From Sacculina carcini (taxonomy: Eukaryota > Arthropoda > Thecostraca > Sacculinidae), in the NCBI GenBank assembly GCA_916048095.2, contig OU696582.1:3991001-4055000 (forward strand): a stretch of DNA of 64,000 bases. The letters run 5' to 3'. The position numbers were made by a program, and so were the translations under genes. This document shows positions 1 to 64,000 of this stretch, one piece after another (position 1 is the first letter of the stretch; every line of letters begins with the position of its first letter). The notes below the pieces were generated by a model. The model saw only the letters and a program-made list of their open reading frames with translations, made no database searches and was not told where the DNA came from.

Positions 1-3000
1 TTATAGATACATTTAAGCCCGCCCGTCGTGCGGAACAGTTAATAAAATATAATTAATATTCAATTCACAAAAAAAATTAGTGAAAATTGAAAAAGAAAAA
101 CAAACCCATAGGAATGTTTAGCCAATATAAAAGTCTAAATGTGAAATTTATGTTTCAATTTAGAAAACATGTTTTTCCACAACCCGCCTCATATTTAAAG
201 CTGCCCGTCGTGCGGAATAATTCAGAACTCAAACACGACACAAACACAAAGAAAATTGATGAAAAACGACCAACAGAAAAAGTGAAATTTGTAAATTCTT
301 GTTTTAATTATTGACGATGTTTTTCCCTCAACACTGCTCAAATTCACACCCGTCCTTCGTGTGTAGTAATTCAGACGTGTAACACTATCAAAACAATGAA
401 ACATCTCTATAATTCCAGATTAATGCTTCCTCTAAAACAGCATATGCATATACTTGGCATTGCATGATATTACAACCCGTATCCTTATGCAACTCAAGCG
501 TATGCAGCTTGAAATTAAACCAATTAAATTACACAGTAAAATTCAGTAGCTTACTTTGTTCCAAGTAGCATTTTACCCGCCCGTCGTGCGGAACATTTGA
601 TGTGTAAATATTGAGGACAATAAAGACTTTCTATTCAGTATAGTTAATTAATTAAACTGTACGCAAAAAAACCACACCATCCATGCTTGGAGATAATATG
701 ATGCATTCTTAACTGTGATTGGGCTTCAGTGAAATTTAATCGGTGTATATTCCTGTGTAATCGCAAGTGCGCATAATAGCTGTCAAATTGGCAATATGTC
801 CTTTTGACTTTACACCGCCGTAACTTCCTACAGATACCCTTTGGAAAATTACAAATTATACCGTATTGTAGAAAACAAGATTTCTAGCACGATGGTATAA
901 TTTATTTTCATGTATAACAAATAGTTATTGAGAAATAGTAGAAAAATGAATTAATTTTAGTCGCCCGGTGTTCAAGTGTAATTTTGGATGTATTTGAGAA
1001 TTTTGCCAATTTTACACGTTTTTGTACCATTTGTGGGTATAAATTATAGCTTATATTGTAGAACACAAAATTCTATACACAATAGTATATTCCTGTGTAA
1101 TCGCAAGTGCGTAAATTGTGATTGGACTTCAGTGAAATTAAATCAGTGTATATTCATGTGTAATCGCAAGTGCGCATAATAGCTGTCAAATTGGCAACAT
1201 GACATTTTGACTTTACATCGCCGTAACTTCCTTTAGATACACTTTGGAAAATTAAAAATTATACCGTATTGTAGAAAACAAAATTTCTAGCACGATGGTA
1301 TAATTTATTTTCACGTTTAACAAATAGTTACTGATAAATAGTAGAAAAATGAATAAATTTTAGTCGCCCGGTGTTCAAGTGTAATTTTGGATGTATTTGA
1401 CAATTTTGACAATTTTACACGTTTTTTGTATCTTTTGTGGGTATAAATTATAGCTTATCTTGTAGAACACAAAATTATCCACACAGTAGTATATTCCTGT
1501 GTAATCGCAAGTGCGCATAATAGCTGTCAAATTGGCAATATGTCCTTTTGAATTTACACCGCCGTAACTGCCTTCAGATACACTTTGGAAAATAAAAAAT
1601 TATACCGTATTGTAGACAATAAGATTTCCAGCACAATGGTATAATTTATTTTTATGTGTGACAAATAGTCACTGAGAAATAGTAGAAAAATTAATTAATT
1701 TTAGTCGCCCGGTGTTCAAGTGTAATTTTGGATGTATTTGAGAATTTTGCCAATTTTACGTTTTTGGTAACATTTGTGGGTATAAATTAGAATATTTCTT
1801 GTAGAACACAAAATTCTCTACACAATAGTATAATTCTATAGCTGTAACTCTGCTGGTTTATGAGGAATAGATAGGGGAATATTGACCAAAATATTCGCGT
1901 TATTAGTGCTAATTTTGCCTTTTTGACTTTGTCATTTTGACTTCACACCGCCATAACATTTTTCTAATACACTTTGGAAAATTAAAAATTATACCGTGCT
2001 GTAGAAAACAAAATTCCCAGCATGATGGTAATATTTATTTAGATGTGTCATAGTTAGTTGCTGAGAAATAGAGAAAAAAGTATAGAAAATCGGACGCGTC
2101 GAGCTTAAATATAATTATGAATGTAGACTGAAATTTTGTCATTTTTACATATTTTATATTTAATTTTTGGATATGAATTATAGCCTACCGAGTAGAACAG
2201 AATATTTTCTACACAGTGGTATAATTTGTTTGGCTGTACCATTTCTGGTTTATGAGGAGTAGATGTAGGAATATTGACCAAAATTTTCGCATTTTTCAGG
2301 GTTCATTTTGTCTTTTCACCGCGATAACTTTTTTTGGTTTCATTTTTAAAATTTGAAATTTATCCTATCGTGTAGACAAGAAAATTTCCAGCGTAATGGT
2401 ATAAATTTTTGGCGGGTGCATTAAGTGGTTACCGAGTAGCAGCTTGCTGAAAATGTGACCAAGGAGGGTGGGACAGATAAACACACAGACAGACAGACAG
2501 ACAGACAGAGGATCTCTTTTATATATATAGATATACTAGCATTAAAACCCGCCCGTTGTGCGGAAGAATTCATAAAAATATTGCAAATTAAAAATAAATA
2601 AGGCAAACTCATAAAAACCTTAATCAATTAAAAAGTCTAAATTTCATTATTTTTAATTTACATTTTGACAAAATATTTTCACTCAGCCCGCCTCATATTT
2701 AAACCCGGCCGACGTGCGGAATAATTCAGAACTCGAACACCATCCGTTCTGGTTCTTGAAGTCAAATCCATTAGTTTTGTATATGAATTCATTCTACACG
2801 GTGAAATTGAACGTTTTATTGCTGCCCGCGGGACATTTTTATTTCATAAAAATGAGCCATCGCTTCGTTTGCGTTTGAAGCCCCTGATCATTGAACCAGC
2901 GAACCATGAACCAGCGCAATTATGTCACCTCATATTCAAGCATACATACACAGACAGACAGATAATTTCTTCTTTATGTATATATATAGCATTAAAACCG

Positions 3001-3577
3001 CATTAAAACCCGCCCGTTGTGCGGAACAATTCATAAAAATATTGCAAATTAAAAATAAATAAGGCAAACTCATGAAGACCTTAATCAATTAAAAAGTCTA
3101 AATTTCATTATTTTTAATTTTATTTTGACAAAATATTTTCACTCAACCCGCCTCATATTTAAACCCGCCCGACGTGAGGAAAAATTCAGAACTCGAACAC
3201 CATCCGTTCTGGTTCTTGAAGTCAAATCCATTAGTTTTGTATATGAATTCATTCTATACGGTGAAATTGAACGTTTTATTGCTGCCCGCGGGACATTTTT
3301 ATTTCATAAAAATGAGCCATCGCTTCGTTTGCGTTTGAAGCCCCTGATAATTGAACCAGCGAACCATGAGCCAGCGCAATTATGTCACCTCATATTCAAG
3401 CATACATACACAGACAGACAGATAATTTCTTCTTTATGTATATATATAGCATTAAAACCCGCCAGTTGTGCGGAGCAATTCATAACATGAAATTCATATT
3501 CGATTCATAAAAAATATGGAAAAATAAAAATGAAATAGGGTACACTCATAAAAATATTAATCAATTGAAAATTATAA
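1..3577 (+). repeat. Left copy of a near-identical 3.58 kb duplication (offset 21,495 bp)
   Basis: Matches 21496-25072 base for base apart from about three substitutions noticed by eye (near 1648, 2034 and 2613). Identity stops sharply at 3577/25072. Units 2 and 3 are clearly more diverged from unit 1 than unit 4 is, so the duplicated module is larger than a single unit. The left limit cannot be seen because it coincides with the window edge. Confidence 0.93.
690..2505 (+). repeat. Tandem array of ~340-405 bp monomers, unit 1
   Basis: The phrase TATTCCTGTGTAATCGCAAG recurs at 747, 1087 and 1492; a variant with TATTCATG lies at 1150. Spacings are about 340 and 405 bp, the longer form containing a ~62 bp internal duplication. 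From about 1840 to 2440 the monomers are progressively diverged but still recognisable (TACCGTGCTGTAGAAAACAA, ATGATGGTAATATTTA). The array ends in a CAGA/CACA microsatellite followed by GAGGATCTCTTTTATATATA (2470-2535). Confidence 0.85.
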
Positions 3578-4100
3578 GTTTAATTATTTTTATTTCGACA
3601 CAATATTTCCCCTCAGTCCGCCTGAGTCATTTTTAAACCCGCCCGTCGTGCTGAATAATTCAGAACTCGAACACGATCCGTTCTGCATCTTGAAGTCAAA
3701 TCCATTGGTTTTGTGTATGGATTAATTCTACAGGGTAAATTGAACGTTCTATTGTCTATAGTTGCTGCCCGCGGAACATTTTTATTTAAAAAAAAAAACC
3801 TTTTTTTAAATGAACCATTTGAAAAAATGATCTAAAAACACTTTTTTAAACCCACCCGTCGTGCGGAACAATTCATACAATAAAATTCATAAAATATCCA
3901 TAAAATATAATGAATACAAATCGAAAAGCAAAAAATGTAACCTATAAATATCTTAACCAATAGAAAAGTCTAAATGTGAATATTTTTGTTCTTATTTTGA
4001 CAAATATTATCCCTCAACCCGCCAGATATATAAATCTGCCCGTCGTGTGGTATAATTCAGAACACAAACACGAAACAAACAATGAAAGATGATGAAATCT
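2530..4100 (+). repeat. Tandem blocks carrying the CCCGCCCGTCGTGCGG motif, unit 1
   Basis: A ~30 bp motif around CCCGCCCGTYGTGCGGAA recurs at about 2548, 2704, 3009, 3167, 3459, 3639, 3853 and 4036. It alternates between a version followed by CAATTCATAAAAT and one followed by TAATTCAGAACTCGAACAC. The stretch 2535-2990 is repeated as 2995-3450 at high identity. No coding potential beyond repeat-derived frames. Confidence 0.8.
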
Positions 4101-4165
4101 TTTCATCAGACTGTTTCCAAACTATATTTATTACTTAACATCATTCCCCAATATCATTTGCTTAA

Positions 4166-4170
4166 GTACT
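4166..4170. repeat. Target-site duplication GTACT (left)
   Basis: Direct copy of 8356-8360. Empty sites in the sister repeat units contain a single GTACT. Confidence 0.9.
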
Positions 4171-4404
4171 TGTAAAAGCTTGTATTTAAAACACTAATGA
4201 AACGACAAAGAAATTATACACCCAAACATCAACACGTAATTACACATCAACACTAATTCACTTCCTATCTCAATAACTCTCATCCACGCAATTCCGTTAA
4301 ATTCAAATCTCCGCTCGCACTGCAAAACCAACAATAAATATACAAACATTAACATCACGTGATAAATATGTTCGTGATACGCCAAACATCAACTCATAAT
4401 TACA
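4171..4404 (-). repeat. 3' LTR of the gypsy-type element (minus orientation)
   Basis: 234 bp, identical by eye to 8122-8355. The pol stop codon (4400-4402) lies inside its first five bases. Confidence 0.93.
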
Positions 4405-7369
4405 TCTCCTCCTGATTTTCAAAATCATCTTCTGGTGGGTCTCCTTCATCGTCGACGTACACCACGTAATCATTGAATCTCGCCGGGCGACACGTCTCTC
4501 TCCTCGGCCTAACCCTCTCGCGCGGACTCGGACACTCATGCTCATTTTCGGTTGTATCCACTGGAGTTGAGAAGAACACTTCCATAGGCGACTCATCACT
4601 GTCTCTGCTAGTAGACGCACGTGCCGGAATCACTGCATTGCAGTCACGGTCCTCTCGTCGCGGTCTCAAATCTCTCACATGACGATTCATTCCGTCCACC
4701 TCAATAACTTCATTAGAAACTATTCCTGTCACCACGCCTTTTCCACTCACCACGTCACACCTATCACCAGGTCGTCGAACCCAAACACGATCACCAATAT
4801 CAAACGGACAATCGACTGTCCTTAGCTCTCGCCTCACCGATGTGGACTCATCCCGCATTCTCACTTGGTAACGGTAAACCATATCCACCGGTCTTTTCTC
4901 GGCGCTGTCACTCCCCACCGGCGACATGTTATACAACATAACTGCTTCTCGTACCGAACACTGTTTCCTCGCGGCTATAGTTTTCACTGTTCGGTGGCAC
5001 CTTTCTATAATGCCGTTACCCTCAGGTCTATAGGCACATCTGAATCGAACATTTACGTTCCAGAACCTCATAGCATTCATGAAAGGTGCCCCGCGAAACG
5101 CTGTGTCATTATCTAGCAGCAACTGATGCGGTGGTCCTCGCTCGCTGAACACGTCGTGCATTACATTTGCTGCCTCAACACTACTCCTAGATGACACTCT
5201 CCTCCAGATTGTAAAACGTGAAGGTCCACAGTCGATAACACTAATGTATAATTCGTTCATAACATGAGTAAAGTCTGCTGCCAGTCTGTTCCATGCTGTA
5301 CTCACACTCAACTTGCCACCTTTCCATTTCAAAGGAGGAGGACAAATTGAGTTACACACATCACATTTTCTTATTGCTTCGGCCACCTGTCGCCTTGTAA
5401 CCCGAATTCCCTTGCGGCGACAAAAAAATTTAGTCCGATGGACTCCTGGATGTCCTGCGTCGTGGTGTATTCTCCTTACATCGTCTGGCACTATAGCCAC
5501 CGCACACTGAGGACGATGTGTTTTTAGCCATGACGCTGGTACACGTGTCAATATATCCGCCTTATTGCTAGCAGAATCAACTTTTATGGCTTCCAGTTTA
5601 AGTCCATATTCTTCAATCAAACTGCTGACAATATCGAGCCTTCGTCTAATTAACAATTCACAGGTAGCAGCCGTCTTGATCTTTCTTTTTCTTGTAATCA
5701 CCTCCATGAGCCATGCATAAACACTCGCCGAATCTGTGAACAATTCAATTTCTTTAAACTCTAATTTCACGGCCATTCCGAGACCTTTTATCACCGCGTC
5801 CAGTTCTCCTATGTTGATATGATGTGCTTCTTTCCTTAGCCAACAGCCGTCCTCCAGTGTCCGACCGTTCACTTGTACAACGACACCAATAGCAATATCA
5901 CTCGCATCTACCCACACCTTTGCAGCGTTTCCTTGGATTGGCCAAACACCCTTCACTGGATCATCTCTCTTCACTCGATCCAACAGCTCACCAACACATT
6001 TTGGAATACTGGGGTCCAAAACTTCATCATCCCATCTATCAGTGTTTTCTGTAACCATCCTTTTCAAATAGGATGCCGCTACCCTAAGCCAGCTCGCCAC
6101 GGGATAATGGGACACGAGTTTACCGCTCAATGCAAACACACTGCGCCGCGTAAGCTTTCCTGGACACTCCGGTAATTCATTGTCTCTTTTCCACATCATC
6201 GTACCATCACGTGACCTGAACACTCTCAATCCCAACACTCTGGCACCGCTGGACACTTGTTGTACATCCTTGCTCTTCAATCCGTACGTCTCCAAATGCT
6301 CCTTCACTATCTGTGGTGATATTATATCTCCATCAACTATGACGTCATCCACGTACGCCGACGTGCCACGAGAAATCTTGTCATTCAGCGACAACACTTT
6401 GCTCACCACGGTCTGCATGATAGCTGGTGCCGAGTTCAGACCGAAGCCAAGACGTGTCAAACAGTACAGTTTACCTTTGTAACGCACTGTCTGAAATGGC
6501 CACAACGACTGATCAACAACTATCTGCAGGTAGGCTTTGGTCAAATCCATGATGTGAAGATTCTCACCTTTTCTCCTCCACGTCCGTAATTTATCCTGAC
6601 AAACATCCGCATCAGCAGTGAACGAGTCAATATACGCATTCAAGTGCCGGAAATCCAGCACAGGACGAACTTTCTTCTTGTTCTCCTGCTGCACTGCCAT
6701 CAATGGCAGCAAGCAACGTGCAGGACCGTACACGTTGTCATCGTACGGAATCAGCCATTTTTCCCGGATCCACGATTCAAGTTCTGCATCAAATGCCGCT
6801 CGAGCTTCACGGGGCACATTGTATTGTGCCACACGATTTGGCAGTACTTGAGGCTCAACACCATCTATCCAGCTCCATCGGCACTTCCACACTCTTCGCT
6901 CGGGGTCAAAAGCCACGACGTGCCCTGGTCTTTCCTCTTTGATCTGCTGCCCTGCTGCACACTGCAGTCGCATGCCAACAGACTCTCCCAAAACTACTCT
7001 CTTCTCACCAACATATACACCTCCTAACTCGCGGATGGCATTCATGCCCAGAATAATGTCAAATTCTAATGGTTTACCAAGTACCACTAACATATTCAAC
7101 GTGACAGAACATTCGTTAACTCTCACCGTGCAGTTTGCTACACCATCGCAGGTGAAAGATTCTCCTCCCAGCGTGTCCACTTTAGTTCTTTGTCTGGTCC
7201 AACGATCGCACACCGCACTCGACACAATACAACAAGAACAACCGGTGTCTACCAGAGCTTTACACAGCATTCCATTCACAAAAACTGTCACTGTCGGAAG
7301 CGCCTCTTCAGCTACTGCGGAGAGAGCACCGGCACTGATGAACTCTCTCCTGTTGCGTTTTTTGAACAA
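4400..7369 (-). CDS. pol: Pol polyprotein: protease, reverse transcriptase, RNase H, integrase
   Basis: About 989 residues in one uninterrupted frame. An aspartic protease motif (LVDTGCS) lies near residue 41. The reverse transcriptase follows (RPVLDFRHLN, LTKAYLQIVV, catalytic YVDDV), then RNase H (KVWVDASD, ELDAV, LFTDSA), then integrase with an HHCC zinc motif (H-X-H...CDVC) and a DDE core (AADFTHV, LLDNDTAF, ERCHRTVK), and a basic C-terminal module. The frame has no proper ATG at its start; the first codon of the open frame is TTG. Pol is in the -1 frame relative to Gag and is probably made by frameshifting at 7357-7363. The stop lies inside the 3' LTR. All expected domains appear intact. 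Confidence 0.93.
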   Translation of the reverse strand: MFKKRNRREFISAGALSAVAEEALPTVTVFVNGMLCKALVDTGCSCCIVSSAVCDRWTRQRTKVDTLGGESFTCDGVANCTVRVNECSVTLNMLVVLGKPLEFDIILGMNAIRELGGVYVGEKRVVLGESVGMRLQCAAGQQIKEERPGHVVAFDPERRVWKCRWSWIDGVEPQVLPNRVAQYNVPREARAAFDAELESWIREKWLIPYDDNVYGPARCLLPLMAVQQENKKKVRPVLDFRHLNAYIDSFTADADVCQDKLRTWRRKGENLHIMDLTKAYLQIVVDQSLWPFQTVRYKGKLYCLTRLGFGLNSAPAIMQTVVSKVLSLNDKISRGTSAYVDDVIVDGDIISPQIVKEHLETYGLKSKDVQQVSSGARVLGLRVFRSRDGTMMWKRDNELPECPGKLTRRSVFALSGKLVSHYPVASWLRVAASYLKRMVTENTDRWDDEVLDPSIPKCVGELLDRVKRDDPVKGVWPIQGNAAKVWVDASDIAIGVVVQVNGRTLEDGCWLRKEAHHINIGELDAVIKGLGMAVKLEFKEIELFTDSASVYAWLMEVITRKRKIKTAATCELLIRRRLDIVSSLIEEYGLKLEAIKVDSASNKADILTRVPASWLKTHRPQCAVAIVPDDVRRIHHDAGHPGVHRTKFFCRRKGIRVTRRQVAEAIRKCDVCNSICPPPLKWKGGKLSVSTAWNRLAADFTHVMNELYISVIDCGPSRFTIWRRVSSRSSVEAANVMHDVFSERGPPHQLLLDNDTAFRGAPFMNAMRFWNVNVRFRCAYRPEGNGIIERCHRTVKTIAARKQCSVREAVMLYNMSPVGSDSAEKRPVDMVYRYQVRMRDESTSVRRELRTVDCPFDIGDRVWVRRPGDRCDVVSGKGVVTGIVSNEVIEVDGMNRHVRDLRPRREDRDCNAVIPARASTSRDSDESPMEVFFSTPVDTTENEHECPSPRERVRPRRETCRPARFNDYVVYVDDEGDPPEDDFENQEEM
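4405..4414 (-). promoter_or_regulatory. Polypurine tract
   Basis: On the minus strand the bases abutting the 3' LTR read CAGGAGGAGA, a purine run at the position expected for plus-strand priming. It is at the same time coding sequence for the last residues of Pol. Confidence 0.65.
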
Positions 7370-8088
7370 TTTCTCGCAATATGGCCGACTTTGTTGCAGT
7401 TAAAGCATTTCATCAATCTTTTGGGACATTGTCTACTGAAGTGCCCTAGCTCATTGCAGTTGTAGCATCTCTGCTTAGTCGATCCATATTCTTCTCTCCT
7501 CCCTCCAAGACAACAATCTTCTTTCAGAGGCATTGGACTCTGATCATATCTTCCTTGTTTCCTCTGCAGCGCCATACGTGCTCTCACCAGCACGTCTTGC
7601 AGTGTCAGCTTGTCTGCAGCAGCACCAGTCTGTATAGCTGTGGATATGTCCCTCGGCAGGCCCGTCACAAAAGCACACTCCAGCAACTCCTCATGTGCAC
7701 CTCCGAATGACTCAGCCATCACTTTGAGGTCAGCCAAAAACACGTCAGGGGACTCGTCTGGTTGAAGTCGGCGACTGCGGAACCTCTCAAATGCCAAGTA
7801 CTTGTCCACTCCGAACGCTTGATACAAGGCTGTTCGGGTGCACTTAGCATCACGACGATCGACTGCAGATTGCAGAGACCACACACGAAATGCACCGCCC
7901 ACTAAACGAGCGGGCACCACCGACATCAAAGGAACCTCTTTCAGTTCGCATAGCATCTGTGCCCTCGTCCACCATTCCACAACATCTCCGGTACCATCAA
8001 ACTCCGGCACTATACGCACGTCGAAACTTCTTTCCGGAGTCGCCACCGCACGACTCTCTGCTACTCCAGGTTCTCCTGACATCGCCAT
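7312..8088 (-). CDS. gag: Gag with two CCHC zinc knuckles
   Basis: 258 residues starting at ATG 8088, only 33 nt after the 5' LTR. The N-terminal two thirds are capsid-like (around residues 80-170: a DKYLAFERFRSR segment followed by helices typical of retrotransposon Gag). The C-terminus has two nucleocapsid knuckles, CYNCNELGHFSRQC and CFNCNKVGHIARNC. It ends 58 bases downstream of the start of the pol open frame. Gag would form the retrotransposon particle and bind genomic RNA. Confidence 0.92.
   Translation of the reverse strand: MAMSGEPGVAESRAVATPERSFDVRIVPEFDGTGDVVEWWTRAQMLCELKEVPLMSVVPARLVGGAFRVWSLQSAVDRRDAKCTRTALYQAFGVDKYLAFERFRSRRLQPDESPDVFLADLKVMAESFGGAHEELLECAFVTGLPRDISTAIQTGAAADKLTLQDVLVRARMALQRKQGRYDQSPMPLKEDCCLGGRREEYGSTKQRCYNCNELGHFSRQCPKRLMKCFNCNKVGHIARNCSKNATGESSSVPVLSPQ
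7357..7363 (-). promoter_or_regulatory. Programmed -1 ribosomal frameshift site (A AAA AAC)
   Basis: Read on the minus strand in the gag frame, the codons TCA-AAA-AAC contain the canonical slippery heptamer A AAA AAC, phased as X XXY YYZ. Slipping back one base enters the pol frame, whose residues KKRNRREF follow directly. The heptamer lies inside the gag/pol overlap, upstream of the gag stop at 7312. A downstream stimulatory structure was not evaluated. Confidence 0.8.
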
Positions 8089-8121
8089 TATATGAAAATC
8101 TACTGCACTGGCCGGTTAGCT
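8089..8121 (-). other. 33-nt untranslated leader with no recognisable tRNA primer site
   Basis: Directly after the 5' LTR the minus strand reads AGCTAACCGGCCAGTGCAG and reaches the gag ATG 33 nt later. No TGG-starting primer-binding site is present at the usual position, so the primer is unknown (unusual tRNA, internal tRNA fragment, or self-priming). Confidence 0.6.
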
Positions 8122-8355
8122 TGTAAAAGCTTGTATTTAAAACACTAATGAAACGACAAAGAAATTATACACCCAAACATCAACACGTAATTACACATCA
8201 ACACTAATTCACTTCCTATCTCAATAACTCTCATCCACGCAATTCCGTTAAATTCAAATCTCCGCTCGCACTGCAAAACCAACAATAAATATACAAACAT
8301 TAACATCACGTGATAAATATGTTCGTGATACGCCAAACATCAACTCATAATTACA
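8122..8355 (-). repeat. 5' LTR of the gypsy-type element (minus orientation)
   Basis: 234 bp, begins TGTAATTATGAG and ends CTTTTACA on the minus strand; identical by eye to 4171-4404. It should contain the element promoter and poly(A) signals, though none was pinned down. Confidence 0.93.
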
Positions 8356-9001
8356 GTACTATTTCACTTTTACCGCTATAATATTTATTGTTAAAATTTA
8401 TATATTTTCCGCTATCATTAAAACCCAATATAACCTGAGTCAAACCTACCCAACCCAACCCAACCATTCAATCTTGACCGCTCTCAGCCTAGTCTGAGGT
8501 GATTTAACTTATTAGTTTGTGATCACAAAATATACTGATGCGATCATAATTTGTAATCAGAAGACTGAGATTATCCACCCCAGGGGTCCCAAACACGCGG
8601 CCCACCAATACTTTTCTCTCAACCCGCCAATATAGTATCGGGACCAAACTGTAAGGTAGCTAAATTCACATTTGTTGCATAATGCGATATAATTTTACAC
8701 CATTATCATATTATCTCATAATTCCCGGTTAATGCTTCCACTAATGCATAATATTCATACAGTTGTTATTTTTTGGATTACATCGATAATGCAGCCCTTG
8801 ATATTACAGCCGATATTATATTATGCAATCTATATTCTGCTACGTATTATTCCTAATACATATATCATCAGATCGCAAAATATATTTAAAGGTTCACATC
8901 ATTCTCCAAAATCATTTGCTTAAGAGCTATTCTACTTTTATCGCTAGAATATTTACTGCTAGCAAAATATCATATACCTCGCTATCATTTAAACCCACTC
9001 T
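8356..9001 (+). repeat. Closing block of unit 1, with a hAT-like terminal sequence
   Basis: Repeated at about 14094-14729 and 20847-21495. It contains CCCAGGGGTCCCAAACACG followed by CGGCCCACC (about 8578-8606), which resembles the termini of hAT-family MITEs, a short CCCAACCCAACC run, and an ATTCATACAGTTGTTATTTT region. No partner terminus was found, so this looks like a fossil fragment shared by all units. Confidence 0.6.
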
Positions 9002-9449
9002 TTATAGATACATTTAATTCGCCCGTCGTGCGGAACAGTTCATAAAATATAATTAATATTCAATTCATAAAAAAATTAGTGCAAATTGAAAAAGAAAAAC
9101 AAACCCACAGGAAAGTTATAGCTAATCTAAAAGTCTAAATGTGAAATTTATGTTTCAATTTAGAAAACATGTTTTTCCACAACACTATCAAAACAATGCA
9201 ACCTTCTGTCATCTCTATAATTCCAGGTTAATGCTTCCGCTAAAACAGCATAAGTTGGCATTACATGATATTGCAACCCATATCCTTATGCAACTTATGC
9301 TTATGCAACTTGAAATTAAACCAATTAAATTACACAGTTAAATTCAGTAGTTTACTTTGTTCCCAATAGCATTTTACCCGCCCGTCGTGCGGAACGTTAT
9401 TGAGGACAATAAAGCCTTTATATTCAGTAGAGTGTAGCATTAATTAAAC

Positions 9450-11325
9450 TGTACGCAATAAAACCACACCATCCATGCTTGGAGATAATATGATGCATTC
9501 TTAATTGTGATTGGGCTTCAGTGAAATTTAATCGGTGTATATTCCTGTGTAATCGCAAGTGCGCATAATAGCTGTCAAATTGGCAATATGTCCTTTTGAC
9601 TTTACACCGCCGTAACTTCCTTCAGATACCCTTTGGAAAATTACAAATTATACCGTATTGTAGAAGAAAAGGTTTCTAGAACGATGGTATGATTTATTTT
9701 TATGTGTAACAAATAGTTACTGAGAAATAGTAGAAAAATGAATTAATTTTAGTCGCCCGGTGTTCAAGTGTAATTTTGGATGTATTTGAGAATTTTGCCA
9801 ATTTTACACGTTTTTTGTATCATTTGTGGGTATAAATTATAGCTTATCTTGTAGAACACAAAATTCTCTACACAGTAGTATATTCCTGTGTAATCGCAAG
9901 TGCGTAAATTGTGATTGGACTTCAGTGAAATTTAATCAGTGTATATTCATGTGTAATCGCAAGTACGCATAATAGCTGTCAAATTGGCAACATGACATTT
10001 TGAATTTACACCGGCGTAACTTTCTTCAGATACACTTTGGAAAATTAATAATTATACCGTACTGTAGGAAACAAAATTTCTAGCACGATGGTATAATTAA
10101 TTTTAATGTATGACAAATAGTTCCTGAGAAATGGGTATAAAAATGAATAAATTGTAGTCACCCGGTGTTCAAGTGTCATTTTGGATGTATTTGAGAATTT
10201 TGCCAATTTTACACGTTTTTTGTATCATTTGTGGGTATAAATTACACCTTTTCTTGTAGAACACAAAATTCTCTACACAGTAGTATATTCCTGTGTAATC
10301 GCAAGTGCGAAAAATAGCTGTCAAATTGGCAATATGTCCTTTTGACTTTACACCGCCGTAACTTCATTCAGATACACTTTGGAAAATTAAAAATTATACC
10401 GCATTTTAAAAAATACAATTTCCAGCACGATGATATAATTTATTTTAATGTGTGACAAATAGTTCCTGAGAAATAGGTAGAAAAATGAATTAATTTAGGC
10501 GCCCGGTGATCAAGTGTAATTTTGGATGTATTTGACAATTTTGCCAATTTTACACATTTTTTGTATCATTTGTGGGTATAAATTATAACTTTTCTTGTAG
10601 AACACAAAATTATCTACACAATAGTATAATTTTTATAGCTGTACCATTGCTGGTTTATGAGGAATAGATAGGGGAATATTTACCAAAACATTCACGGTTT
10701 CCAGTGCTAATTTTGCATTTTTGACTTTGTCATTTTGACTTCACACCGCCGTAACTTTTTTTTAATACACTTTGGAAAATTAAAAATTATACCGTGTTGT
10801 AGCAAACAAAATTCCCAGCATGATGGTATTATTTATTTAGTTGTGTGATAATTAGTTTTTGATACATAGAGAAAAAAGTATAGAAAACTCGGACGCGTGG
10901 AGTATAAATATAATTTTGAATATAGATTGAAATTTTGTCATGTTTACATCTTTTATGTTCTATTTTTGGATATGAATTATAACCTATCTTGTAGAACAGA
11001 AAATTCTCTACACAGTGGTATAATCTGTTTGGCTGTACCATTTCTGGTTTATGAGGAGTAGATGGCAGAGCATTGACCACAATTTTCGCATTTTTCAGGG
11101 TTCATTTTGTATTTTCACCGCTATAACTTTTTTTTATTTCATTTTTGAAATTTAAAATTTAATCTAAAGTGTAGACAAGAAAATTTCCAACGTGATGGTA
11201 TAAATTGTTAGCGGGTAGGCTGAGTGGTGGCCGAATAATAGCTGATAGAAAATGGACCAAGGAGGGTCGAACACACACACACACACACAGACACACACAC
11301 ACACACACAGAGGATCTCTTTTATA
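9450..11325 (+). repeat. Tandem array of ~340-405 bp monomers, unit 2
   Basis: Monomer starts (TATTCCTGTGTAATCG) at about 9540, 9885 and 10287, followed by two diverged monomers, then a CACACA/CAGA microsatellite (11270-11310) and GAGGATCTCTTTTATACA. Monomers differ from unit 1 by scattered substitutions. Confidence 0.82.
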
Positions 11326-11329
11326 CATG

Positions 11330-12415
11330 AGTGTCTTACTCAATAGAAAAGTCCAAATGTGAATCTTTATATTTTAATTTTGACAAAATATTTCCTCTTC
11401 ACCCGCCTCATATTTAAACCTGCCCGTCGTGAGGAATAATTCAGAACACAAACACGTAACAAACAATGAAAATTCTAGCATGTAAACCCGCCCATCGTGC
11501 GAAACAAGTAATGCTATTGAATTTGTACTCAATTCATAAAAGAAAAGGAATATGAATTAAAAATGAATAGAGTATACCCATATATAGTTTATATTTCTAT
11601 ATCTGTATATTTATTTTAACCAAATAGTTTGACAAACCATCTCATATTTAAATTTATTTAAACCTGCCCGTCGTGCTTAATAATTCAGAACTCAAACACG
11701 AAACAATGAAAAATGACTAAGCTTTTTTATCATAATGTTTCCAAAATATATTTATACCTTAACATCACCATCTACAATTGACACCCGCCCATTGTGCCGA
11801 ACAATTAATAAAGTAAAATAAATATTGAATTCATAAAGGGAAACGAATACGAATATAAAAACATAAATAAATAAAAAGTATTAACCAATAGAAAAGTCTA
11901 AATATGAATGTGTTATTTTACATGTGGCAACATATTTTCTATCCATCATCCTCGTATTCCCTCCAGCCACCCGCCCGTCGTGCGCAACGATTAATAAAAT
12001 ATAATAAATATAAAGGCAAAAAGCTTAACCAATAGAAAAATATAAGTTTTTAAATTCCTATTTTAATTGTTTCCCTTCAACACACCTCAAATTCAAACCC
12101 GTCCTTCGTATGTAGCACTATCAAAACAATGAAACTTTCTGTCATCTCTATAATTCCAGGTGAATGCTTCCGCTAAAACAGCATATGCATATAGTTGGCA
12201 TTGCATGATATTGCAACCCATATCCTTGTGCAACTTTAGCTTATGCAACTTGAAATTAAACCAATTAAATTACACAGTAAATTTCAGTAGTTTTCTTTGT
12301 TCCCTGTAGCATTTTACCCGCCCGTCGTGCGTAACCATTCGTGTGTAAATATTGAGGACAATAAAGCCTTTCTATTCAGTATAGTGTAGCATTATTTAAA
12401 CTGTACCCAATAAAA
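11330..12415 (+). repeat. GCCCG-motif blocks, unit 2 left set
   Basis: Motif copies at about 11420, 11487, 11662, 11785, 11970, 12105 (degenerate, CCCGTCCTTCGTATG) and 12318, separated by AT-rich spacers of varying length. More diverged than the corresponding blocks of the other units. Confidence 0.7.
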
Positions 12416-12419
12416 CCAC

Positions 12420-12645
12420 ACCATCCATGCCTGGAGCTAATATGATGCATTCTTAATTGTGATTGGGCTTCAGTGAAATTTAATCGGTGTATATTCCTGT
12501 GTAATCGCAAGTGCGCATAATAGCTGTCAAATTGGTAATATGTGCTTTTGACTTTACACCGCCGTAACTTTCTTCAGATACACTTTGGAAAATTACAAAT
12601 TATACCGTATTGTAGAAAACAAGATTTCTAGCACGATGGTATATC
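12420..12645 (+). repeat. Truncated monomer array joined to a GCCCG-motif block
   Basis: One partial monomer runs to CTAGCACGATGGTAT and then switches at about 12645 to ATCATAGCATTAAAACCCGC, skipping the rest of the array. This looks like a deletion or unequal-exchange junction. Confidence 0.65.
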
Positions 12646-14093
12646 ATAGCATTAAAACCCGCCCGTTGTGCGGAGCAATTCATAAAAATATTGCAAATTA
12701 TAAATAAATAAGGCAAACTCATAAAAACCTTAATAAATTAAAAAGTCTAAATTTCATTATTTTTAATTTTATTTTGACAAAATATTTTCACTCAGCCCGC
12801 CTCATATTTAAACCGGGCCGACGTGCGGAATAATTCAGAACTCGAACACCATCCGTTCGGGTTCTTTAAGTCAAATCCATTAGTTTTGTATATGAATTCA
12901 TTCTACACGGTGAAATTGAACGTTTTATTGCTGCCCGCGGGACATTTTTATTTCATAAAAATGAGCCATCGCTTCGTTTGCGCTTGAAGCCCCTGATCAT
13001 TGAACCAGCGAACCGTGAACCAGCGCAATTATATCACCTCATATTCAAGCATAAATACACAGACAGACAGATAATTTCTTCTTTATGTATATATATAGCA
13101 TTAAAACCCGCCCGTTATGCGGAGCAATTCGTAACATGAAATTCATATTCAATTAATAAAAAATATGGAAAAATAATAATGAAATAGGGTACACTCATAA
13201 AAATATTCATCTATTGAAAATTAAGTTTAATTATTAAATAAATTAAAACTTATTATAAATATATTAAATATATTATAAATTTCGTTTATTATAAGTTTAA
13301 TTATTTTTATTTCGGCAAAATATTTCCCCTCAGTCCGCCTGAGTCATTTTTAAACCCGCCCGTCGTGCTGAATAATTCAGAACTCGAACACGATCCGTTC
13401 TGGATCTTGAAGTCAAATCCATTGGTTTTGTGTATGGATTAATTCTACAGGGTAAATTAAACGTTCTATTGTCTATAGTTGCTGCCCGCGGAACATTTTT
13501 ATTTAAAAAAAATTACCTTTTATTAAATGAACCATTCGAAAAAATGAACTAAAAAACAGTTTTTTTAAACCCGCCCGTCGTGCGGAACGATTCATACAAT
13601 AAAATTCATATTTGAAGTCAAATCCATTGGTTTTGTGTATGGATTAATTCTACAGGGGAAATTGAATGTTCTATTGTCTATAGTTGCTGCCCGCGGAACA
13701 TTTTTATTTAAAAACAATTACCTTTTTTTAAATGAACCATTTGAAAAAATGAACTAAAAACACTTTTTTTAAACCCGCCCGTCGTGCGGAACAATGCATA
13801 CAATAAAACTCATATCAAATCCATAAAATATAATGAATACGAATTGAAAACCAAAAAATGTAACCTATAAATATCTTAACCAATAGAAAAGTCTAAATGT
13901 GAATGTTTTTGTTATTATTTTGACAAATATTATCCCTCAACCCGCCTGATATATAAATCTGCCCGTCGTGTGGTATAATTCAGAACACAAACACGAAACA
14001 AACAATGAAAGATGATGAAATCTTTTCATCAGTATGTTTCCAAACTATATTTATTACTTAACATCATTCCCCAATATCATTTGCTTAAGTACT
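12646..14093 (+). repeat. GCCCG-motif blocks, unit 2 right set
   Basis: Motif copies at about 12657, 12815, 13108, 13358, 13568, 13772 and 13960. The segment around 13358-13560 is repeated at 13615-13770, including the phrase TTGCTGCCCGCGGAACATTT. Confidence 0.75.
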
Positions 14094-15409
14094 ATTTTAC
14101 TTCTACCGCTATAATATTTATTGCTAAAATTTATATATTTTCGGCTATCATTAAAACCCAATATAACCTGAGTCAAACCTACCCAACCCAACCATTCAAT
14201 ATTGACCGCTCTCAGCCTAGTCTGAGGTGATTTAACTTATTAGTTTGTGATCACAAAATATACTGATGCGATCATAATTTGTAATCAGAAGACTGAGATT
14301 ATCTACCCCAGGGGTCCCAAACACGCGGCCCACCAATACTTATCTCTCAACCCGCCAATATAGTATCGGAACCAAACTGTAAGGCAGCTATATTCACATT
14401 TGTTGCATAATGCGATATAATTATACACCATTATCATATTATCTCATAATTCCCAGTTAATGCTTCCACTAATGCATCATACTCATACAGTTCTTATTTT
14501 TTGGATTACACCGATATTAAAGCCCTTGATATTACAGCCGATATTATATTATGCAATCTATATTCTGCTACGTATTATTCCTAATACATATATCATCAGA
14601 TCGCAAAATAAATTTAAAGGTTCACATCATTCTCCAAAATCATTGGCTTAAGAGCTATTCTACTTTTATCGCTAGAATATTTACTGCTAGCAAAATATCA
14701 TATACCTCGCTATCATTTAAACCCACTCTTTATAGATACATTTAAGCCGCCCGTCGTGCGGAACAGTTCATAAAATATAATTAATATTCTATTCATAAAA
14801 AATTAGTGAAAATTGAAAAAGAAAAACAAACCCATAGGAATGTTGTAGCCAATATAAAAGTCTAAATGTGAAATTTATGTTTCAATTTAGAAAACATGTT
14901 TTTCCACAATCCGCCTCATATTTAAAGCTGCCCGTCGTGCGGAATAATTCAGAACTTGAACACGAAACAAACACAAAGAAAATTGATGAAAAACGACCAA
15001 CAGAAAAATTCGAATATGTAAATTCTTGTTTTAATTATTGACGACGTTTTTCCCTCAACACTGCTCAAATTCACACCCGTCCTTCGTGTGTAGTAATTCA
15101 GAAGTGTAACACTATCAAAACAATGAAACTTTCTGTCATCTCTATAATTCCAGATTTATGCGTCTGCTGAAACAGCATATTCATATGGTTGACATTGCAT
15201 GATATTACAACCCTTATCCTTATGCAACTTAAGCTTATGCAACTTGAAATTAAACCAATTAAATTATACAGTAAAATTCAGCAGTTAACTTTGTTCCCAG
15301 TAGTATGTTACCCGCCCGTCGGGCGGAACAATTCATGTGTAAATATTGAGGACAATAAAACCTTTCTACTCAGTATAGTATAGCATTAATTAAACTGTAC
15401 CCAATAAAA

Positions 15410-18400
15410 CCACACCATCCATGCCTGGAGCTAATATGATGCATTCTTAATTGTGATTGGGCTTCAGTGAAATTTAATCGGTGTATATTCCTGTGTAATC
15501 GCAAGTGCGCATAATAGCTGTCAAATTGATAATATGTGCTTTTGACTTTACACCGCCGTAACTTCCTTCAGATACACTTTGGAAAATTACAAATTATACG
15601 TATTGTAGAAAACAAGATTTCTAGCACGATGGTATAATTTATTTTTATGTGTTACAAATAGTTACTGAGAAATAGTAGAAAAAGGAATTAATTTCAGTCG
15701 CCCTGTGTTCAAGTGCAATTCTGGATGTATTTGAAAATTTTGCCAGTTTTACACGTTTTTTGTATCATTTGTGGGTATAAATTATAGCTTATCTTGTAGA
15801 ACACAAAATTATCTACACAGTAGTATATTCCTGTGTAATCGCAAGTGCGCATAATAGCTGTCAAATTGGCAATATGTCCTTTTGACTTTACACCACCGAA
15901 ACTTCCTTCAGATACACTTTGGAAAATTACAAATTATACCGTATTGTAGAAAACAAGATTTCTAGCACGATGGTATAATTTATTTTTATGTGTAACAAAT
16001 ATTTACTGAGAAATAGTAGAAAAATGAATAAATTTTAGTCGCCCGGTGTTCAAGTGTAATTTTGGATGTAATTGAGAATTTTGCCAATTTTACACGTTTT
16101 TTGTATCATTTGTGGGTATAAATTATAACTTATATTGTAGAACACAAAATTCTCTACACAGTAGTATATTCCTGTGTAATCGAAAGTGCGTAAATTGTGA
16201 TTGGACCTCAGTGAAATTAAATCAGTGTATATTCATGTGTAATCGCAAGTGCGCATAATAGCTGTCAAATTGGCAACATGACATTTTGACTTTACACCGC
16301 CGTAACATCCTTTAGATACCTTTTGGAAAATTAAAAAGTATACCGTATTGTAGAAAACAAAATTTCTAGCACGATGGTATAATTCATTTTAATGTGTGAC
16401 AATTAGTTTTTGAGAAATAGGTAGAAAAATGAATTAATTTTAGTCATCCGGTGTTCAAGTGTAATTTTGGATGTATTTGCGAATTTTGCCAATTTTACAC
16501 GTTTTTTGTACCATTTGTGGGTATAAATTATAACTTATCTTGTAGAACACAAAATTATCTACACAGTAGTATATTCCTGTGTAATCGCAAGTGCGCATAA
16601 TAGCTGTCAAATTGGTAATATGTGCTTTTGACTTTACACCGCCGTAACTTCCTTCAGATACACTTTGGAAAATTACAAATTATACCGTATTGTAGAAAAC
16701 AAGATTTCTAGCACGATGGTATAATTTATTTTTATGTGTAACAAATAGTCACTGAGAAATAGTAGAAAAATGAATTAACTTTAGTCGCCCGGTGCTCAAG
16801 TGCAATTTTGGATGTAATTGAGAATTTTGCCAATTTTACACGTTTTTTGTATCATTTGTGGGTATAGATTATAGCTTATCTTGTAGAACACAAAATTATC
16901 TACACAGTAGTATATTCCTGTGTAATCGCAAGTGCGTAAATTGTGACTGGACTTCAGTGAAATTAAATCAGTGTATATTCATGTGTGCATATTAGCTGTC
17001 AAATTGGCAATATGTCCTTTTGAATTTACACCGCCGTAACTTCCTTCAGATACACTTTGGAAAATTACAAATTATACCGTATTGTAGAAAACAAGATTTC
17101 TAGCACGATGGTATAATTTATTTTTATGTGTAACAAATAGTCACTGAGAAATAGTAGAAAAATGAATTAACTTTAGTCGCCCGGTGCTCAAGTGCAATTT
17201 TGGATGTAATTGAGAATTTTGCCAATTTTACACGTTTTTTGTATAATTTGTGGGTATAAATTATAGCTTATCTTGTAGAACACAAAATTATCTACACAGT
17301 AGTATATTCCTGTGTAATCGCAAGTGCGTAAATTGTGACTGGACTTCAGTGAAATTAAATCAGTGTATATTCATGTGTGCATATTAGCTGTCAAATTGGC
17401 AATATGTCCTTTTGAATTTACACCGCCGTAACTTCCTTCAGATACACTTTGGAAAATTACAAATTATACCGTATTGTAGAAAACAAGATTTCTAGCACGA
17501 TGGTATAAATTATTTTTATGTGTAACAAATAGTCACTGAGAAATAGTAGAAAAATGAATTAACTTTAGTCGCCCGGTGCTCAAGTGCTATTTTGGATGTA
17601 ATTGAGAATTTTGCCAATTTTACACGTTTTTTGTATCATTTGTGGGTATAAATTATAGCTTATCTTGTAGAACACAAAATTATCTACACAGTAGTATATT
17701 CCTGTGTAATCGCAAGTGCGTAAATTGTGACTGGACTTCAGTGAAATTAAATCAGTGTATATTCATGTGTGCATATTAGCTGTCAAATTGGCAATATGTC
17801 CTTTTGAATTTACACCGCCGTAACTTCCTTCAGATACACTTTGGAAAATTACAAATTATACCGTATTGTAGAAAACAAGATTTCTAGCACGATGGTATAA
17901 TTGATTTTTATGTGTAACAAATAGTTACTGAGAAATAATAGAAAAATTAATAAATTTCAGTCGCCCGGTGTTCAAGTACAATTTTGTATGTATTAAGAAT
18001 TTTGCCAATTTTACACGTTTTTTGTATCATTTGTGGGTATAAATTATAACTTTTCTTGTAGAACACAAAAGTATCTACACAATAGTATATTCCTGTGTAA
18101 TCGCAAGTGCGTATAATAGCTGTCAAATTGGTAATATGTGCTTTTGACTTTACACCGCCGTAACTTCCTTCAGATACACTTTGGAAAATTACAAATTATA
18201 CGGTATTGTAGAAAACAAGATTTCTAGCACGATGGTATAATTTATTTTTATATATAACAAATATTTACTGAGAAATAGTAGAAAAATGAATAAATTTTAG
18301 TCGCCCGGTGTTCAAGTGTAATTTTGGATGTAATTGAGAATTTTGCCAATTTTACACGTTTTTTGTATCATTTGTGGGTATAAATTATAACTTTTCTTGT

Positions 18401-19445
18401 AGAACACAAAAGTATCTACACAATAGTATATTCCTGTGTAATCGCAAGTGCGTATAATAGCTGTCAAATTGGTAATATGTGCTTTTGACTTTACACCGCC
18501 GTAACTTCCTTCAGATACACTTTGGAAAATTACAAATTATACGGTATTGTAGAAAACAAAATTTCTAGCACGATGGTATAATTCATTTTAATGTGTAACA
18601 ATTAGTTTTTGAGAAATAGTAGAAAAATGAATTAATTTTAGTAGCCCGGTGTTCAAGTGTAATTTTGGATGTATTTGATAATTTTGCCAATTTTACACGT
18701 TTTTTGTATCATTTGTGGGTATAAATTAAAATATTTCTTGTAGAACACAAAATTTTCTACACAATAGTATACTTTTTATAGCTGTAACTCTGCTGGTTTA
18801 TGAGGAATAGATAGGGGAATATTGACCAAAATATTCGCGTTTTTAGTGCTAATTTTGCCTTTTTGACTTTGTCATTTTGACTTTACACCGCCGTAACTTT
18901 TTTTTAATACACTCTGGAAAATTAAAAAGTATACCGTGCTGTAGAAAGTAAAATTCCCAGCTTGATGGTAATATTTATTTAGATGTGTCATAGTTAGTTT
19001 CTGAGAAATAGAGAAAAGAGTATAGAAAATCGGACGCGTGGAGTTTAAATAATATTTTGAATGTAGACTGAAATTTGGTCATTTTTACATATTTTATATT
19101 TAATTTTTGGATATGAATTATAGCCTACCAAGTATAAAGTAATATTTTCTACACAGTGGTATAATTTGTTTGGCTGTACTATTTCTGGTTTATGAGGAGT
19201 AGATGGCGGAACAATGACCAAAATTTTCGCATTTTTCAGGGTTCATTTTGTATTTTCACCGCAATACTTTTTTTTTATTTTATTTTTAAAATTTGAAATT
19301 TTTCCTATTGTGTAGACAAGCAAATTTCCAACGTGATGGTATAAATTGTTAGCTTGTAGGCCGAGTGGTTACCGAGTAGCAGCTTGCAGAAAATGGACCA
19401 ATGAGGGTGGGACAGACAAACACACACACACAGACAGAGGATCTA
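15410..19445 (+). repeat. Expanded monomer array, unit 3, with a locally homogenised run
   Basis: Monomer starts at about 15486, 15826, 16166, 16570, 16915, 17307, 17699, 18089 and 18429. The 16915-18090 stretch consists of three ~392 bp copies that are almost identical to one another, including a shared truncated TATTCATGTGTGCATATTAG segment. The array then decays into diverged monomers (18780-19380) and ends in CACACA/CAGA plus GAGGATCTATTTTATATATA. Confidence 0.85.
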
Positions 19446-20846
19446 TTTTATATATATAGATACTAGCATTAAAACCCGCCCGTTGTGCGGAACAATTCAT
19501 AAAAATATTGCAAATTAAAAATAAATAAGGCAAACTCATGAAAACCTTAATCAATTAAAAAGTCTAAATTTCATTATTTTTAATTTTATTTTGACAAAAT
19601 ATTTTCACTCAACCCGCCTCATATTTAAACCCGCCCGACGTGAGGAATAATTCAGAACTCGAACACCATCCGTTCTGGTTCTTGAAGTCAAATCCATTAG
19701 TTTTGTATATGAATTCATTCTATACGGTGAAATTGAACGTTTTATTGCTGCCCGCGGGACATTTTTATTTCATAAAAATGAGCCATCGCTTCGTTTGCGT
19801 TTCAAGCCCCTGATCATTGAACCAGCGAACCATGAACCAGCGCAATTATGTCACCTCATATTCAAGCATACATACACAGACAGACAGATAATTTCTTCTT
19901 TATGTATATATATAGCATTAAAACCCGCCCGTTGTGCGGAGCAATTCATAACATGAAATTCATATTCAATTCATAAAAAAATATGGAAAAATAAAAATGA
20001 AATAGGGTACACTCATAAAAATATTAATCAATTGAAAATTATAAGTTTAATTATTTTTATTTCGACAAAATATTTCCCCTCAGTCCGCCTGAGTTATTTT
20101 TTAACCCGCCCGTCGTGCTGAATAATTCAGAACTCGAACACGATCCATTCTTCATCTTGAAGTCAAATCCATTGGTTTTGTGTATGGATTAATTCTACAG
20201 GGTAAATTGAACGTTCTATTGTCTATAGTTGCTGCCCGCGGAGCATTTTTATTTTTTTTAAATACCTTTTATTAAATGAACCATTTGAAAAAAATGAACT
20301 AAAAAATGGAAATAGTTTTTTTAAACCCGCCCGTCGTGCGGAACAATTCATACAATAAAATTCATATTTGAAGTCAAATCCATTGGTTTTGTGTATGGAT
20401 TAATTCTACAGGGAAAATTGAACATTCTATTGTCTATAGTTGCTGCCCGCGGAACATTTTTATTTTTAAAAAAAATTACCTTTTTTTTAATGAACCATTT
20501 GAAAAAATGATCTAAAAACACTTTTTTAAACCCACCCGTCGTGCGGAACAATTCATACAATAAAATTCATATCAAATCCATAAAATATAATGAATTCAAA
20601 TTGAAAACCAAAAAATGTAACCTATACATATCTTAACCAATAGAAAAGTCTAAATGTGAATATTTTTGTTCTTATCTTGACAAATATTATCCCTCAACCT
20701 GCCTGATATAGAAATCTGCCCGTCGTGTGGTATAATTCAGAACACAAACACGAAACAAACAATGAAAGATGATGAAATCTTTTCATCAGAATGTTTCCAA
20801 ACTATATTTATTACTTAACATCATTCCCCAATATCATTTGCTTAAG
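19446..20846 (+). repeat. GCCCG-motif blocks, unit 3
   Basis: Motif copies at about 19480, 19640, 19927, 20106, 20330, 20533 and 20718, with the same alternation of two motif contexts as in unit 1. Confidence 0.75.
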
Positions 20847-21495
20847 TACTATTTCACTTTTACCGCTATAATATTTATTGCTAAAATTTATATATTTTCC
20901 GCTATCATTAAAACCCAATATAACCTGAGTCAAACCTACCCAACCCAACCCAACATCCAATCTTGACCGCTCTCAGCCTAGTCTGAGGTGATTTAACTTA
21001 TTAGTTTGTGATCACAAAATATACTGATGCGATCATAATTTGTAATCAGAAGACTGAGATTATCTACCCCAGGGGTCCCAAACACGCGTCCCACCAATAC
21101 TTTTCTCTTAACCCGCCAATATAGTATCGGGACCAAACTGTAAGGCAGCTAAATTCACATTTGTTGCATAATGCGATATAATTATACACCATTATCATAT
21201 TATCTCATAATTCCCGGCTAATGCTTCCACTAATGCATCATATTCATACAGTTGTTATTTTTTGGATTACACCGATATTAAAGCCCTTGATATTACAGCC
21301 GATATTATATTATGCAATCTATATTCTGCTACGTATTATTCCTAATACATATATAATATCATCAGATCGCAAAATATATTTAAAGGTTCACATCATTCTC
21401 CAAAATCATTTGCTTAAGAGCTATTCTACATTTAGCGCTAGAATATTTACTGCTAGCAAAATATCATATACCTCGCTATCATTTAAACCCACTCT

Positions 21496-24400
21496 TTATA
21501 GATACATTTAAGCCCGCCCGTCGTGCGGAACAGTTAATAAAATATAATTAATATTCAATTCACAAAAAAAATTAGTGAAAATTGAAAAAGAAAAACAAAC
21601 CCATAGGAATGTTTAGCCAATATAAAAGTCTAAATGTGAAATTTATGTTTCAATTTAGAAAACATGTTTTTCCACAACCCGCCTCATATTTAAAGCTGCC
21701 CGTCGTGCGGAATAATTCAGAACTCAAACACGACACAAACACAAAGAAAATTGATGAAAAACGACCAACAGAAAAAGTGAAATTTGTAAATTCTTGTTTT
21801 AATTATTGACGATGTTTTTCCCTCAACACTGCTCAAATTCACACCCGTCCTTCGTGTGTAGTAATTCAGACGTGTAACACTATCAAAACAATGAAACATC
21901 TCTATAATTCCAGATTAATGCTTCCTCTAAAACAGCATATGCATATACTTGGCATTGCATGATATTACAACCCGTATCCTTATGCAACTCAAGCGTATGC
22001 AGCTTGAAATTAAACCAATTAAATTACACAGTAAAATTCAGTAGCTTACTTTGTTCCAAGTAGCATTTTACCCGCCCGTCGTGCGGAACATTTGATGTGT
22101 AAATATTGAGGACAATAAAGACTTTCTATTCAGTATAGTTAATTAATTAAACTGTACGCAAAAAAACCACACCATCCATGCTTGGAGATAATATGATGCA
22201 TTCTTAACTGTGATTGGGCTTCAGTGAAATTTAATCGGTGTATATTCCTGTGTAATCGCAAGTGCGCATAATAGCTGTCAAATTGGCAATATGTCCTTTT
22301 GACTTTACACCGCCGTAACTTCCTACAGATACCCTTTGGAAAATTACAAATTATACCGTATTGTAGAAAACAAGATTTCTAGCACGATGGTATAATTTAT
22401 TTTCATGTATAACAAATAGTTATTGAGAAATAGTAGAAAAATGAATTAATTTTAGTCGCCCGGTGTTCAAGTGTAATTTTGGATGTATTTGAGAATTTTG
22501 CCAATTTTACACGTTTTTGTACCATTTGTGGGTATAAATTATAGCTTATATTGTAGAACACAAAATTCTATACACAATAGTATATTCCTGTGTAATCGCA
22601 AGTGCGTAAATTGTGATTGGACTTCAGTGAAATTAAATCAGTGTATATTCATGTGTAATCGCAAGTGCGCATAATAGCTGTCAAATTGGCAACATGACAT
22701 TTTGACTTTACATCGCCGTAACTTCCTTTAGATACACTTTGGAAAATTAAAAATTATACCGTATTGTAGAAAACAAAATTTCTAGCACGATGGTATAATT
22801 TATTTTCACGTTTAACAAATAGTTACTGATAAATAGTAGAAAAATGAATAAATTTTAGTCGCCCGGTGTTCAAGTGTAATTTTGGATGTATTTGACAATT
22901 TTGACAATTTTACACGTTTTTTGTATCTTTTGTGGGTATAAATTATAGCTTATCTTGTAGAACACAAAATTATCCACACAGTAGTATATTCCTGTGTAAT
23001 CGCAAGTGCGCATAATAGCTGTCAAATTGGCAATATGTCCTTTTGAATTTACACCGCCGTAACTGCCTTCAGATACACTTTGGAAAATAAAAAATTATAC
23101 CGTATTGTAGACAATAAGATTTCCAGCACAATGGTATAATTTATTTTTATGTGTAACAAATAGTCACTGAGAAATAGTAGAAAAATTAATTAATTTTAGT
23201 CGCCCGGTGTTCAAGTGTAATTTTGGATGTATTTGAGAATTTTGCCAATTTTACGTTTTTGGTAACATTTGTGGGTATAAATTAGAATATTTCTTGTAGA
23301 ACACAAAATTCTCTACACAATAGTATAATTCTATAGCTGTAACTCTGCTGGTTTATGAGGAATAGATAGGGGAATATTGACCAAAATATTCGCGTTATTA
23401 GTGCTAATTTTGCCTTTTTGACTTTGTCATTTTGACTTCACACCGCCATAACATTTTTCTAATACACTTTGGAAAATTAAAAATTATACCGTGCTGTAGA
23501 AAACAAAATTCCCAGCATGATGGTAATATTTATGTAGATGTGTCATAGTTAGTTGCTGAGAAATAGAGAAAAAAGTATAGAAAATCGGACGCGTCGAGCT
23601 TAAATATAATTATGAATGTAGACTGAAATTTTGTCATTTTTACATATTTTATATTTAATTTTTGGATATGAATTATAGCCTACCGAGTAGAACAGAATAT
23701 TTTCTACACAGTGGTATAATTTGTTTGGCTGTACCATTTCTGGTTTATGAGGAGTAGATGTAGGAATATTGACCAAAATTTTCGCATTTTTCAGGGTTCA
23801 TTTTGTCTTTTCACCGCGATAACTTTTTTTGGTTTCATTTTTAAAATTTGAAATTTATCCTATCGTGTAGACAAGAAAATTTCCAGCGTAATGGTATAAA
23901 TTTTTGGCGGGTGCATTAAGTGGTTACCGAGTAGCAGCTTGCTGAAAATGTGACCAAGGAGGGTGGGACAGATAAACACACAGACAGACAGACAGACAGA
24001 CAGAGGATCTCTTTTATATATATAGATATACTAGCATTAAAACCCGCCCGTTGTGCGGAAGAATTCATAAAAATATTGCAAATTAAAAATAAATAAGGCA
24101 AACTCATAAAAACTTTAATCAATTAAAAAGTCTAAATTTCATTATTTTTAATTTACATTTTGACAAAATATTTTCACTCAGCCCGCCTCATATTTAAACC
24201 CGGCCGACGTGCGGAATAATTCAGAACTCGAACACCATCCGTTCTGGTTCTTGAAGTCAAATCCATTAGTTTTGTATATGAATTCATTCTACACGGTGAA
24301 ATTGAACGTTTTATTGCTGCCCGCGGGACATTTTTATTTCATAAAAATGAGCCATCGCTTCGTTTGCGTTTGAAGCCCCTGATCATTGAACCAGCGAACC

Positions 24401-25072
24401 ATGAACCAGCGCAATTATGTCACCTCATATTCAAGCATACATACACAGACAGACAGATAATTTCTTCTTTATGTATATATATAGCATTAAAACCGCATTA
24501 AAACCCGCCCGTTGTGCGGAACAATTCATAAAAATATTGCAAATTAAAAATAAATAAGGCAAACTCATGAAGACCTTAATCAATTAAAAAGTCTAAATTT
24601 CATTATTTTTAATTTTATTTTGACAAAATATTTTCACTCAACCCGCCTCATATTTAAACCCGCCCGACGTGAGGAAAAATTCAGAACTCGAACACCATCC
24701 GTTCTGGTTCTTGAAGTCAAATCCATTAGTTTTGTATATGAATTCATTCTATACGGTGAAATTGAACGTTTTATTGCTGCCCGCGGGACATTTTTATTTC
24801 ATAAAAATGAGCCATCGCTTCGTTTGCGTTTGAAGCCCCTGATAATTGAACCAGCGAACCATGAGCCAGCGCAATTATGTCACCTCATATTCAAGCATAC
24901 ATACACAGACAGACAGATAATTTCTTCTTTATGTATATATATAGCATTAAAACCCGCCAGTTGTGCGGAGCAATTCATAACATGAAATTCATATTCGATT
25001 CATAAAAAATATGGAAAAATAAAAATGAAATAGGGTACACTCATAAAAATATTAATCAATTGAAAATTATAA
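21496..25072 (+). repeat. Composite tandem unit 4, truncated; right copy of the 3.58 kb duplication
   Basis: Almost identical to 1-3577. Contains the first GCCCG blocks, a monomer array (22185-24000) and the next GCCCG blocks, then is cut at 25072 before the remaining blocks and closing block. It marks the right-hand end of the giant repeat. Confidence 0.93.
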
Positions 25073-25139
25073 TGAAAATTGAAAATTGAAAATGAAAATT
25101 ATAAATGAAAATTGAAAATTGAAAATCAATTGAAAATTG
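25073..25139 (+). repeat. Junction microrepeat (GAAAATT iterations)
   Basis: Immediately after the repeat breaks off, short words GAAAATT and GAAAATCAATT from the breakpoint itself are re-used seven or so times. The pattern suggests slippage or template switching during joining. Confidence 0.6.
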
Positions 25140-25358
25140 TTCTCACATGTGTTTTCTAGTGTTTTTCTTGTTGTGTGTGTATTTGCATATCATCATAGTT
25201 ATACATCAACAGAGGTGAACACTGTTTGGCTTTGTAGCTGCTAGTGTTTCGCTTTTCGTGTAAATTGACTGTTTAAAATTAGGTTATTGATTATGTAATA
25301 TTTATATTAGTGATGCTTGAAACTCATTAGGGACAATATATAACAGAAATCATTTCAG

Positions 25359-25553
25359 ATCTCGAGTAGTTCAATGGCTAAGGCGCTGAAATCTTGCGTC
25401 AGAGGCTCGCGGTTCGAATCTTGTCCCGCGTGCGAATTTTAATACCCGCTTGAGTTTACTGGGAGGCATCACTGTAGATTGGCTCACAGCGGGTCGTGTC
25501 ATATAGTCACAGTATGGTGCGCGCTTAAAATACCAATTATTATCAATCTTAAT
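25359..25553 (+). mobile_element. tRNA-derived SINE (about 195 bp)
   Basis: An RNA polymerase III A box (TAGTTCAATGG, 25367-25377) and B box (GGTTCGAATC, 25411-25420) are spaced as in a tRNA, but the flanking arms do not fold into a proper acceptor or T stem, so this is not a functional tRNA. A tRNA-unrelated body follows to about 25553. The copy is flanked by imperfect target duplications AAATCATTTCAG (25347-25358) and AAATGATTTCAG (25554-25565). Confidence 0.72.
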
Positions 25554-25892
25554 AAATGATTTCAGCAAAAACTGCAGGTAATATGAAAGATTAAGGCCCG
25601 AGTGAAAGAATACATCAAACTACCGAGACACAGAGAGTAGCTCTGCCAGACACAAAATATTCAGCGTATCTGTAACGACGCTAAAAACAGGCGGCCTTTT
25701 ATAAGTCCACACATGACGCATAATCGCGTGATTCCCAAACGAAAGTGTGGAAATTCCAAACGCGCGATCACTTGATTGTATGCACGATCGATATTGACGT
25801 GAGCACATTTCAGCTCTCAGATACAAATTCTGTATCGAATGATAGAGGCGCATACCAAACATTCAGTATGATTTCGCTCTGAGATTGCAAAC

Positions 25893-26052
25893 TGTTATGT
25901 CATTGTGTACGGTGCAAGAGAGAGGTTGAGAGTGACAGAGCCGTGTTCGAGATTTGACAGTGGTGTGACGTCTTGTAGGCGCGCGTGTGCATCGTGGGCC
26001 CCACTCGCGCCTGTCTGTGAATATATTTTAGTTATTTTTAGTTTTCGCTACA
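25893..26052 (+). repeat. 5' LTR of the TRIM-like element
   Basis: 160 bp. It shares GTGTACGGTGC, TGACGTCTT(G/A)TAGGCGCGCG and ATTTTAGTT with the right LTR. TGACGTC is a CRE-type core that could serve as a promoter element. Confidence 0.72.
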
Positions 26053-26719
26053 AGCTATATCGGTCTTTTTGTTTTGTAATATTTCTGTCTACGACCCGGC
26101 TTCAGCAGTGGAGACAGTGTCTTACAGTATTGGAGCAGCGGCCTGGAAGACGTGGTGTAGGTGCTCGCCGGCGTATCAGGTTGGTGTGCGAGGGGACGGC
26201 AGGAGGTCATGGTGCCGGCAGGAGGTGGCGGGGGAGCTGAGGACGAGGGCTGCTCGTCGTCCCGCCTGCACTGGTGTTGGACTCGTGGCCGGGCAGCTGG
26301 AAGATTGCTGGTGGAGGCTGCTGGTGCTGGAGGGCAGATGAGAGAAAGAAACTGCTGAAGCCGAAGGGAAAACAACGATCGACGACGACGGTGTGGCCTG
26401 CGTGAACGGCGATGTCACGGCTGTCTGCGGCAGAGTGCTGAATATCAAAGGTGGCGGCGGGAGCACGGAGGATGCTGGGGCCGAGGGCTATTGTGCCCTG
26501 TCGCGGAGGCCGGTGATGACGAAGACGGCAGGTTGCGGCGGAGCACTGAAGAGCACGGACGGAGACGGGAGCGCGGTGGACGCTGGGGACAGCCGTGTTG
26601 TGCTTCATCGCAGTCACGGTGTGTGCGTCTGGTGGAGGCTGTCGTCGGTCTATGTTGTTTTTGCTTGCTTGTTTTGTGTTTTTTACTGTTGTTTGTACTG
26701 TCTGTTACTGTTGTTTGTT
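26053..26719 (+). other. GC-rich interior of the TRIM-like element
   Basis: Strikingly GC- and CpG-rich compared with the AT-rich surroundings. Contains diverged internal repetition (GAGCACGGA...GACGCTGGGG-type phrases). Several overlapping open frames exist on both strands because stops are rare in GC-rich DNA; none resembles a known protein. It starts AGCTATATCGG with no TGG primer site. Confidence 0.5.
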
Positions 26720-26734
26720 TAAAAAAGATGGAGG

Positions 26735-26880
26735 TGTTGTGTGATTGTGTACGGTGCGAAGGAGAGAGAGTGAGACATTCGCATTCGATGTTTGACCGTG
26801 GTATGACGTCTTATAGGCGCGCGTGGGCATCACTGCCCCACGCGCTATCTGTTGTATTTTAGTTTTTTGTTTTCGATACA
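26735..26880 (+). repeat. 3' LTR of the TRIM-like element
   Basis: 146 bp, diverged from the left LTR by several substitutions and small gaps, so the insertion is not recent. Followed directly by the CAAAC duplication. Confidence 0.72.
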
Positions 26881-26885
26881 CAAAC

Positions 26886-27876
26886 GTTGTTGCTAAGTGC
26901 GTGCACAAATCACATCATTTTCAGATGCCCAAATTCTACGACCAATTTTACAGTGGACAAACGCTATCGAGGCCACTAGACAAAAATTAAGCAGATAAAC
27001 ATCGCATGACTAAATAGAGGACATAGAAACATGACTCACGCAAAATCACATCATCAATCGCACATATAAGATGACGCAAAGTAATAACAAAAGTAGTATT
27101 ATCACATGTAATAACATGTAATAATAAAATTTGGGAAATATTATAATATATTACTATTAGAGGTAAATTATTAAATATTCTTAGTTATATTAGTAAATAG
27201 TATTACAGTTATATTATTAAATATTATTAAAGTTATATTATTATATAATATTATTACAATTATTACATGTTACATTGAATCGAAAACAAATCAATTAAAT
27301 GAAATCAAATTAAATTATACTAAAATAGATGTTTAGGCCACAATATTTTCGTTTTTGCACTTGTCACCAATATGGGTGCTAAATCAAATATATTTAGTTT
27401 TTATTATCGTTAATGATATTATTATTGCAGTTTTGATGAAATTTGTTTTTTGTCGCTTCAATTCAAGGGAGATATATAATTCGACTACATTATATCTATC
27501 GCTCCACAAGGGCTGCTTCCTTAGCAATCGATGACGTCCTTAGCAACCTTCCCTACCAACCATCGATCCATCTGGAGTTTGAAATAGTTGACAAGACCGG
27601 CGAGCTTTCATTTACAGGCATATGATAACAGTGAGCATACATATTCATGTTGTTTGAGTGAAACAAGGTGACATATATGCAGAAGTTCTATTGAAAATTG
27701 GCAAAAATTGAGAAAGTATTCCTTCAATATCGTAGATACAAATCCAATCAATGTAAATAAACTAATTCAATTAAATTATTATAAATAAGTTAAACTGAAT
27801 CTCAATTGCGACATGAATATACACGTAGTTCAAACCATGCACAATTTATTGTAGATAACTTAACAATGAGTTACAA
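26886..27876. other. AT-rich sequence with no recognisable gene
   Basis: Includes a low-complexity ATTATTAAATATTATT-type stretch (27100-27300). The only open frame is short (about 27443-27625) and has no recognisable features. Confidence 0.6.
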
Positions 27877-27880
27877 TTAA

Positions 27881-28263
27881 CCCATTAACCGGCAGTGATC
27901 TAAGAATAGATCACCAATTTCAACTACTTTTTCTCATTATTGTTTTTTATATAATGGATTTACTTCATTTGTTATAATATTTGGACCTTGTACTTTTGTC
28001 ATTATATTTTAAATCATTACTTAAGAGTTTTTAATTTGTCCTAATATAGCACTGAATGAGACAATTTTCACCCTTTTTCGGTGGATCTCTTTGTTGACAG
28101 ACAGGGTAGACACACCACCCCGAGTAGGCAAAAAATTATTCCTAATAATTTATTTATTGCCTCATACTGTTTCACAACCAATTTAAATGCTTTTATAATT
28201 ATAACTTCTGTATAGGAGCGATTTACATCCAGTGATCTATAAATAGATCACCGCCGGTTTACG
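27881..28263. repeat. piggyBac left terminal region or derived MITE, with two palindromes
   Basis: After the 13 bp terminus comes GTGATCTAAGAATAGATCAC (27895-27914). A second, cleaner palindrome, GTGATCTATAAATAGATCAC, lies at 28232-28251 and is followed by CGCCGGTTTACG. The two arrays face each other as inverted repeats and could define a ~380 bp MITE within or derived from the element. Confidence 0.55.
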
Positions 28264-28340
28264 CTCATAATGGCATCAACTCCATATTTCAGAGGAAATA
28301 GGTTAATTGCACGAAATTTAACACACAAAAAATATGTAGA

Positions 28341-28457
28341 ACTAGTCTAATAATGGAAACATATGTTCCTGTCGGTTTTTTCAAGACATTCGAGCAGCGG
28401 CGGCATCAATGGGGGATTTGGAGGGGCTAAAATTCCCCAAAATGTACCAAACCACCA
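28341..28457 (+). repeat. Direct repeat flanking the gypsy gag fragment (left copy)
   Basis: About 115 bp (ATGGAAACATATGTTCCTGT...CAGCGGCGGCATCAATGGGG...) resembling 29476-29598 at roughly 80 per cent by eye. The right copy continues into a sequence ending CCTAGCGCCGCCATTG (29701-29716), so the repeat may be half of a MITE. Confidence 0.55.
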
Positions 28458-28642
28458 GTACGCGTGTGTGTATGTCTGTCTGTTGTGTGTTGTGTGATGT
28501 TTTGTGTGTATATCATATGTCGGTGTTCTCGTGTGGTCTGATCCGCGGTAAGTGTATGTGCGTGGAACGGGATACAGTTGTGCTATGGTATTCGTGGTGT
28601 TTCCTTGTCTGCTGATTAAGCACACCACATTGGTAACCCCGA
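28458..28642 (+). repeat. 5' LTR remnant and primer-binding site of a gypsy element
   Basis: A TGTGTG-rich segment ends CACCACA at 28629. It is followed by TTGGTAACCCCGA, a classic TGG-starting primer-binding site about 120 bp before gag. The LTR start is not defined. Confidence 0.45.
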
Positions 28643-28758
28643 TTTTCGTTTGAGCATTTTGAAAGTAAGTTTTAAGTTGTGTTTTCCTCATTCATAATTG
28701 CCATTATTTATCATTTTTTACTTTCGCTATTTGGCACATTTGTATTCGTAATCACAAC

Positions 28759-29382
28759 ATGTGGGGGAAGGAGGACGCTTCACTCTCAGCTTGCGATGAG
28801 GCGGCTGTCGGTCGCGTGTCCATTAGACCACCAGAGTTTATGGAGAACGCCGTCGACGGTTGGTTTGTAGTCCTGGAGGCGCAATTCAACCTTCAAAACA
28901 TGGTCTCAGAGACCACGCGGTTCTACCACGTAGTATCTTCTTTGCCGCCTAATGTGGTGAGTCAGCTTCCCCCGAGCTGTCTGAAGTCTCAAAGGTTTAC
29001 GGAAATCAAAAACCAGGTGACGCAGTTGTTCGAGCGCACCAAACAAGAACTCTTCGACGGGCTAATCTCAACGAAAGTGCTGACTGGTCGCCGATCTGCT
29101 TTCATGGCTGAGTTGCAAGCAGCAGCGTAAAAGGTTGGAGTCTCAGATGATCTGGTTTGTCATAAGTTCTATCAGGTTATGCCTGGCACGATCAGACAGG
29201 TGCTGGCATGTCGTAAAGATATGCCGGTATCCGAACTAGCTAAACGGGTGGATGATCTGATGCCACTTACACAACAAAATACATCCTGTTTGACACTGAG
29301 CAGATCAGGCAGTAGTTCCTTTGCTGCCAGGCCTCGTGTACCTCCATCGACACACACTGGCAGAATGACATTGACGCCGTAA
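28759..29382 (+). pseudogene. gag: Gypsy gag fragment (capsid region) with an in-frame stop
   Basis: About 208 codons in one frame, broken by TAA at 29128-29130. The sequence has the hallmarks of Gag in Mag-like gypsy elements: a PPEF start and a DGWFVVLEAQF segment near residue 35, then FYHVVSSLP, then LADLMPL-type helices represented here by ELAKRVDDLMPL. No zinc knuckle, protease or pol follows; the fragment ends near 29475 at the direct repeat. A remnant, not a functional gene. Confidence 0.7.
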
Positions 29383-29475
29383 TACGCCGGTCAGCGCCCT
29401 CAAGTATATCGGGCCCACCTCTTCTTCGGCCCACGCGCGAGAACGTGCACACAGTGGTGCAAGTGGTCAAGTAAA

Positions 29476-29716
29476 TCACTAGTATACTAATGGAAATATG
29501 TGTTCCTGTCGATTTTTCAAAACTTTCGAACAGCGGCGGCGTCAATGGGGGCTTGGAAGGGTTAAAATTCCCAAAATGTGCCACTCCCCTTGAACAAACC
29601 GAAAATCCTGACCATGAACATTTCGAGAGTAGTTCTTCATGTTTCCCCAATCCCCACATTTTTTCCTAAGCCCCCTCAGTCCCCTACCGGAAAAATCCTA
29701 GCGCCGCCATTGCCTT
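29476..29716 (+). repeat. Right copy of the direct repeat, extending to a MITE-like terminus
   Basis: 29476-29598 matches 28341-28457. The sequence then runs to CCGGAAAAATCCTAGCGCCG and CCATTG at 29716, whose reverse complement (CAATGGCGGCGCTAGG) resembles the left-hand CAGCGGCGGCGTCAATGG. This is compatible with a ~190 bp terminal-inverted-repeat element. Confidence 0.4.
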
Positions 29717-29789
29717 CTGGTACATGCAACAGTTTCAATCCAAGTCCAGAAGGTCCGTATCGGAACACGAAATTGACTTTTTCGAGCCG

Positions 29790-31067
29790 TCTGCCAGTTA
29801 ATATACATATCGTATGATTGGGATTGAAGCACTGCCTGCACAGCGTAGTGTTTGCACACGCCGTATAAGGACAGCGGGCTCGACTTGCAACGGCGTCCTT
29901 GACCTCGTCGTTGCTGTTCACCCGCGAGGCGAATATGGCCGACACCGTCGAAGCGGGAGTCCAGCCGAGGCTACCCTGCCATTCCAATTTCGTGAAGCGA
30001 TCTGGGTTCGTGAGATGATTGAGACCTTGCCATTGGAGATCTTCATATACGAGACCGCCACCTCGCGCGTGAAGTCGAGAACCGAGAGCTCTTCCGGCTT
30101 CTGAACCAAGATTCTTGTGGAAGAACCAGGCGCTCACCGAGCTCATCTAGATCGCGCCCATCAGAAGAGAGAAGTACAAATTTGTTTCCAATCCTAATCA
30201 CAATGTGTGCCATTATCCAATCATGGTGGTCCACGACCCCATATTACTGGTTTAATTGGGGATGACGCGAAGCATTTTGACCTCCACCGAGCTAAGGACG
30301 TTTGGATAAGGATATATGCACCCCGGATATATTTGGTCCTGCTTCAGTCCCGCTTTCTTTCACTTTCCCAACTAGCCTAGCCTAACTAGCATGACCTTAC
30401 ATAACCTAACATAGAAAAAAGAGACCCGGGACTGAAGCGGACCAAACGTACCTGGGACATAACATCATATGTGCCGATCTTCACCTTCTTGGCGCGGCTT
30501 TAACGCAGCGCCTTCACTATAGGGCGTACATTGGAGTAGTTTGTCGTCATATAAATGACGTTTTTTTCGTTCCACTTGACGAAAATAATCTAGTTCTTTT
30601 GATTGAATGTATGCTCCAAAGAGTCCCAAGCCTTCATCTCCTTGTTCGACTTGAGCGGAACCTTATTGGTTCAATTGGTCAAAATGGTTCCTAACGTAAT
30701 ACATTCCAGCTTGGTCAACGAGACGAGAAGCGATGGAGATGGAGTGAACAATTAGTCCAAGGAGAGCTCTTTCCCGTTAGCGAGGTCGACCTGGGAGATA
30801 GGGCTGAGTACTACACGAGAACACATTTGGATCCCTGCTGAGCGACCATGATCATTGTCCTAATACAAAGATGAAGCGTAGATGTTTCCGTCGGAGGCGC
30901 ACAAGGAGCAAAACTTTTACCCAAATCAAATGGGTTTAACTCGAATGAACTGCTTCAGGTCGTGATGGACGTAAAACTTTATGATAACGTCATCGATTGA
31001 AAATTTTGGAAAAGGCCTCATTGTCAACCTCAACTAGGAAGAATGGCAGCCTCAACCACATCGACAT
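29790..31067 (-). pseudogene. piggyBac transposase pseudogene, main part
   Basis: Read across frames on the minus strand, recognisable piggyBac landmarks occur in order: KFYVHHDLKQFIRVKPI (about 30985-30935), a LTKLECITLGT segment with the NKVPLKS region (about 30720-30650), FVKWNEKNVIYMTTNYSNV (about 30600-30540), a VDHHDW motif (about 30235), SVLDFTREVAVSYMKIS (about 30090-30040) and a C-terminal Cys/His cluster CPYTACANTTLCRQCF (about 29880-29830). In-frame stops and frameshifts abound, and the region between the N-terminus and the first landmark is largely deleted. Identification rests on motif order, not on a database search. Confidence 0.7.
30325..30452. mobile_element. 128 bp MITE inside the piggyBac pseudogene
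   Basis: Terminal inverted repeats of about 30 bp: left GGATATATTTGGTCCTGCTT and onward, right end the reverse complement of GGTACGTTTGGTCCGCTTCA and onward, both continuing CAGTCCCG. It interrupts the coding match between the FVKWNEKN and VDHHDW motifs. No clear target duplication was identified; the superfamily is not assigned. Confidence 0.6.
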
Positions 31068-31322
31068 TGAATTGAATTGAATTTTTGGGGAGCACCGGCC
31101 TCTAGGACCATATGGCACCCCCACTCCGTTAATAGTTAATATAAATTAAAACAATGCATATGGACGCAATGGAGCGATGAAATAAATAGGTGTGAGGGTG
31201 AGTGATATGAGTATGAATGTCAGAAAAATCAAACTGAATACATAATTCTAAGAGGCAAAAGTCGTAAAAACTCAAAAAGGCGGCCACCAATGACCGCGGA
31301 CTGCTCCTGTTCAAGAACCTCG

Positions 31323-34300
31323 TCAATAGTATGAACGGATCCAAGACAACGTTGACCCCACTTCTGAGAATGATGGATATTCCACCAGGATGTGTTGCAC
31401 GGAAAAACGTGCATTACATGCGCTGCACGTGGGTTCAGGTTGTCCAAGTAGAATATGGCGATGTGTGTTGTACGTGTGACCCACACGCAGAAGACAGACC
31501 GCCACCTCCTCGGACCTCTCTCGACAATAAGAGCACGTCCGATGTCCGATTTCGGGCTCCACTGCTTTTAGTTTATTAGTACCACATTCGTCCCAGGAGA
31601 GCTGCCAACGAGCACGAATAAAACGATGGATGATAGGAGAAAATCCGAATACGGAATGGGAAGTTGAATCAAAATGAATACAAGTCTCGTTCAGCAGCTC
31701 TATTTGCGGCTCAGCCAGCTCGCTCGTTGCCAAAATACCAATATGGGCCGGAATAAAGCAGAACTTCACACGCTTAGCCTTGTTGTGGATGTTATCAAGA
31801 GAGATAAAAATCCTCTGTATAAGAGGATGGAGCGAGAACGACGATAATGATAATGAATATAAAACACTATGGGAGTCTGATAAAACTAAAAATAACGAAA
31901 ATGAAGATAAGCGAACAAAAACAAGGGCAAGCAGGATAGCGTAAAGCTCATCCGTGTAAATGGGGGCGCTCGGTAGCAGCGTGCTCGAGCGGCACGTACC
32001 TGCACTTGAAACGCACAACCCACACCGCTGGCCGACATAGATCCATCAGTGTACACAGCAATATACCGTCCGTAAGAATGAATTCGCTCCAGTGTGTTTG
32101 AGCGAAGCACACTGGGCACTGTACAGTGTTTCGGCAGAGCTGCTAGCGAGACGTCAACCTCGGGTGTGACCAATTCCCATGGTGACTCCGCCGTGTATTC
32201 TTGTCTGAGGACGTCGTTAGCACCCATCCACCATGACTCTAGCAGTGCCTAATTTTTTTGCAAAAAAGCACAGAACACTGAAGTCCTGTAAAGTACTGAT
32301 ACTCAGGCACATGCTGGCAAAATACTATGCCACAGGCGGGGTTTTCATGGGTGCATGCCAATTTGCAAGAATAACGCATCGCCAGCTCTGGACGACCGAG
32401 CGCCAGCGGGGACTCATCAGCCTCAACAAGGAGACTGACAATTGGCGACGTGCGAAACGCGCCGGTGGCAATGCGTATCCCTGCGTGGTGTACGACATTC
32501 AAACGGAGTTTGCTGATTCCGAAGCAGGATCATATACGATGCTTGCGTAATCGAGACGCGACCTGACTAACGAGCGGTGCAGAAGGAGAAGAGACTGTCG
32601 CTCTGCTCCATACCGCATGCGGGATACAGTCTTCAGCACATTCAGTGCCTTGAGACATGTGGATCTCAGCAGTGAAATATGGTCGGTGTAGGTCAAGCGC
32701 GAGTCCAATGTGAGCCCTAAAATCGAACCGTGCGTTGGAATGAGACAGCACTGCCGTACAATTCCACTTCGATGTCAGGGCAGGCACCTTGACGGCGACA
32801 GAAGTGTACACCAATGGTTTTGGACGTCGAGAAGCGTAAGCCGTTACGGGTTCCCCAAGTCTCTATTTTATTCATCGCCAGCTGCAGTTGACGCTAGACA
32901 GCAACAGTGCTGCGGGAGAACACCATACGGCGAAGTCGTTAACAAATAGGGACCGTCCAATCGAGGAAGGCAAATGAGTGTCAATGTCGTTGATCATTAT
33001 GGCAAAAAGGGCCACGCTGAGCACACTAGCCGGTGTAACTCCTTCTGCCTGATCGAAAAGACGAGACAAGGAGTTCCTCACACACAGACAGAATGTGCGG
33101 TGCAAAAGTAAATTGTGTACGAACCTCCCCATATTGCCTCTAACACCACAGCGATGCAGTTTGCAAAGAATTCCATGTTGTCATGTGGTCTCATATGTAT
33201 TTTTGATGTCAATAAATATCGCCCGGATCTGGTGACCTCGCGTGATACTTTCACGTACGTGAGAGTCGATGGTCGTCAAGTGGTCTAACGTTGAACGACC
33301 CTGGCGAAATCGACACTGATGATTATTGAACAGCCGACCGCGTTCCAGAAACCATACCAGCCGTCTGCAAACCATTTTCTCAAAGAGATTGCAGAGCCAG
33401 GAGGCCGGCGATATCGGGCTATAGGGTGTCAGACGGGTGATCACCCGATTTGCCCTGTTTTGTGATGGGTATCACAATCGCCGTCGCCAAGAGGATGGAA
33501 ACTGCCCACCATGCCCCATATCATTGAAGACCTGCAGCAGGGTAGACTTCATTGCGGGCGACAGACGTTTCAGCATGAGGTTGTGAACCTCATCCGGGCC
33601 TTCAGCCACATCGCGAAGCAATCGCAGGGCTATTCTCAGCTCAGATACGCAGAAATCGCTGTTGATTGGTAGCTGACAGTCAGTGAATAAATCAACGGGT
33701 GATCTTTCGCACTGTTATTTGATCGCTGCAAAAACAGGGTCTTCCAAGTTCGCACGACTGCTCTCCGCTAAATATCGGCCAATTTCTTCGGCAACATGCT
33801 CCGGAGCTATCACGCCCATGCCACTGATCTTCAGAGAGGGCAGTGGGGTGTGACGGTATTTCCCGGAGTTGCGCTTCATGCGGTCCCATATGGTGAATAT
33901 AGGACCATGCCGATTAATCCTAGACATATTGCACAACCACCTTGCCCGCTTCGTCTCGCCAAGATCCATCGAGGTCTTGCGCGAGTGTGGCGGAAAAAAA
34001 TCATGTTTGCCACCGTGCTGTTGCGCCGGAAGCCACCCAAGCAACGACGTCGCTCTCGCAACACCGTAGAACACGTGACTATCCACCAAAGAACAGGACG
34101 CCACCGAGGACGCGATGCCGTACGCGGCATGCTATGTTTGGCACAATTGACAATGGCCTAAGTAAAATCTTCGACGCTGGGTCGAAGTGTGGGGTCGCCC
34201 AAAGCTTCCAGTGTCAAGCAATCATAGCGAAACCAATCAGCTCGTTTGAAATTTCATCTCGGTGGTCATGTTCTCAACCTAGGTACCTCATTGAGACAGA

Positions 34301-34937
34301 TCTATATAGGAAAGTGGTCACTCCCATACATACTGTTCTCAACGGTCCAGCTCGTGGATGCCTGCAGACTGGGACTGCACAGACTGAGATCCAGAGCGGA
34401 GATGATTCCCGATGGCATGGTGTAATTCGTATATGTACCTGTGTATAAAATACCTATGTCTAAATCAGTTAAATGTCCTCCATAATAAAACTACGGCTAA
34501 AATATGTATCACAACCCCAAAAAGGGCTGTGAGCATTAAAATCGCCTAAAACATAAAAATGGTGGTGAAAGTGAACTGATTGAAAACTCGACGTCAGCCC
34601 TTGGGAACGGGAGGCCAGGCGGCAGGTACAATGAGCACACACTCACCTCCCTACCACCCAGCCAGCACCGAATCGCAAGCACCTGTAAATCTGACAGAAT
34701 GTGCAGGCGGCGACATGGCACACTGGTGCGAACAGCCAGCATGACCCCGCCGTGGGCTATAGTCGAGCTGGGATTATCATATCTAAAAACATTAAAATCG
34801 TGAATACTAAAATACGAAGAAGTTAAAAGCTTAGTCTCCTGTATTGCTAAAATTGATGGTTGTCGGAAGTGTAAAATATGAAGTAAATCATAAAAATTCG
34901 ACATAATACCTCTAATACTCCATTGTAAAATGGACAT
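31323..34937 (-). pseudogene. LINE ORF2 remnant: endonuclease, reverse transcriptase, RNase H
   Basis: In order on the minus strand: an apurinic endonuclease start (LQWSIRGI, LAIQETKL, GGVMLAVR) at 34937-34536; an RT fingers/palm segment (FEKMVCRRL, NNHQCRFRQGRST) at 33444-33181; a degenerate RT catalytic region (SVLSVALFAIMINDI, with FVNDF where FADD-type residues are expected) at 33132-32872; the thumb-region block VHHAGIRIATGAFRTSP at about 32490; RNase H (AVYTDGSMSASGVGCAF) near 32060; and a C-terminal Cys-containing segment to 31323. At least six frame changes separate these pieces. Upstream of the RT the sequence also contains long GC-rich antisense frames without meaning. Confidence 0.78.
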
Positions 34938-35026
34938 AAAAATAAATATAATACAATAAAATACAAATAAATACTCCTGTTAAAACGGCACGTGCACATT
35001 AAAAACGAGGTAGCACATGTACCTAA

Positions 35027-37141
35027 TCACATCGCTTGGCTGATCTTCCTCTCCGCGTCAGGTGGGGACCCACTTGGAGAGGCCAAGAGCTTCCGCTTAG
35101 ATGATCTCTTCACCTCCATTGCAGTGGTGGGAGTCGCTCTGTTGTGGGCGGAAGGTGGTGCGCTAGCAACCGCTGAGCGCGGAGAACCAGGCCCCGCGAT
35201 CGCATTGTGACCGGAAGATGATCGCCGATCGATTCTCCGCGAGTCCAGTCTCCGGATTTCCTCCGGATCGGAGACGACCACTCTGCCGGATTGGAGGTCT
35301 TCTGAGCGGCCGGCTTTTTGCCGCCCTGGCTAACCGGCATCGCTGCCGATTTACCAGCACGGTTCGTCGGCCGGTCGACCGGCCGATCGGTGATCCGCTG
35401 AGGTCGCCACTCAGCAGCCTGAAAAGACTGTTGGGGAGCGACCGGCTTAGGCCGCTGGGTTGCGGCCGTCTGGGGCCGCTGGGTCGCGGACGCCTGGGAC
35501 CGCTGGGGTGCGACCCTTGACGACCGCTGCATGGCAGCCTACTCAGGCCGCCGATCAACCGGTGTTGATTTGTTTACGGTTGCCAGCCTCAGGTACGACC
35601 ATATTGAGACCCATTGGTCCAGCCAGCTTCACAAAGCCGCCAAAAGTCAGCTTTTCCAGAAACGAGTCGACATACTATGGAAATTGAGCTGACTGTTTGA
35701 CCGTGCCGGCAAAGGACGGGCCCGACGGATGCGAGCTGCGATACACAGCACGCGCCTTGCCGAAACTGCACCGCTGGGCAGCCCGAATGGCCAGAATCTC
35801 CTTCTCCTTCAGCCATTCCGAGCAGTCACGCGACGAAGACGCATGATCCTGCAAGACCGCTGATCCTGCAATTGACTTATTACAATTTACATTCACAATC
35901 AGCAGCGATGTGCCGTTCGGGTGAGCAACGTCCGCAGATCTCAGCACGGTTACAGCAGGAGCTCGTATGCCCAAAACGTTGTCATCTGTAGCATCGCATT
36001 GGTTGGGTACGTAGGGGCGGACAAGGATACACTGTCGGGTGTTATCGATCTTGATGTCATCCGGCAGAACAGTACCGTCAAACGTGAAGAATAAAGAGTG
36101 CGTAGGCACCTCGCTACCCTCATGCCGTCGGACGGTGCACTCCACGCGGATGACACCCTGTGATGCCAATCCGTCAAAAACTTCATCATCATCTACACCC
36201 TCTAGCGCACAACAGAACAGAACACCTCAACGTGGTTCAATGTCGAGTGCGCACACACCGAGATGGGGTTGCTCACCCAACGTTTGTTTTTACCCGTTCC
36301 CACGCGATAACGAAACGTGGTCGCCTTTATCGTGCGAGCTGCTGCCGTCTCAGTGCCGTATTTTACCATCAGATATATCATGTTGTCTGTTGGTCTCGAC
36401 AGGCACGTCGCCACTGTTTCTGAAACTGTCCATGCGATGGAACGGGTTCAAAGAGGATATTTTGGTTTTATCATCGGTGCTGGCAAACACCAACACCATC
36501 AGAGTTGGAGCAACAGGAGTGTCGTCGTGGTCGTGTCTCAAGGTATGACCACCTTTCGGCGGACTTGGTCGATCACCCGATGGACGACCAGCAGCTGGGG
36601 TGGTGGAAAGTTTTGAAGTCATGTGTTTGTTTCAAGTCTCTGTGCGCACGACCACGCTCCGCCCGGTACGAGTCCGCGGGAGATACAGCGCCAGACCCGG
36701 ACCAGTGACCCCCACTGGTCCATCTGGACTCAGCAACCGCACTCCCACTGCAAACGGCGGACACTGCACCGGGTGGGGCACATCTCGAGCACCAGGCACC
36801 TCACCCTTGACCCTCTTGAGCCCTATCCGGCCACCCGTGCCGGCGTCGGAACATTCTCTCCACTGTTGAGGAGCCAAACAGCGGCCCCGTCGGGGTTCGA
36901 CGCGCAGGCCAAAGACGAGCCTTGCATCACGCCATCACTACACTCCGGGTGACGTGACACTCAGCGGCCAGGATCCTGTTTGCCGATCCGACGGAGTTTG
37001 GTTTCCAGATGGTCGCTGGCTGCTAAACAGCTTCTCCGCCCTTTGACAGGTCTTGTTTTTCTTCCTACTGGTTGTCTGGCCACCCTCATCACTAGCATAG
37101 GCCAGTGGGGGAGACGGATTAGTCACCGACATTTCGACCAT
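35027..37141 (-). pseudogene. LINE ORF1 (Gag-like) remnant
   Basis: The N-terminal part begins near 37141 (MVEMSVTNPSPPLAYASDE). The conserved Gag core follows in shifted frames: ISSLNPFHRMDSF (about 36450), SVCAHSTLNHVEV (about 36230), then ASQGVIRVECTVRR and DGTVLPDDIKI (36169-36050), and CSEWLKEKEILAIRAAQRC (about 35820). The last resembles the CP-W-x-x-E-K-E-I segment that follows zinc knuckles in I-clade and related Gag proteins. The zinc-knuckle cysteines are mostly lost. The C-terminal third is a GC-rich Pro/Arg/Ser tract (35560-35030). Confidence 0.65.
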
Positions 37142-37231
37142 GCGTCTGGTTGTACCGGGTTACATGTTACCAGTAGCAGGCTGATACCTGACCAGACATG
37201 TCTGCCTTTAGTCGACTTTTACGACACGCGA

Positions 37232-37306
37232 CACATCGACATCGAAGCCAAGGTCGTCCAGGAAGGCCACAACCTCAATAATAGTTAGATCACAGTGTGC
37301 AGACAT
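37232..37306 (-). pseudogene. piggyBac transposase pseudogene, N-terminal 25 codons
   Basis: ATG at 37306-37304 opens a frame of 25 codons (MSAHCDLTIIEVVAFLDDLG...) that reaches the LINE target duplication. The same frame resumes at 31056 with VEAAILPS before meeting stops. An acidic N-terminus with a hydrophobic VDVVE-type stretch is usual for piggyBac-type transposases. This explains the LINE insertion site and supports reading 27.9-37.5 kb as one old element. Confidence 0.55.
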
Positions 37307-37370
37307 AGTATTGAAAAATAACCGACATTTGAAAGACACCACTATACGCGGTGTACCCTACGGCGCTCTC

Positions 37371-37525
37371 CGGCAGTGATCTATTTTTCGGTCACCCTGA
37401 AATACCTAGAAGATAACATCCTAATTTATTTTCGTATTTCACCATATATTAAGAACCTGAATATACAAAATATAGCTAATTTAAATTAGCCAGCTTCATG
37501 AATTTTATGGTCGCCGGTTAATGGG
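37371..37525. repeat. piggyBac right terminal region
   Basis: Starts CCGGCAGTGATCTATTTTTC with the decayed palindrome GTGATCTATTTTTCGGTCAC (37376-37395) and ends with the 13 bp terminus GCCGGTTAATGGG (37513-37525). Confidence 0.5.
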
Positions 37526-38026
37526 CAAATCCCGTGTTTTGTATGTTCATCATTTGTGTGTGTGTGTGTGTGGGTGTGTGTGTGGGTGCCGGTGTGTGTG
37601 CGAGAGTAGCCTGTTGGTTGTGTTTAATGAAAAAACGATCTTCCTTTCCTCTTCTAGCCAACAAGCAGCCGTTCTCGTGTTGTTCGAGTCTTTCACATAG
37701 TTACCATGACAACGCAGGATTATATGTAGTATATCAATACATCGCTCACATGATGCATAATTCTAACAGAAAAATTGTCTGTGAAAACAACAAGCCAATA
37801 TTTTATCTAGAAAATAAAAATATACTACAGTAAATTTGTCCATATGTCACATACGTATGTGAATACTTTACCAACAACTAAGCAGTACGTAAAATTTTCA
37901 TTCTGTGATTAATCTGACGGTGTCAATTGAGATAAAAAACGTGAAATGTGAGTGAAATACACTTCGAAACCTTTATTTGTTTTAACAACACAATATTGTC
38001 AAAGACAGTTGTTGTTATTATTCCAG
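37526..38026. other. Upstream region of the DRC5-like gene, no other gene seen
   Basis: Contains a TG-rich microsatellite (37550-37605). It ends in a pyrimidine-rich GTTATTATTCCAG (38014-38026) directly before an ATG, a good 3' splice site. A 5' untranslated exon may lie in or upstream of this stretch; no promoter could be identified. Confidence 0.5.
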
Positions 38027-39628
38027 ATGACGGCTTTTCCAAGCTATGGCTTATTTCCACCGAGCTCTAACAAATTACTGATTCTAGCTGAACGAACTTT
38101 GAAATCTGAAGACAAGAATTGGGATCGTTTCTTGGTGAAAACCTTGAAGGCAATATGTCTTCAAGCACTTGCGGAGTTTATTTCAGATTTCCCTGTAGTT
38201 GACCAGCTGAATGGTAAAGACAAGCTCAGACTTCTGGAGCTAATACCAACTAACCTGCCATTACAACTGCAGGCTCATTACATTGATGATGAAGCTTACT
38301 GGAAAAAATGTTGTAAAGACAAAGGCTACGTTGTTAACATCGCAAATCATGACAATAGTTGGAAGACAGGATTCATGGAGAGGTGCGTGAGAGACTGCGT
38401 GCACAATTACCACCCAGATCGAGATGATTTCAGCTTACTGAAAGATAACATAAAGACATGTTCTCCATTCGTGCAGCGTTTGTCAGTGGAGCAGCTATGG
38501 CACAGGACAGCGCCAGATAGTACAATGACATATTTCCGAAACCAGGGCAATGAAGATGACGAGATCGAATCAGCTCAATTTCGCAAGGAATGCCAGTGTC
38601 TCAAGTGGTCCGAAATACTTCCACTTCTGTCCAACATTCACACTCTGGCAGTAACATACAGCGTTTACAATTGTGGGACCAGATTTTATTGGAGTCAAAT
38701 GAAGATGCCTATTGGAGATTGTGACGATCTTTGCAATGGTATCAAAACTCTATCGAAGCTCACATCCCTAAGTCTATGTCGGTCCAATATAGATGACATT
38801 CTCGTAGCGTGTATATCAGGCGGACTTCGCGATATTTCCTCCGTTGAATATCTCGATTTATCTCATAACAAGATTGGCAACTCCGGCATGAAAGAAGTTA
38901 GCGCACTTTTGCTTTCACTGAAGAATATCAAAGCATTTCGAGTGAACAACAACATTTTCACTGCTGAAGGAGCTGAATATCTGGCCTACTGCATGCGTCA
39001 TCACCCACTACTGGCTTGTGTGGATGTTTCTCTTAACAAAATCTCCGATGAAGGCGGCGCTAAGATATGTCAAGCGCTCTATCAGAACCCGAGATTTAAG
39101 TGCATCTCTATGGCTTGTTGCCGAATCAGAAAAAAAACAGGTCGAGCATTGAAGCACGTTTTGAGTGTGAGTCCAGATCTGGAGTCAGTCGATGTGTCCG
39201 GCAATCACCTGGGACATGAGGTTGGTGCTTTTATCGTCCATGGTGTGACAGCCAGTAACAGCATTCGACATTTGGACGTACGCATGTGCGCACTGGGCGA
39301 CGAGTGTTGTTACGAGATCCACCGTAAACTGCTGATGAATCAGAATCTATATGACAAGGATTGCGTTCCAATGGTTAAGTATAACAGCTTTATTTTCCGC
39401 AAAAATGATAAAAAGCCGACCGGAAGCAGTATCAAAGAAGGCATCAAGTTGCACGAGTCGTCCAACTCGTTAAGTTCTTCTACACGTTTATCTGTCTCTT
39501 TACACACGTCAGCAACACGAAAAGTGTCAACAATTTTGCAGGACACAAACAATAGAAATATTTCCACAATGAAAGACGCAGCCGTCAAGATCGTCAGCAA
39601 GATCACATCCGAGACCAAGGTTGCTTGA
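38027..39628 (+). CDS. DRC5/Tcte1: Dynein regulatory complex subunit 5 (TCTE1)-like LRR protein
   Basis: 533 residues in one intact exon from ATG 38027, which follows a splice acceptor; an in-frame ATG at 37952 would add 25 residues that look like intron-derived sequence. The N-terminal region has the family signature DEAYWKKCC followed by SWKTGFMERCVRD and PFVQRLSVEQLW (residues about 87-160). A Y-x-V-x-x-CG-x-x-F-x-W segment is near residue 220, then five to six ribonuclease-inhibitor-type leucine-rich repeats (about 245-450: LDLSHNKIGNSGMKEV, VDVSLNKISDEGGAKI, VDVSGNHLGHEVG). The Ser/Thr-rich tail is divergent. In the family the protein sits in the nexin-dynein regulatory complex of motile cilia and sperm flagella. 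It is the only apparent host gene here, surrounded by mobile elements. Confidence 0.87.
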   Translation: MTAFPSYGLFPPSSNKLLILAERTLKSEDKNWDRFLVKTLKAICLQALAEFISDFPVVDQLNGKDKLRLLELIPTNLPLQLQAHYIDDEAYWKKCCKDKGYVVNIANHDNSWKTGFMERCVRDCVHNYHPDRDDFSLLKDNIKTCSPFVQRLSVEQLWHRTAPDSTMTYFRNQGNEDDEIESAQFRKECQCLKWSEILPLLSNIHTLAVTYSVYNCGTRFYWSQMKMPIGDCDDLCNGIKTLSKLTSLSLCRSNIDDILVACISGGLRDISSVEYLDLSHNKIGNSGMKEVSALLLSLKNIKAFRVNNNIFTAEGAEYLAYCMRHHPLLACVDVSLNKISDEGGAKICQALYQNPRFKCISMACCRIRKKTGRALKHVLSVSPDLESVDVSGNHLGHEVGAFIVHGVTASNSIRHLDVRMCALGDECCYEIHRKLLMNQNLYDKDCVPMVKYNSFIFRKNDKKPTGSSIKEGIKLHESSNSLSSSTRLSVSLHTSATRKVSTILQDTNNRNISTMKDAAVKIVSKITSETKVA

Positions 39629-40075
39629 TAAGCATGTACAAATAATACAACATACAACTAATTATTTCATTGATTGCCACTTTGAGCTGTCATGATGTCG
39701 ATGACAAAATTGGTTAATAATTATCGAAAAATATATTGAAAAACACGACTGATGCCAGTGCAGTGTTTTGTATCGTAAGTTATGCCTAGGTTCCCGATAG
39801 TGGCGAAGCTAGGCTATCTGCCGCCCACTTAATATACTTGCGGGTCGCATAGCCGCAAGCAAATCACTGTGCGCTTCAACACAGCTGTATACAAATCAGA
39901 AAGTACATATGCTCAAAAGACGAGCCACTTCTAATAGGGAATGCTACCAGTCACCTAACCCGATGTCTGCGCAGAATTGCAAGCAAGCTAGACGCATAAG
40001 CCCACAAAAATATTCTCACGCACACACACACATATACTACGTATACATGCTCTGAGTCTTCAAAAAAGTAGAGCC
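39629..40075. other. 3' flank of the DRC5-like gene, nothing recognised
   Basis: No open frame of note; a short CACACA run at 40019-40032. No canonical AATAAA was found close to the stop codon. Confidence 0.5.
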
Positions 40076-40345
40076 AAAAAAGATATAAAGAAGTACAATT
40101 TCCCTCAAGTTTCGTGGTCTAGATTTTTGGAATAGAATACCGCAAAATATAAAAGGACAGCCAACAACAAGTAAATTCAAAGAAAATTATGATCTCTGGA
40201 AGGTAGGAGACACAAGTTTCTGGCTCATTCCTGCGCGAACAACTCGGTAAGAACTCGGTAAGAACTAAGACAAATAGCACTACGCCTCCACAAAGAAATA
40301 GCTGAATAACTGTAACTTGATTGACTTGATTAACAAATTTTGAAA
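40076..40345 (+). mobile_element. 3' end fragment of a LINE (ORF2 C-terminus and tail)
   Basis: Translates as FRGLDFWNRIPQNIKGQ near 40115-40165 followed by SKFKENYDLW, which matches the LWNxLPxxI...F...L end of many LINE ORF2 proteins. It ends with a TTGATTGACTTGATTAAC tail repeat. 5'-truncated, as is usual for LINE insertions. Confidence 0.5.
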
Positions 40346-40782
40346 CTTCTCTGAAAACAGTTCAACATGAAACAGTAAGTGTTTCCTTGTCAAGTATTGT
40401 TATATGAGTTTTTCAGCCACAAAAACTTGCATTCGACACAATTGTCAGTCACATGATAAAAATGACTGCTTAGTGTGCTAAGTTCTAGAAGCCTTGTCAC
40501 CCAGTTGACAGCGGCGTGGACGTTACATTTGTCGGCATGCATTGTTGTATTTGTGTAATGTCATGTGAAAATAAAATATCATAAATACAAAATAAGTGAC
40601 ACCTCAAGGCAGCGACCAATAAACGAGATGTCACTATGTTGTCAGCTGATATATTCAAGGTTATCAACGGAACGGCGTTGCTTAGCAGCAGCAGAAGCGG
40701 TCAAAGTGTATTTATGTATTGAATCTTGTAGTTTTAGAAAATTGCATTCATCACGCAATTCTAAGCCGCTTTTCAATACATA

Positions 40783-41105
40783 TGTTGTGTGATTGTGTGC
40801 GGCTTACTGTATATATGTCTGGGCGTATGACTTATATTTAGGATTCGTAGTTCACTGTGTTTATAAGTGTGTGTTTGTGTGTAGGCGTATTTTTTCTGTC
40901 CCTCGGCGGCGAGCATGTGACCAGCTCGCCGCTGATTGGTTGTGTGCAAACTAAGAGTGCGTGTACGTGTGCGTCCCCGTATGCTGCGGCGAGTGATAAG
41001 TCGTGTTCGAGGTCGTATGGTCGCGGTGTGACATCTTGTCGGCGCGCGTTGGGTAGCGATGCACCGCGAATCTCTCTGTAAATATATTTTTCTTTTCTTT
41101 TTACA
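40783..41105 (+). repeat. Solo LTR related to the TRIM-like element at 25.9 kb
   Basis: Begins TGTTGTGTGATTGTGTGCGG and ends CTTTTTACA. It shares CGTGTTCGAGG, GTGTGACATCTTGTCGGCGC and CTGTAAATATATTTTTC with the LTRs at 25893 and 26735, but has about 160 extra bases in its 5' half. No internal region follows and no target duplication is evident. Confidence 0.55.
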
Positions 41106-41267
41106 ACAAACTTGACTAAAGTGAATCTACAAATGAACCTAGTGAAACATCAATTTCAGGTCATTATGAACTCTGTCCTCAAAGTGAAAGCATCACTAGT
41201 ATTTTATAGCCTCACTAGTATTCCGTTGCGAGGACTGGGGCCCCCAAATGCAACACTTTGGGTCCTA

Positions 41268-41546
41268 TAGTGTTTACATGCATATTTGGACTTTAATGCA
41301 TTGTGTGTGTGTGTGTGTGTCCATGTAGTAATTCGTGTTGAATATTGTTGCGCTTTTACGGTGAAGGCCACGTAGACCTGAATAGAAGCGGTCTAGGCGA
41401 AAAGGTAAGGAAGTTAGGTATCTGGGTATTCTGTTGGGCGATTTCGCAAAGGTCGGTTAGATTCAAGAAGATGAGTTTTGTTACTGGTTATTTACTGGTT
41501 TCAAATTTCGTGTCTTCTAACGTCGACACTACATATTGGCGACGAG
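41268..41546 (+). repeat. Truncated 5' LTR and primer-binding site of the Mag-like element
   Basis: Parallels 45595-46049 (TGTTTACGCGTATATTTGG, GTCCATGTAGTAATTCGTGT, TTCTAACGTCGACACTACA) but lacks a ~190 bp internal stretch present in the 3' LTR and everything upstream. It ends at 41533, followed by TTGGCGACGAG (41536-41546) as primer site. Confidence 0.72.
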
Positions 41547-41597
41547 CTTCATTCCCACTGTTAAATTTCAGGTTGGTGATATAAATTTCACTTAAAC

Positions 41598-42480
41598 ATG
41601 GACAGCGTAACTTCACCTGCCACATTTTTGTTGAAACCCGGCAAACCCGTGGTCTCCTGGAGGGAATGGAAATTATCATTCGATCATTATATGACTGCCA
41701 TCGACTGCGATTCCTTTTCACATGCCCCTAGTAGAGCTATTTTGCTTCATTGCGTGGGCTCAGAAGCGCAGTGGGCATTTCTGGTGCTGCCACCGAGTCC
41801 CAAAATTGAGGGAGAGACCAACTACTCCAGAACAATGCGATTAATAGACTTATTCTACGCACCCAAGGTGAACGTAATTGCAGAGAATCATCTACCGACA
41901 ACGACGCCAACAAATCACAGAATCCACTGCTGATTATGTCTCTGCTCTGCGAAGCCTCAGCGCTAACTGCAAGTTTGGTGCACTCAATCACGAGCTCATC
42001 CGTGACCAAGTCGTTGAACACACCGTGCACCCCAGGTTGATAGAGCGGATTTTGCCAGACGCTGCTCTCACGCTGGATTCGTTGCTGAGCATTGTAGAGG
42101 CATATGGAAATCGAAACAACAATAAGCGATAATGGGAGTGCAACAAGCAACGGACCAGAGAGTCAACTCAGCTGACTTGGACATCGCGAGGGTCAACAGG
42201 AAATATCTCAACACACCAGCGTAATTCAACTGAGTCGAGATGTTCACATTGTGGACAACAGCACGACTTGCCACGATCTCAATTATTTCCGGCTCGTTCA
42301 TCTGCGTGCCATGTGCGCGGCCGTAATGGTCACTGGTCAATCATGTATCAGTCATCTCGAACCAAGCAGAGCACCAGCATCAGTCGACAAGTCCGGACAT
42401 ATGGTGCCAAACCAATGGCAAAACGCCAGTTAAGTGTGTCAAGATCCTCTCGTGTAACGTGCCGGCATCGAAGAAGATGA
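41598..42480 (+). pseudogene. gag: Gag remnant of the Mag-like element
   Basis: ATG 41598 opens a capsid-type frame (PGKPVVSWREWKLSFDHYM). A frameshift near 41890 moves to RQRRQQITESTADYVSALR and DQVVEHTVHPRLIERIL, typical of Mag-clade Gag. Knuckle cysteines are still visible after further frame changes (CSHCGQQ near 42245, CHVRGRNGHW near 42310). Not functional. Confidence 0.72.
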
Positions 42481-44625
42481 TGTGTTCCGCTCCCATCAGC
42501 GTCGACGAATCTGGCTCTGTGGCTCAAACCGCACTTCAGGTTGACACAGGGGCAAATGTGTCAGTTTTGAGTCTGTCGCTGGCCAATAATAATTTCAAGG
42601 GCTTCACAGTGCATGATACTGACACACAGCTCTACGGCGTCGGTCAGCAACGGTTAACAGTGGTGGGCACTCTACCAACCACTGTGATGGTCAACAACCA
42701 CACGACCCACGTCAACTTCTATGTAATCGACACCCACACAACTGAAGGGCTGCTGGGTCTCGACGCGTTGACAAACCTAGGGTTTACGATCCATCCGAAT
42801 CAAGGCACCGTGTCTTCAGTGTCGTACGAAATAACAGATTTGTTTTCATGTAATCAACAGTTGACTCCACCACTTCCAGCTACCACCGGCTATCATCACA
42901 GGACTGTTATGAAGGGAGATGCACGGCCCGTGAGATCGACGCTCCGTAGTCTACCCATAGCGGTACGACAGGTGTCTCAGATGCTCAAGCAACTGCAGGC
43001 TGAAGACACAATCGAGCGCTGTGAATCGTCCGGATGGATCAATCCCATCGTTGTGGTACGTAAAAAGTCGGGGGATCTGCGGTTGTGTATTGATCTACGA
43101 GGACCGAATCGGCACATAATCAGCGAAGTACACCCTCTGCCCACAATTCAAGAGCTGCAAATCCAGCTGCGTGGTAGATTTTCCCATAATTGGACTTGAG
43201 GTCAGCTTACCACCAGATGCTGCTAGAGCCGTCGTCAAGATCAATCACAACTTATATAACGCATGATGGCCTTTATCGATTCAAACGCGTGCCTTTCGGC
43301 TTGGTTTCCGCCGGTGTTGCATTTCAACGGTTAATGGATGAGATTCTCGACGGTATTCCTGGATGATGCCACTACATTGAAATCTTTGTGTGCGGGTCCA
43401 GCAGACAGGAGAACGACTAACGTCGGCAACAAGTCCTCAGCCGACTGAAAGAGGTAAACGTAAACGCTGAACGAGGCCAAATCTGCGTGATGCCACACAT
43501 ATATCAGATTCTGTGGATACATGGTCTCAGAAGAGAGTATATTCCTCTGTGATCACCACGTGGGAGCTGTGCGGGACGCACCTGTACCAAGTGACGGTAA
43601 AAAACCGCGCAGTTTTTTTGGGAAAATGTGGTTGGATGTCACTATATGTTGCAGGTTATGCCGAGTTGACCGCACCACTTTTTGAGCTCCTGCAGAAAGG
43701 CTCTACGTTCACATGGGCGGCACGACACCACGACGCTTTCCAGTGGGTAAAATTTCTTTTGGTGGCTGCACAGCCACTTCACGTTTTCGATCCTGACAAA
43801 CGCACACTGGTGACCACTGATGTCAGTGGAAGAGGTGCAGCAGCCCTCCTGTCCCAGCTTGACTCCGCCGGAAATGAGTAGATAAGCGTGTTTTGGAGTC
43901 GACGGTTCTCGCAGGCCGAACAAATAAACTCCGTGACTGAACGGGAGGTTCTGACCGCCGTTGAAGCAATTGAACGGTGGAAGATCTTCCTCTGGAGACG
44001 TCACTTAGTGCTCCGGTGTTGTCTGCGGATTACAACGGCCGTGCTGGTGCGAGGATTGTTTAATCACAATAAGGCCTGATAACACATTAATTTGAGCTTC
44101 AATATGTTCCAAGCTCGCGTCCTCCAGGAGCTGACGCGCTGTCGCAATCGCCGGTGGATCAGGACACGTCCAACGCTCCCGATGTCGAGTTTATGGTTAT
44201 CGCAACCATGGAGAACGACGATACCTGCGTTACCGAGGCTGACATCCACGGCTAAGGATCTTCAACTGAGCGCCGTGCTACGCTTGTTGCAGTGCGGCTT
44301 TCCCAAGCACGCCGCTGATTGCACCGACGAGGCCAAACCATTTTTCGCCATTCGGCTTGAGTTGTCGGTCAACAACGGCGTGCTGGTTCGCGCCAGTCGC
44401 GAGCGAGTGTCACGACAGTAGTCCCGGAATAAGAAGAACTACGACAACAGACACGATGTCAAGCAACCCGATTTCTGTACTGGCGACCTGGTTCACGTGC
44501 GGCGGCCAGGAAATCTTCCAAAGCTGGAGAGACGCTTCGGTCCTCCTCTGCGGATTGTCGGTCGGAGAGGATCGTCTTTCTTCCTAGAGGACGGTTCAGT
44601 ACGAAACCCGTCGCATTAGGCCAAG
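42459..44625 (+). pseudogene. pol: Pol remnant of the Mag-like element (integrase core deleted)
   Basis: The longest intact piece (42459-43199) holds the protease (LQVDTGANVSVLSL) and the start of RT (MLKQLQAEDTIERCESSGWI, VVVRKKSGDLRLCIDLR). RT then decays through frameshifts (43200-43520); a tether/RNase H piece follows (LTAPLFELLQKG, LVTTDVSGRGAAALL, EREVLTAVEAIERW) to about 44050. At 44260-44410 the linker before integrase is visible (NNGVLVRASRE), but the next recognisable residues (near 44425-44600: FCTGDLVHVRRPG, LEDGSVRNPS) belong to the integrase C-terminal module, so the HHCC and DDE core were removed by a deletion near 44415. Confidence 0.72.
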
Positions 44626-44885
44626 GCGACGATGTCATTTTCCGAGATTATTCATCTGTGGCCTCCATCAGAATATAAGGATGCAGATGTCGACGCAGAG
44701 ATTCCGGTACCGGTGACCACGGGCGATACGAAGTCAGCGCCTGTCATCGAACAGCAAGACAATCTTCCTGCTGTGTCAACTTGCGATAAAGCTCAGGCGC
44801 ATGCTGAGGACGATCAAGGCGTTGGAACATCAGCAGAAACCGGGCACGAAGAACTCACTCCGTCAAGGCGTGGTCGCCGCAGAGT

Positions 44886-46049
44886 TATAACAAAGTTATA
44901 ATCAGACCAGTTTTCTATCTGTCAGTTTACTCAGTTTTTTTCTCTCTCTTTCTCAGTTTACGTTCGCGTTCTTTCGCGGCTTGCTTGTGCAGCTGTCGTT
45001 AGGCTAATTTATGTGTTAGAGCGACGCCCGTATTACACGGCGCCTGGTATGTTTGGCACGAGTGGAGTATGTGTGACAGTAATTAATGACCCTTTTTTGT
45101 ACGTTTGACTTTGCTGATCATCTCGAGGCAACACGCCTGTGTACTGTCAGATCGCGTTTAGAAATAGCTTGTGTCCCGGTTGAGTAGTTCGAGCAGTTTG
45201 GTCAGCTGGCAATTTCTTGCGAAATATGGTGCCAACGACGTGTGTTCGTAGGTATATAACCTTGGCTGTGCTTTTTGGTGGGTCAGTTGGTTTGGTTGGA
45301 CCGTCGACGTGCGAGGTAGGACTCACCACTCACTCAGGCAAGCCGTAATTAATTCATTAGATTTAAGAATAACTTTAACGTAGATTGACTGATTGCTGAA
45401 AATATACAATTCAAACTCAACTGGGTGATCATTACTTGTTATCGCGGACCACAACATCAAGAGGAACTATCAAGACTTCACGATCAGCCGAACGAAGATC
45501 AATATCACAACATATTATTATCATCGTTACAAGAGTGCGTCCAGGAAGATTGGTGGATTATGCCTAGTAATATATTATGTGCGGGATATATAATGTTTAC
45601 GCGTATATTTGGTCTTTAATGCGTTGTGTGTGTCCATGTAGTAATTCGTGTTGAATCTTGTTGCGCTTTTGCGGCGAAGGCCACGTAAACCTGAATGGGC
45701 GCGGCCTAACAGCAACAACAACAACGTGTATTTGCTATAGCGCCAGTAAAACACAAGCGCGAAAAACGGAAGACATCAATTGAGATAAAACAAGAATTGT
45801 AAAGAATATGGGAGAAATGAGCAGGTAAAAGATAGAGAAGTCACAAAACAACCAAAATGGGTAAATAGCAAGAACAAGCACAAGTCGAAAAGTAGGCACT
45901 AGTCGAAAGGTAAGGAAATTAGGTCTCTGGGTATTCTGTTGGGCGATTTCGCATAGGTGGGTTAGGTTCCAGAAGTTGAAGTTTGTTACTGGTCATTATA
46001 TTAATACATTCTGGTTTCTAATTAAGTGTCTTCTAACGTCGACACTACA
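44886..46049 (+). repeat. 3' LTR of the Mag-like element
   Basis: About 1,164 bp from TATAACAAAGTTATAATCAG to GACACTACA. The pol-derived frame ends in its first bases. It is duplicated at 54721-55913, where a ~28 bp insertion near 55100 (GGGGTTTACTGATAATAAGG) distinguishes the copies. Confidence 0.75.
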
Positions 46050-46635
46050 TGTCCCCATTGGGAATATAGCACCAAATAATGAATATATTTATTTAGGCAT
46101 ACTCACATAATACAAGCTTAGGTGAAAACATTTGAGCAAAAAGGTATAGGATATGCATATTTTATGAGGCGACGCAACCAGGCGATACACACATATGCAC
46201 ATGTATCATGTTAAGTAATTTGTAATTTTTGTTAAAATGTGTGATTAATGTAATTTTTAACATCCTTCCCATGTGGCTGTACCATTGCGTAAAGGAACCT
46301 CATTTGAGCAAAAACAATTACAGGGGAAACAGTAGATTTTGTCGCTCCTGCGTGAATACATTAGCCATGAACGCTTCATTTTTTCGCCGTTAGGTAACGG
46401 GCGGTAATAGTTACTGACAGTGAAGCGGTGTTAGATCTATTCACTGGCAAGCTGAACGTTTCGTCTTGAATGAGTGGGCCGCGTTTGATAATATCACAGC
46501 GTTGCTTGTCTGAAATTTGATCCGGTGCAGGCCGGTCTGCTGGATCATTCGTCAGTGGTGAAAATCCACTGCACACTGGCTCTTCAGCATCATTCTAAGA
46601 TTCACCTGTTTCATCCAAGTCAGTGCAAACATCGA
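46050..46635 (-). pseudogene. Fragment resembling the N-terminal region of hAT/ZMYM-type transposase proteins
   Basis: On the minus strand (46576-46376) the translation NDPADRP followed by KQRCDIIKRGPLIQD resembles the DPA-W...R..I...GP segment found before the TTF-type zinc finger of hAT-derived and ZMYM-like proteins. The rest is AT-rich and uninformative. Repeated at 55914-56497 (minus-strand frame 56438-56238). Confidence 0.4.
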
Positions 46636-46954
46636 TATTCAGAAGCTAACACAGTGCGTAATCGAACTAAGCAGACAAGTAAAAAATATAAATACTAGAC
46701 CCGAGGATATCAGGCCACAGAGACATAAATTGCAGCAATATCCGCAGCGTGGACCACCACCACCACCGATTAATAGATACTGGAACCAACAACCAAATCA
46801 GCAAAGAACAATGCCTCGAAGTTTCCAGGCTGCACAAAAATATTCATGGACCCCAGACGGACAACCAATATGCCAACACTGTGGTAGAATCGGTCACACT
46901 AGACAACATTGCAGGGCTCGTATGATGCCAGCAAGAAATCAGTCGGAAAACTAA
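46636..46954 (+). pseudogene. gag: Gag C-terminal fragment with one zinc knuckle
   Basis: Open from the repeat boundary (about 46632) to a stop at 46952-46954. A Gln/Pro/Asn-rich stretch is followed by a single CCHC knuckle, CQHCGRIGHTRQHC (46870-46915). The N-terminal matrix/capsid part is missing, so this gene is broken at its left end. Pol begins in the -1 frame within the last 45 bases, as in retroviral gag-pol overlaps. Confidence 0.7.
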
Positions 46955-49900
46955 AGAAAACCGCTATTGAAACTGGTCAGTATGTGGTTCAGACTTCTAA
47001 ACCCAGTGAACATTTGGTTGGTAATTTTAATATAAATAATAATACACCAATGTGTTATGCAAATGTAGGAGGCAAGCGAATTTACATATTGATTGATACT
47101 GGGTGTGACGTAACAATAATATCAAAAGAAATTGTGATGAAATTAAATCAATTGTATAAAATAATTCTCGACGATGCCGTACGCTTAACTAGTATTACCG
47201 GAACAAGATTAAAAAACGCTGGAACTATTAAATTACCCATCTGTCTTGCTAAATTTAATAGTGAATATGATTTTAGAGTGGTAGAGAACTTGAAGTCCAA
47301 AAGTTAAAAATACTAGGTAGTACAATACCTTTAGTGTCAAAGTCGGCTCTAAATGCACCAAATAAGCACTTGATAAGACTAAACAATTCTGTAAAAATTG
47401 ATCCTAGGACTTGTACAACTGTATTTGACGAATATATCGAAAATTGGGATAATAAGTGTAATGAATTTGTGATAACACCGGATCATAAGTTATATCCATT
47501 CAATATGGAGCCATTGCTACATGTGAAGCAAACAGTGACAAGTATCACGAATAATTGTCTGTCCATTTTCTTTGTTAATTATTCCACTCGCCGACTGAGC
47601 TTACCAGCTAATCAAGTAATTGGTTATGGAGAACCAACGCAAAATTTCAATGTAGCAGAGGTGAAGCAGGGCAGGGAATGTAAAACAGATGAAAGACAGG
47701 AAGTGAATATGAATCATTTGACTGCTACACAGAAAGAGAAAATTGTTCAATTGTTAGAACAAAATATAGATACATTTGCTAAATCAAACATGGATTTGGG
47801 AAAAACTGACCTAATGGAAATTAAAATAGAGACTGAAGATAACGCCAAACCCATCAAACAACAACCGTACCGATTACCGTATAGCCAGCGACAATTTGTA
47901 GAGGAACATTTGAACGAATTATTGAAGGCTAATCTAATTAAGCCATCCCAATCACCCTGGGCATCACCAATTTTATTAGTGTCAAAGAAAGATGAATCAC
48001 TCAGATTATGTGTTGATTATAGGAAACTGAACAGGGTCACAAAGAAAAGTGGGTATGCATTGCCCAGGGTCGATGATATATTAGCATCTCTCGGAGGATC
48101 AAAGTATTTCACTTCACTAGATTTAAAATCAGGATATTGGCAGATTCCCGTACACAAGGATTCAATTCCAAAGACAGCATTTACTTGTTTCTTAGGGAGT
48201 TTTGAGTGGAATTATATGCCGTTTGGACTTGCTTGCGCACCATCGGTGTTTTCAGAACTGATGAATACTGTACTACACGGAATACAGTATAAATTTTGTA
48301 TTGCTTATATGGACGATATCATAATATTCTCAAGATCATTCGAGGAACATTTGGAGCACTTGAAAATTGTATTTGAACGACTCAAAAAGGCCAGGTTGAA
48401 ATTAAAGCAGTCAAAGTGTGAATTTTTACGCCCGGAAATTAATTATTTAGGACACGTAGTGTCACCCAGTGGTATTAAACCGGATCCTAACAAAGTTATA
48501 GCACTGAATAAGTTACAAACTCCAAGAACAGTAAAAGACATTCGTTCATTTATCGGATTAGCCAGTTATTACAGAAGATTCATATCAAAATTTGCGGAAA
48601 TTAGTAAACCATTAACATCCTTAACACGGAAACATGCACGCTTTTAATGGTCACGTCAGTGTCAAAAAGCGTTTGACCAATTGAAAACAGCTCTCGCAGA
48701 ATCACCAATACTAAATTACCCAGACATGAACAAGCCATTCAAATTATACACGGACGCTTCAGATGTTGGAATATGCAGTGCATTAGTACAAGAAACAGAT
48801 AATGGACAAGAAAGGGTGATTCAGTTTCTGTCACATCAGCTATCTAACTCACAGATGAACTGGCCGATAATCGAGAAAGAGGCTTATGCCATTGTGTACT
48901 CTTATCAGAAGTTTCGACCATATTTGTATGGAGCTAAATTCACCGTATATTGTGATCATAAGCCGTTGCAACATCTTTTTACATCTGAAATGAGGAACCC
49001 ACGCATACAACGATGGGCTATCATGCTGGACGAATATAAATGTAATGTCGAATATATTCCCGGATCAAAGGATATTGTTGCAGACGCTCTATCAAGATTG
49101 CCGACAGAAGAAACTGAAGTAAACCTCATTGATTCTGATACTTACGCAGGGGCACAATTGAGTAGTACAATAGAGGCATGCCCAGAAAATAAAGATATTG
49201 AGGATAACTGTGAATAAATTATCAGAAGCTCGAACAATCTTATAAATTTACAAAGAGAAAACAAATATTTTGCAGCCATAATTACAATACTTAATGATAA
49301 AAGTAAAGAATGCAACTTACGCCCAACAAAAGAAGTGAAATCATTTGTAATGCATGATGAATTTTTGTATCACATATCAGACCCCGACAATTGTAACAAA
49401 CATCCCGGCATGCAGTTGTGCATTCCATCACTTTTCAGACCATTATTAATGAAGGAATCCCATGACAGATACTTAGGTGGACACTTTGGAATTGATAAAA
49501 CGTATACAAAAATACGATCACGATATTTCTGGCCCGACATGTATAAGGATATAGTTCAGTATGTCACAAAGTGCGTTCAATGTAATATGAGAAAACTCCA
49601 CAAACAAAAACCACCTCTGCAAGACATGCAAATCCCTCATTATCCCTTTGAGATTATTTCAATTGATTGTTGCGGTCCATTCCCTTTGAGTTATGCTGAA
49701 AATAAGTTCATAATAAATATTGTTGATCATTTTTCCGGATTCCCCGAATCCTTCCCAGTACCAGACAAGTCTGCAGATCAAATATGTAGAATTTTAATTG
49801 AAGATATTATTCCCCGTCATTCCTGTCCCCGTGTCATTGTCAGTGATAATGGATCATAATTTCGCCATGAGGTGATCAATCAATTGAATATGTTCTGCAA

Positions 49901-51134
49901 TATCAAGCATATCCGAACATCTGTATACCACCCTCAAGCCAATGCTAAAGTAGAGCGTTACCATCGAGTTCAGAATGATTTTCTAGCAAAAACAGTTGAT
50001 GTATCTCAACGTGATTGGGACAAGAAAATTCCATCACTATTGGCTGCACATCGCACAGCAGAACATGAAACTACTCGTTTGTCACCATTTTTTGTATTAT
50101 ATGGCAGAGAACCAGTTATGCCAATGGAAACCATATTAACACCAAAATATCGTTATTATGGAGAAGACTATTTATCCACCATGTTGGTAAACATGAATCA
50201 AACATTTCATCACGTTCGACATCACTTGGTGTTAGGTCATGAAAAGAATCGCCAATATTATGATAAAAAAACAAAACCAATCAATTTAAAAACAGGAGAC
50301 CTTGTTTACTTCAGAAATCCTTCCAATGCTTCGACTAATAAATTATCGCTCCGATGGGATCCTAATTATCGAATAATACAGTTTATAAGTCCCGTTTCAT
50401 GTTTGATTAAAAACCAAGTGAACGGAGAAACACATAAAACACATGTAGAGAACCTACGACTTAGGAATGAGGCTTTAGTATGGAAACAATATAATACTAA
50501 ACCTGAACATTTGCATAAAAAGTATCGGGAATTTCAGCGGTCATATATACCAATAAGTACACGAATCACCAGACAAAATGCTCCAAATGAAACAACCTTA
50601 CAACCTACAAAAGAAGATTCAGTAGACAATATGCCACTAGAGGAGAGACTAAGACTAGCACGCGAACAGAGGGACATACGGGACATTGTTAAAGACACGG
50701 AGGTTGCGCCGCCAACAATCACAACAAACGCTAAACGCTCATCAGAGATTAATGAGACCATTAATAAGAAAAAGAGAGATGAATGGAAAAGAAAAACAAG
50801 TTCGTCTGAAGATGAGGAACAAAACAAGCGAATGAGAATGACTAATGAATTAGATGTTGGTATAGATACAGTGGATTTCATACAAGAAAATGAGAGTAAA
50901 AGCGGTCTTATAAAATACGAAACGGATATTGAGGAAGGTTCCATAGACTTCACTGATGGATGTATGAATGCATTAAATATTGAGCAACAGGATAATGTAC
51001 GAGGCACACATGGTGTCAAGAGAACAAGCTTGTGTCAACCGTCTAACGGTGAAAATACACAAGACATTAGGTTGAAAGCATTTAACATGCTACTAAATAA
51101 ACAAGCGGAGTTATTGAAGCAATTGCTTTGTTGA
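46909..51134 (+). pseudogene. pol: Pol of the env-bearing element: protease, RT, RNase H, integrase, interrupted
   Basis: The protease (ILIDTGCDVTIISKE) is in one frame to about 47280; a single frameshift near 47281-47290 moves to the frame used by everything downstream. RT (LRLCVDYRKLNR, AYMDDIIIFS) runs to an in-frame TAA at 48645-48647. RNase H (KLYTDASDVGI, EKEAYAIVY) runs to TAA at 49215-49217. The integrase HHCC motif and first catalytic Asp (HDRYLGGHFG, CVQCNMRK, IDCCGPF) run to TAA at 49857-49859, exactly at the DNG motif. The rest of the integrase (NAKVERYHR) follows, with a GPY/F-like module (LSLRWDPNYRIIQF) and a ~230-residue charged C-terminal tail. All domain motifs are intact apart from these breaks. 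Confidence 0.85.
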
Positions 51135-51319
51135 CTAAGTCGGTTAGTTGAAACTGGAGGCATACACAGAAGTATGCTACGACCTCAATTAACGGCCAAT
51201 AAAGTAGATTGTGACTAACACAGATAATGTACAAACAGTGTTCAGTGAGACTATAACGTGTCATGGGGCCAAATTATTATGTATAAATATACAATAAATT
51301 ATTACAGTCGCGTAAACAC

Positions 51320-53581
51320 ATGCTTCATACATTAATAACATACACTTTAACCGAGATAAGTAATTCTTCAATGTTTTATTATGTTAATAGGAAGATGCTT
51401 CTACGGATGCTGCTACCTCTACTGGTTTATTTCCTTATTATGGAGGCAAATCCTATTTTCCTCCCACGTGGTAAACTACTCTCATCCTTTTCTTCCTGGA
51501 TGCTGCATGTGCCTTTTAGTTTCAGAGTAATAAAAGAAGATCTTCAGAATCTAATAAATAAAACTCATGAGTTGGACTTAAAAGAAAAGAGATGGTCAAG
51601 TCAATGGCATGCAAACATCTATACGCATTGTTATCACTTGTGTAATATGTTAGAGGCAGTTGAAACAAATATCAACATACTCAAGTACGAGACAGCACTA
51701 GCACAAACTGAATTAACAGAACTATTAGATCCCTCTATCGGAACCAGAAAAAGAAGGACAGCAGTATTGCCGTTTGTGAGAAATATAATGTCGACATTAT
51801 TTGGATCAGCTACTGATTCAACCATAAATGAGATATTGAATAGAATAGTTGAATTGGAGTCAAACCAAGGGGAAATGCTGCATTTGTCCGATAAATCGTT
51901 AACTATTCTAAACAATGTAACCACAGCCACACAAGGGAATAGAAAGGCCATCAACAAACTCATTAATTACATAAATATAATAGGAGACAAACTAATTGAG
52001 CTAAACCACACTCAGTCTAATCGTATGGAGTCTCATCAGGCCTATCAACAGATTCTAAGTGCATTCAACCAATTATTCAACTCCTTCCAAGACCTTCGTT
52101 TAGTGACTAAACAAGTTAAATTAGAAATATCGTTAGCTCAGGCAGGTATTCCTCCCAGATCATTGCTTCCAGCTGCCACGTATAAAAATACGCTGCGATC
52201 AATCAGCACTAAATTGCCCAGGACCATTAGTCTTCCATTCGATATCAGCAGCACGGCTGATATTTACTCCTTAGTGCAATGCTCTCTAACTATGACACGC
52301 AGAAAAGGAGAAATAGATGGTTTCCTACTACACATTCATATACCTCTTTTAAATTATGCCATAGCTTATGATACTTATGAAGTGGTTGGGATACCCAAGC
52401 CAATTCAGTTTGAAAATAAGCTAATGACTATTTCTACAGTGGTTCCTGATCACACTTTCTTAGTCATATCACCAGATTTAACGCAATATGCTATAATTCA
52501 AGATCCAACGATAAACATGTTTTTGGCCAGTAAAGTACCATTTTATCCGTTTAAAGGGGCATTTTATAACACGGCTCATTCAAAACCTTGCCTGGTAACA
52601 TTGTTCTTAAACCATACGCCTAATGTGGATAATAAATGTACTCAAATAATTCGAAATATATCTGACACGTACACAATTGCACATCATGTTGTAGAAGGAC
52701 ATTGGGTATTAATTCACTCCCCAAATATAACTTTGAAAATCGAATGTGGTAATAGTTCATTTACAAAACGATTAATTAACAAAATAATTTCACATGTTAA
52801 AATGGAAGAAGGATGTTCAGCTAGCACTCTTGATGTAAAATTACCTAGATACTATGCCCGTTCAACAACCATTCAAGTACAGAATGCTACACAACATATA
52901 ATAAATAATATAGGAAATCCAAATTTGGTTTACCTACATATAAATACTAATAAAGAACAATTACAGGACCATTTGAAGTTTCTGGACAATATTCCTGATG
53001 AAGGAATAACCATAAAACAAATGAAACAACAAGTCAAACAATTACAGAACTATAAATCTCATAAATTATACACACAAACCGGGTTTCCCATCCTGTTCAC
53101 AATGGTAGGCATATTAGTTCTGTTTGCAGTTATTGTTAAGTGCTATAAACAAAATAATCAATTACCTCCTATACTACCGTCAACTATTCAAATCCCCACT
53201 GTTTCACAACCTATCCTGGCATCAAAATCCCACTGCCACACCAATGCAAAACGAGCCACAGGGAAGAAGTACTCGCGCTTTCGGCCTGAAAAGTCAAGAA
53301 TAACTCAACTACTGCATGCTGAATCAACAGGACCGAATAATTTAGTACAAAATGATCAACGGAGTATCTTCAATCTTGCCGGAGGTACTAATAACAAGAA
53401 TGCCGCGACACAACTTCGGAATCCAACGCATCCTCGCCAGCCGTCACAATCAAGAGATCTTAGAGGTGTTGGTAGACTGGGAGAACTGGTCATCATACAA
53501 CGCGACCTGGGAACCATTATACAGCCTGCCTATCGGTGTATTACTCCAATACCAGCTGGAGATCTCCCAGCCTGCAACTGA
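51320..53581 (+). CDS. env: Envelope glycoprotein-like protein (errantivirus/baculovirus-F type)
   Basis: 753 codons, uninterrupted. A hydrophobic signal-like segment (MLLRMLLPLLVYFLI) starts at residue 26, so translation may begin at 51395 rather than 51320. A furin-type site (TRKRR, residues about 142-146) precedes a hydrophobic fusion-peptide-like stretch (AVLPFVRNIMSTLFGSA). Long helical regions, several N-glycosylation sequons and conserved cysteines follow. A transmembrane segment (GFPILFTMVGILVLFAVIV, about 591-609) is followed by a ~140-residue tail. In this family Env mediates membrane fusion; function here is inferred. It lies 185 bp after pol and overlaps the chromodomain ORF by 230 bp in another frame. 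Confidence 0.83.
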   Translation: MLHTLITYTLTEISNSSMFYYVNRKMLLRMLLPLLVYFLIMEANPIFLPRGKLLSSFSSWMLHVPFSFRVIKEDLQNLINKTHELDLKEKRWSSQWHANIYTHCYHLCNMLEAVETNINILKYETALAQTELTELLDPSIGTRKRRTAVLPFVRNIMSTLFGSATDSTINEILNRIVELESNQGEMLHLSDKSLTILNNVTTATQGNRKAINKLINYINIIGDKLIELNHTQSNRMESHQAYQQILSAFNQLFNSFQDLRLVTKQVKLEISLAQAGIPPRSLLPAATYKNTLRSISTKLPRTISLPFDISSTADIYSLVQCSLTMTRRKGEIDGFLLHIHIPLLNYAIAYDTYEVVGIPKPIQFENKLMTISTVVPDHTFLVISPDLTQYAIIQDPTINMFLASKVPFYPFKGAFYNTAHSKPCLVTLFLNHTPNVDNKCTQIIRNISDTYTIAHHVVEGHWVLIHSPNITLKIECGNSSFTKRLINKIISHVKMEEGCSASTLDVKLPRYYARSTTIQVQNATQHIINNIGNPNLVYLHINTNKEQLQDHLKFLDNIPDEGITIKQMKQQVKQLQNYKSHKLYTQTGFPILFTMVGILVLFAVIVKCYKQNNQLPPILPSTIQIPTVSQPILASKSHCHTNAKRATGKKYSRFRPEKSRITQLLHAESTGPNNLVQNDQRSIFNLAGGTNNKNAATQLRNPTHPRQPSQSRDLRGVGRLGELVIIQRDLGTIIQPAYRCITPIPAGDLPACN

Positions 53582-53924
53582 CAACTCACTAATACAGCGC
53601 TGGGGCCCACAAGGACCCCCTGGTCCACGACACAACAAAGTGGGCACTTACCAACACGAGCCCCGACGTCGACAACACTTTAATGAACGACCCGACGGAC
53701 TACAATATAGATGGGGGCGTGTGCCACTCGAAGACGGCCGAATGGTAGTCTATGATGTCAACGACGGGCTGCCGCGGGCTCTGGTTCACGCCGCCGATGA
53801 AAACGACCAGAGAGAGCATGGACGCCGGGTTGACAGAATATACCCTGCCGGTATACCTTTGTTACCCGACATAGTCCCTGAACAACATCGCCAACCTGGA
53901 TCGAGACGGGGGCGTCGATGTTAA
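53352..53924 (+). CDS. Overlapping ORF with an N-terminal chromodomain
   Basis: 190 codons from ATG 53352, in a different frame from env. Residues about 21-70 match the chromodomain pattern: NFGIQRILASR, then EVLVDWENW, then NATWEPLYSLP and a terminal helix (GVLLQYQLEI). The aromatic-cage positions are occupied by F22, W43 and W46. The rest is Arg/Pro/Gly-rich and ends with RRGRRC at the candidate polypurine tract. Chromodomains in gypsy elements are normally fused to the integrase C-terminus and guide integration to chromatin; here it is separate, downstream of env and overlapping it. It could be a separate ORF, an env-tail extension after frameshifting, or the result of an old frameshift mutation. 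Confidence 0.75.
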   Translation: MINGVSSILPEVLITRMPRHNFGIQRILASRHNQEILEVLVDWENWSSYNATWEPLYSLPIGVLLQYQLEISQPATDNSLIQRWGPQGPPGPRHNKVGTYQHEPRRRQHFNERPDGLQYRWGRVPLEDGRMVVYDVNDGLPRALVHAADENDQREHGRRVDRIYPAGIPLLPDIVPEQHRQPGSRRGRRC

Positions 53925-54720
53925 GGCCATTTTTCACCAACACCTTAACAACACTTCCCATGTTCCCCTTATCAACTTGTGTTGTGCAATCATTAATTAA
54001 ATACGTGTGGTATGTGTAGTTGTGTTGGAATATAGTATTGTGTTGTTTCAAATGTTACGGTGTGAACGATAGCTGGTCTTGTGTCAAACAGGCACATGCG
54101 TTAATGTACATGTCTGCGTGTGTGTGTTCGTTTATAGAGAAATCTTCACACGTATATGATAGGACTATTTGAATGTATGGATCACAAAATAACTCGTGAA
54201 GGATTCTAGCTAATAATTTTTAATGAAAATGTAAAGATAACTGGTCTGAATAATTATAAAACATCACTCGTAAAGCTGTTGAGTATTTTGGGCTAATACT
54301 GAACGCTGGAGCTGTCAGTTATTGATGCTGCCGGAATACCACAAAACTATTGGGATGAGGCAAACATCGACAAAAGACAGTTAATGCGCCAGAATTCACC
54401 AGCAATTGACTGGTGACACAGGACGCTCCTGTGTTTTATGTACGGCCCTGTCGACTCGATGTGACAGTTGATTATTATAGACGCACAATGCTGTATACAC
54501 ATACTTGCGGAGTATGTGTGTATGGTGAGAAGTGGCGCTGTATAATCACTGATCACTGATCCCTGATTATGCCTAAGTTCTACCCTGAAGTGGAAACTCT
54601 GCAAATAATGACTGGCAGTTTGCTATAATTGTAACTATCACGATTCAGTAGAGCCGTTGGCTTTGATGGCCGTGATTGCGTCTAGTGTTCACATTCGTTT
54701 AAAACACCTCGCAGCTGTGA
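53919..54720 (+). repeat. Candidate 3' LTR of the env-bearing element
   Basis: A purine-rich GAGACGGGGGCG (53903-53914) is followed by TGTTAAGGCC at 53919, in which TAA is the stop of the chromodomain ORF. The remaining ~800 bp to the next repeat is non-coding. No second copy exists in the window, so the LTR assignment is unproven and its right end is unknown. Confidence 0.35.
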
Positions 54721-56497
54721 TATAACAAAGTTATAATCAGACCAGTTTTCTATCTGTCAGTTTACTCAGTTTTCTTTCTCTCTCTTTCTCAGTTTACGTT
54801 CGCGTTCTTTCGCGGCTTGCTTGTGCAGCTGTCGTTAGGCTAATTTATGTGTTAGAGCGACGCCCGTATTACACGGCGCCTGGTATGTTTGGCACGATTG
54901 GAGTATGTGTGACAGTAATTAATGACCCTTTTTTGTACGTTTGACTTGGCTGATCATCTCGAGGCAACACGCCTGTGTACTGTCAGATCGCGTTTAGAAA
55001 TAGCTTGTGTCCCGGTTGTGTAGTTCGAGCAGTTTGGCCAGCTGGCAATTGCTTGCGAAATATGGTGCCAACGACGTGTGTTCGTAGGTATATAACCCGG
55101 GGTTTACTGATAATAAGGGGGTACTTTGGCTGTGCTTGTTGGTGGGTCAGTTGGTTTGGTTGGACTGTCGACGTGCGAGGAAGGACTCACCACTCACTCA
55201 GGCAAGCCGTAATTAATTCATTAGATTTAAGAATAACTTTAACGTAGATTGACTGATTGCTGAAAATATACAATTCAACCTCAACTGGGTGATCATTACT
55301 TGTTATCGCGGACCACAACATCAAGAGGAACTATCAAGACTTCACGATCAGCCGAACGAAGATCAATATCACAACATATTATTATCATCGTTACAAGAGT
55401 GCGTCCAGGGAGATTGGTGGATTATGCCTAGTAATATATTATGTGCGGGATATATAATGTTTACGCGTATATTTGGTCTTTAATGCGTTGTGTGTGTCCA
55501 TGTAGTAATTCGTGTTGAATCTTGTTGCGCTTTTGCGGCGAAGGCCACGTAAACCTGAATGGGCGCGGCCTAACAGCAACAACAACAACGTGTATTTGCT
55601 ATAGCGCCAGTAAAACACAAGCGCGAAAAACGGAAAACATCAATTGAGATCAAACAAGAATTGTAAAGAATATGGGAGAAATGAGCAGGTAAAAGATAGA
55701 GAAGTCATAAAACAACCAAAATGGGTAAATAGCAAGAACAAGCACAAGTCGAAAGGTAGGCACTAGTCGAAAGGTAAGGAAATTAGGTCTCTGGGTATTC
55801 TGTTGGGCGATTTCGCATAGGTGGGTTAGGTTCCAGAAGTTGAAGTTTGTTACTGGTCATTATATTAATACATTCTGGTTTCTAATTAAGTGTCTTCTAA
55901 CGTCGACACTACATGTCCCCATTATGGATATAGCACCAAATAATGAATATATTTATTTAGGCATACTCACATAATACAAGCTTAGGTGAAAACATTTGAG
56001 CAAAAAGGTATAGGATATGCATATTTTATGAGGCGACGCAACCAGGCGATACACATATGCACATGTATCATGTTAAATAATTTGTAATTTTTGTTAAAAT
56101 GTGTGATTAATGGAATTTTTAACATCCTTCCCATGTGGCTGTACCATTGCGTAAAGGAACCTCATTTGAGCAAAAACAATTACAGGGGAAACAGTAGATT
56201 TTGTCGCTCCTGCGTGAATACATTAGCCATGAACGCTTCATTTTTTCGCCGTTAGGTAACGGGCGGTAATAGTTACTGACAGTGAAGCGGTGTTAGATCT
56301 ATTCACTGGCAAACTGAACGTTTCGTCTTGAATGAGTGGGCCGCGTTTGATAATATCACAGCGTTGCTTGTCTGAAATTTGATCCGGTGCAGGCCGGTCT
56401 GCTGGATCATTCGTCAGTGGTGAAAATCCACTGCACACTGGCTCTTCAGCATCATTCTAAGATTCACTTGTTTCATCCAAGTCAGTGCAAACATCGA
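54721..56497 (+). repeat. Right copy of the 1.75 kb direct repeat (LTR plus flank)
   Basis: Comprises the Mag-like LTR (54721-55913) and the hAT-like flank (55914-56497). Not preceded by any Mag-like coding sequence, unlike the left copy. It continues rightward into 56498-57000, which the left copy lacks. Confidence 0.85.
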
Positions 56498-56524
56498 GAG
56501 TTGACTCAGGGAAAATAGTCCTTT

Positions 56525-56974
56525 TTGTGTTTTAGGTGTTCCCCAAATACAAGCACAAATATCAACGTGAGTTCTGTGTTAAACCATAATATTTGCATAC
56601 ATCACAATATATTTTACAACAGCTACAACACTACAATCACAACACAATCATCATCGCACAGCCAATACAGCAGCCTCTCCATGATCGCGGGGTTGCGAAC
56701 AGCTTTTAGTCGCAAAGTTTGTTGCCACCATAGCGGAAACGCTACAGTCCTCGTAAAATTCTTGCATGTAGACAAATCAATATGTGTGCTAATCTCAGTG
56801 GGTACATTATCAGTGATGAATTTACCATTTCGTGGGACTGAAGAGAATCTTGGAGCACACTTTAATGGAGATTTTCTTGGCTTGGTTGAGCTGCTGTCAA
56901 AGTATGATCCTATTCTTGAAAGCTTTGCTGAGAGTTATGAACAAAAAAACTCCCATATGTGGTGTAAACTGTGA
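56525..56974 (+). pseudogene. Fragment of hAT/ZMYM-type (DUF4371-like) transposase
   Basis: The translation contains LPFRGTEENLG followed by GDFLGLVELLSKYDPILESF, which resembles the LAFRGHxE...GNFLELLxLLxxYDPxL block of hAT-derived DUF4371 proteins. The catalytic and zinc-finger parts are absent. Only about 60 residues match; the upstream half of the frame is not recognisable. A domain fragment, probably dead. Confidence 0.6.
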
Positions 56975-57096
56975 ACGCCTATGCTGTTTGTAATTGTAAC
57001 TATGAATGCCTATGATGTACGCTTATGTGCAGTGTGGAATTGTGGTGCTAGTAAGCGCTCTATTTGTGTGTGTGTGTATGTACTGGTTGTACGTGT

Positions 57097-57520
57097 GTGT
57101 TCAGTTCAGTTCAGTTCAGTTCGTTTATTGCCAACATATACATGTACATAACAACATTGAGATTATACAATTTCGAGAGGTTCAGTCTATCGAGTGTAAC
57201 ACTCTTGGACAGACTTAACTATACATAAAATATAAACAGTTGTGGTAATGCAAACACAATATATTACTAGAAACACATACACATCACATACAAACACACG
57301 GAGCTAGCGCACACTTTCGAATACAATCACCTGCGGACACATGAATTCGCCAAGCATACAAACACATATTTCCTTTTGGACACGCACGTATAACAAAAAG
57401 GCATAACGAGTGACAAATTTTCATTACTAATTCAACACTTCTTAACTCGCATATAGAGTTATATACATTAACTGATATAACATAGTAGAAGGCTTAACCA
57501 CTTTGTTACATTTGTTTACA
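57097..57520 (-). mobile_element. LINE 3' end with (GAACT)n tail
   Basis: The reverse complement reads ...TGTTGGCAATAAACGAACTG followed by GAACT repeats (57097-57122). AATAAA plus a short tandem tail is the usual 3' end of I/R1-type LINEs. The region to the right (to about 57520) would be its 3' untranslated part. No ORF2 remnant seen. Confidence 0.55.
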
Positions 57521-57545
57521 TTATCCCCCTTGCCCCTCCCCCCTC

Positions 57546-57570
57546 TGACGTCACCCCCCTCTGACGTCAC
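57546..57570 (+). repeat. Two tandem CCCCCTCTGACGTCAC copies
   Basis: TGACGTCAC occurs at 57546-57554 and 57562-57570 in a 16 bp repeat within a C-rich stretch (57525-57570). TGACGTCA is the CREB/ATF consensus palindrome. A promoter role is speculative. Confidence 0.4.
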
Positions 57571-58125
57571 ACTTAACCTAACTTTTTTTTTTTTTTTTTT
57601 TAACCTAACCTAACTTTTTTTCTTTTTTCCAACCTAACCTAACTTTTTTTTTAACCTAACCTAACTGTTTTTTAACCTAACCTAACTTTTTTTTAACCTA
57701 ACCTAACTGTTTTTTAACCTAACCTAACTTTTTTTTTTAACCTAACCTAACTTTTTTTTAGTTTTTTAACCTAACTTTTTTTCTTTCTTATTCTTCCTTT
57801 CTTATTATATTTATTCTATGCCCAACCTAACTTTTTTTATTTCTTATTCTTCCTTTCTTATTATATTTATTCTATGCCTAACCTAACTTCTTTGTGTATA
57901 CCTAACCTAACTTCTTTGTGTGTATACCTAACCCAACTTTTTTTTTCTTTATTCTATTCCTAACCCGACCCAACCCAACTTTTAGTTTTATTTCTTATTC
58001 TTCCTTTCTTATTATATTTATTCTTTATTCTATACCCAACTTATATTTTTTATTTCTTATTCTTCTTTTCTTATTATATTTATTCTTTATTCTATGCCCA
58101 ACTTTTATTTTTTTCCTTTATTTCT
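57571..58125 (+). repeat. AACCTAACCTAAC/T-run array and ~50 bp T-rich tandem repeats
   Basis: 57571-57780: about ten copies of (A)ACCTAACCTAAC separated by runs of 7-20 T. 57780-58120: copies of a T-rich unit containing TTTCTTATTCTTCCTTTCTT and ATTATATTTATTCTATGCC. CCTAA iteration resembles arthropod TTAGG telomere repeats but is interrupted by T runs. It borders the Polinton integrase end. Confidence 0.7.
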
Positions 58126-58279
58126 ATTTTATGTCACGATACTCATTATATCGGGATCGCCAAGTCGATGTTTGGCAGAGACGAGAATATAATAATTTTC
58201 AATCATACTTGAAATATATATAAAAAAAATGGTTTGACTAAATCGTTCGCAAAGACAATGCACAATATTCATGTTGTAT

Positions 58280-59083
58280 TCAAACACGTTGAAGTTCTTG
58301 ATAGTAAAATGTCCCGGTAATCAAATTTCCATCATCATCACACAGCTTATACATGGGAATTGATCGACGTTTGTATATGGAATCAATTTTGAACGTTTCG
58401 TTGCTAAATGTCTGTCGATATCCTTTTTCAAATAGAGTTTTCGGAATAAACATTCGCACATGATCGCCTACACGAAGCTTTGGTGTTTGCTTTTTGCGCG
58501 ACAATGTGTTGACCAAGTGTTGATTTGATAAAGTTACAGCGCGAGGTGCCATACCGATTGATCTATGTACAGTGCTGTTATACAAATTCACCAATTGAGG
58601 TAGATTTTTGACAAAGTGTTTTGTGTTGTTTTCGGTCATAAACTTGTGTATCAGCGAGAGCAGAGTACGGAAAAATCGTTCAATTATCCATGCCTTCCGT
58701 ATGATTGTAGATGTCGTATAATGATATATGTTGTGCTCTTTCATTACACGTTGAAATTCTCGCCCTGTGAATTCACCACCATGGTCGCTCATTATTTGCA
58801 TCGGTGTGCAATTGTTGGTGAGAATATGGTTCATTGCTTTGGCCACGGCAGGTCCCCGTTTACTATGTAATGCACGCACATATGCCTGTCTGCTAAACAC
58901 GTCAATTGCACCCAACAAATAACGTACTTGTGTGTTATGCCCACGTAGACGTGAAACATCGCACAAATCAACTTGCCATGTATCATTTAGTCCAGTGGAG
59001 GTGTATGCATTGTGTACGAAGCGCTTACGTACTGGACGATGGAGTTGTTTGGTTCTTGGCGACCAAATCAGCTTACTATCCAT
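58280..59083 (-). CDS. INT: Polinton retroviral-type integrase (N-terminus short)
   Basis: 267 residues from ATG 59083 with a DDE core: first Asp in DTWQVDLCDV, second in IMSDHGGEF, Glu in WIIERFFRTL. The C-terminal domain is typical of Polinton integrases (KLRVGDHVRMFI, FEKGY, GTFYYQELQRV). The family usually has an N-terminal helical region before the HRPVRKRF segment; here an in-frame TGA about 33 nt upstream of the ATG cuts it short, so the gene may be N-terminally truncated or spliced. The core catalyses insertion of the element with short target duplications. Confidence 0.87.
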   Translation of the reverse strand: MDSKLIWSPRTKQLHRPVRKRFVHNAYTSTGLNDTWQVDLCDVSRLRGHNTQVRYLLGAIDVFSRQAYVRALHSKRGPAVAKAMNHILTNNCTPMQIMSDHGGEFTGREFQRVMKEHNIYHYTTSTIIRKAWIIERFFRTLLSLIHKFMTENNTKHFVKNLPQLVNLYNSTVHRSIGMAPRAVTLSNQHLVNTLSRKKQTPKLRVGDHVRMFIPKTLFEKGYRQTFSNETFKIDSIYKRRSIPMYKLCDDDGNLITGTFYYQELQRV

Positions 59084-59124
59084 TTGCGCGGGATATTTGC
59101 CGATCGTTGATCAACTGTCGAAAC

Positions 59125-59595
59125 TCACTGCCCGTGAATATTCGGAGCAACTTCTCGCGGTAAATTCAACGACTCAATCAGTTGTCGCAGCTGTGCCCAC
59201 CCTGTTGGCTCAGGAACACTTTTACGACGTCGAACGATATAGTTTACCACATCGACAATATTGCTCCGAGGAATTTGTGCGTGGTTGAGATAAATGATAC
59301 CGGTGTTGTTGTCCCATCTCAGCACATTACTCAATTGGGAAAGCACGAATTGTGCATGTTTTTTATAGCTGGATGGTACAAGTTGGAGCCATTTATCAGT
59401 CTCTACAGACGGAGCAGGAGCGGTGGCCTGTTCAGGGCGCCAGGCGTTCATGTACTCGATCCGTTTCGCTTCGGCATTCCCTGTAGACTTGTTAAGAATT
59501 TGTTCTAGAGAGGGTGTGGGTGTGGCTATGGTTCGACCTTGCATTTCATCATATGTGGCTTGCGATATGAGAACCATTCGTTGGAAGGCGCTCAT
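59125..59595 (-). CDS. Polinton 156-aa conserved-type protein of unknown function
   Basis: The start codon overlaps the stop of the preceding gene (TAATG at 59597-59593). The protein is soluble-looking, with LNHAQIPRSNIVDVVNYIVRRRK (in two parts: LNHAQIPRSNIVD and VVNYIVRRRK) near residue 105-127 and a TGWAQL segment near the C-terminus. Similar IxGSNxxDLV...RxRK blocks are familiar from small proteins of arthropod Polintons, but I cannot name a function. Its position between the pX-like gene and integrase suggests a virion or accessory role. Confidence 0.65.
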   Translation of the reverse strand: MSAFQRMVLISQATYDEMQGRTIATPTPSLEQILNKSTGNAEAKRIEYMNAWRPEQATAPAPSVETDKWLQLVPSSYKKHAQFVLSQLSNVLRWDNNTGIIYLNHAQIPRSNIVDVVNYIVRRRKSVPEPTGWAQLRQLIESLNLPREVAPNIHGQ

Positions 59596-59924
59596 TACTT
59601 TGCAGACAGTATACAGCTTATAACCGATGCAACCACGGGTATAAGGGCGGATAAAAATTTTCCGCTTTGCACCAACACTCGTTGTTTTTTCTTCAGTGAC
59701 GGACGTTTGTCACCCAATTTACGCAGTATTTTCTTGTATTTGGATAGGCGACGCTTTTGTTCTTTTTCCAAAGGGACGCGGTCTTGCAACAGGTTATGAC
59801 AAATTTCACAAATAGCCCGTATCAGAGCAGGGTCGTACGTGTTGAGAACGGCTTTTTGTTGACGTTGTGTGAGACGCGGAAGTGATTCGATTGTCGGCCA
59901 ACAGCGTTGCAACGTCGACGACAT
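59595..59924 (-). CDS. Polinton small basic protein with C-terminal hydrophobic segment (pX-like)
   Basis: 109 residues. Helical N-terminus (LTQRQQKAVLN, AICEICHNLL), a strongly basic middle (KRRLSKYKKILRKL, RPSLKKKQRVLVQSG), then a hydrophobic tail (FLSALIPVVASVISCIL). The basic RVLVQSGKFL...LIPVVASVI pattern resembles adenovirus pX-like and comparable Polinton/adintovirus proteins, which are core or membrane-active. The function is inference from composition and context. Confidence 0.6.
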   Translation of the reverse strand: MSSTLQRCWPTIESLPRLTQRQQKAVLNTYDPALIRAICEICHNLLQDRVPLEKEQKRRLSKYKKILRKLGDKRPSLKKKQRVLVQSGKFLSALIPVVASVISCILSAK

Positions 59925-59958
59925 GTTGACAAATGATTCACTTGCTCAACTATATGTG

Positions 59959-60618
59959 CTATTTATACCTCAAAGCGGGAAGATATACTGTTATGGGTTG
60001 TTCCAACACATTGCTACGCACACGTAGTCTGTTGTCAGTTTGTTGACGCAAATCCACAAGCAAATGACCGTACATTTTCTTCATTACGTCTCTATAAACA
60101 TCCATAATGAACCTGATATTATCTGGCATGTACTGTTGAGCAAATGCGCGCAGTGGTGTTTGATCTCGAAAATTACGGAAAAATACATAATAATTTGTAT
60201 TTAGACTGATTGTGCGGTAGTTTGGCGACTTGAGAAACGTGTTTTGGGTGACAAATAGTACACTCATGTTGTCGTGACGTGACGTTTTTGTAAACATGTC
60301 ACGTACAACAGGCCCTTCCACAGCATCCAGTAAGTCGTCGATAATGACCATGCAACCTTTACCGTGTTTATGTTTGCTTGCCAATCGTTGAATTTCCTCA
60401 TGCGATGGCACCCCGTACTGCATTTCATTAACTAAATTCTTATCTATATGATCTGGCGCTGCAGTTCCGTGGCAATACAGTACATAATCGGGGCTTCGGG
60501 TGAGCACTTGGTCCGCCCGTGTCAGCATGTCGACTATAAATTGACTCTTGCCGGACCCTGAAGGACCGGACAAGATCATTGTGAACGGTGTAACAAGACG
60601 TGCGTCAAACGTTTCCAT
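59959..60618 (-). CDS. ATP: Polinton genome-packaging ATPase (A32/FtsK-HerA type)
   Basis: 219 residues. Walker A GPSGSGKS (residues 19-26), Walker B GCMVIIDDLLD (about 87-97), and a downstream FVTQNTF sensor-like segment (about 122-128). Length and motifs match the A32-like packaging ATPases of Polintons and related double-jelly-roll viruses. It lies 34 nt upstream of the pX-like gene. It would pump element DNA into capsids if capsid genes exist in this copy. Confidence 0.88.
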   Translation of the reverse strand: METFDARLVTPFTMILSGPSGSGKSQFIVDMLTRADQVLTRSPDYVLYCHGTAAPDHIDKNLVNEMQYGVPSHEEIQRLASKHKHGKGCMVIIDDLLDAVEGPVVRDMFTKTSRHDNMSVLFVTQNTFLKSPNYRTISLNTNYYVFFRNFRDQTPLRAFAQQYMPDNIRFIMDVYRDVMKKMYGHLLVDLRQQTDNRLRVRSNVLEQPITVYLPALRYK

Positions 60619-60845
60619 ACCAGCCGTACCGATGAAACTGATCTACGTTTAACTATAGGGGTATTATATAAAGTATGTTTTGCTGATGTGCGACCAGTTT
60701 TGCGCTGAACATTACTAGCCAAACACCCGCGACGCTTAATCGGATCATATAACAATCCCACTATTACCAGCTCTGCAATTACACTTTCAACATAGTTGAC
60801 AAGGAGCAATAGTGATAATAGGAGCAACATTATATTCGTCACCAT
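60576..60845 (-). CDS. Possible small membrane protein between polymerase and ATPase
   Basis: ATG 60845 starts 89 residues with a hydrophobic N-terminus (MLLLLSLLLLVNYV) followed by a basic region (DPIKRRGCLASNVQRKTGR). The frame is open upstream only because it runs through a CA microsatellite, so the start at 60845 is the first sensible one. Its 3' end overlaps the ATPase start by 43 nt. It could be a real small Polinton gene or chance. Confidence 0.35.
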   Translation of the reverse strand: MVTNIMLLLLSLLLLVNYVESVIAELVIVGLLYDPIKRRGCLASNVQRKTGRTSAKHTLYNTPIVKRRSVSSVRLVWKRLTHVLLHRSQ

Positions 60846-60907
60846 CTCGGTGATTGTCAATTGAATGACACACATACACATCAACACTTGTATATTAAAG
60901 CTTGCAC

Positions 60908-60955
<48 letters not shown>

Positions 60956-61073
60956 CACACACATACACACCAAAGCATGTATACACATCAACACTTTTAT
61001 ATTTATATAACACACACACACACACACACATACACACCAAAACATGTATACACATCAACACTTTTATATTTAT

Positions 61074-61112
<39 letters not shown>

Positions 61113-61315
61113 ACCAAAACATGTATACACACCAACACTTTTATATTTATATAACACACACACACACACACACACCAACACTTTGATATTTATATAACAC
61201 ACACACACACACACACACATACACACCAAAACATGTATACACACCAACACTTTTATATTTATATAACACACACACACACACACACCAACACTTTGATATT
61301 TATATAACACACTAA
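60908..61315 (+). repeat. (CA)n microsatellite within a ~60-120 bp minisatellite
   Basis: CA runs alternate with the phrase CCAAAACATGTATACACA and ATCAACACTTTTATATTTAT, repeated about five times. Continues as ACACTAGCACAACTAAC repeats to 61460. It sits between the polymerase and ATPase genes. Confidence 0.85.
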
Positions 61316-61521
61316 CACAGCTAACACACTAGCACAACTAACACATCTAACACACTAGCACAACTAGCACACAGCTAACACACTAACACTGCTAACACTT
61401 TTATATTAAAAACCAATACATCGAGCACAACTAACACACCTAGCACAACTAACGCTGGTAACACAGCAAATAAGTAGCAATAAATAACGATGATGATGAT
61501 GTCGGTCGGTCGGTCGGTCGG
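61316..61521 (+). repeat. CTAACACA-type and GGTC repeats
   Basis: Imperfect repeats of CTAACACACTAGCACAA, then a (GGTC)n stretch at 61503-61525 that runs into the last codons of the polymerase gene on the other strand. Confidence 0.6.
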
Positions 61522-64000
61522 TCAGTCGGTGAAGCCGTACGGGAAGGTGCGATAATCGGGAAGGACCCTGCGTTTGCTGGAAACTAACCTATTAATTTTT
61601 TCCCCTCCCACCGTAATTATCTTAAAATCTACAGTCTTTTTAAATTGCCGAAAGGGGACTTTGATTGTGGACCCAGGCGCCTCTAACAGGGATCGGAAAG
61701 CGTCCAAGGAAATAAGCTGCTGCGTGTCGTGTGTTTGTGTGATGCCGCGCATTTTTACTATAGTCTTGGTGTGCCCGTCTGGTGTGTGTACAGTAAAAGC
61801 GTAATTTTTGGGAGACAGACAGACTATATGAGAAATATAGCTGCCTGCCCCGAAACAAGTCAGTTCGTCAGTCATGTCGCCGAGAAAGTGTGATGTGTGT
61901 ATGCGTGGCATTTCTGGTGATGTTTTGTAAATGACTGAATCTGTGTCGCAGTATATTAGCTGAAAAGGATTAAGGCGTTGCAGGAAAGAGTAAAGATAAA
62001 GTCGGGATTGGCAAGTGACAAAAGCAGCAAGGATTATGTTAGTTTTAAGCGGACCGGCCACAGTCTTGTCTTGTCGATGGGAATACGTCAGCCTCCATAC
62101 ATCGTGCATTATGCTGTCCCCCTCACTATCGTCAGCCACCGATATGAGGTCACACGCGGAGACCTCCATGTCGGGATCCTCCAGCAGATCGTAAACACGA
62201 CGCATGGAAGTGACGTATTCAGTCTGCCCCAGGTTTGCGCGCTGAGCCAGCTTGCCCCACTGGCTGTTGAGGCACAATTTGGCCACAGCTCTCAGGCCCG
62301 GATTCCTCTCAATGGTCGGCAGGGTTATACCCTCACGCGCTTCGAGAGTCTGTCTGTAGTCGTGTCGGTCGTCGTCAGTCTGCACGTGAGTGGGATAACC
62401 CTCGGCGCTGACCTTGAGGGCGTAAAACTTGTTTACATATTCTGCAAACAATCCGCCTGCCTCGCCGTCGTTGAGCTGTGTGGTGTTGGCAAAGTGCCAG
62501 AACTCGTGGATGGAAGTGAGCCGATACCCCAACCCCAAAGCTTTTGCTACTTCCAGCGACACCCAGCTGGAAGTGAGACTGCGCTCCTCGTCCGAATGGT
62601 GACACTGCGGCGACCTTGTGGTGAAATTGCCACCGATACCCTGCTCGGCACATGTTCTACACAGGGTGAACATGAGGCGGTCGTTGATGCGTGCGGGAAG
62701 GACGGGAACGTGAAGATTGTGCGGAGGGAGAATTGTGCAATAAATGATGCCGAAATATTTGTGAAAATCTGTGATGGGAGGACGGAAAATGTGAGAAGGA
62801 TGACCGAGGGGAAATTTTCCGTTTTTAAGGATGTAAGGATACAAGGAGCACACATCAACGTACTCGATCCGCTCGTCACCAGCACATTCGGCATAGTGAC
62901 GAAACACCTCTGTTCGCCCTCCGTAGAACGCGTCCCGAACATTCATCGGCGGCAAGACTTGCACTGCTTCGGCGCGACAACGTTGGTCGTCATCGTCTCG
63001 AAGCAGTGCATCAAATTCACACTCCCAGATGGTGATGAGAGTTGTGTCGGGTCGGGCTCGTAGTATGGCCAGACGAGCCATGGTGCCATCATATAGATGG
63101 CGCGTTGATGGAGCCCCACTGTTCATGACATAGCGACAGTTTTTGCTGGCGCAGAGACACTTACCAGAATGCCGATGACCATGAAAGTAGCAACCGAGAA
63201 ACTCGAAAAGCAGGTGTTGGTCTCCCACTTTGGCATAGCCGTCCACTTTGTACGACCCAATACGCACCTCACCAGAGTTCAATGCGTGCTGGATATTGAT
63301 GTCGCGAGACGACGCCTCCAGTTCCAGCCACTGGATCGATTTCTTCGAGTAGTTGCCACATGGTCGGTAGTGCTCATGGCTCGGTATCAACGCGACGCTG
63401 TCTTTGCGCAAAAACTTTTGACGCCACACCTCATGACACGCAGATGGAAGCGTGATGCTCTGAAATGGGTCCACCTCAGTCACCTCGATGAATTGTTGGC
63501 GGAAACGCATACTACCGAGACGAAGTACATTGACATCGTCGCGGCAGTACGCTCCCATTTCCTGGCGCAGGTCATACTGCCGGCCCACCTGCGAGGCATG
63601 CCAAGTGAGAAACTCGGCGTGCTGTTCGGTGGACATGCGACCCGGGTCGAACATATCGGCTGAAGGAAAAGGACCTACATAATTTTGATTGTCCGTAGTG
63701 TTGAGGAGGTGAGGGAAGAAACCTTTACGGACAGGAATGTTGAACGTTTTGGAAAATTTCGCAAGAGGCATAGGAAGGAAACTGAAGGAATCAATGAAAC
63801 GGAGTTTGGAGTTGGAGAAGCGCATGGAGAGGATTTTTCTGCCGTTCATGATCAGGTCTGGCACCACACCTTGGCTCAACGCGTAATTGGCAACAATGTT
63901 GTTGTCATAACCTTGGGCATAATGGGCAATGGCTTTCGCGTCCTTGAGCGTGAAAAGCCACTGACCAAAGTCTTGTCTTGTCGTTGGGCCAGAGAACACA
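61522..64000 (-). CDS. PolB: Polinton protein-primed DNA polymerase B (partial, cut by the window edge)
   Basis: At least 825 residues; the frame is still open at the edge, so the N-terminus (including the first exonuclease motif) lies outside. Exonuclease motifs follow: QGYDNNIVANYAL (about 30) and YCRDDVNVL (about 150). An inserted segment has VDGYAKVGDQ then FEFLGCYFHGH (about 252-275), a VSR/PD-(D/E)XK-like pattern seen in many Polinton polymerases. Polymerase motifs are A (VDVCSLYPYI), B (KLCLNSQWGKLAQR) and C (YCDTDSV). It replicates the element using a terminal protein primer. No internal break was seen. Confidence 0.9.
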   Translation of the reverse strand, partial: VFSGPTTRQDFGQWLFTLKDAKAIAHYAQGYDNNIVANYALSQGVVPDLIMNGRKILSMRFSNSKLRFIDSFSFLPMPLAKFSKTFNIPVRKGFFPHLLNTTDNQNYVGPFPSADMFDPGRMSTEQHAEFLTWHASQVGRQYDLRQEMGAYCRDDVNVLRLGSMRFRQQFIEVTEVDPFQSITLPSACHEVWRQKFLRKDSVALIPSHEHYRPCGNYSKKSIQWLELEASSRDINIQHALNSGEVRIGSYKVDGYAKVGDQHLLFEFLGCYFHGHRHSGKCLCASKNCRYVMNSGAPSTRHLYDGTMARLAILRARPDTTLITIWECEFDALLRDDDDQRCRAEAVQVLPPMNVRDAFYGGRTEVFRHYAECAGDERIEYVDVCSLYPYILKNGKFPLGHPSHIFRPPITDFHKYFGIIYCTILPPHNLHVPVLPARINDRLMFTLCRTCAEQGIGGNFTTRSPQCHHSDEERSLTSSWVSLEVAKALGLGYRLTSIHEFWHFANTTQLNDGEAGGLFAEYVNKFYALKVSAEGYPTHVQTDDDRHDYRQTLEAREGITLPTIERNPGLRAVAKLCLNSQWGKLAQRANLGQTEYVTSMRRVYDLLEDPDMEVSACDLISVADDSEGDSIMHDVWRLTYSHRQDKTVAGPLKTNIILAAFVTCQSRLYLYSFLQRLNPFQLIYCDTDSVIYKTSPEMPRIHTSHFLGDMTDELTCFGAGSYISHIVCLSPKNYAFTVHTPDGHTKTIVKMRGITQTHDTQQLISLDAFRSLLEAPGSTIKVPFRQFKKTVDFKIITVGGEKINRLVSSKRRVLPDYRTFPYGFTD

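Follow-up and report, generated by a model that had tools for sequence, protein, structure and literature searches.

An LTR retrotransposon in the genome of Sacculina carcini carries, beyond its env gene, an open reading frame (ORF) for a 190-residue protein in which the first-pass annotation of this DNA recognised a convincing chromodomain (53352..53924, forward strand). The ORF begins within env, is read in a different frame and shares 230 bp with it, raising the question of whether it is a gene in its own right, a tail of Env or an instance of overprinting, and what such a protein would do for the element. Coordinates refer to the window, the whole 64,000-nucleotide stretch analysed; loci (L numbers) and contigs (C numbers) come from matches across the genome (264 Mb, 43 contigs). 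We conclude that the ORF is almost certainly a separate, selected gene of the LTR element, and we predict that it is a conserved accessory (fourth) gene of a Ty3/Gypsy-type element with a baculovirus-F-like env.

The element occupies ~44.9-56.5 kb of the window and comprises two LTRs, a gag remnant, pol, env and the chromodomain ORF (hereafter chromo ORF), all on the forward strand. The LTRs are each ~1.75 kb long (44881..46635 and 54716..56497, with approximate ends taken from their alignment) and are 96.9% identical over 1791 alignment columns, with 24 substitutions in 1753 aligned sites. The region past the 5' LTR has been lost and the LTR ends cannot be fixed precisely; the 3' end of the 5' LTR may be truncated by the deletion that took most of gag, of which a CCHC zinc knuckle, read by eye, is left (46870..46915). 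Protease (46909..47307; Pfam RVP 24.2 bits, cut-off 20.7), reverse transcriptase (RT, 47334..48647; RVT_1 E 2e-40), RNase H (48681..49217; RT_RNaseH E 4e-39) and integrase (49335..51134) follow in separate ORFs, the integrase being divided between two (49335-49859 and 49872-51134). Integrase_H2C2 scores above its Pfam cut-off and rve slightly under; the C-terminal integrase ORF matches no Pfam family and its tail is charged. The env gene (51320..53581) is of the Baculo_F type (E 2e-15), and the chromo ORF, assigned from Pfam, structure-bank matches, alignments and selection, ends ~790 nt ahead of the 3' LTR. The LTRs and the order protease-RT-RNase H-integrase are those of Ty3/Gypsy (Metaviridae) elements, and the env, matched by Baculo_F here and at E 6e-22 in the relative L026, is of the errantivirus type.

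The element has several neighbours in the window. To its right, positions 57573-57958 contain AACCTAACC-like repeat arrays interrupted by T-runs, presumably the TTAGG telomere-type motif, and the reverse strand of 58280-63999 encodes an integrase core, a Pox_A32-type ATPase and a type B DNA polymerase, genes that we take to be Polinton/Maverick-like. A second LTR-type pol (989 aa) lies at 4400-7369 on the reverse strand; since 13 copies among the matches listed, the window's included, are 98-100% identical with a 999-codon open frame, this second element was probably active recently.

The chromodomain assignment made at first pass stands up to profile searches. The 190-aa product scores 27.2 bits against Pfam Chromo (PF00385; cut-off 25.1) and its counterpart in the sister copy L009 scores 31.3 bits. 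A profile of 11 sequences matches the solved chromodomains of CBX2, CBX8 and CBX4 at E 6e-5 to 8e-5, while the window product as a single sequence reaches E 0.0014 against solved chromodomains. The domain spans approximately residues 22-70 and is followed by a conserved C-terminal part at approximately residues 81-146; no Pfam family beside Chromo was found in the protein, and an NCBIfam scan was empty. Single-sequence structure prediction was poor (mean pLDDT 45.6), and within this low-confidence model strands at 22-29 and 35-42 and a helix at 62-69 are consistent with a chromodomain, the best-scored segment being a hairpin at 121-146. Outside the window's subfamily the Pfam scores fall under the cut-off (15.6 bits in L026, 19.0 in L021 and 24.2 in each of L029, L030 and L031), with one L030-type copy reaching 27.4 bits. 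A Chromo search of the whole genome returned copies of the chromo ORF as nine of the 18 matches listed, all above cut-off.

The methyl-lysine cage of a chromodomain is built from three aromatic residues. F22, W43 and, in the window's subfamily, W46 align with aromatic residues of CBX2 that we take to be its cage. Of the cage F22/W43/W46 put forward in the first-pass annotation, F22 (a W in the second ORF described below) and W43 are kept across the aligned sequences, whereas W46 is confined to the window's subfamily and is missing from the L019, L026 and L030 lineages. Because of this restriction, the ligand or the affinity of the chromo proteins may differ between lineages.

The integrases scanned offer no second home for the domain. 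Pfam detects no Chromo match in the integrase ORFs of the window, including the C-terminal one, nor in pol of L026 or L063, where a single open frame runs from RNase H through the integrase end. The C-terminal integrase chromodomain that characterises chromoviruses is thus absent from the integrases scanned (window, L026 and L063), as had been noted for the window at first pass.

If the chromo ORF is a gene, it should be maintained as one, and comparisons within the same genome bear this out. Its product has at least 152 matches (440 candidates, 150 scored), and open homologues are found at 93-95%, ~62-66%, ~50% and ~42% identity (L009, L010, L019, L021, L024-L028 and L029-L031); L016, in which the last part of the ORF shifts frame, is not counted among them. 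These copies were picked by chromo similarity, so that the fraction intact is not representative of all copies. Conservation in the 11-sequence alignment spans most of the protein, beyond the chromodomain. The dN/dS ratio lies between 0.11 and 0.25 in seven of eight chromo comparisons, among them window/L014 (0.14, Fisher p 2e-8), L024/L026 (0.12, p 5e-18), L019/L021 (0.22, p 2e-11) and window/L009 (0.25), and is 0.37 in the eighth, which sets a first against a second ORF. Between lineages pS is 0.71-0.90 and pN 0.21-0.45. Pairs of first ORFs within L029-L031 are too alike to be informative (L029/L031 gives 0.58 on six differences). For env the ratio is 0.20-0.25 in three close pairs, and by this measure purifying selection on the chromo ORF is estimated to be about as strong as on env.

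The position of the ORF is equally consistent: it lies 3' of env in every fetched copy in which both are recognised and, in the window, upstream of the 3' LTR. Two further lineages, with full-length RTs 56-68% identical to that of the window, carry it as well. Conservation, purifying selection and the Pfam match together favour the free chromodomain protein, apart from the integrase, that was among the readings first offered. A homology search of a large protein database returned nothing for the chromo ORF and nothing for env either, and because the env query was also empty the null for the chromo ORF says little; insect elements of this kind seem to be scarce in that database. Scans of IMG/VR and GTDB gave no match.

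One branch carries a further ORF of this kind. In L029-L031 the first chromo ORF (~42% identical to that of the window) is followed by a second ORF of 122 aa, which shares 38-48% identity with chromo ORFs over ~58 of its residues (E 1e-9 to 1e-11). For this second ORF the Pfam Chromo score is a sub-threshold 13.5-13.6 bits in L030, L058 and L060, and L059 yields no match at E 0.1; because the Pfam scores are this low, its chromodomain label rests on similarity to the chromo ORFs, and we refer to it as chromo-like. Pairwise ratios for the second ORF run from ~0.15 to 1.2 among six copies, on few differences, and establish no selection signal.

Seven loci with a family RT (56-98% identity) and no full chromo match among the genome matches listed were fetched. 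Three of them (L058-L060) have kept just the second ORF, which is open in all three; their RNase H to integrase end is a single open frame of 809-811 codons, and almost no env is left. L059 and L060 share a deletion running from about env codon 40 to past the first chromo ORF, and L058 has a different one that spares the last 52 codons of that ORF; at both junctions the flanking matches overlap by a few bases. The deletion loci are L058/L075 on C23, and L059/L063 and L060/L076 on C35 and C3. In L059 the LTR starts are identical at 316 of 316 bases in the fetched part, and the second ORF ends ahead of that LTR. L056 (RT 98%) and L057 (RT 96%) have lost env and the chromodomain half of the ORF and retain a diverged C-terminal remnant, with one short reverse-strand env match remaining in L057. 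L062 has the env end and the C-terminal remnant without the chromodomain, and neither env nor chromo was found within the 5 kb fetched of L061. From these comparisons the chromo ORF is judged to be widespread and selected, and it is not retained by every copy or branch; copies that have lost it may be helped in trans, or its function may be one that the element can do without. Because a chromo-like ORF was retained after two different env deletions, its role would appear to be in intracellular replication rather than with Env.

What that role might be is a matter of prediction. There are two leading candidates: the chromo protein may tether or target the pre-integration complex, or it may counter host silencing. 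For the former, translation would start at the ORF's own ATG, either by re-initiation or on a subgenomic message that is perhaps spliced, and the chromo protein would bind chromatin through the chromodomain, while the C-terminal part would bind integrase, Gag or the pre-integration complex. The free protein would then perform in trans the task ascribed to the integrase chromodomain of chromoviruses in cis. This tethering mechanism seems to us about as apt to be right as wrong; a trans-acting chromatin factor fits the observation that a small chromodomain protein is kept, in shorter form, after two env losses. With rather more hesitation, we suggest that an env-bearing LTR lineage moved chromatin reading from the integrase to a free trans protein, which was duplicated in one branch and kept despite the loss of env.

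Genomic position was compared for this family and two controls. Fifty-seven RT matches of at least 56% identity, merged at 100 kb, give 42 places, of which the 37 on contigs >5 Mb were used and the five on small contigs excluded. Twenty-eight of the 37 lie within 0.15 of the contig middle, against 13 of 42 for the other LTR element of the window (p 2.5e-4; one match on a contig of unspecified size dropped) and 18 of 38 for other Gypsy-type RTs (p 0.095, not significant). For 45 merged chromo-ORF places, hand-picked from the matches listed, the count is 31, with p 2e-4 and 0.097 against the two controls. Since the bias is suggestive against one control only, it is not taken as proof of targeting; that control element is young, so that age confounds the test, and a mid-chromosome bias can be explained by age or by selection against insertions. 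The contigs C32 (0.7 Mb) and C33 (0.15 Mb) are short and rich in RT fragments of the element family.

A role in counter-defence is the strongest of the alternatives, and one we consider rather unlikely. The chromo protein would mimic or compete with HP1, Rhino-like or Polycomb readers and so relieve heterochromatin or piRNA silencing. Rhino, Oxpecker and HP1 chains are indeed among its structure-bank matches, and the closest of seven host chromodomains reads as Polycomb-like (36% over 39 aa, E 1e-6); yet similarity to host readers is low throughout, at 30-38%, and the nearest one varies by lineage, being the HP1-like L072 for L030. The distribution of fragments also lends this alternative something, since many among the matches listed fall on contig C35 between 3.3 and 4.45 Mb, and the single 7.5-kb locus examined there, L016, also has RNA-virus-derived sequence and may belong to a silencing cluster.

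The L016 locus (C35:4339900-4347400) has features of its own. Two reverse-strand ORFs (3217-4014 and 5836-6612) join chromo-ORF fragments to sequence resembling PB1, the influenza-type polymerase (Pfam Flu_PB1 E 4e-14 and 5e-14; PDB E 2e-6 for the first), and a Tenui_N match below cut-off lies in the vicinity. The many chromo-ORF fragments around it on C35 (3.3-4.45 Mb) perhaps form a silencing cluster.

Less probable still is that the element captured the ORF as a passenger, its conservation being due to recent activity of the lineage or to use by another unit. A chromo ORF 65-68% identical does occur in a ~3.5-kb repeated unit with no recognisable pol or env in the stretch fetched (L018-L020 and L022), and the relatives L056, L057, L061 and L062 no longer have the chromodomain, as a passenger might allow. 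A mere passenger would not be expected to experience purifying selection comparable to that on env, to be present in two further lineages at 56-68% RT identity to the window, or to have its second ORF stay open after two different env deletions. The ~3.5-kb unit is best seen in L019 (1030-4511, reverse strand), accompanied by a repeated block upstream and by further small ORFs, and has many partial matches in the genome.

The overlap with env bears on the two remaining alternatives, both of which were discarded on comparing frames among copies. The 230-bp frame-shifted overlap reported at first pass is present in the window, but it is not a property of the element, as all eight near sisters (L009-L016) differ. 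Window env codons 636-753 match the sisters in another frame than codons 1-635, and in each sister an env piece reaching to codon 635 (codon 654 for L012) lies in the chromo frame; this piece spans just 17 codons in L016, and an earlier env piece of L014 sits in another frame. Some copies keep env open as far as its natural stop, and in L009, L010 and L013 env reads to its own stop 48 nt upstream of the chromo ATG. Stops were counted in 25 copies, a non-random set picked by chromo similarity, across the 228 nt that begin at the chromo ATG: the frame that would extend env has at least two stops in 17, one in six and none in two, and the chromo frame is stop-free in 21. The window is among the six one-stop copies, its single stop being the one that terminates env. 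Because the extension frame is open in most near sisters and yet discontinuous with their env, the overlap is a frameshift scar private to the window's env and not ancestral; the first-pass annotation had listed such a scar as one option, and the window env is indeed out of the sisters' frame after approximately codon 635.

That the chromodomain is a C-terminal extension of Env, made by programmed frameshifting or read-through as a chromatin reader on Env, is accordingly very hard to sustain. The window's overlapping frames first suggested it, and in L066 (of the L026 type) the chromo frame stays open back into the end of env; in the sisters, however, env stops 48 nt short of the chromo ATG, the L009 spacer containing three in-frame stops, and a chromo-like ORF survives without env. 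Nor is the frame relation constant across copies, being the same frame in the sisters, a different frame with a 110-nt gap in L026, and a gap of 2 nt between env stop and chromo ATG in L031. True overprinting, with the same bases encoding a functional env tail in one frame and a functional chromo ORF in another, is weaker yet and scarcely credible, for while both frames are open in the window and the second in several near sisters, that second frame is not the one of the preceding env piece in any of the eight and has at least two stops in 17 of the 25 copies. As to splice sites, an AG is seen by eye shortly upstream of the chromo ATG in the lineages, as expected by chance. The spacer before the ATG in L024-L028 contains, by eye, tandem repeats of ~26-30 bp, which in L066 are readable in the chromo frame.

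A separate, selected chromo gene, once accepted, would allow chromatin reading to be studied separately from the chemistry of integration. It also raises the prospect that elements of this sort code for chromatin factors acting in trans, or for proteins that suppress silencing. Env-less branches with a chromo-like ORF and branches without the chromodomain provide natural comparisons.

Among known systems the closest in content are the chromoviruses, likewise Ty3/Gypsy-type LTR elements that encode a chromodomain, which makes chromatin targeting the natural guess; theirs is at the integrase C-terminus, whereas here it is a separate ORF 3' of env. The consulted portions of three papers place LTR-element chromodomains at the C-terminus of integrase or pol (PMC2774666, PMC12440569, PMC5408687), in agreement with what the first-pass annotation said of gypsy elements, and Copia-type CoDi-A elements are also listed there as chromodomain-bearing (PMC2774666). 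Such integrase-tail chromodomains are thought to steer insertion, and a selected free chromodomain gene in an env-bearing element departs from that pattern as those portions present it. The titles and abstract openings returned by searches of an open-access library describe no free chromodomain ORF after env. The insect errantiviruses share the order of pol then env, a Baculo_F env and LTRs; they differ in the additional chromodomain ORF, none being described for them in those titles and abstract openings. For rotifer elements with additional ORFs, the portion consulted of one study reports that a chromodomain C-terminal to GPY/F is missing from every lineage, and describes extra ORF3s (DEDDy and GDSL) in the bdelloid Juno and Vesta elements (PMC5408684). 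Juno and Vesta resemble the present element in having, besides gag and pol, an ORF with a domain foreign to Gag, Pol and Env, and differ in that the domain is DEDDy or GDSL there and a chromodomain here. With the host HP1, Polycomb and CBX proteins the chromo ORF has in common the domain itself and its aligned aromatic residues, but identity to the nearest host domains is just 30-38% over ~40-50 residues.
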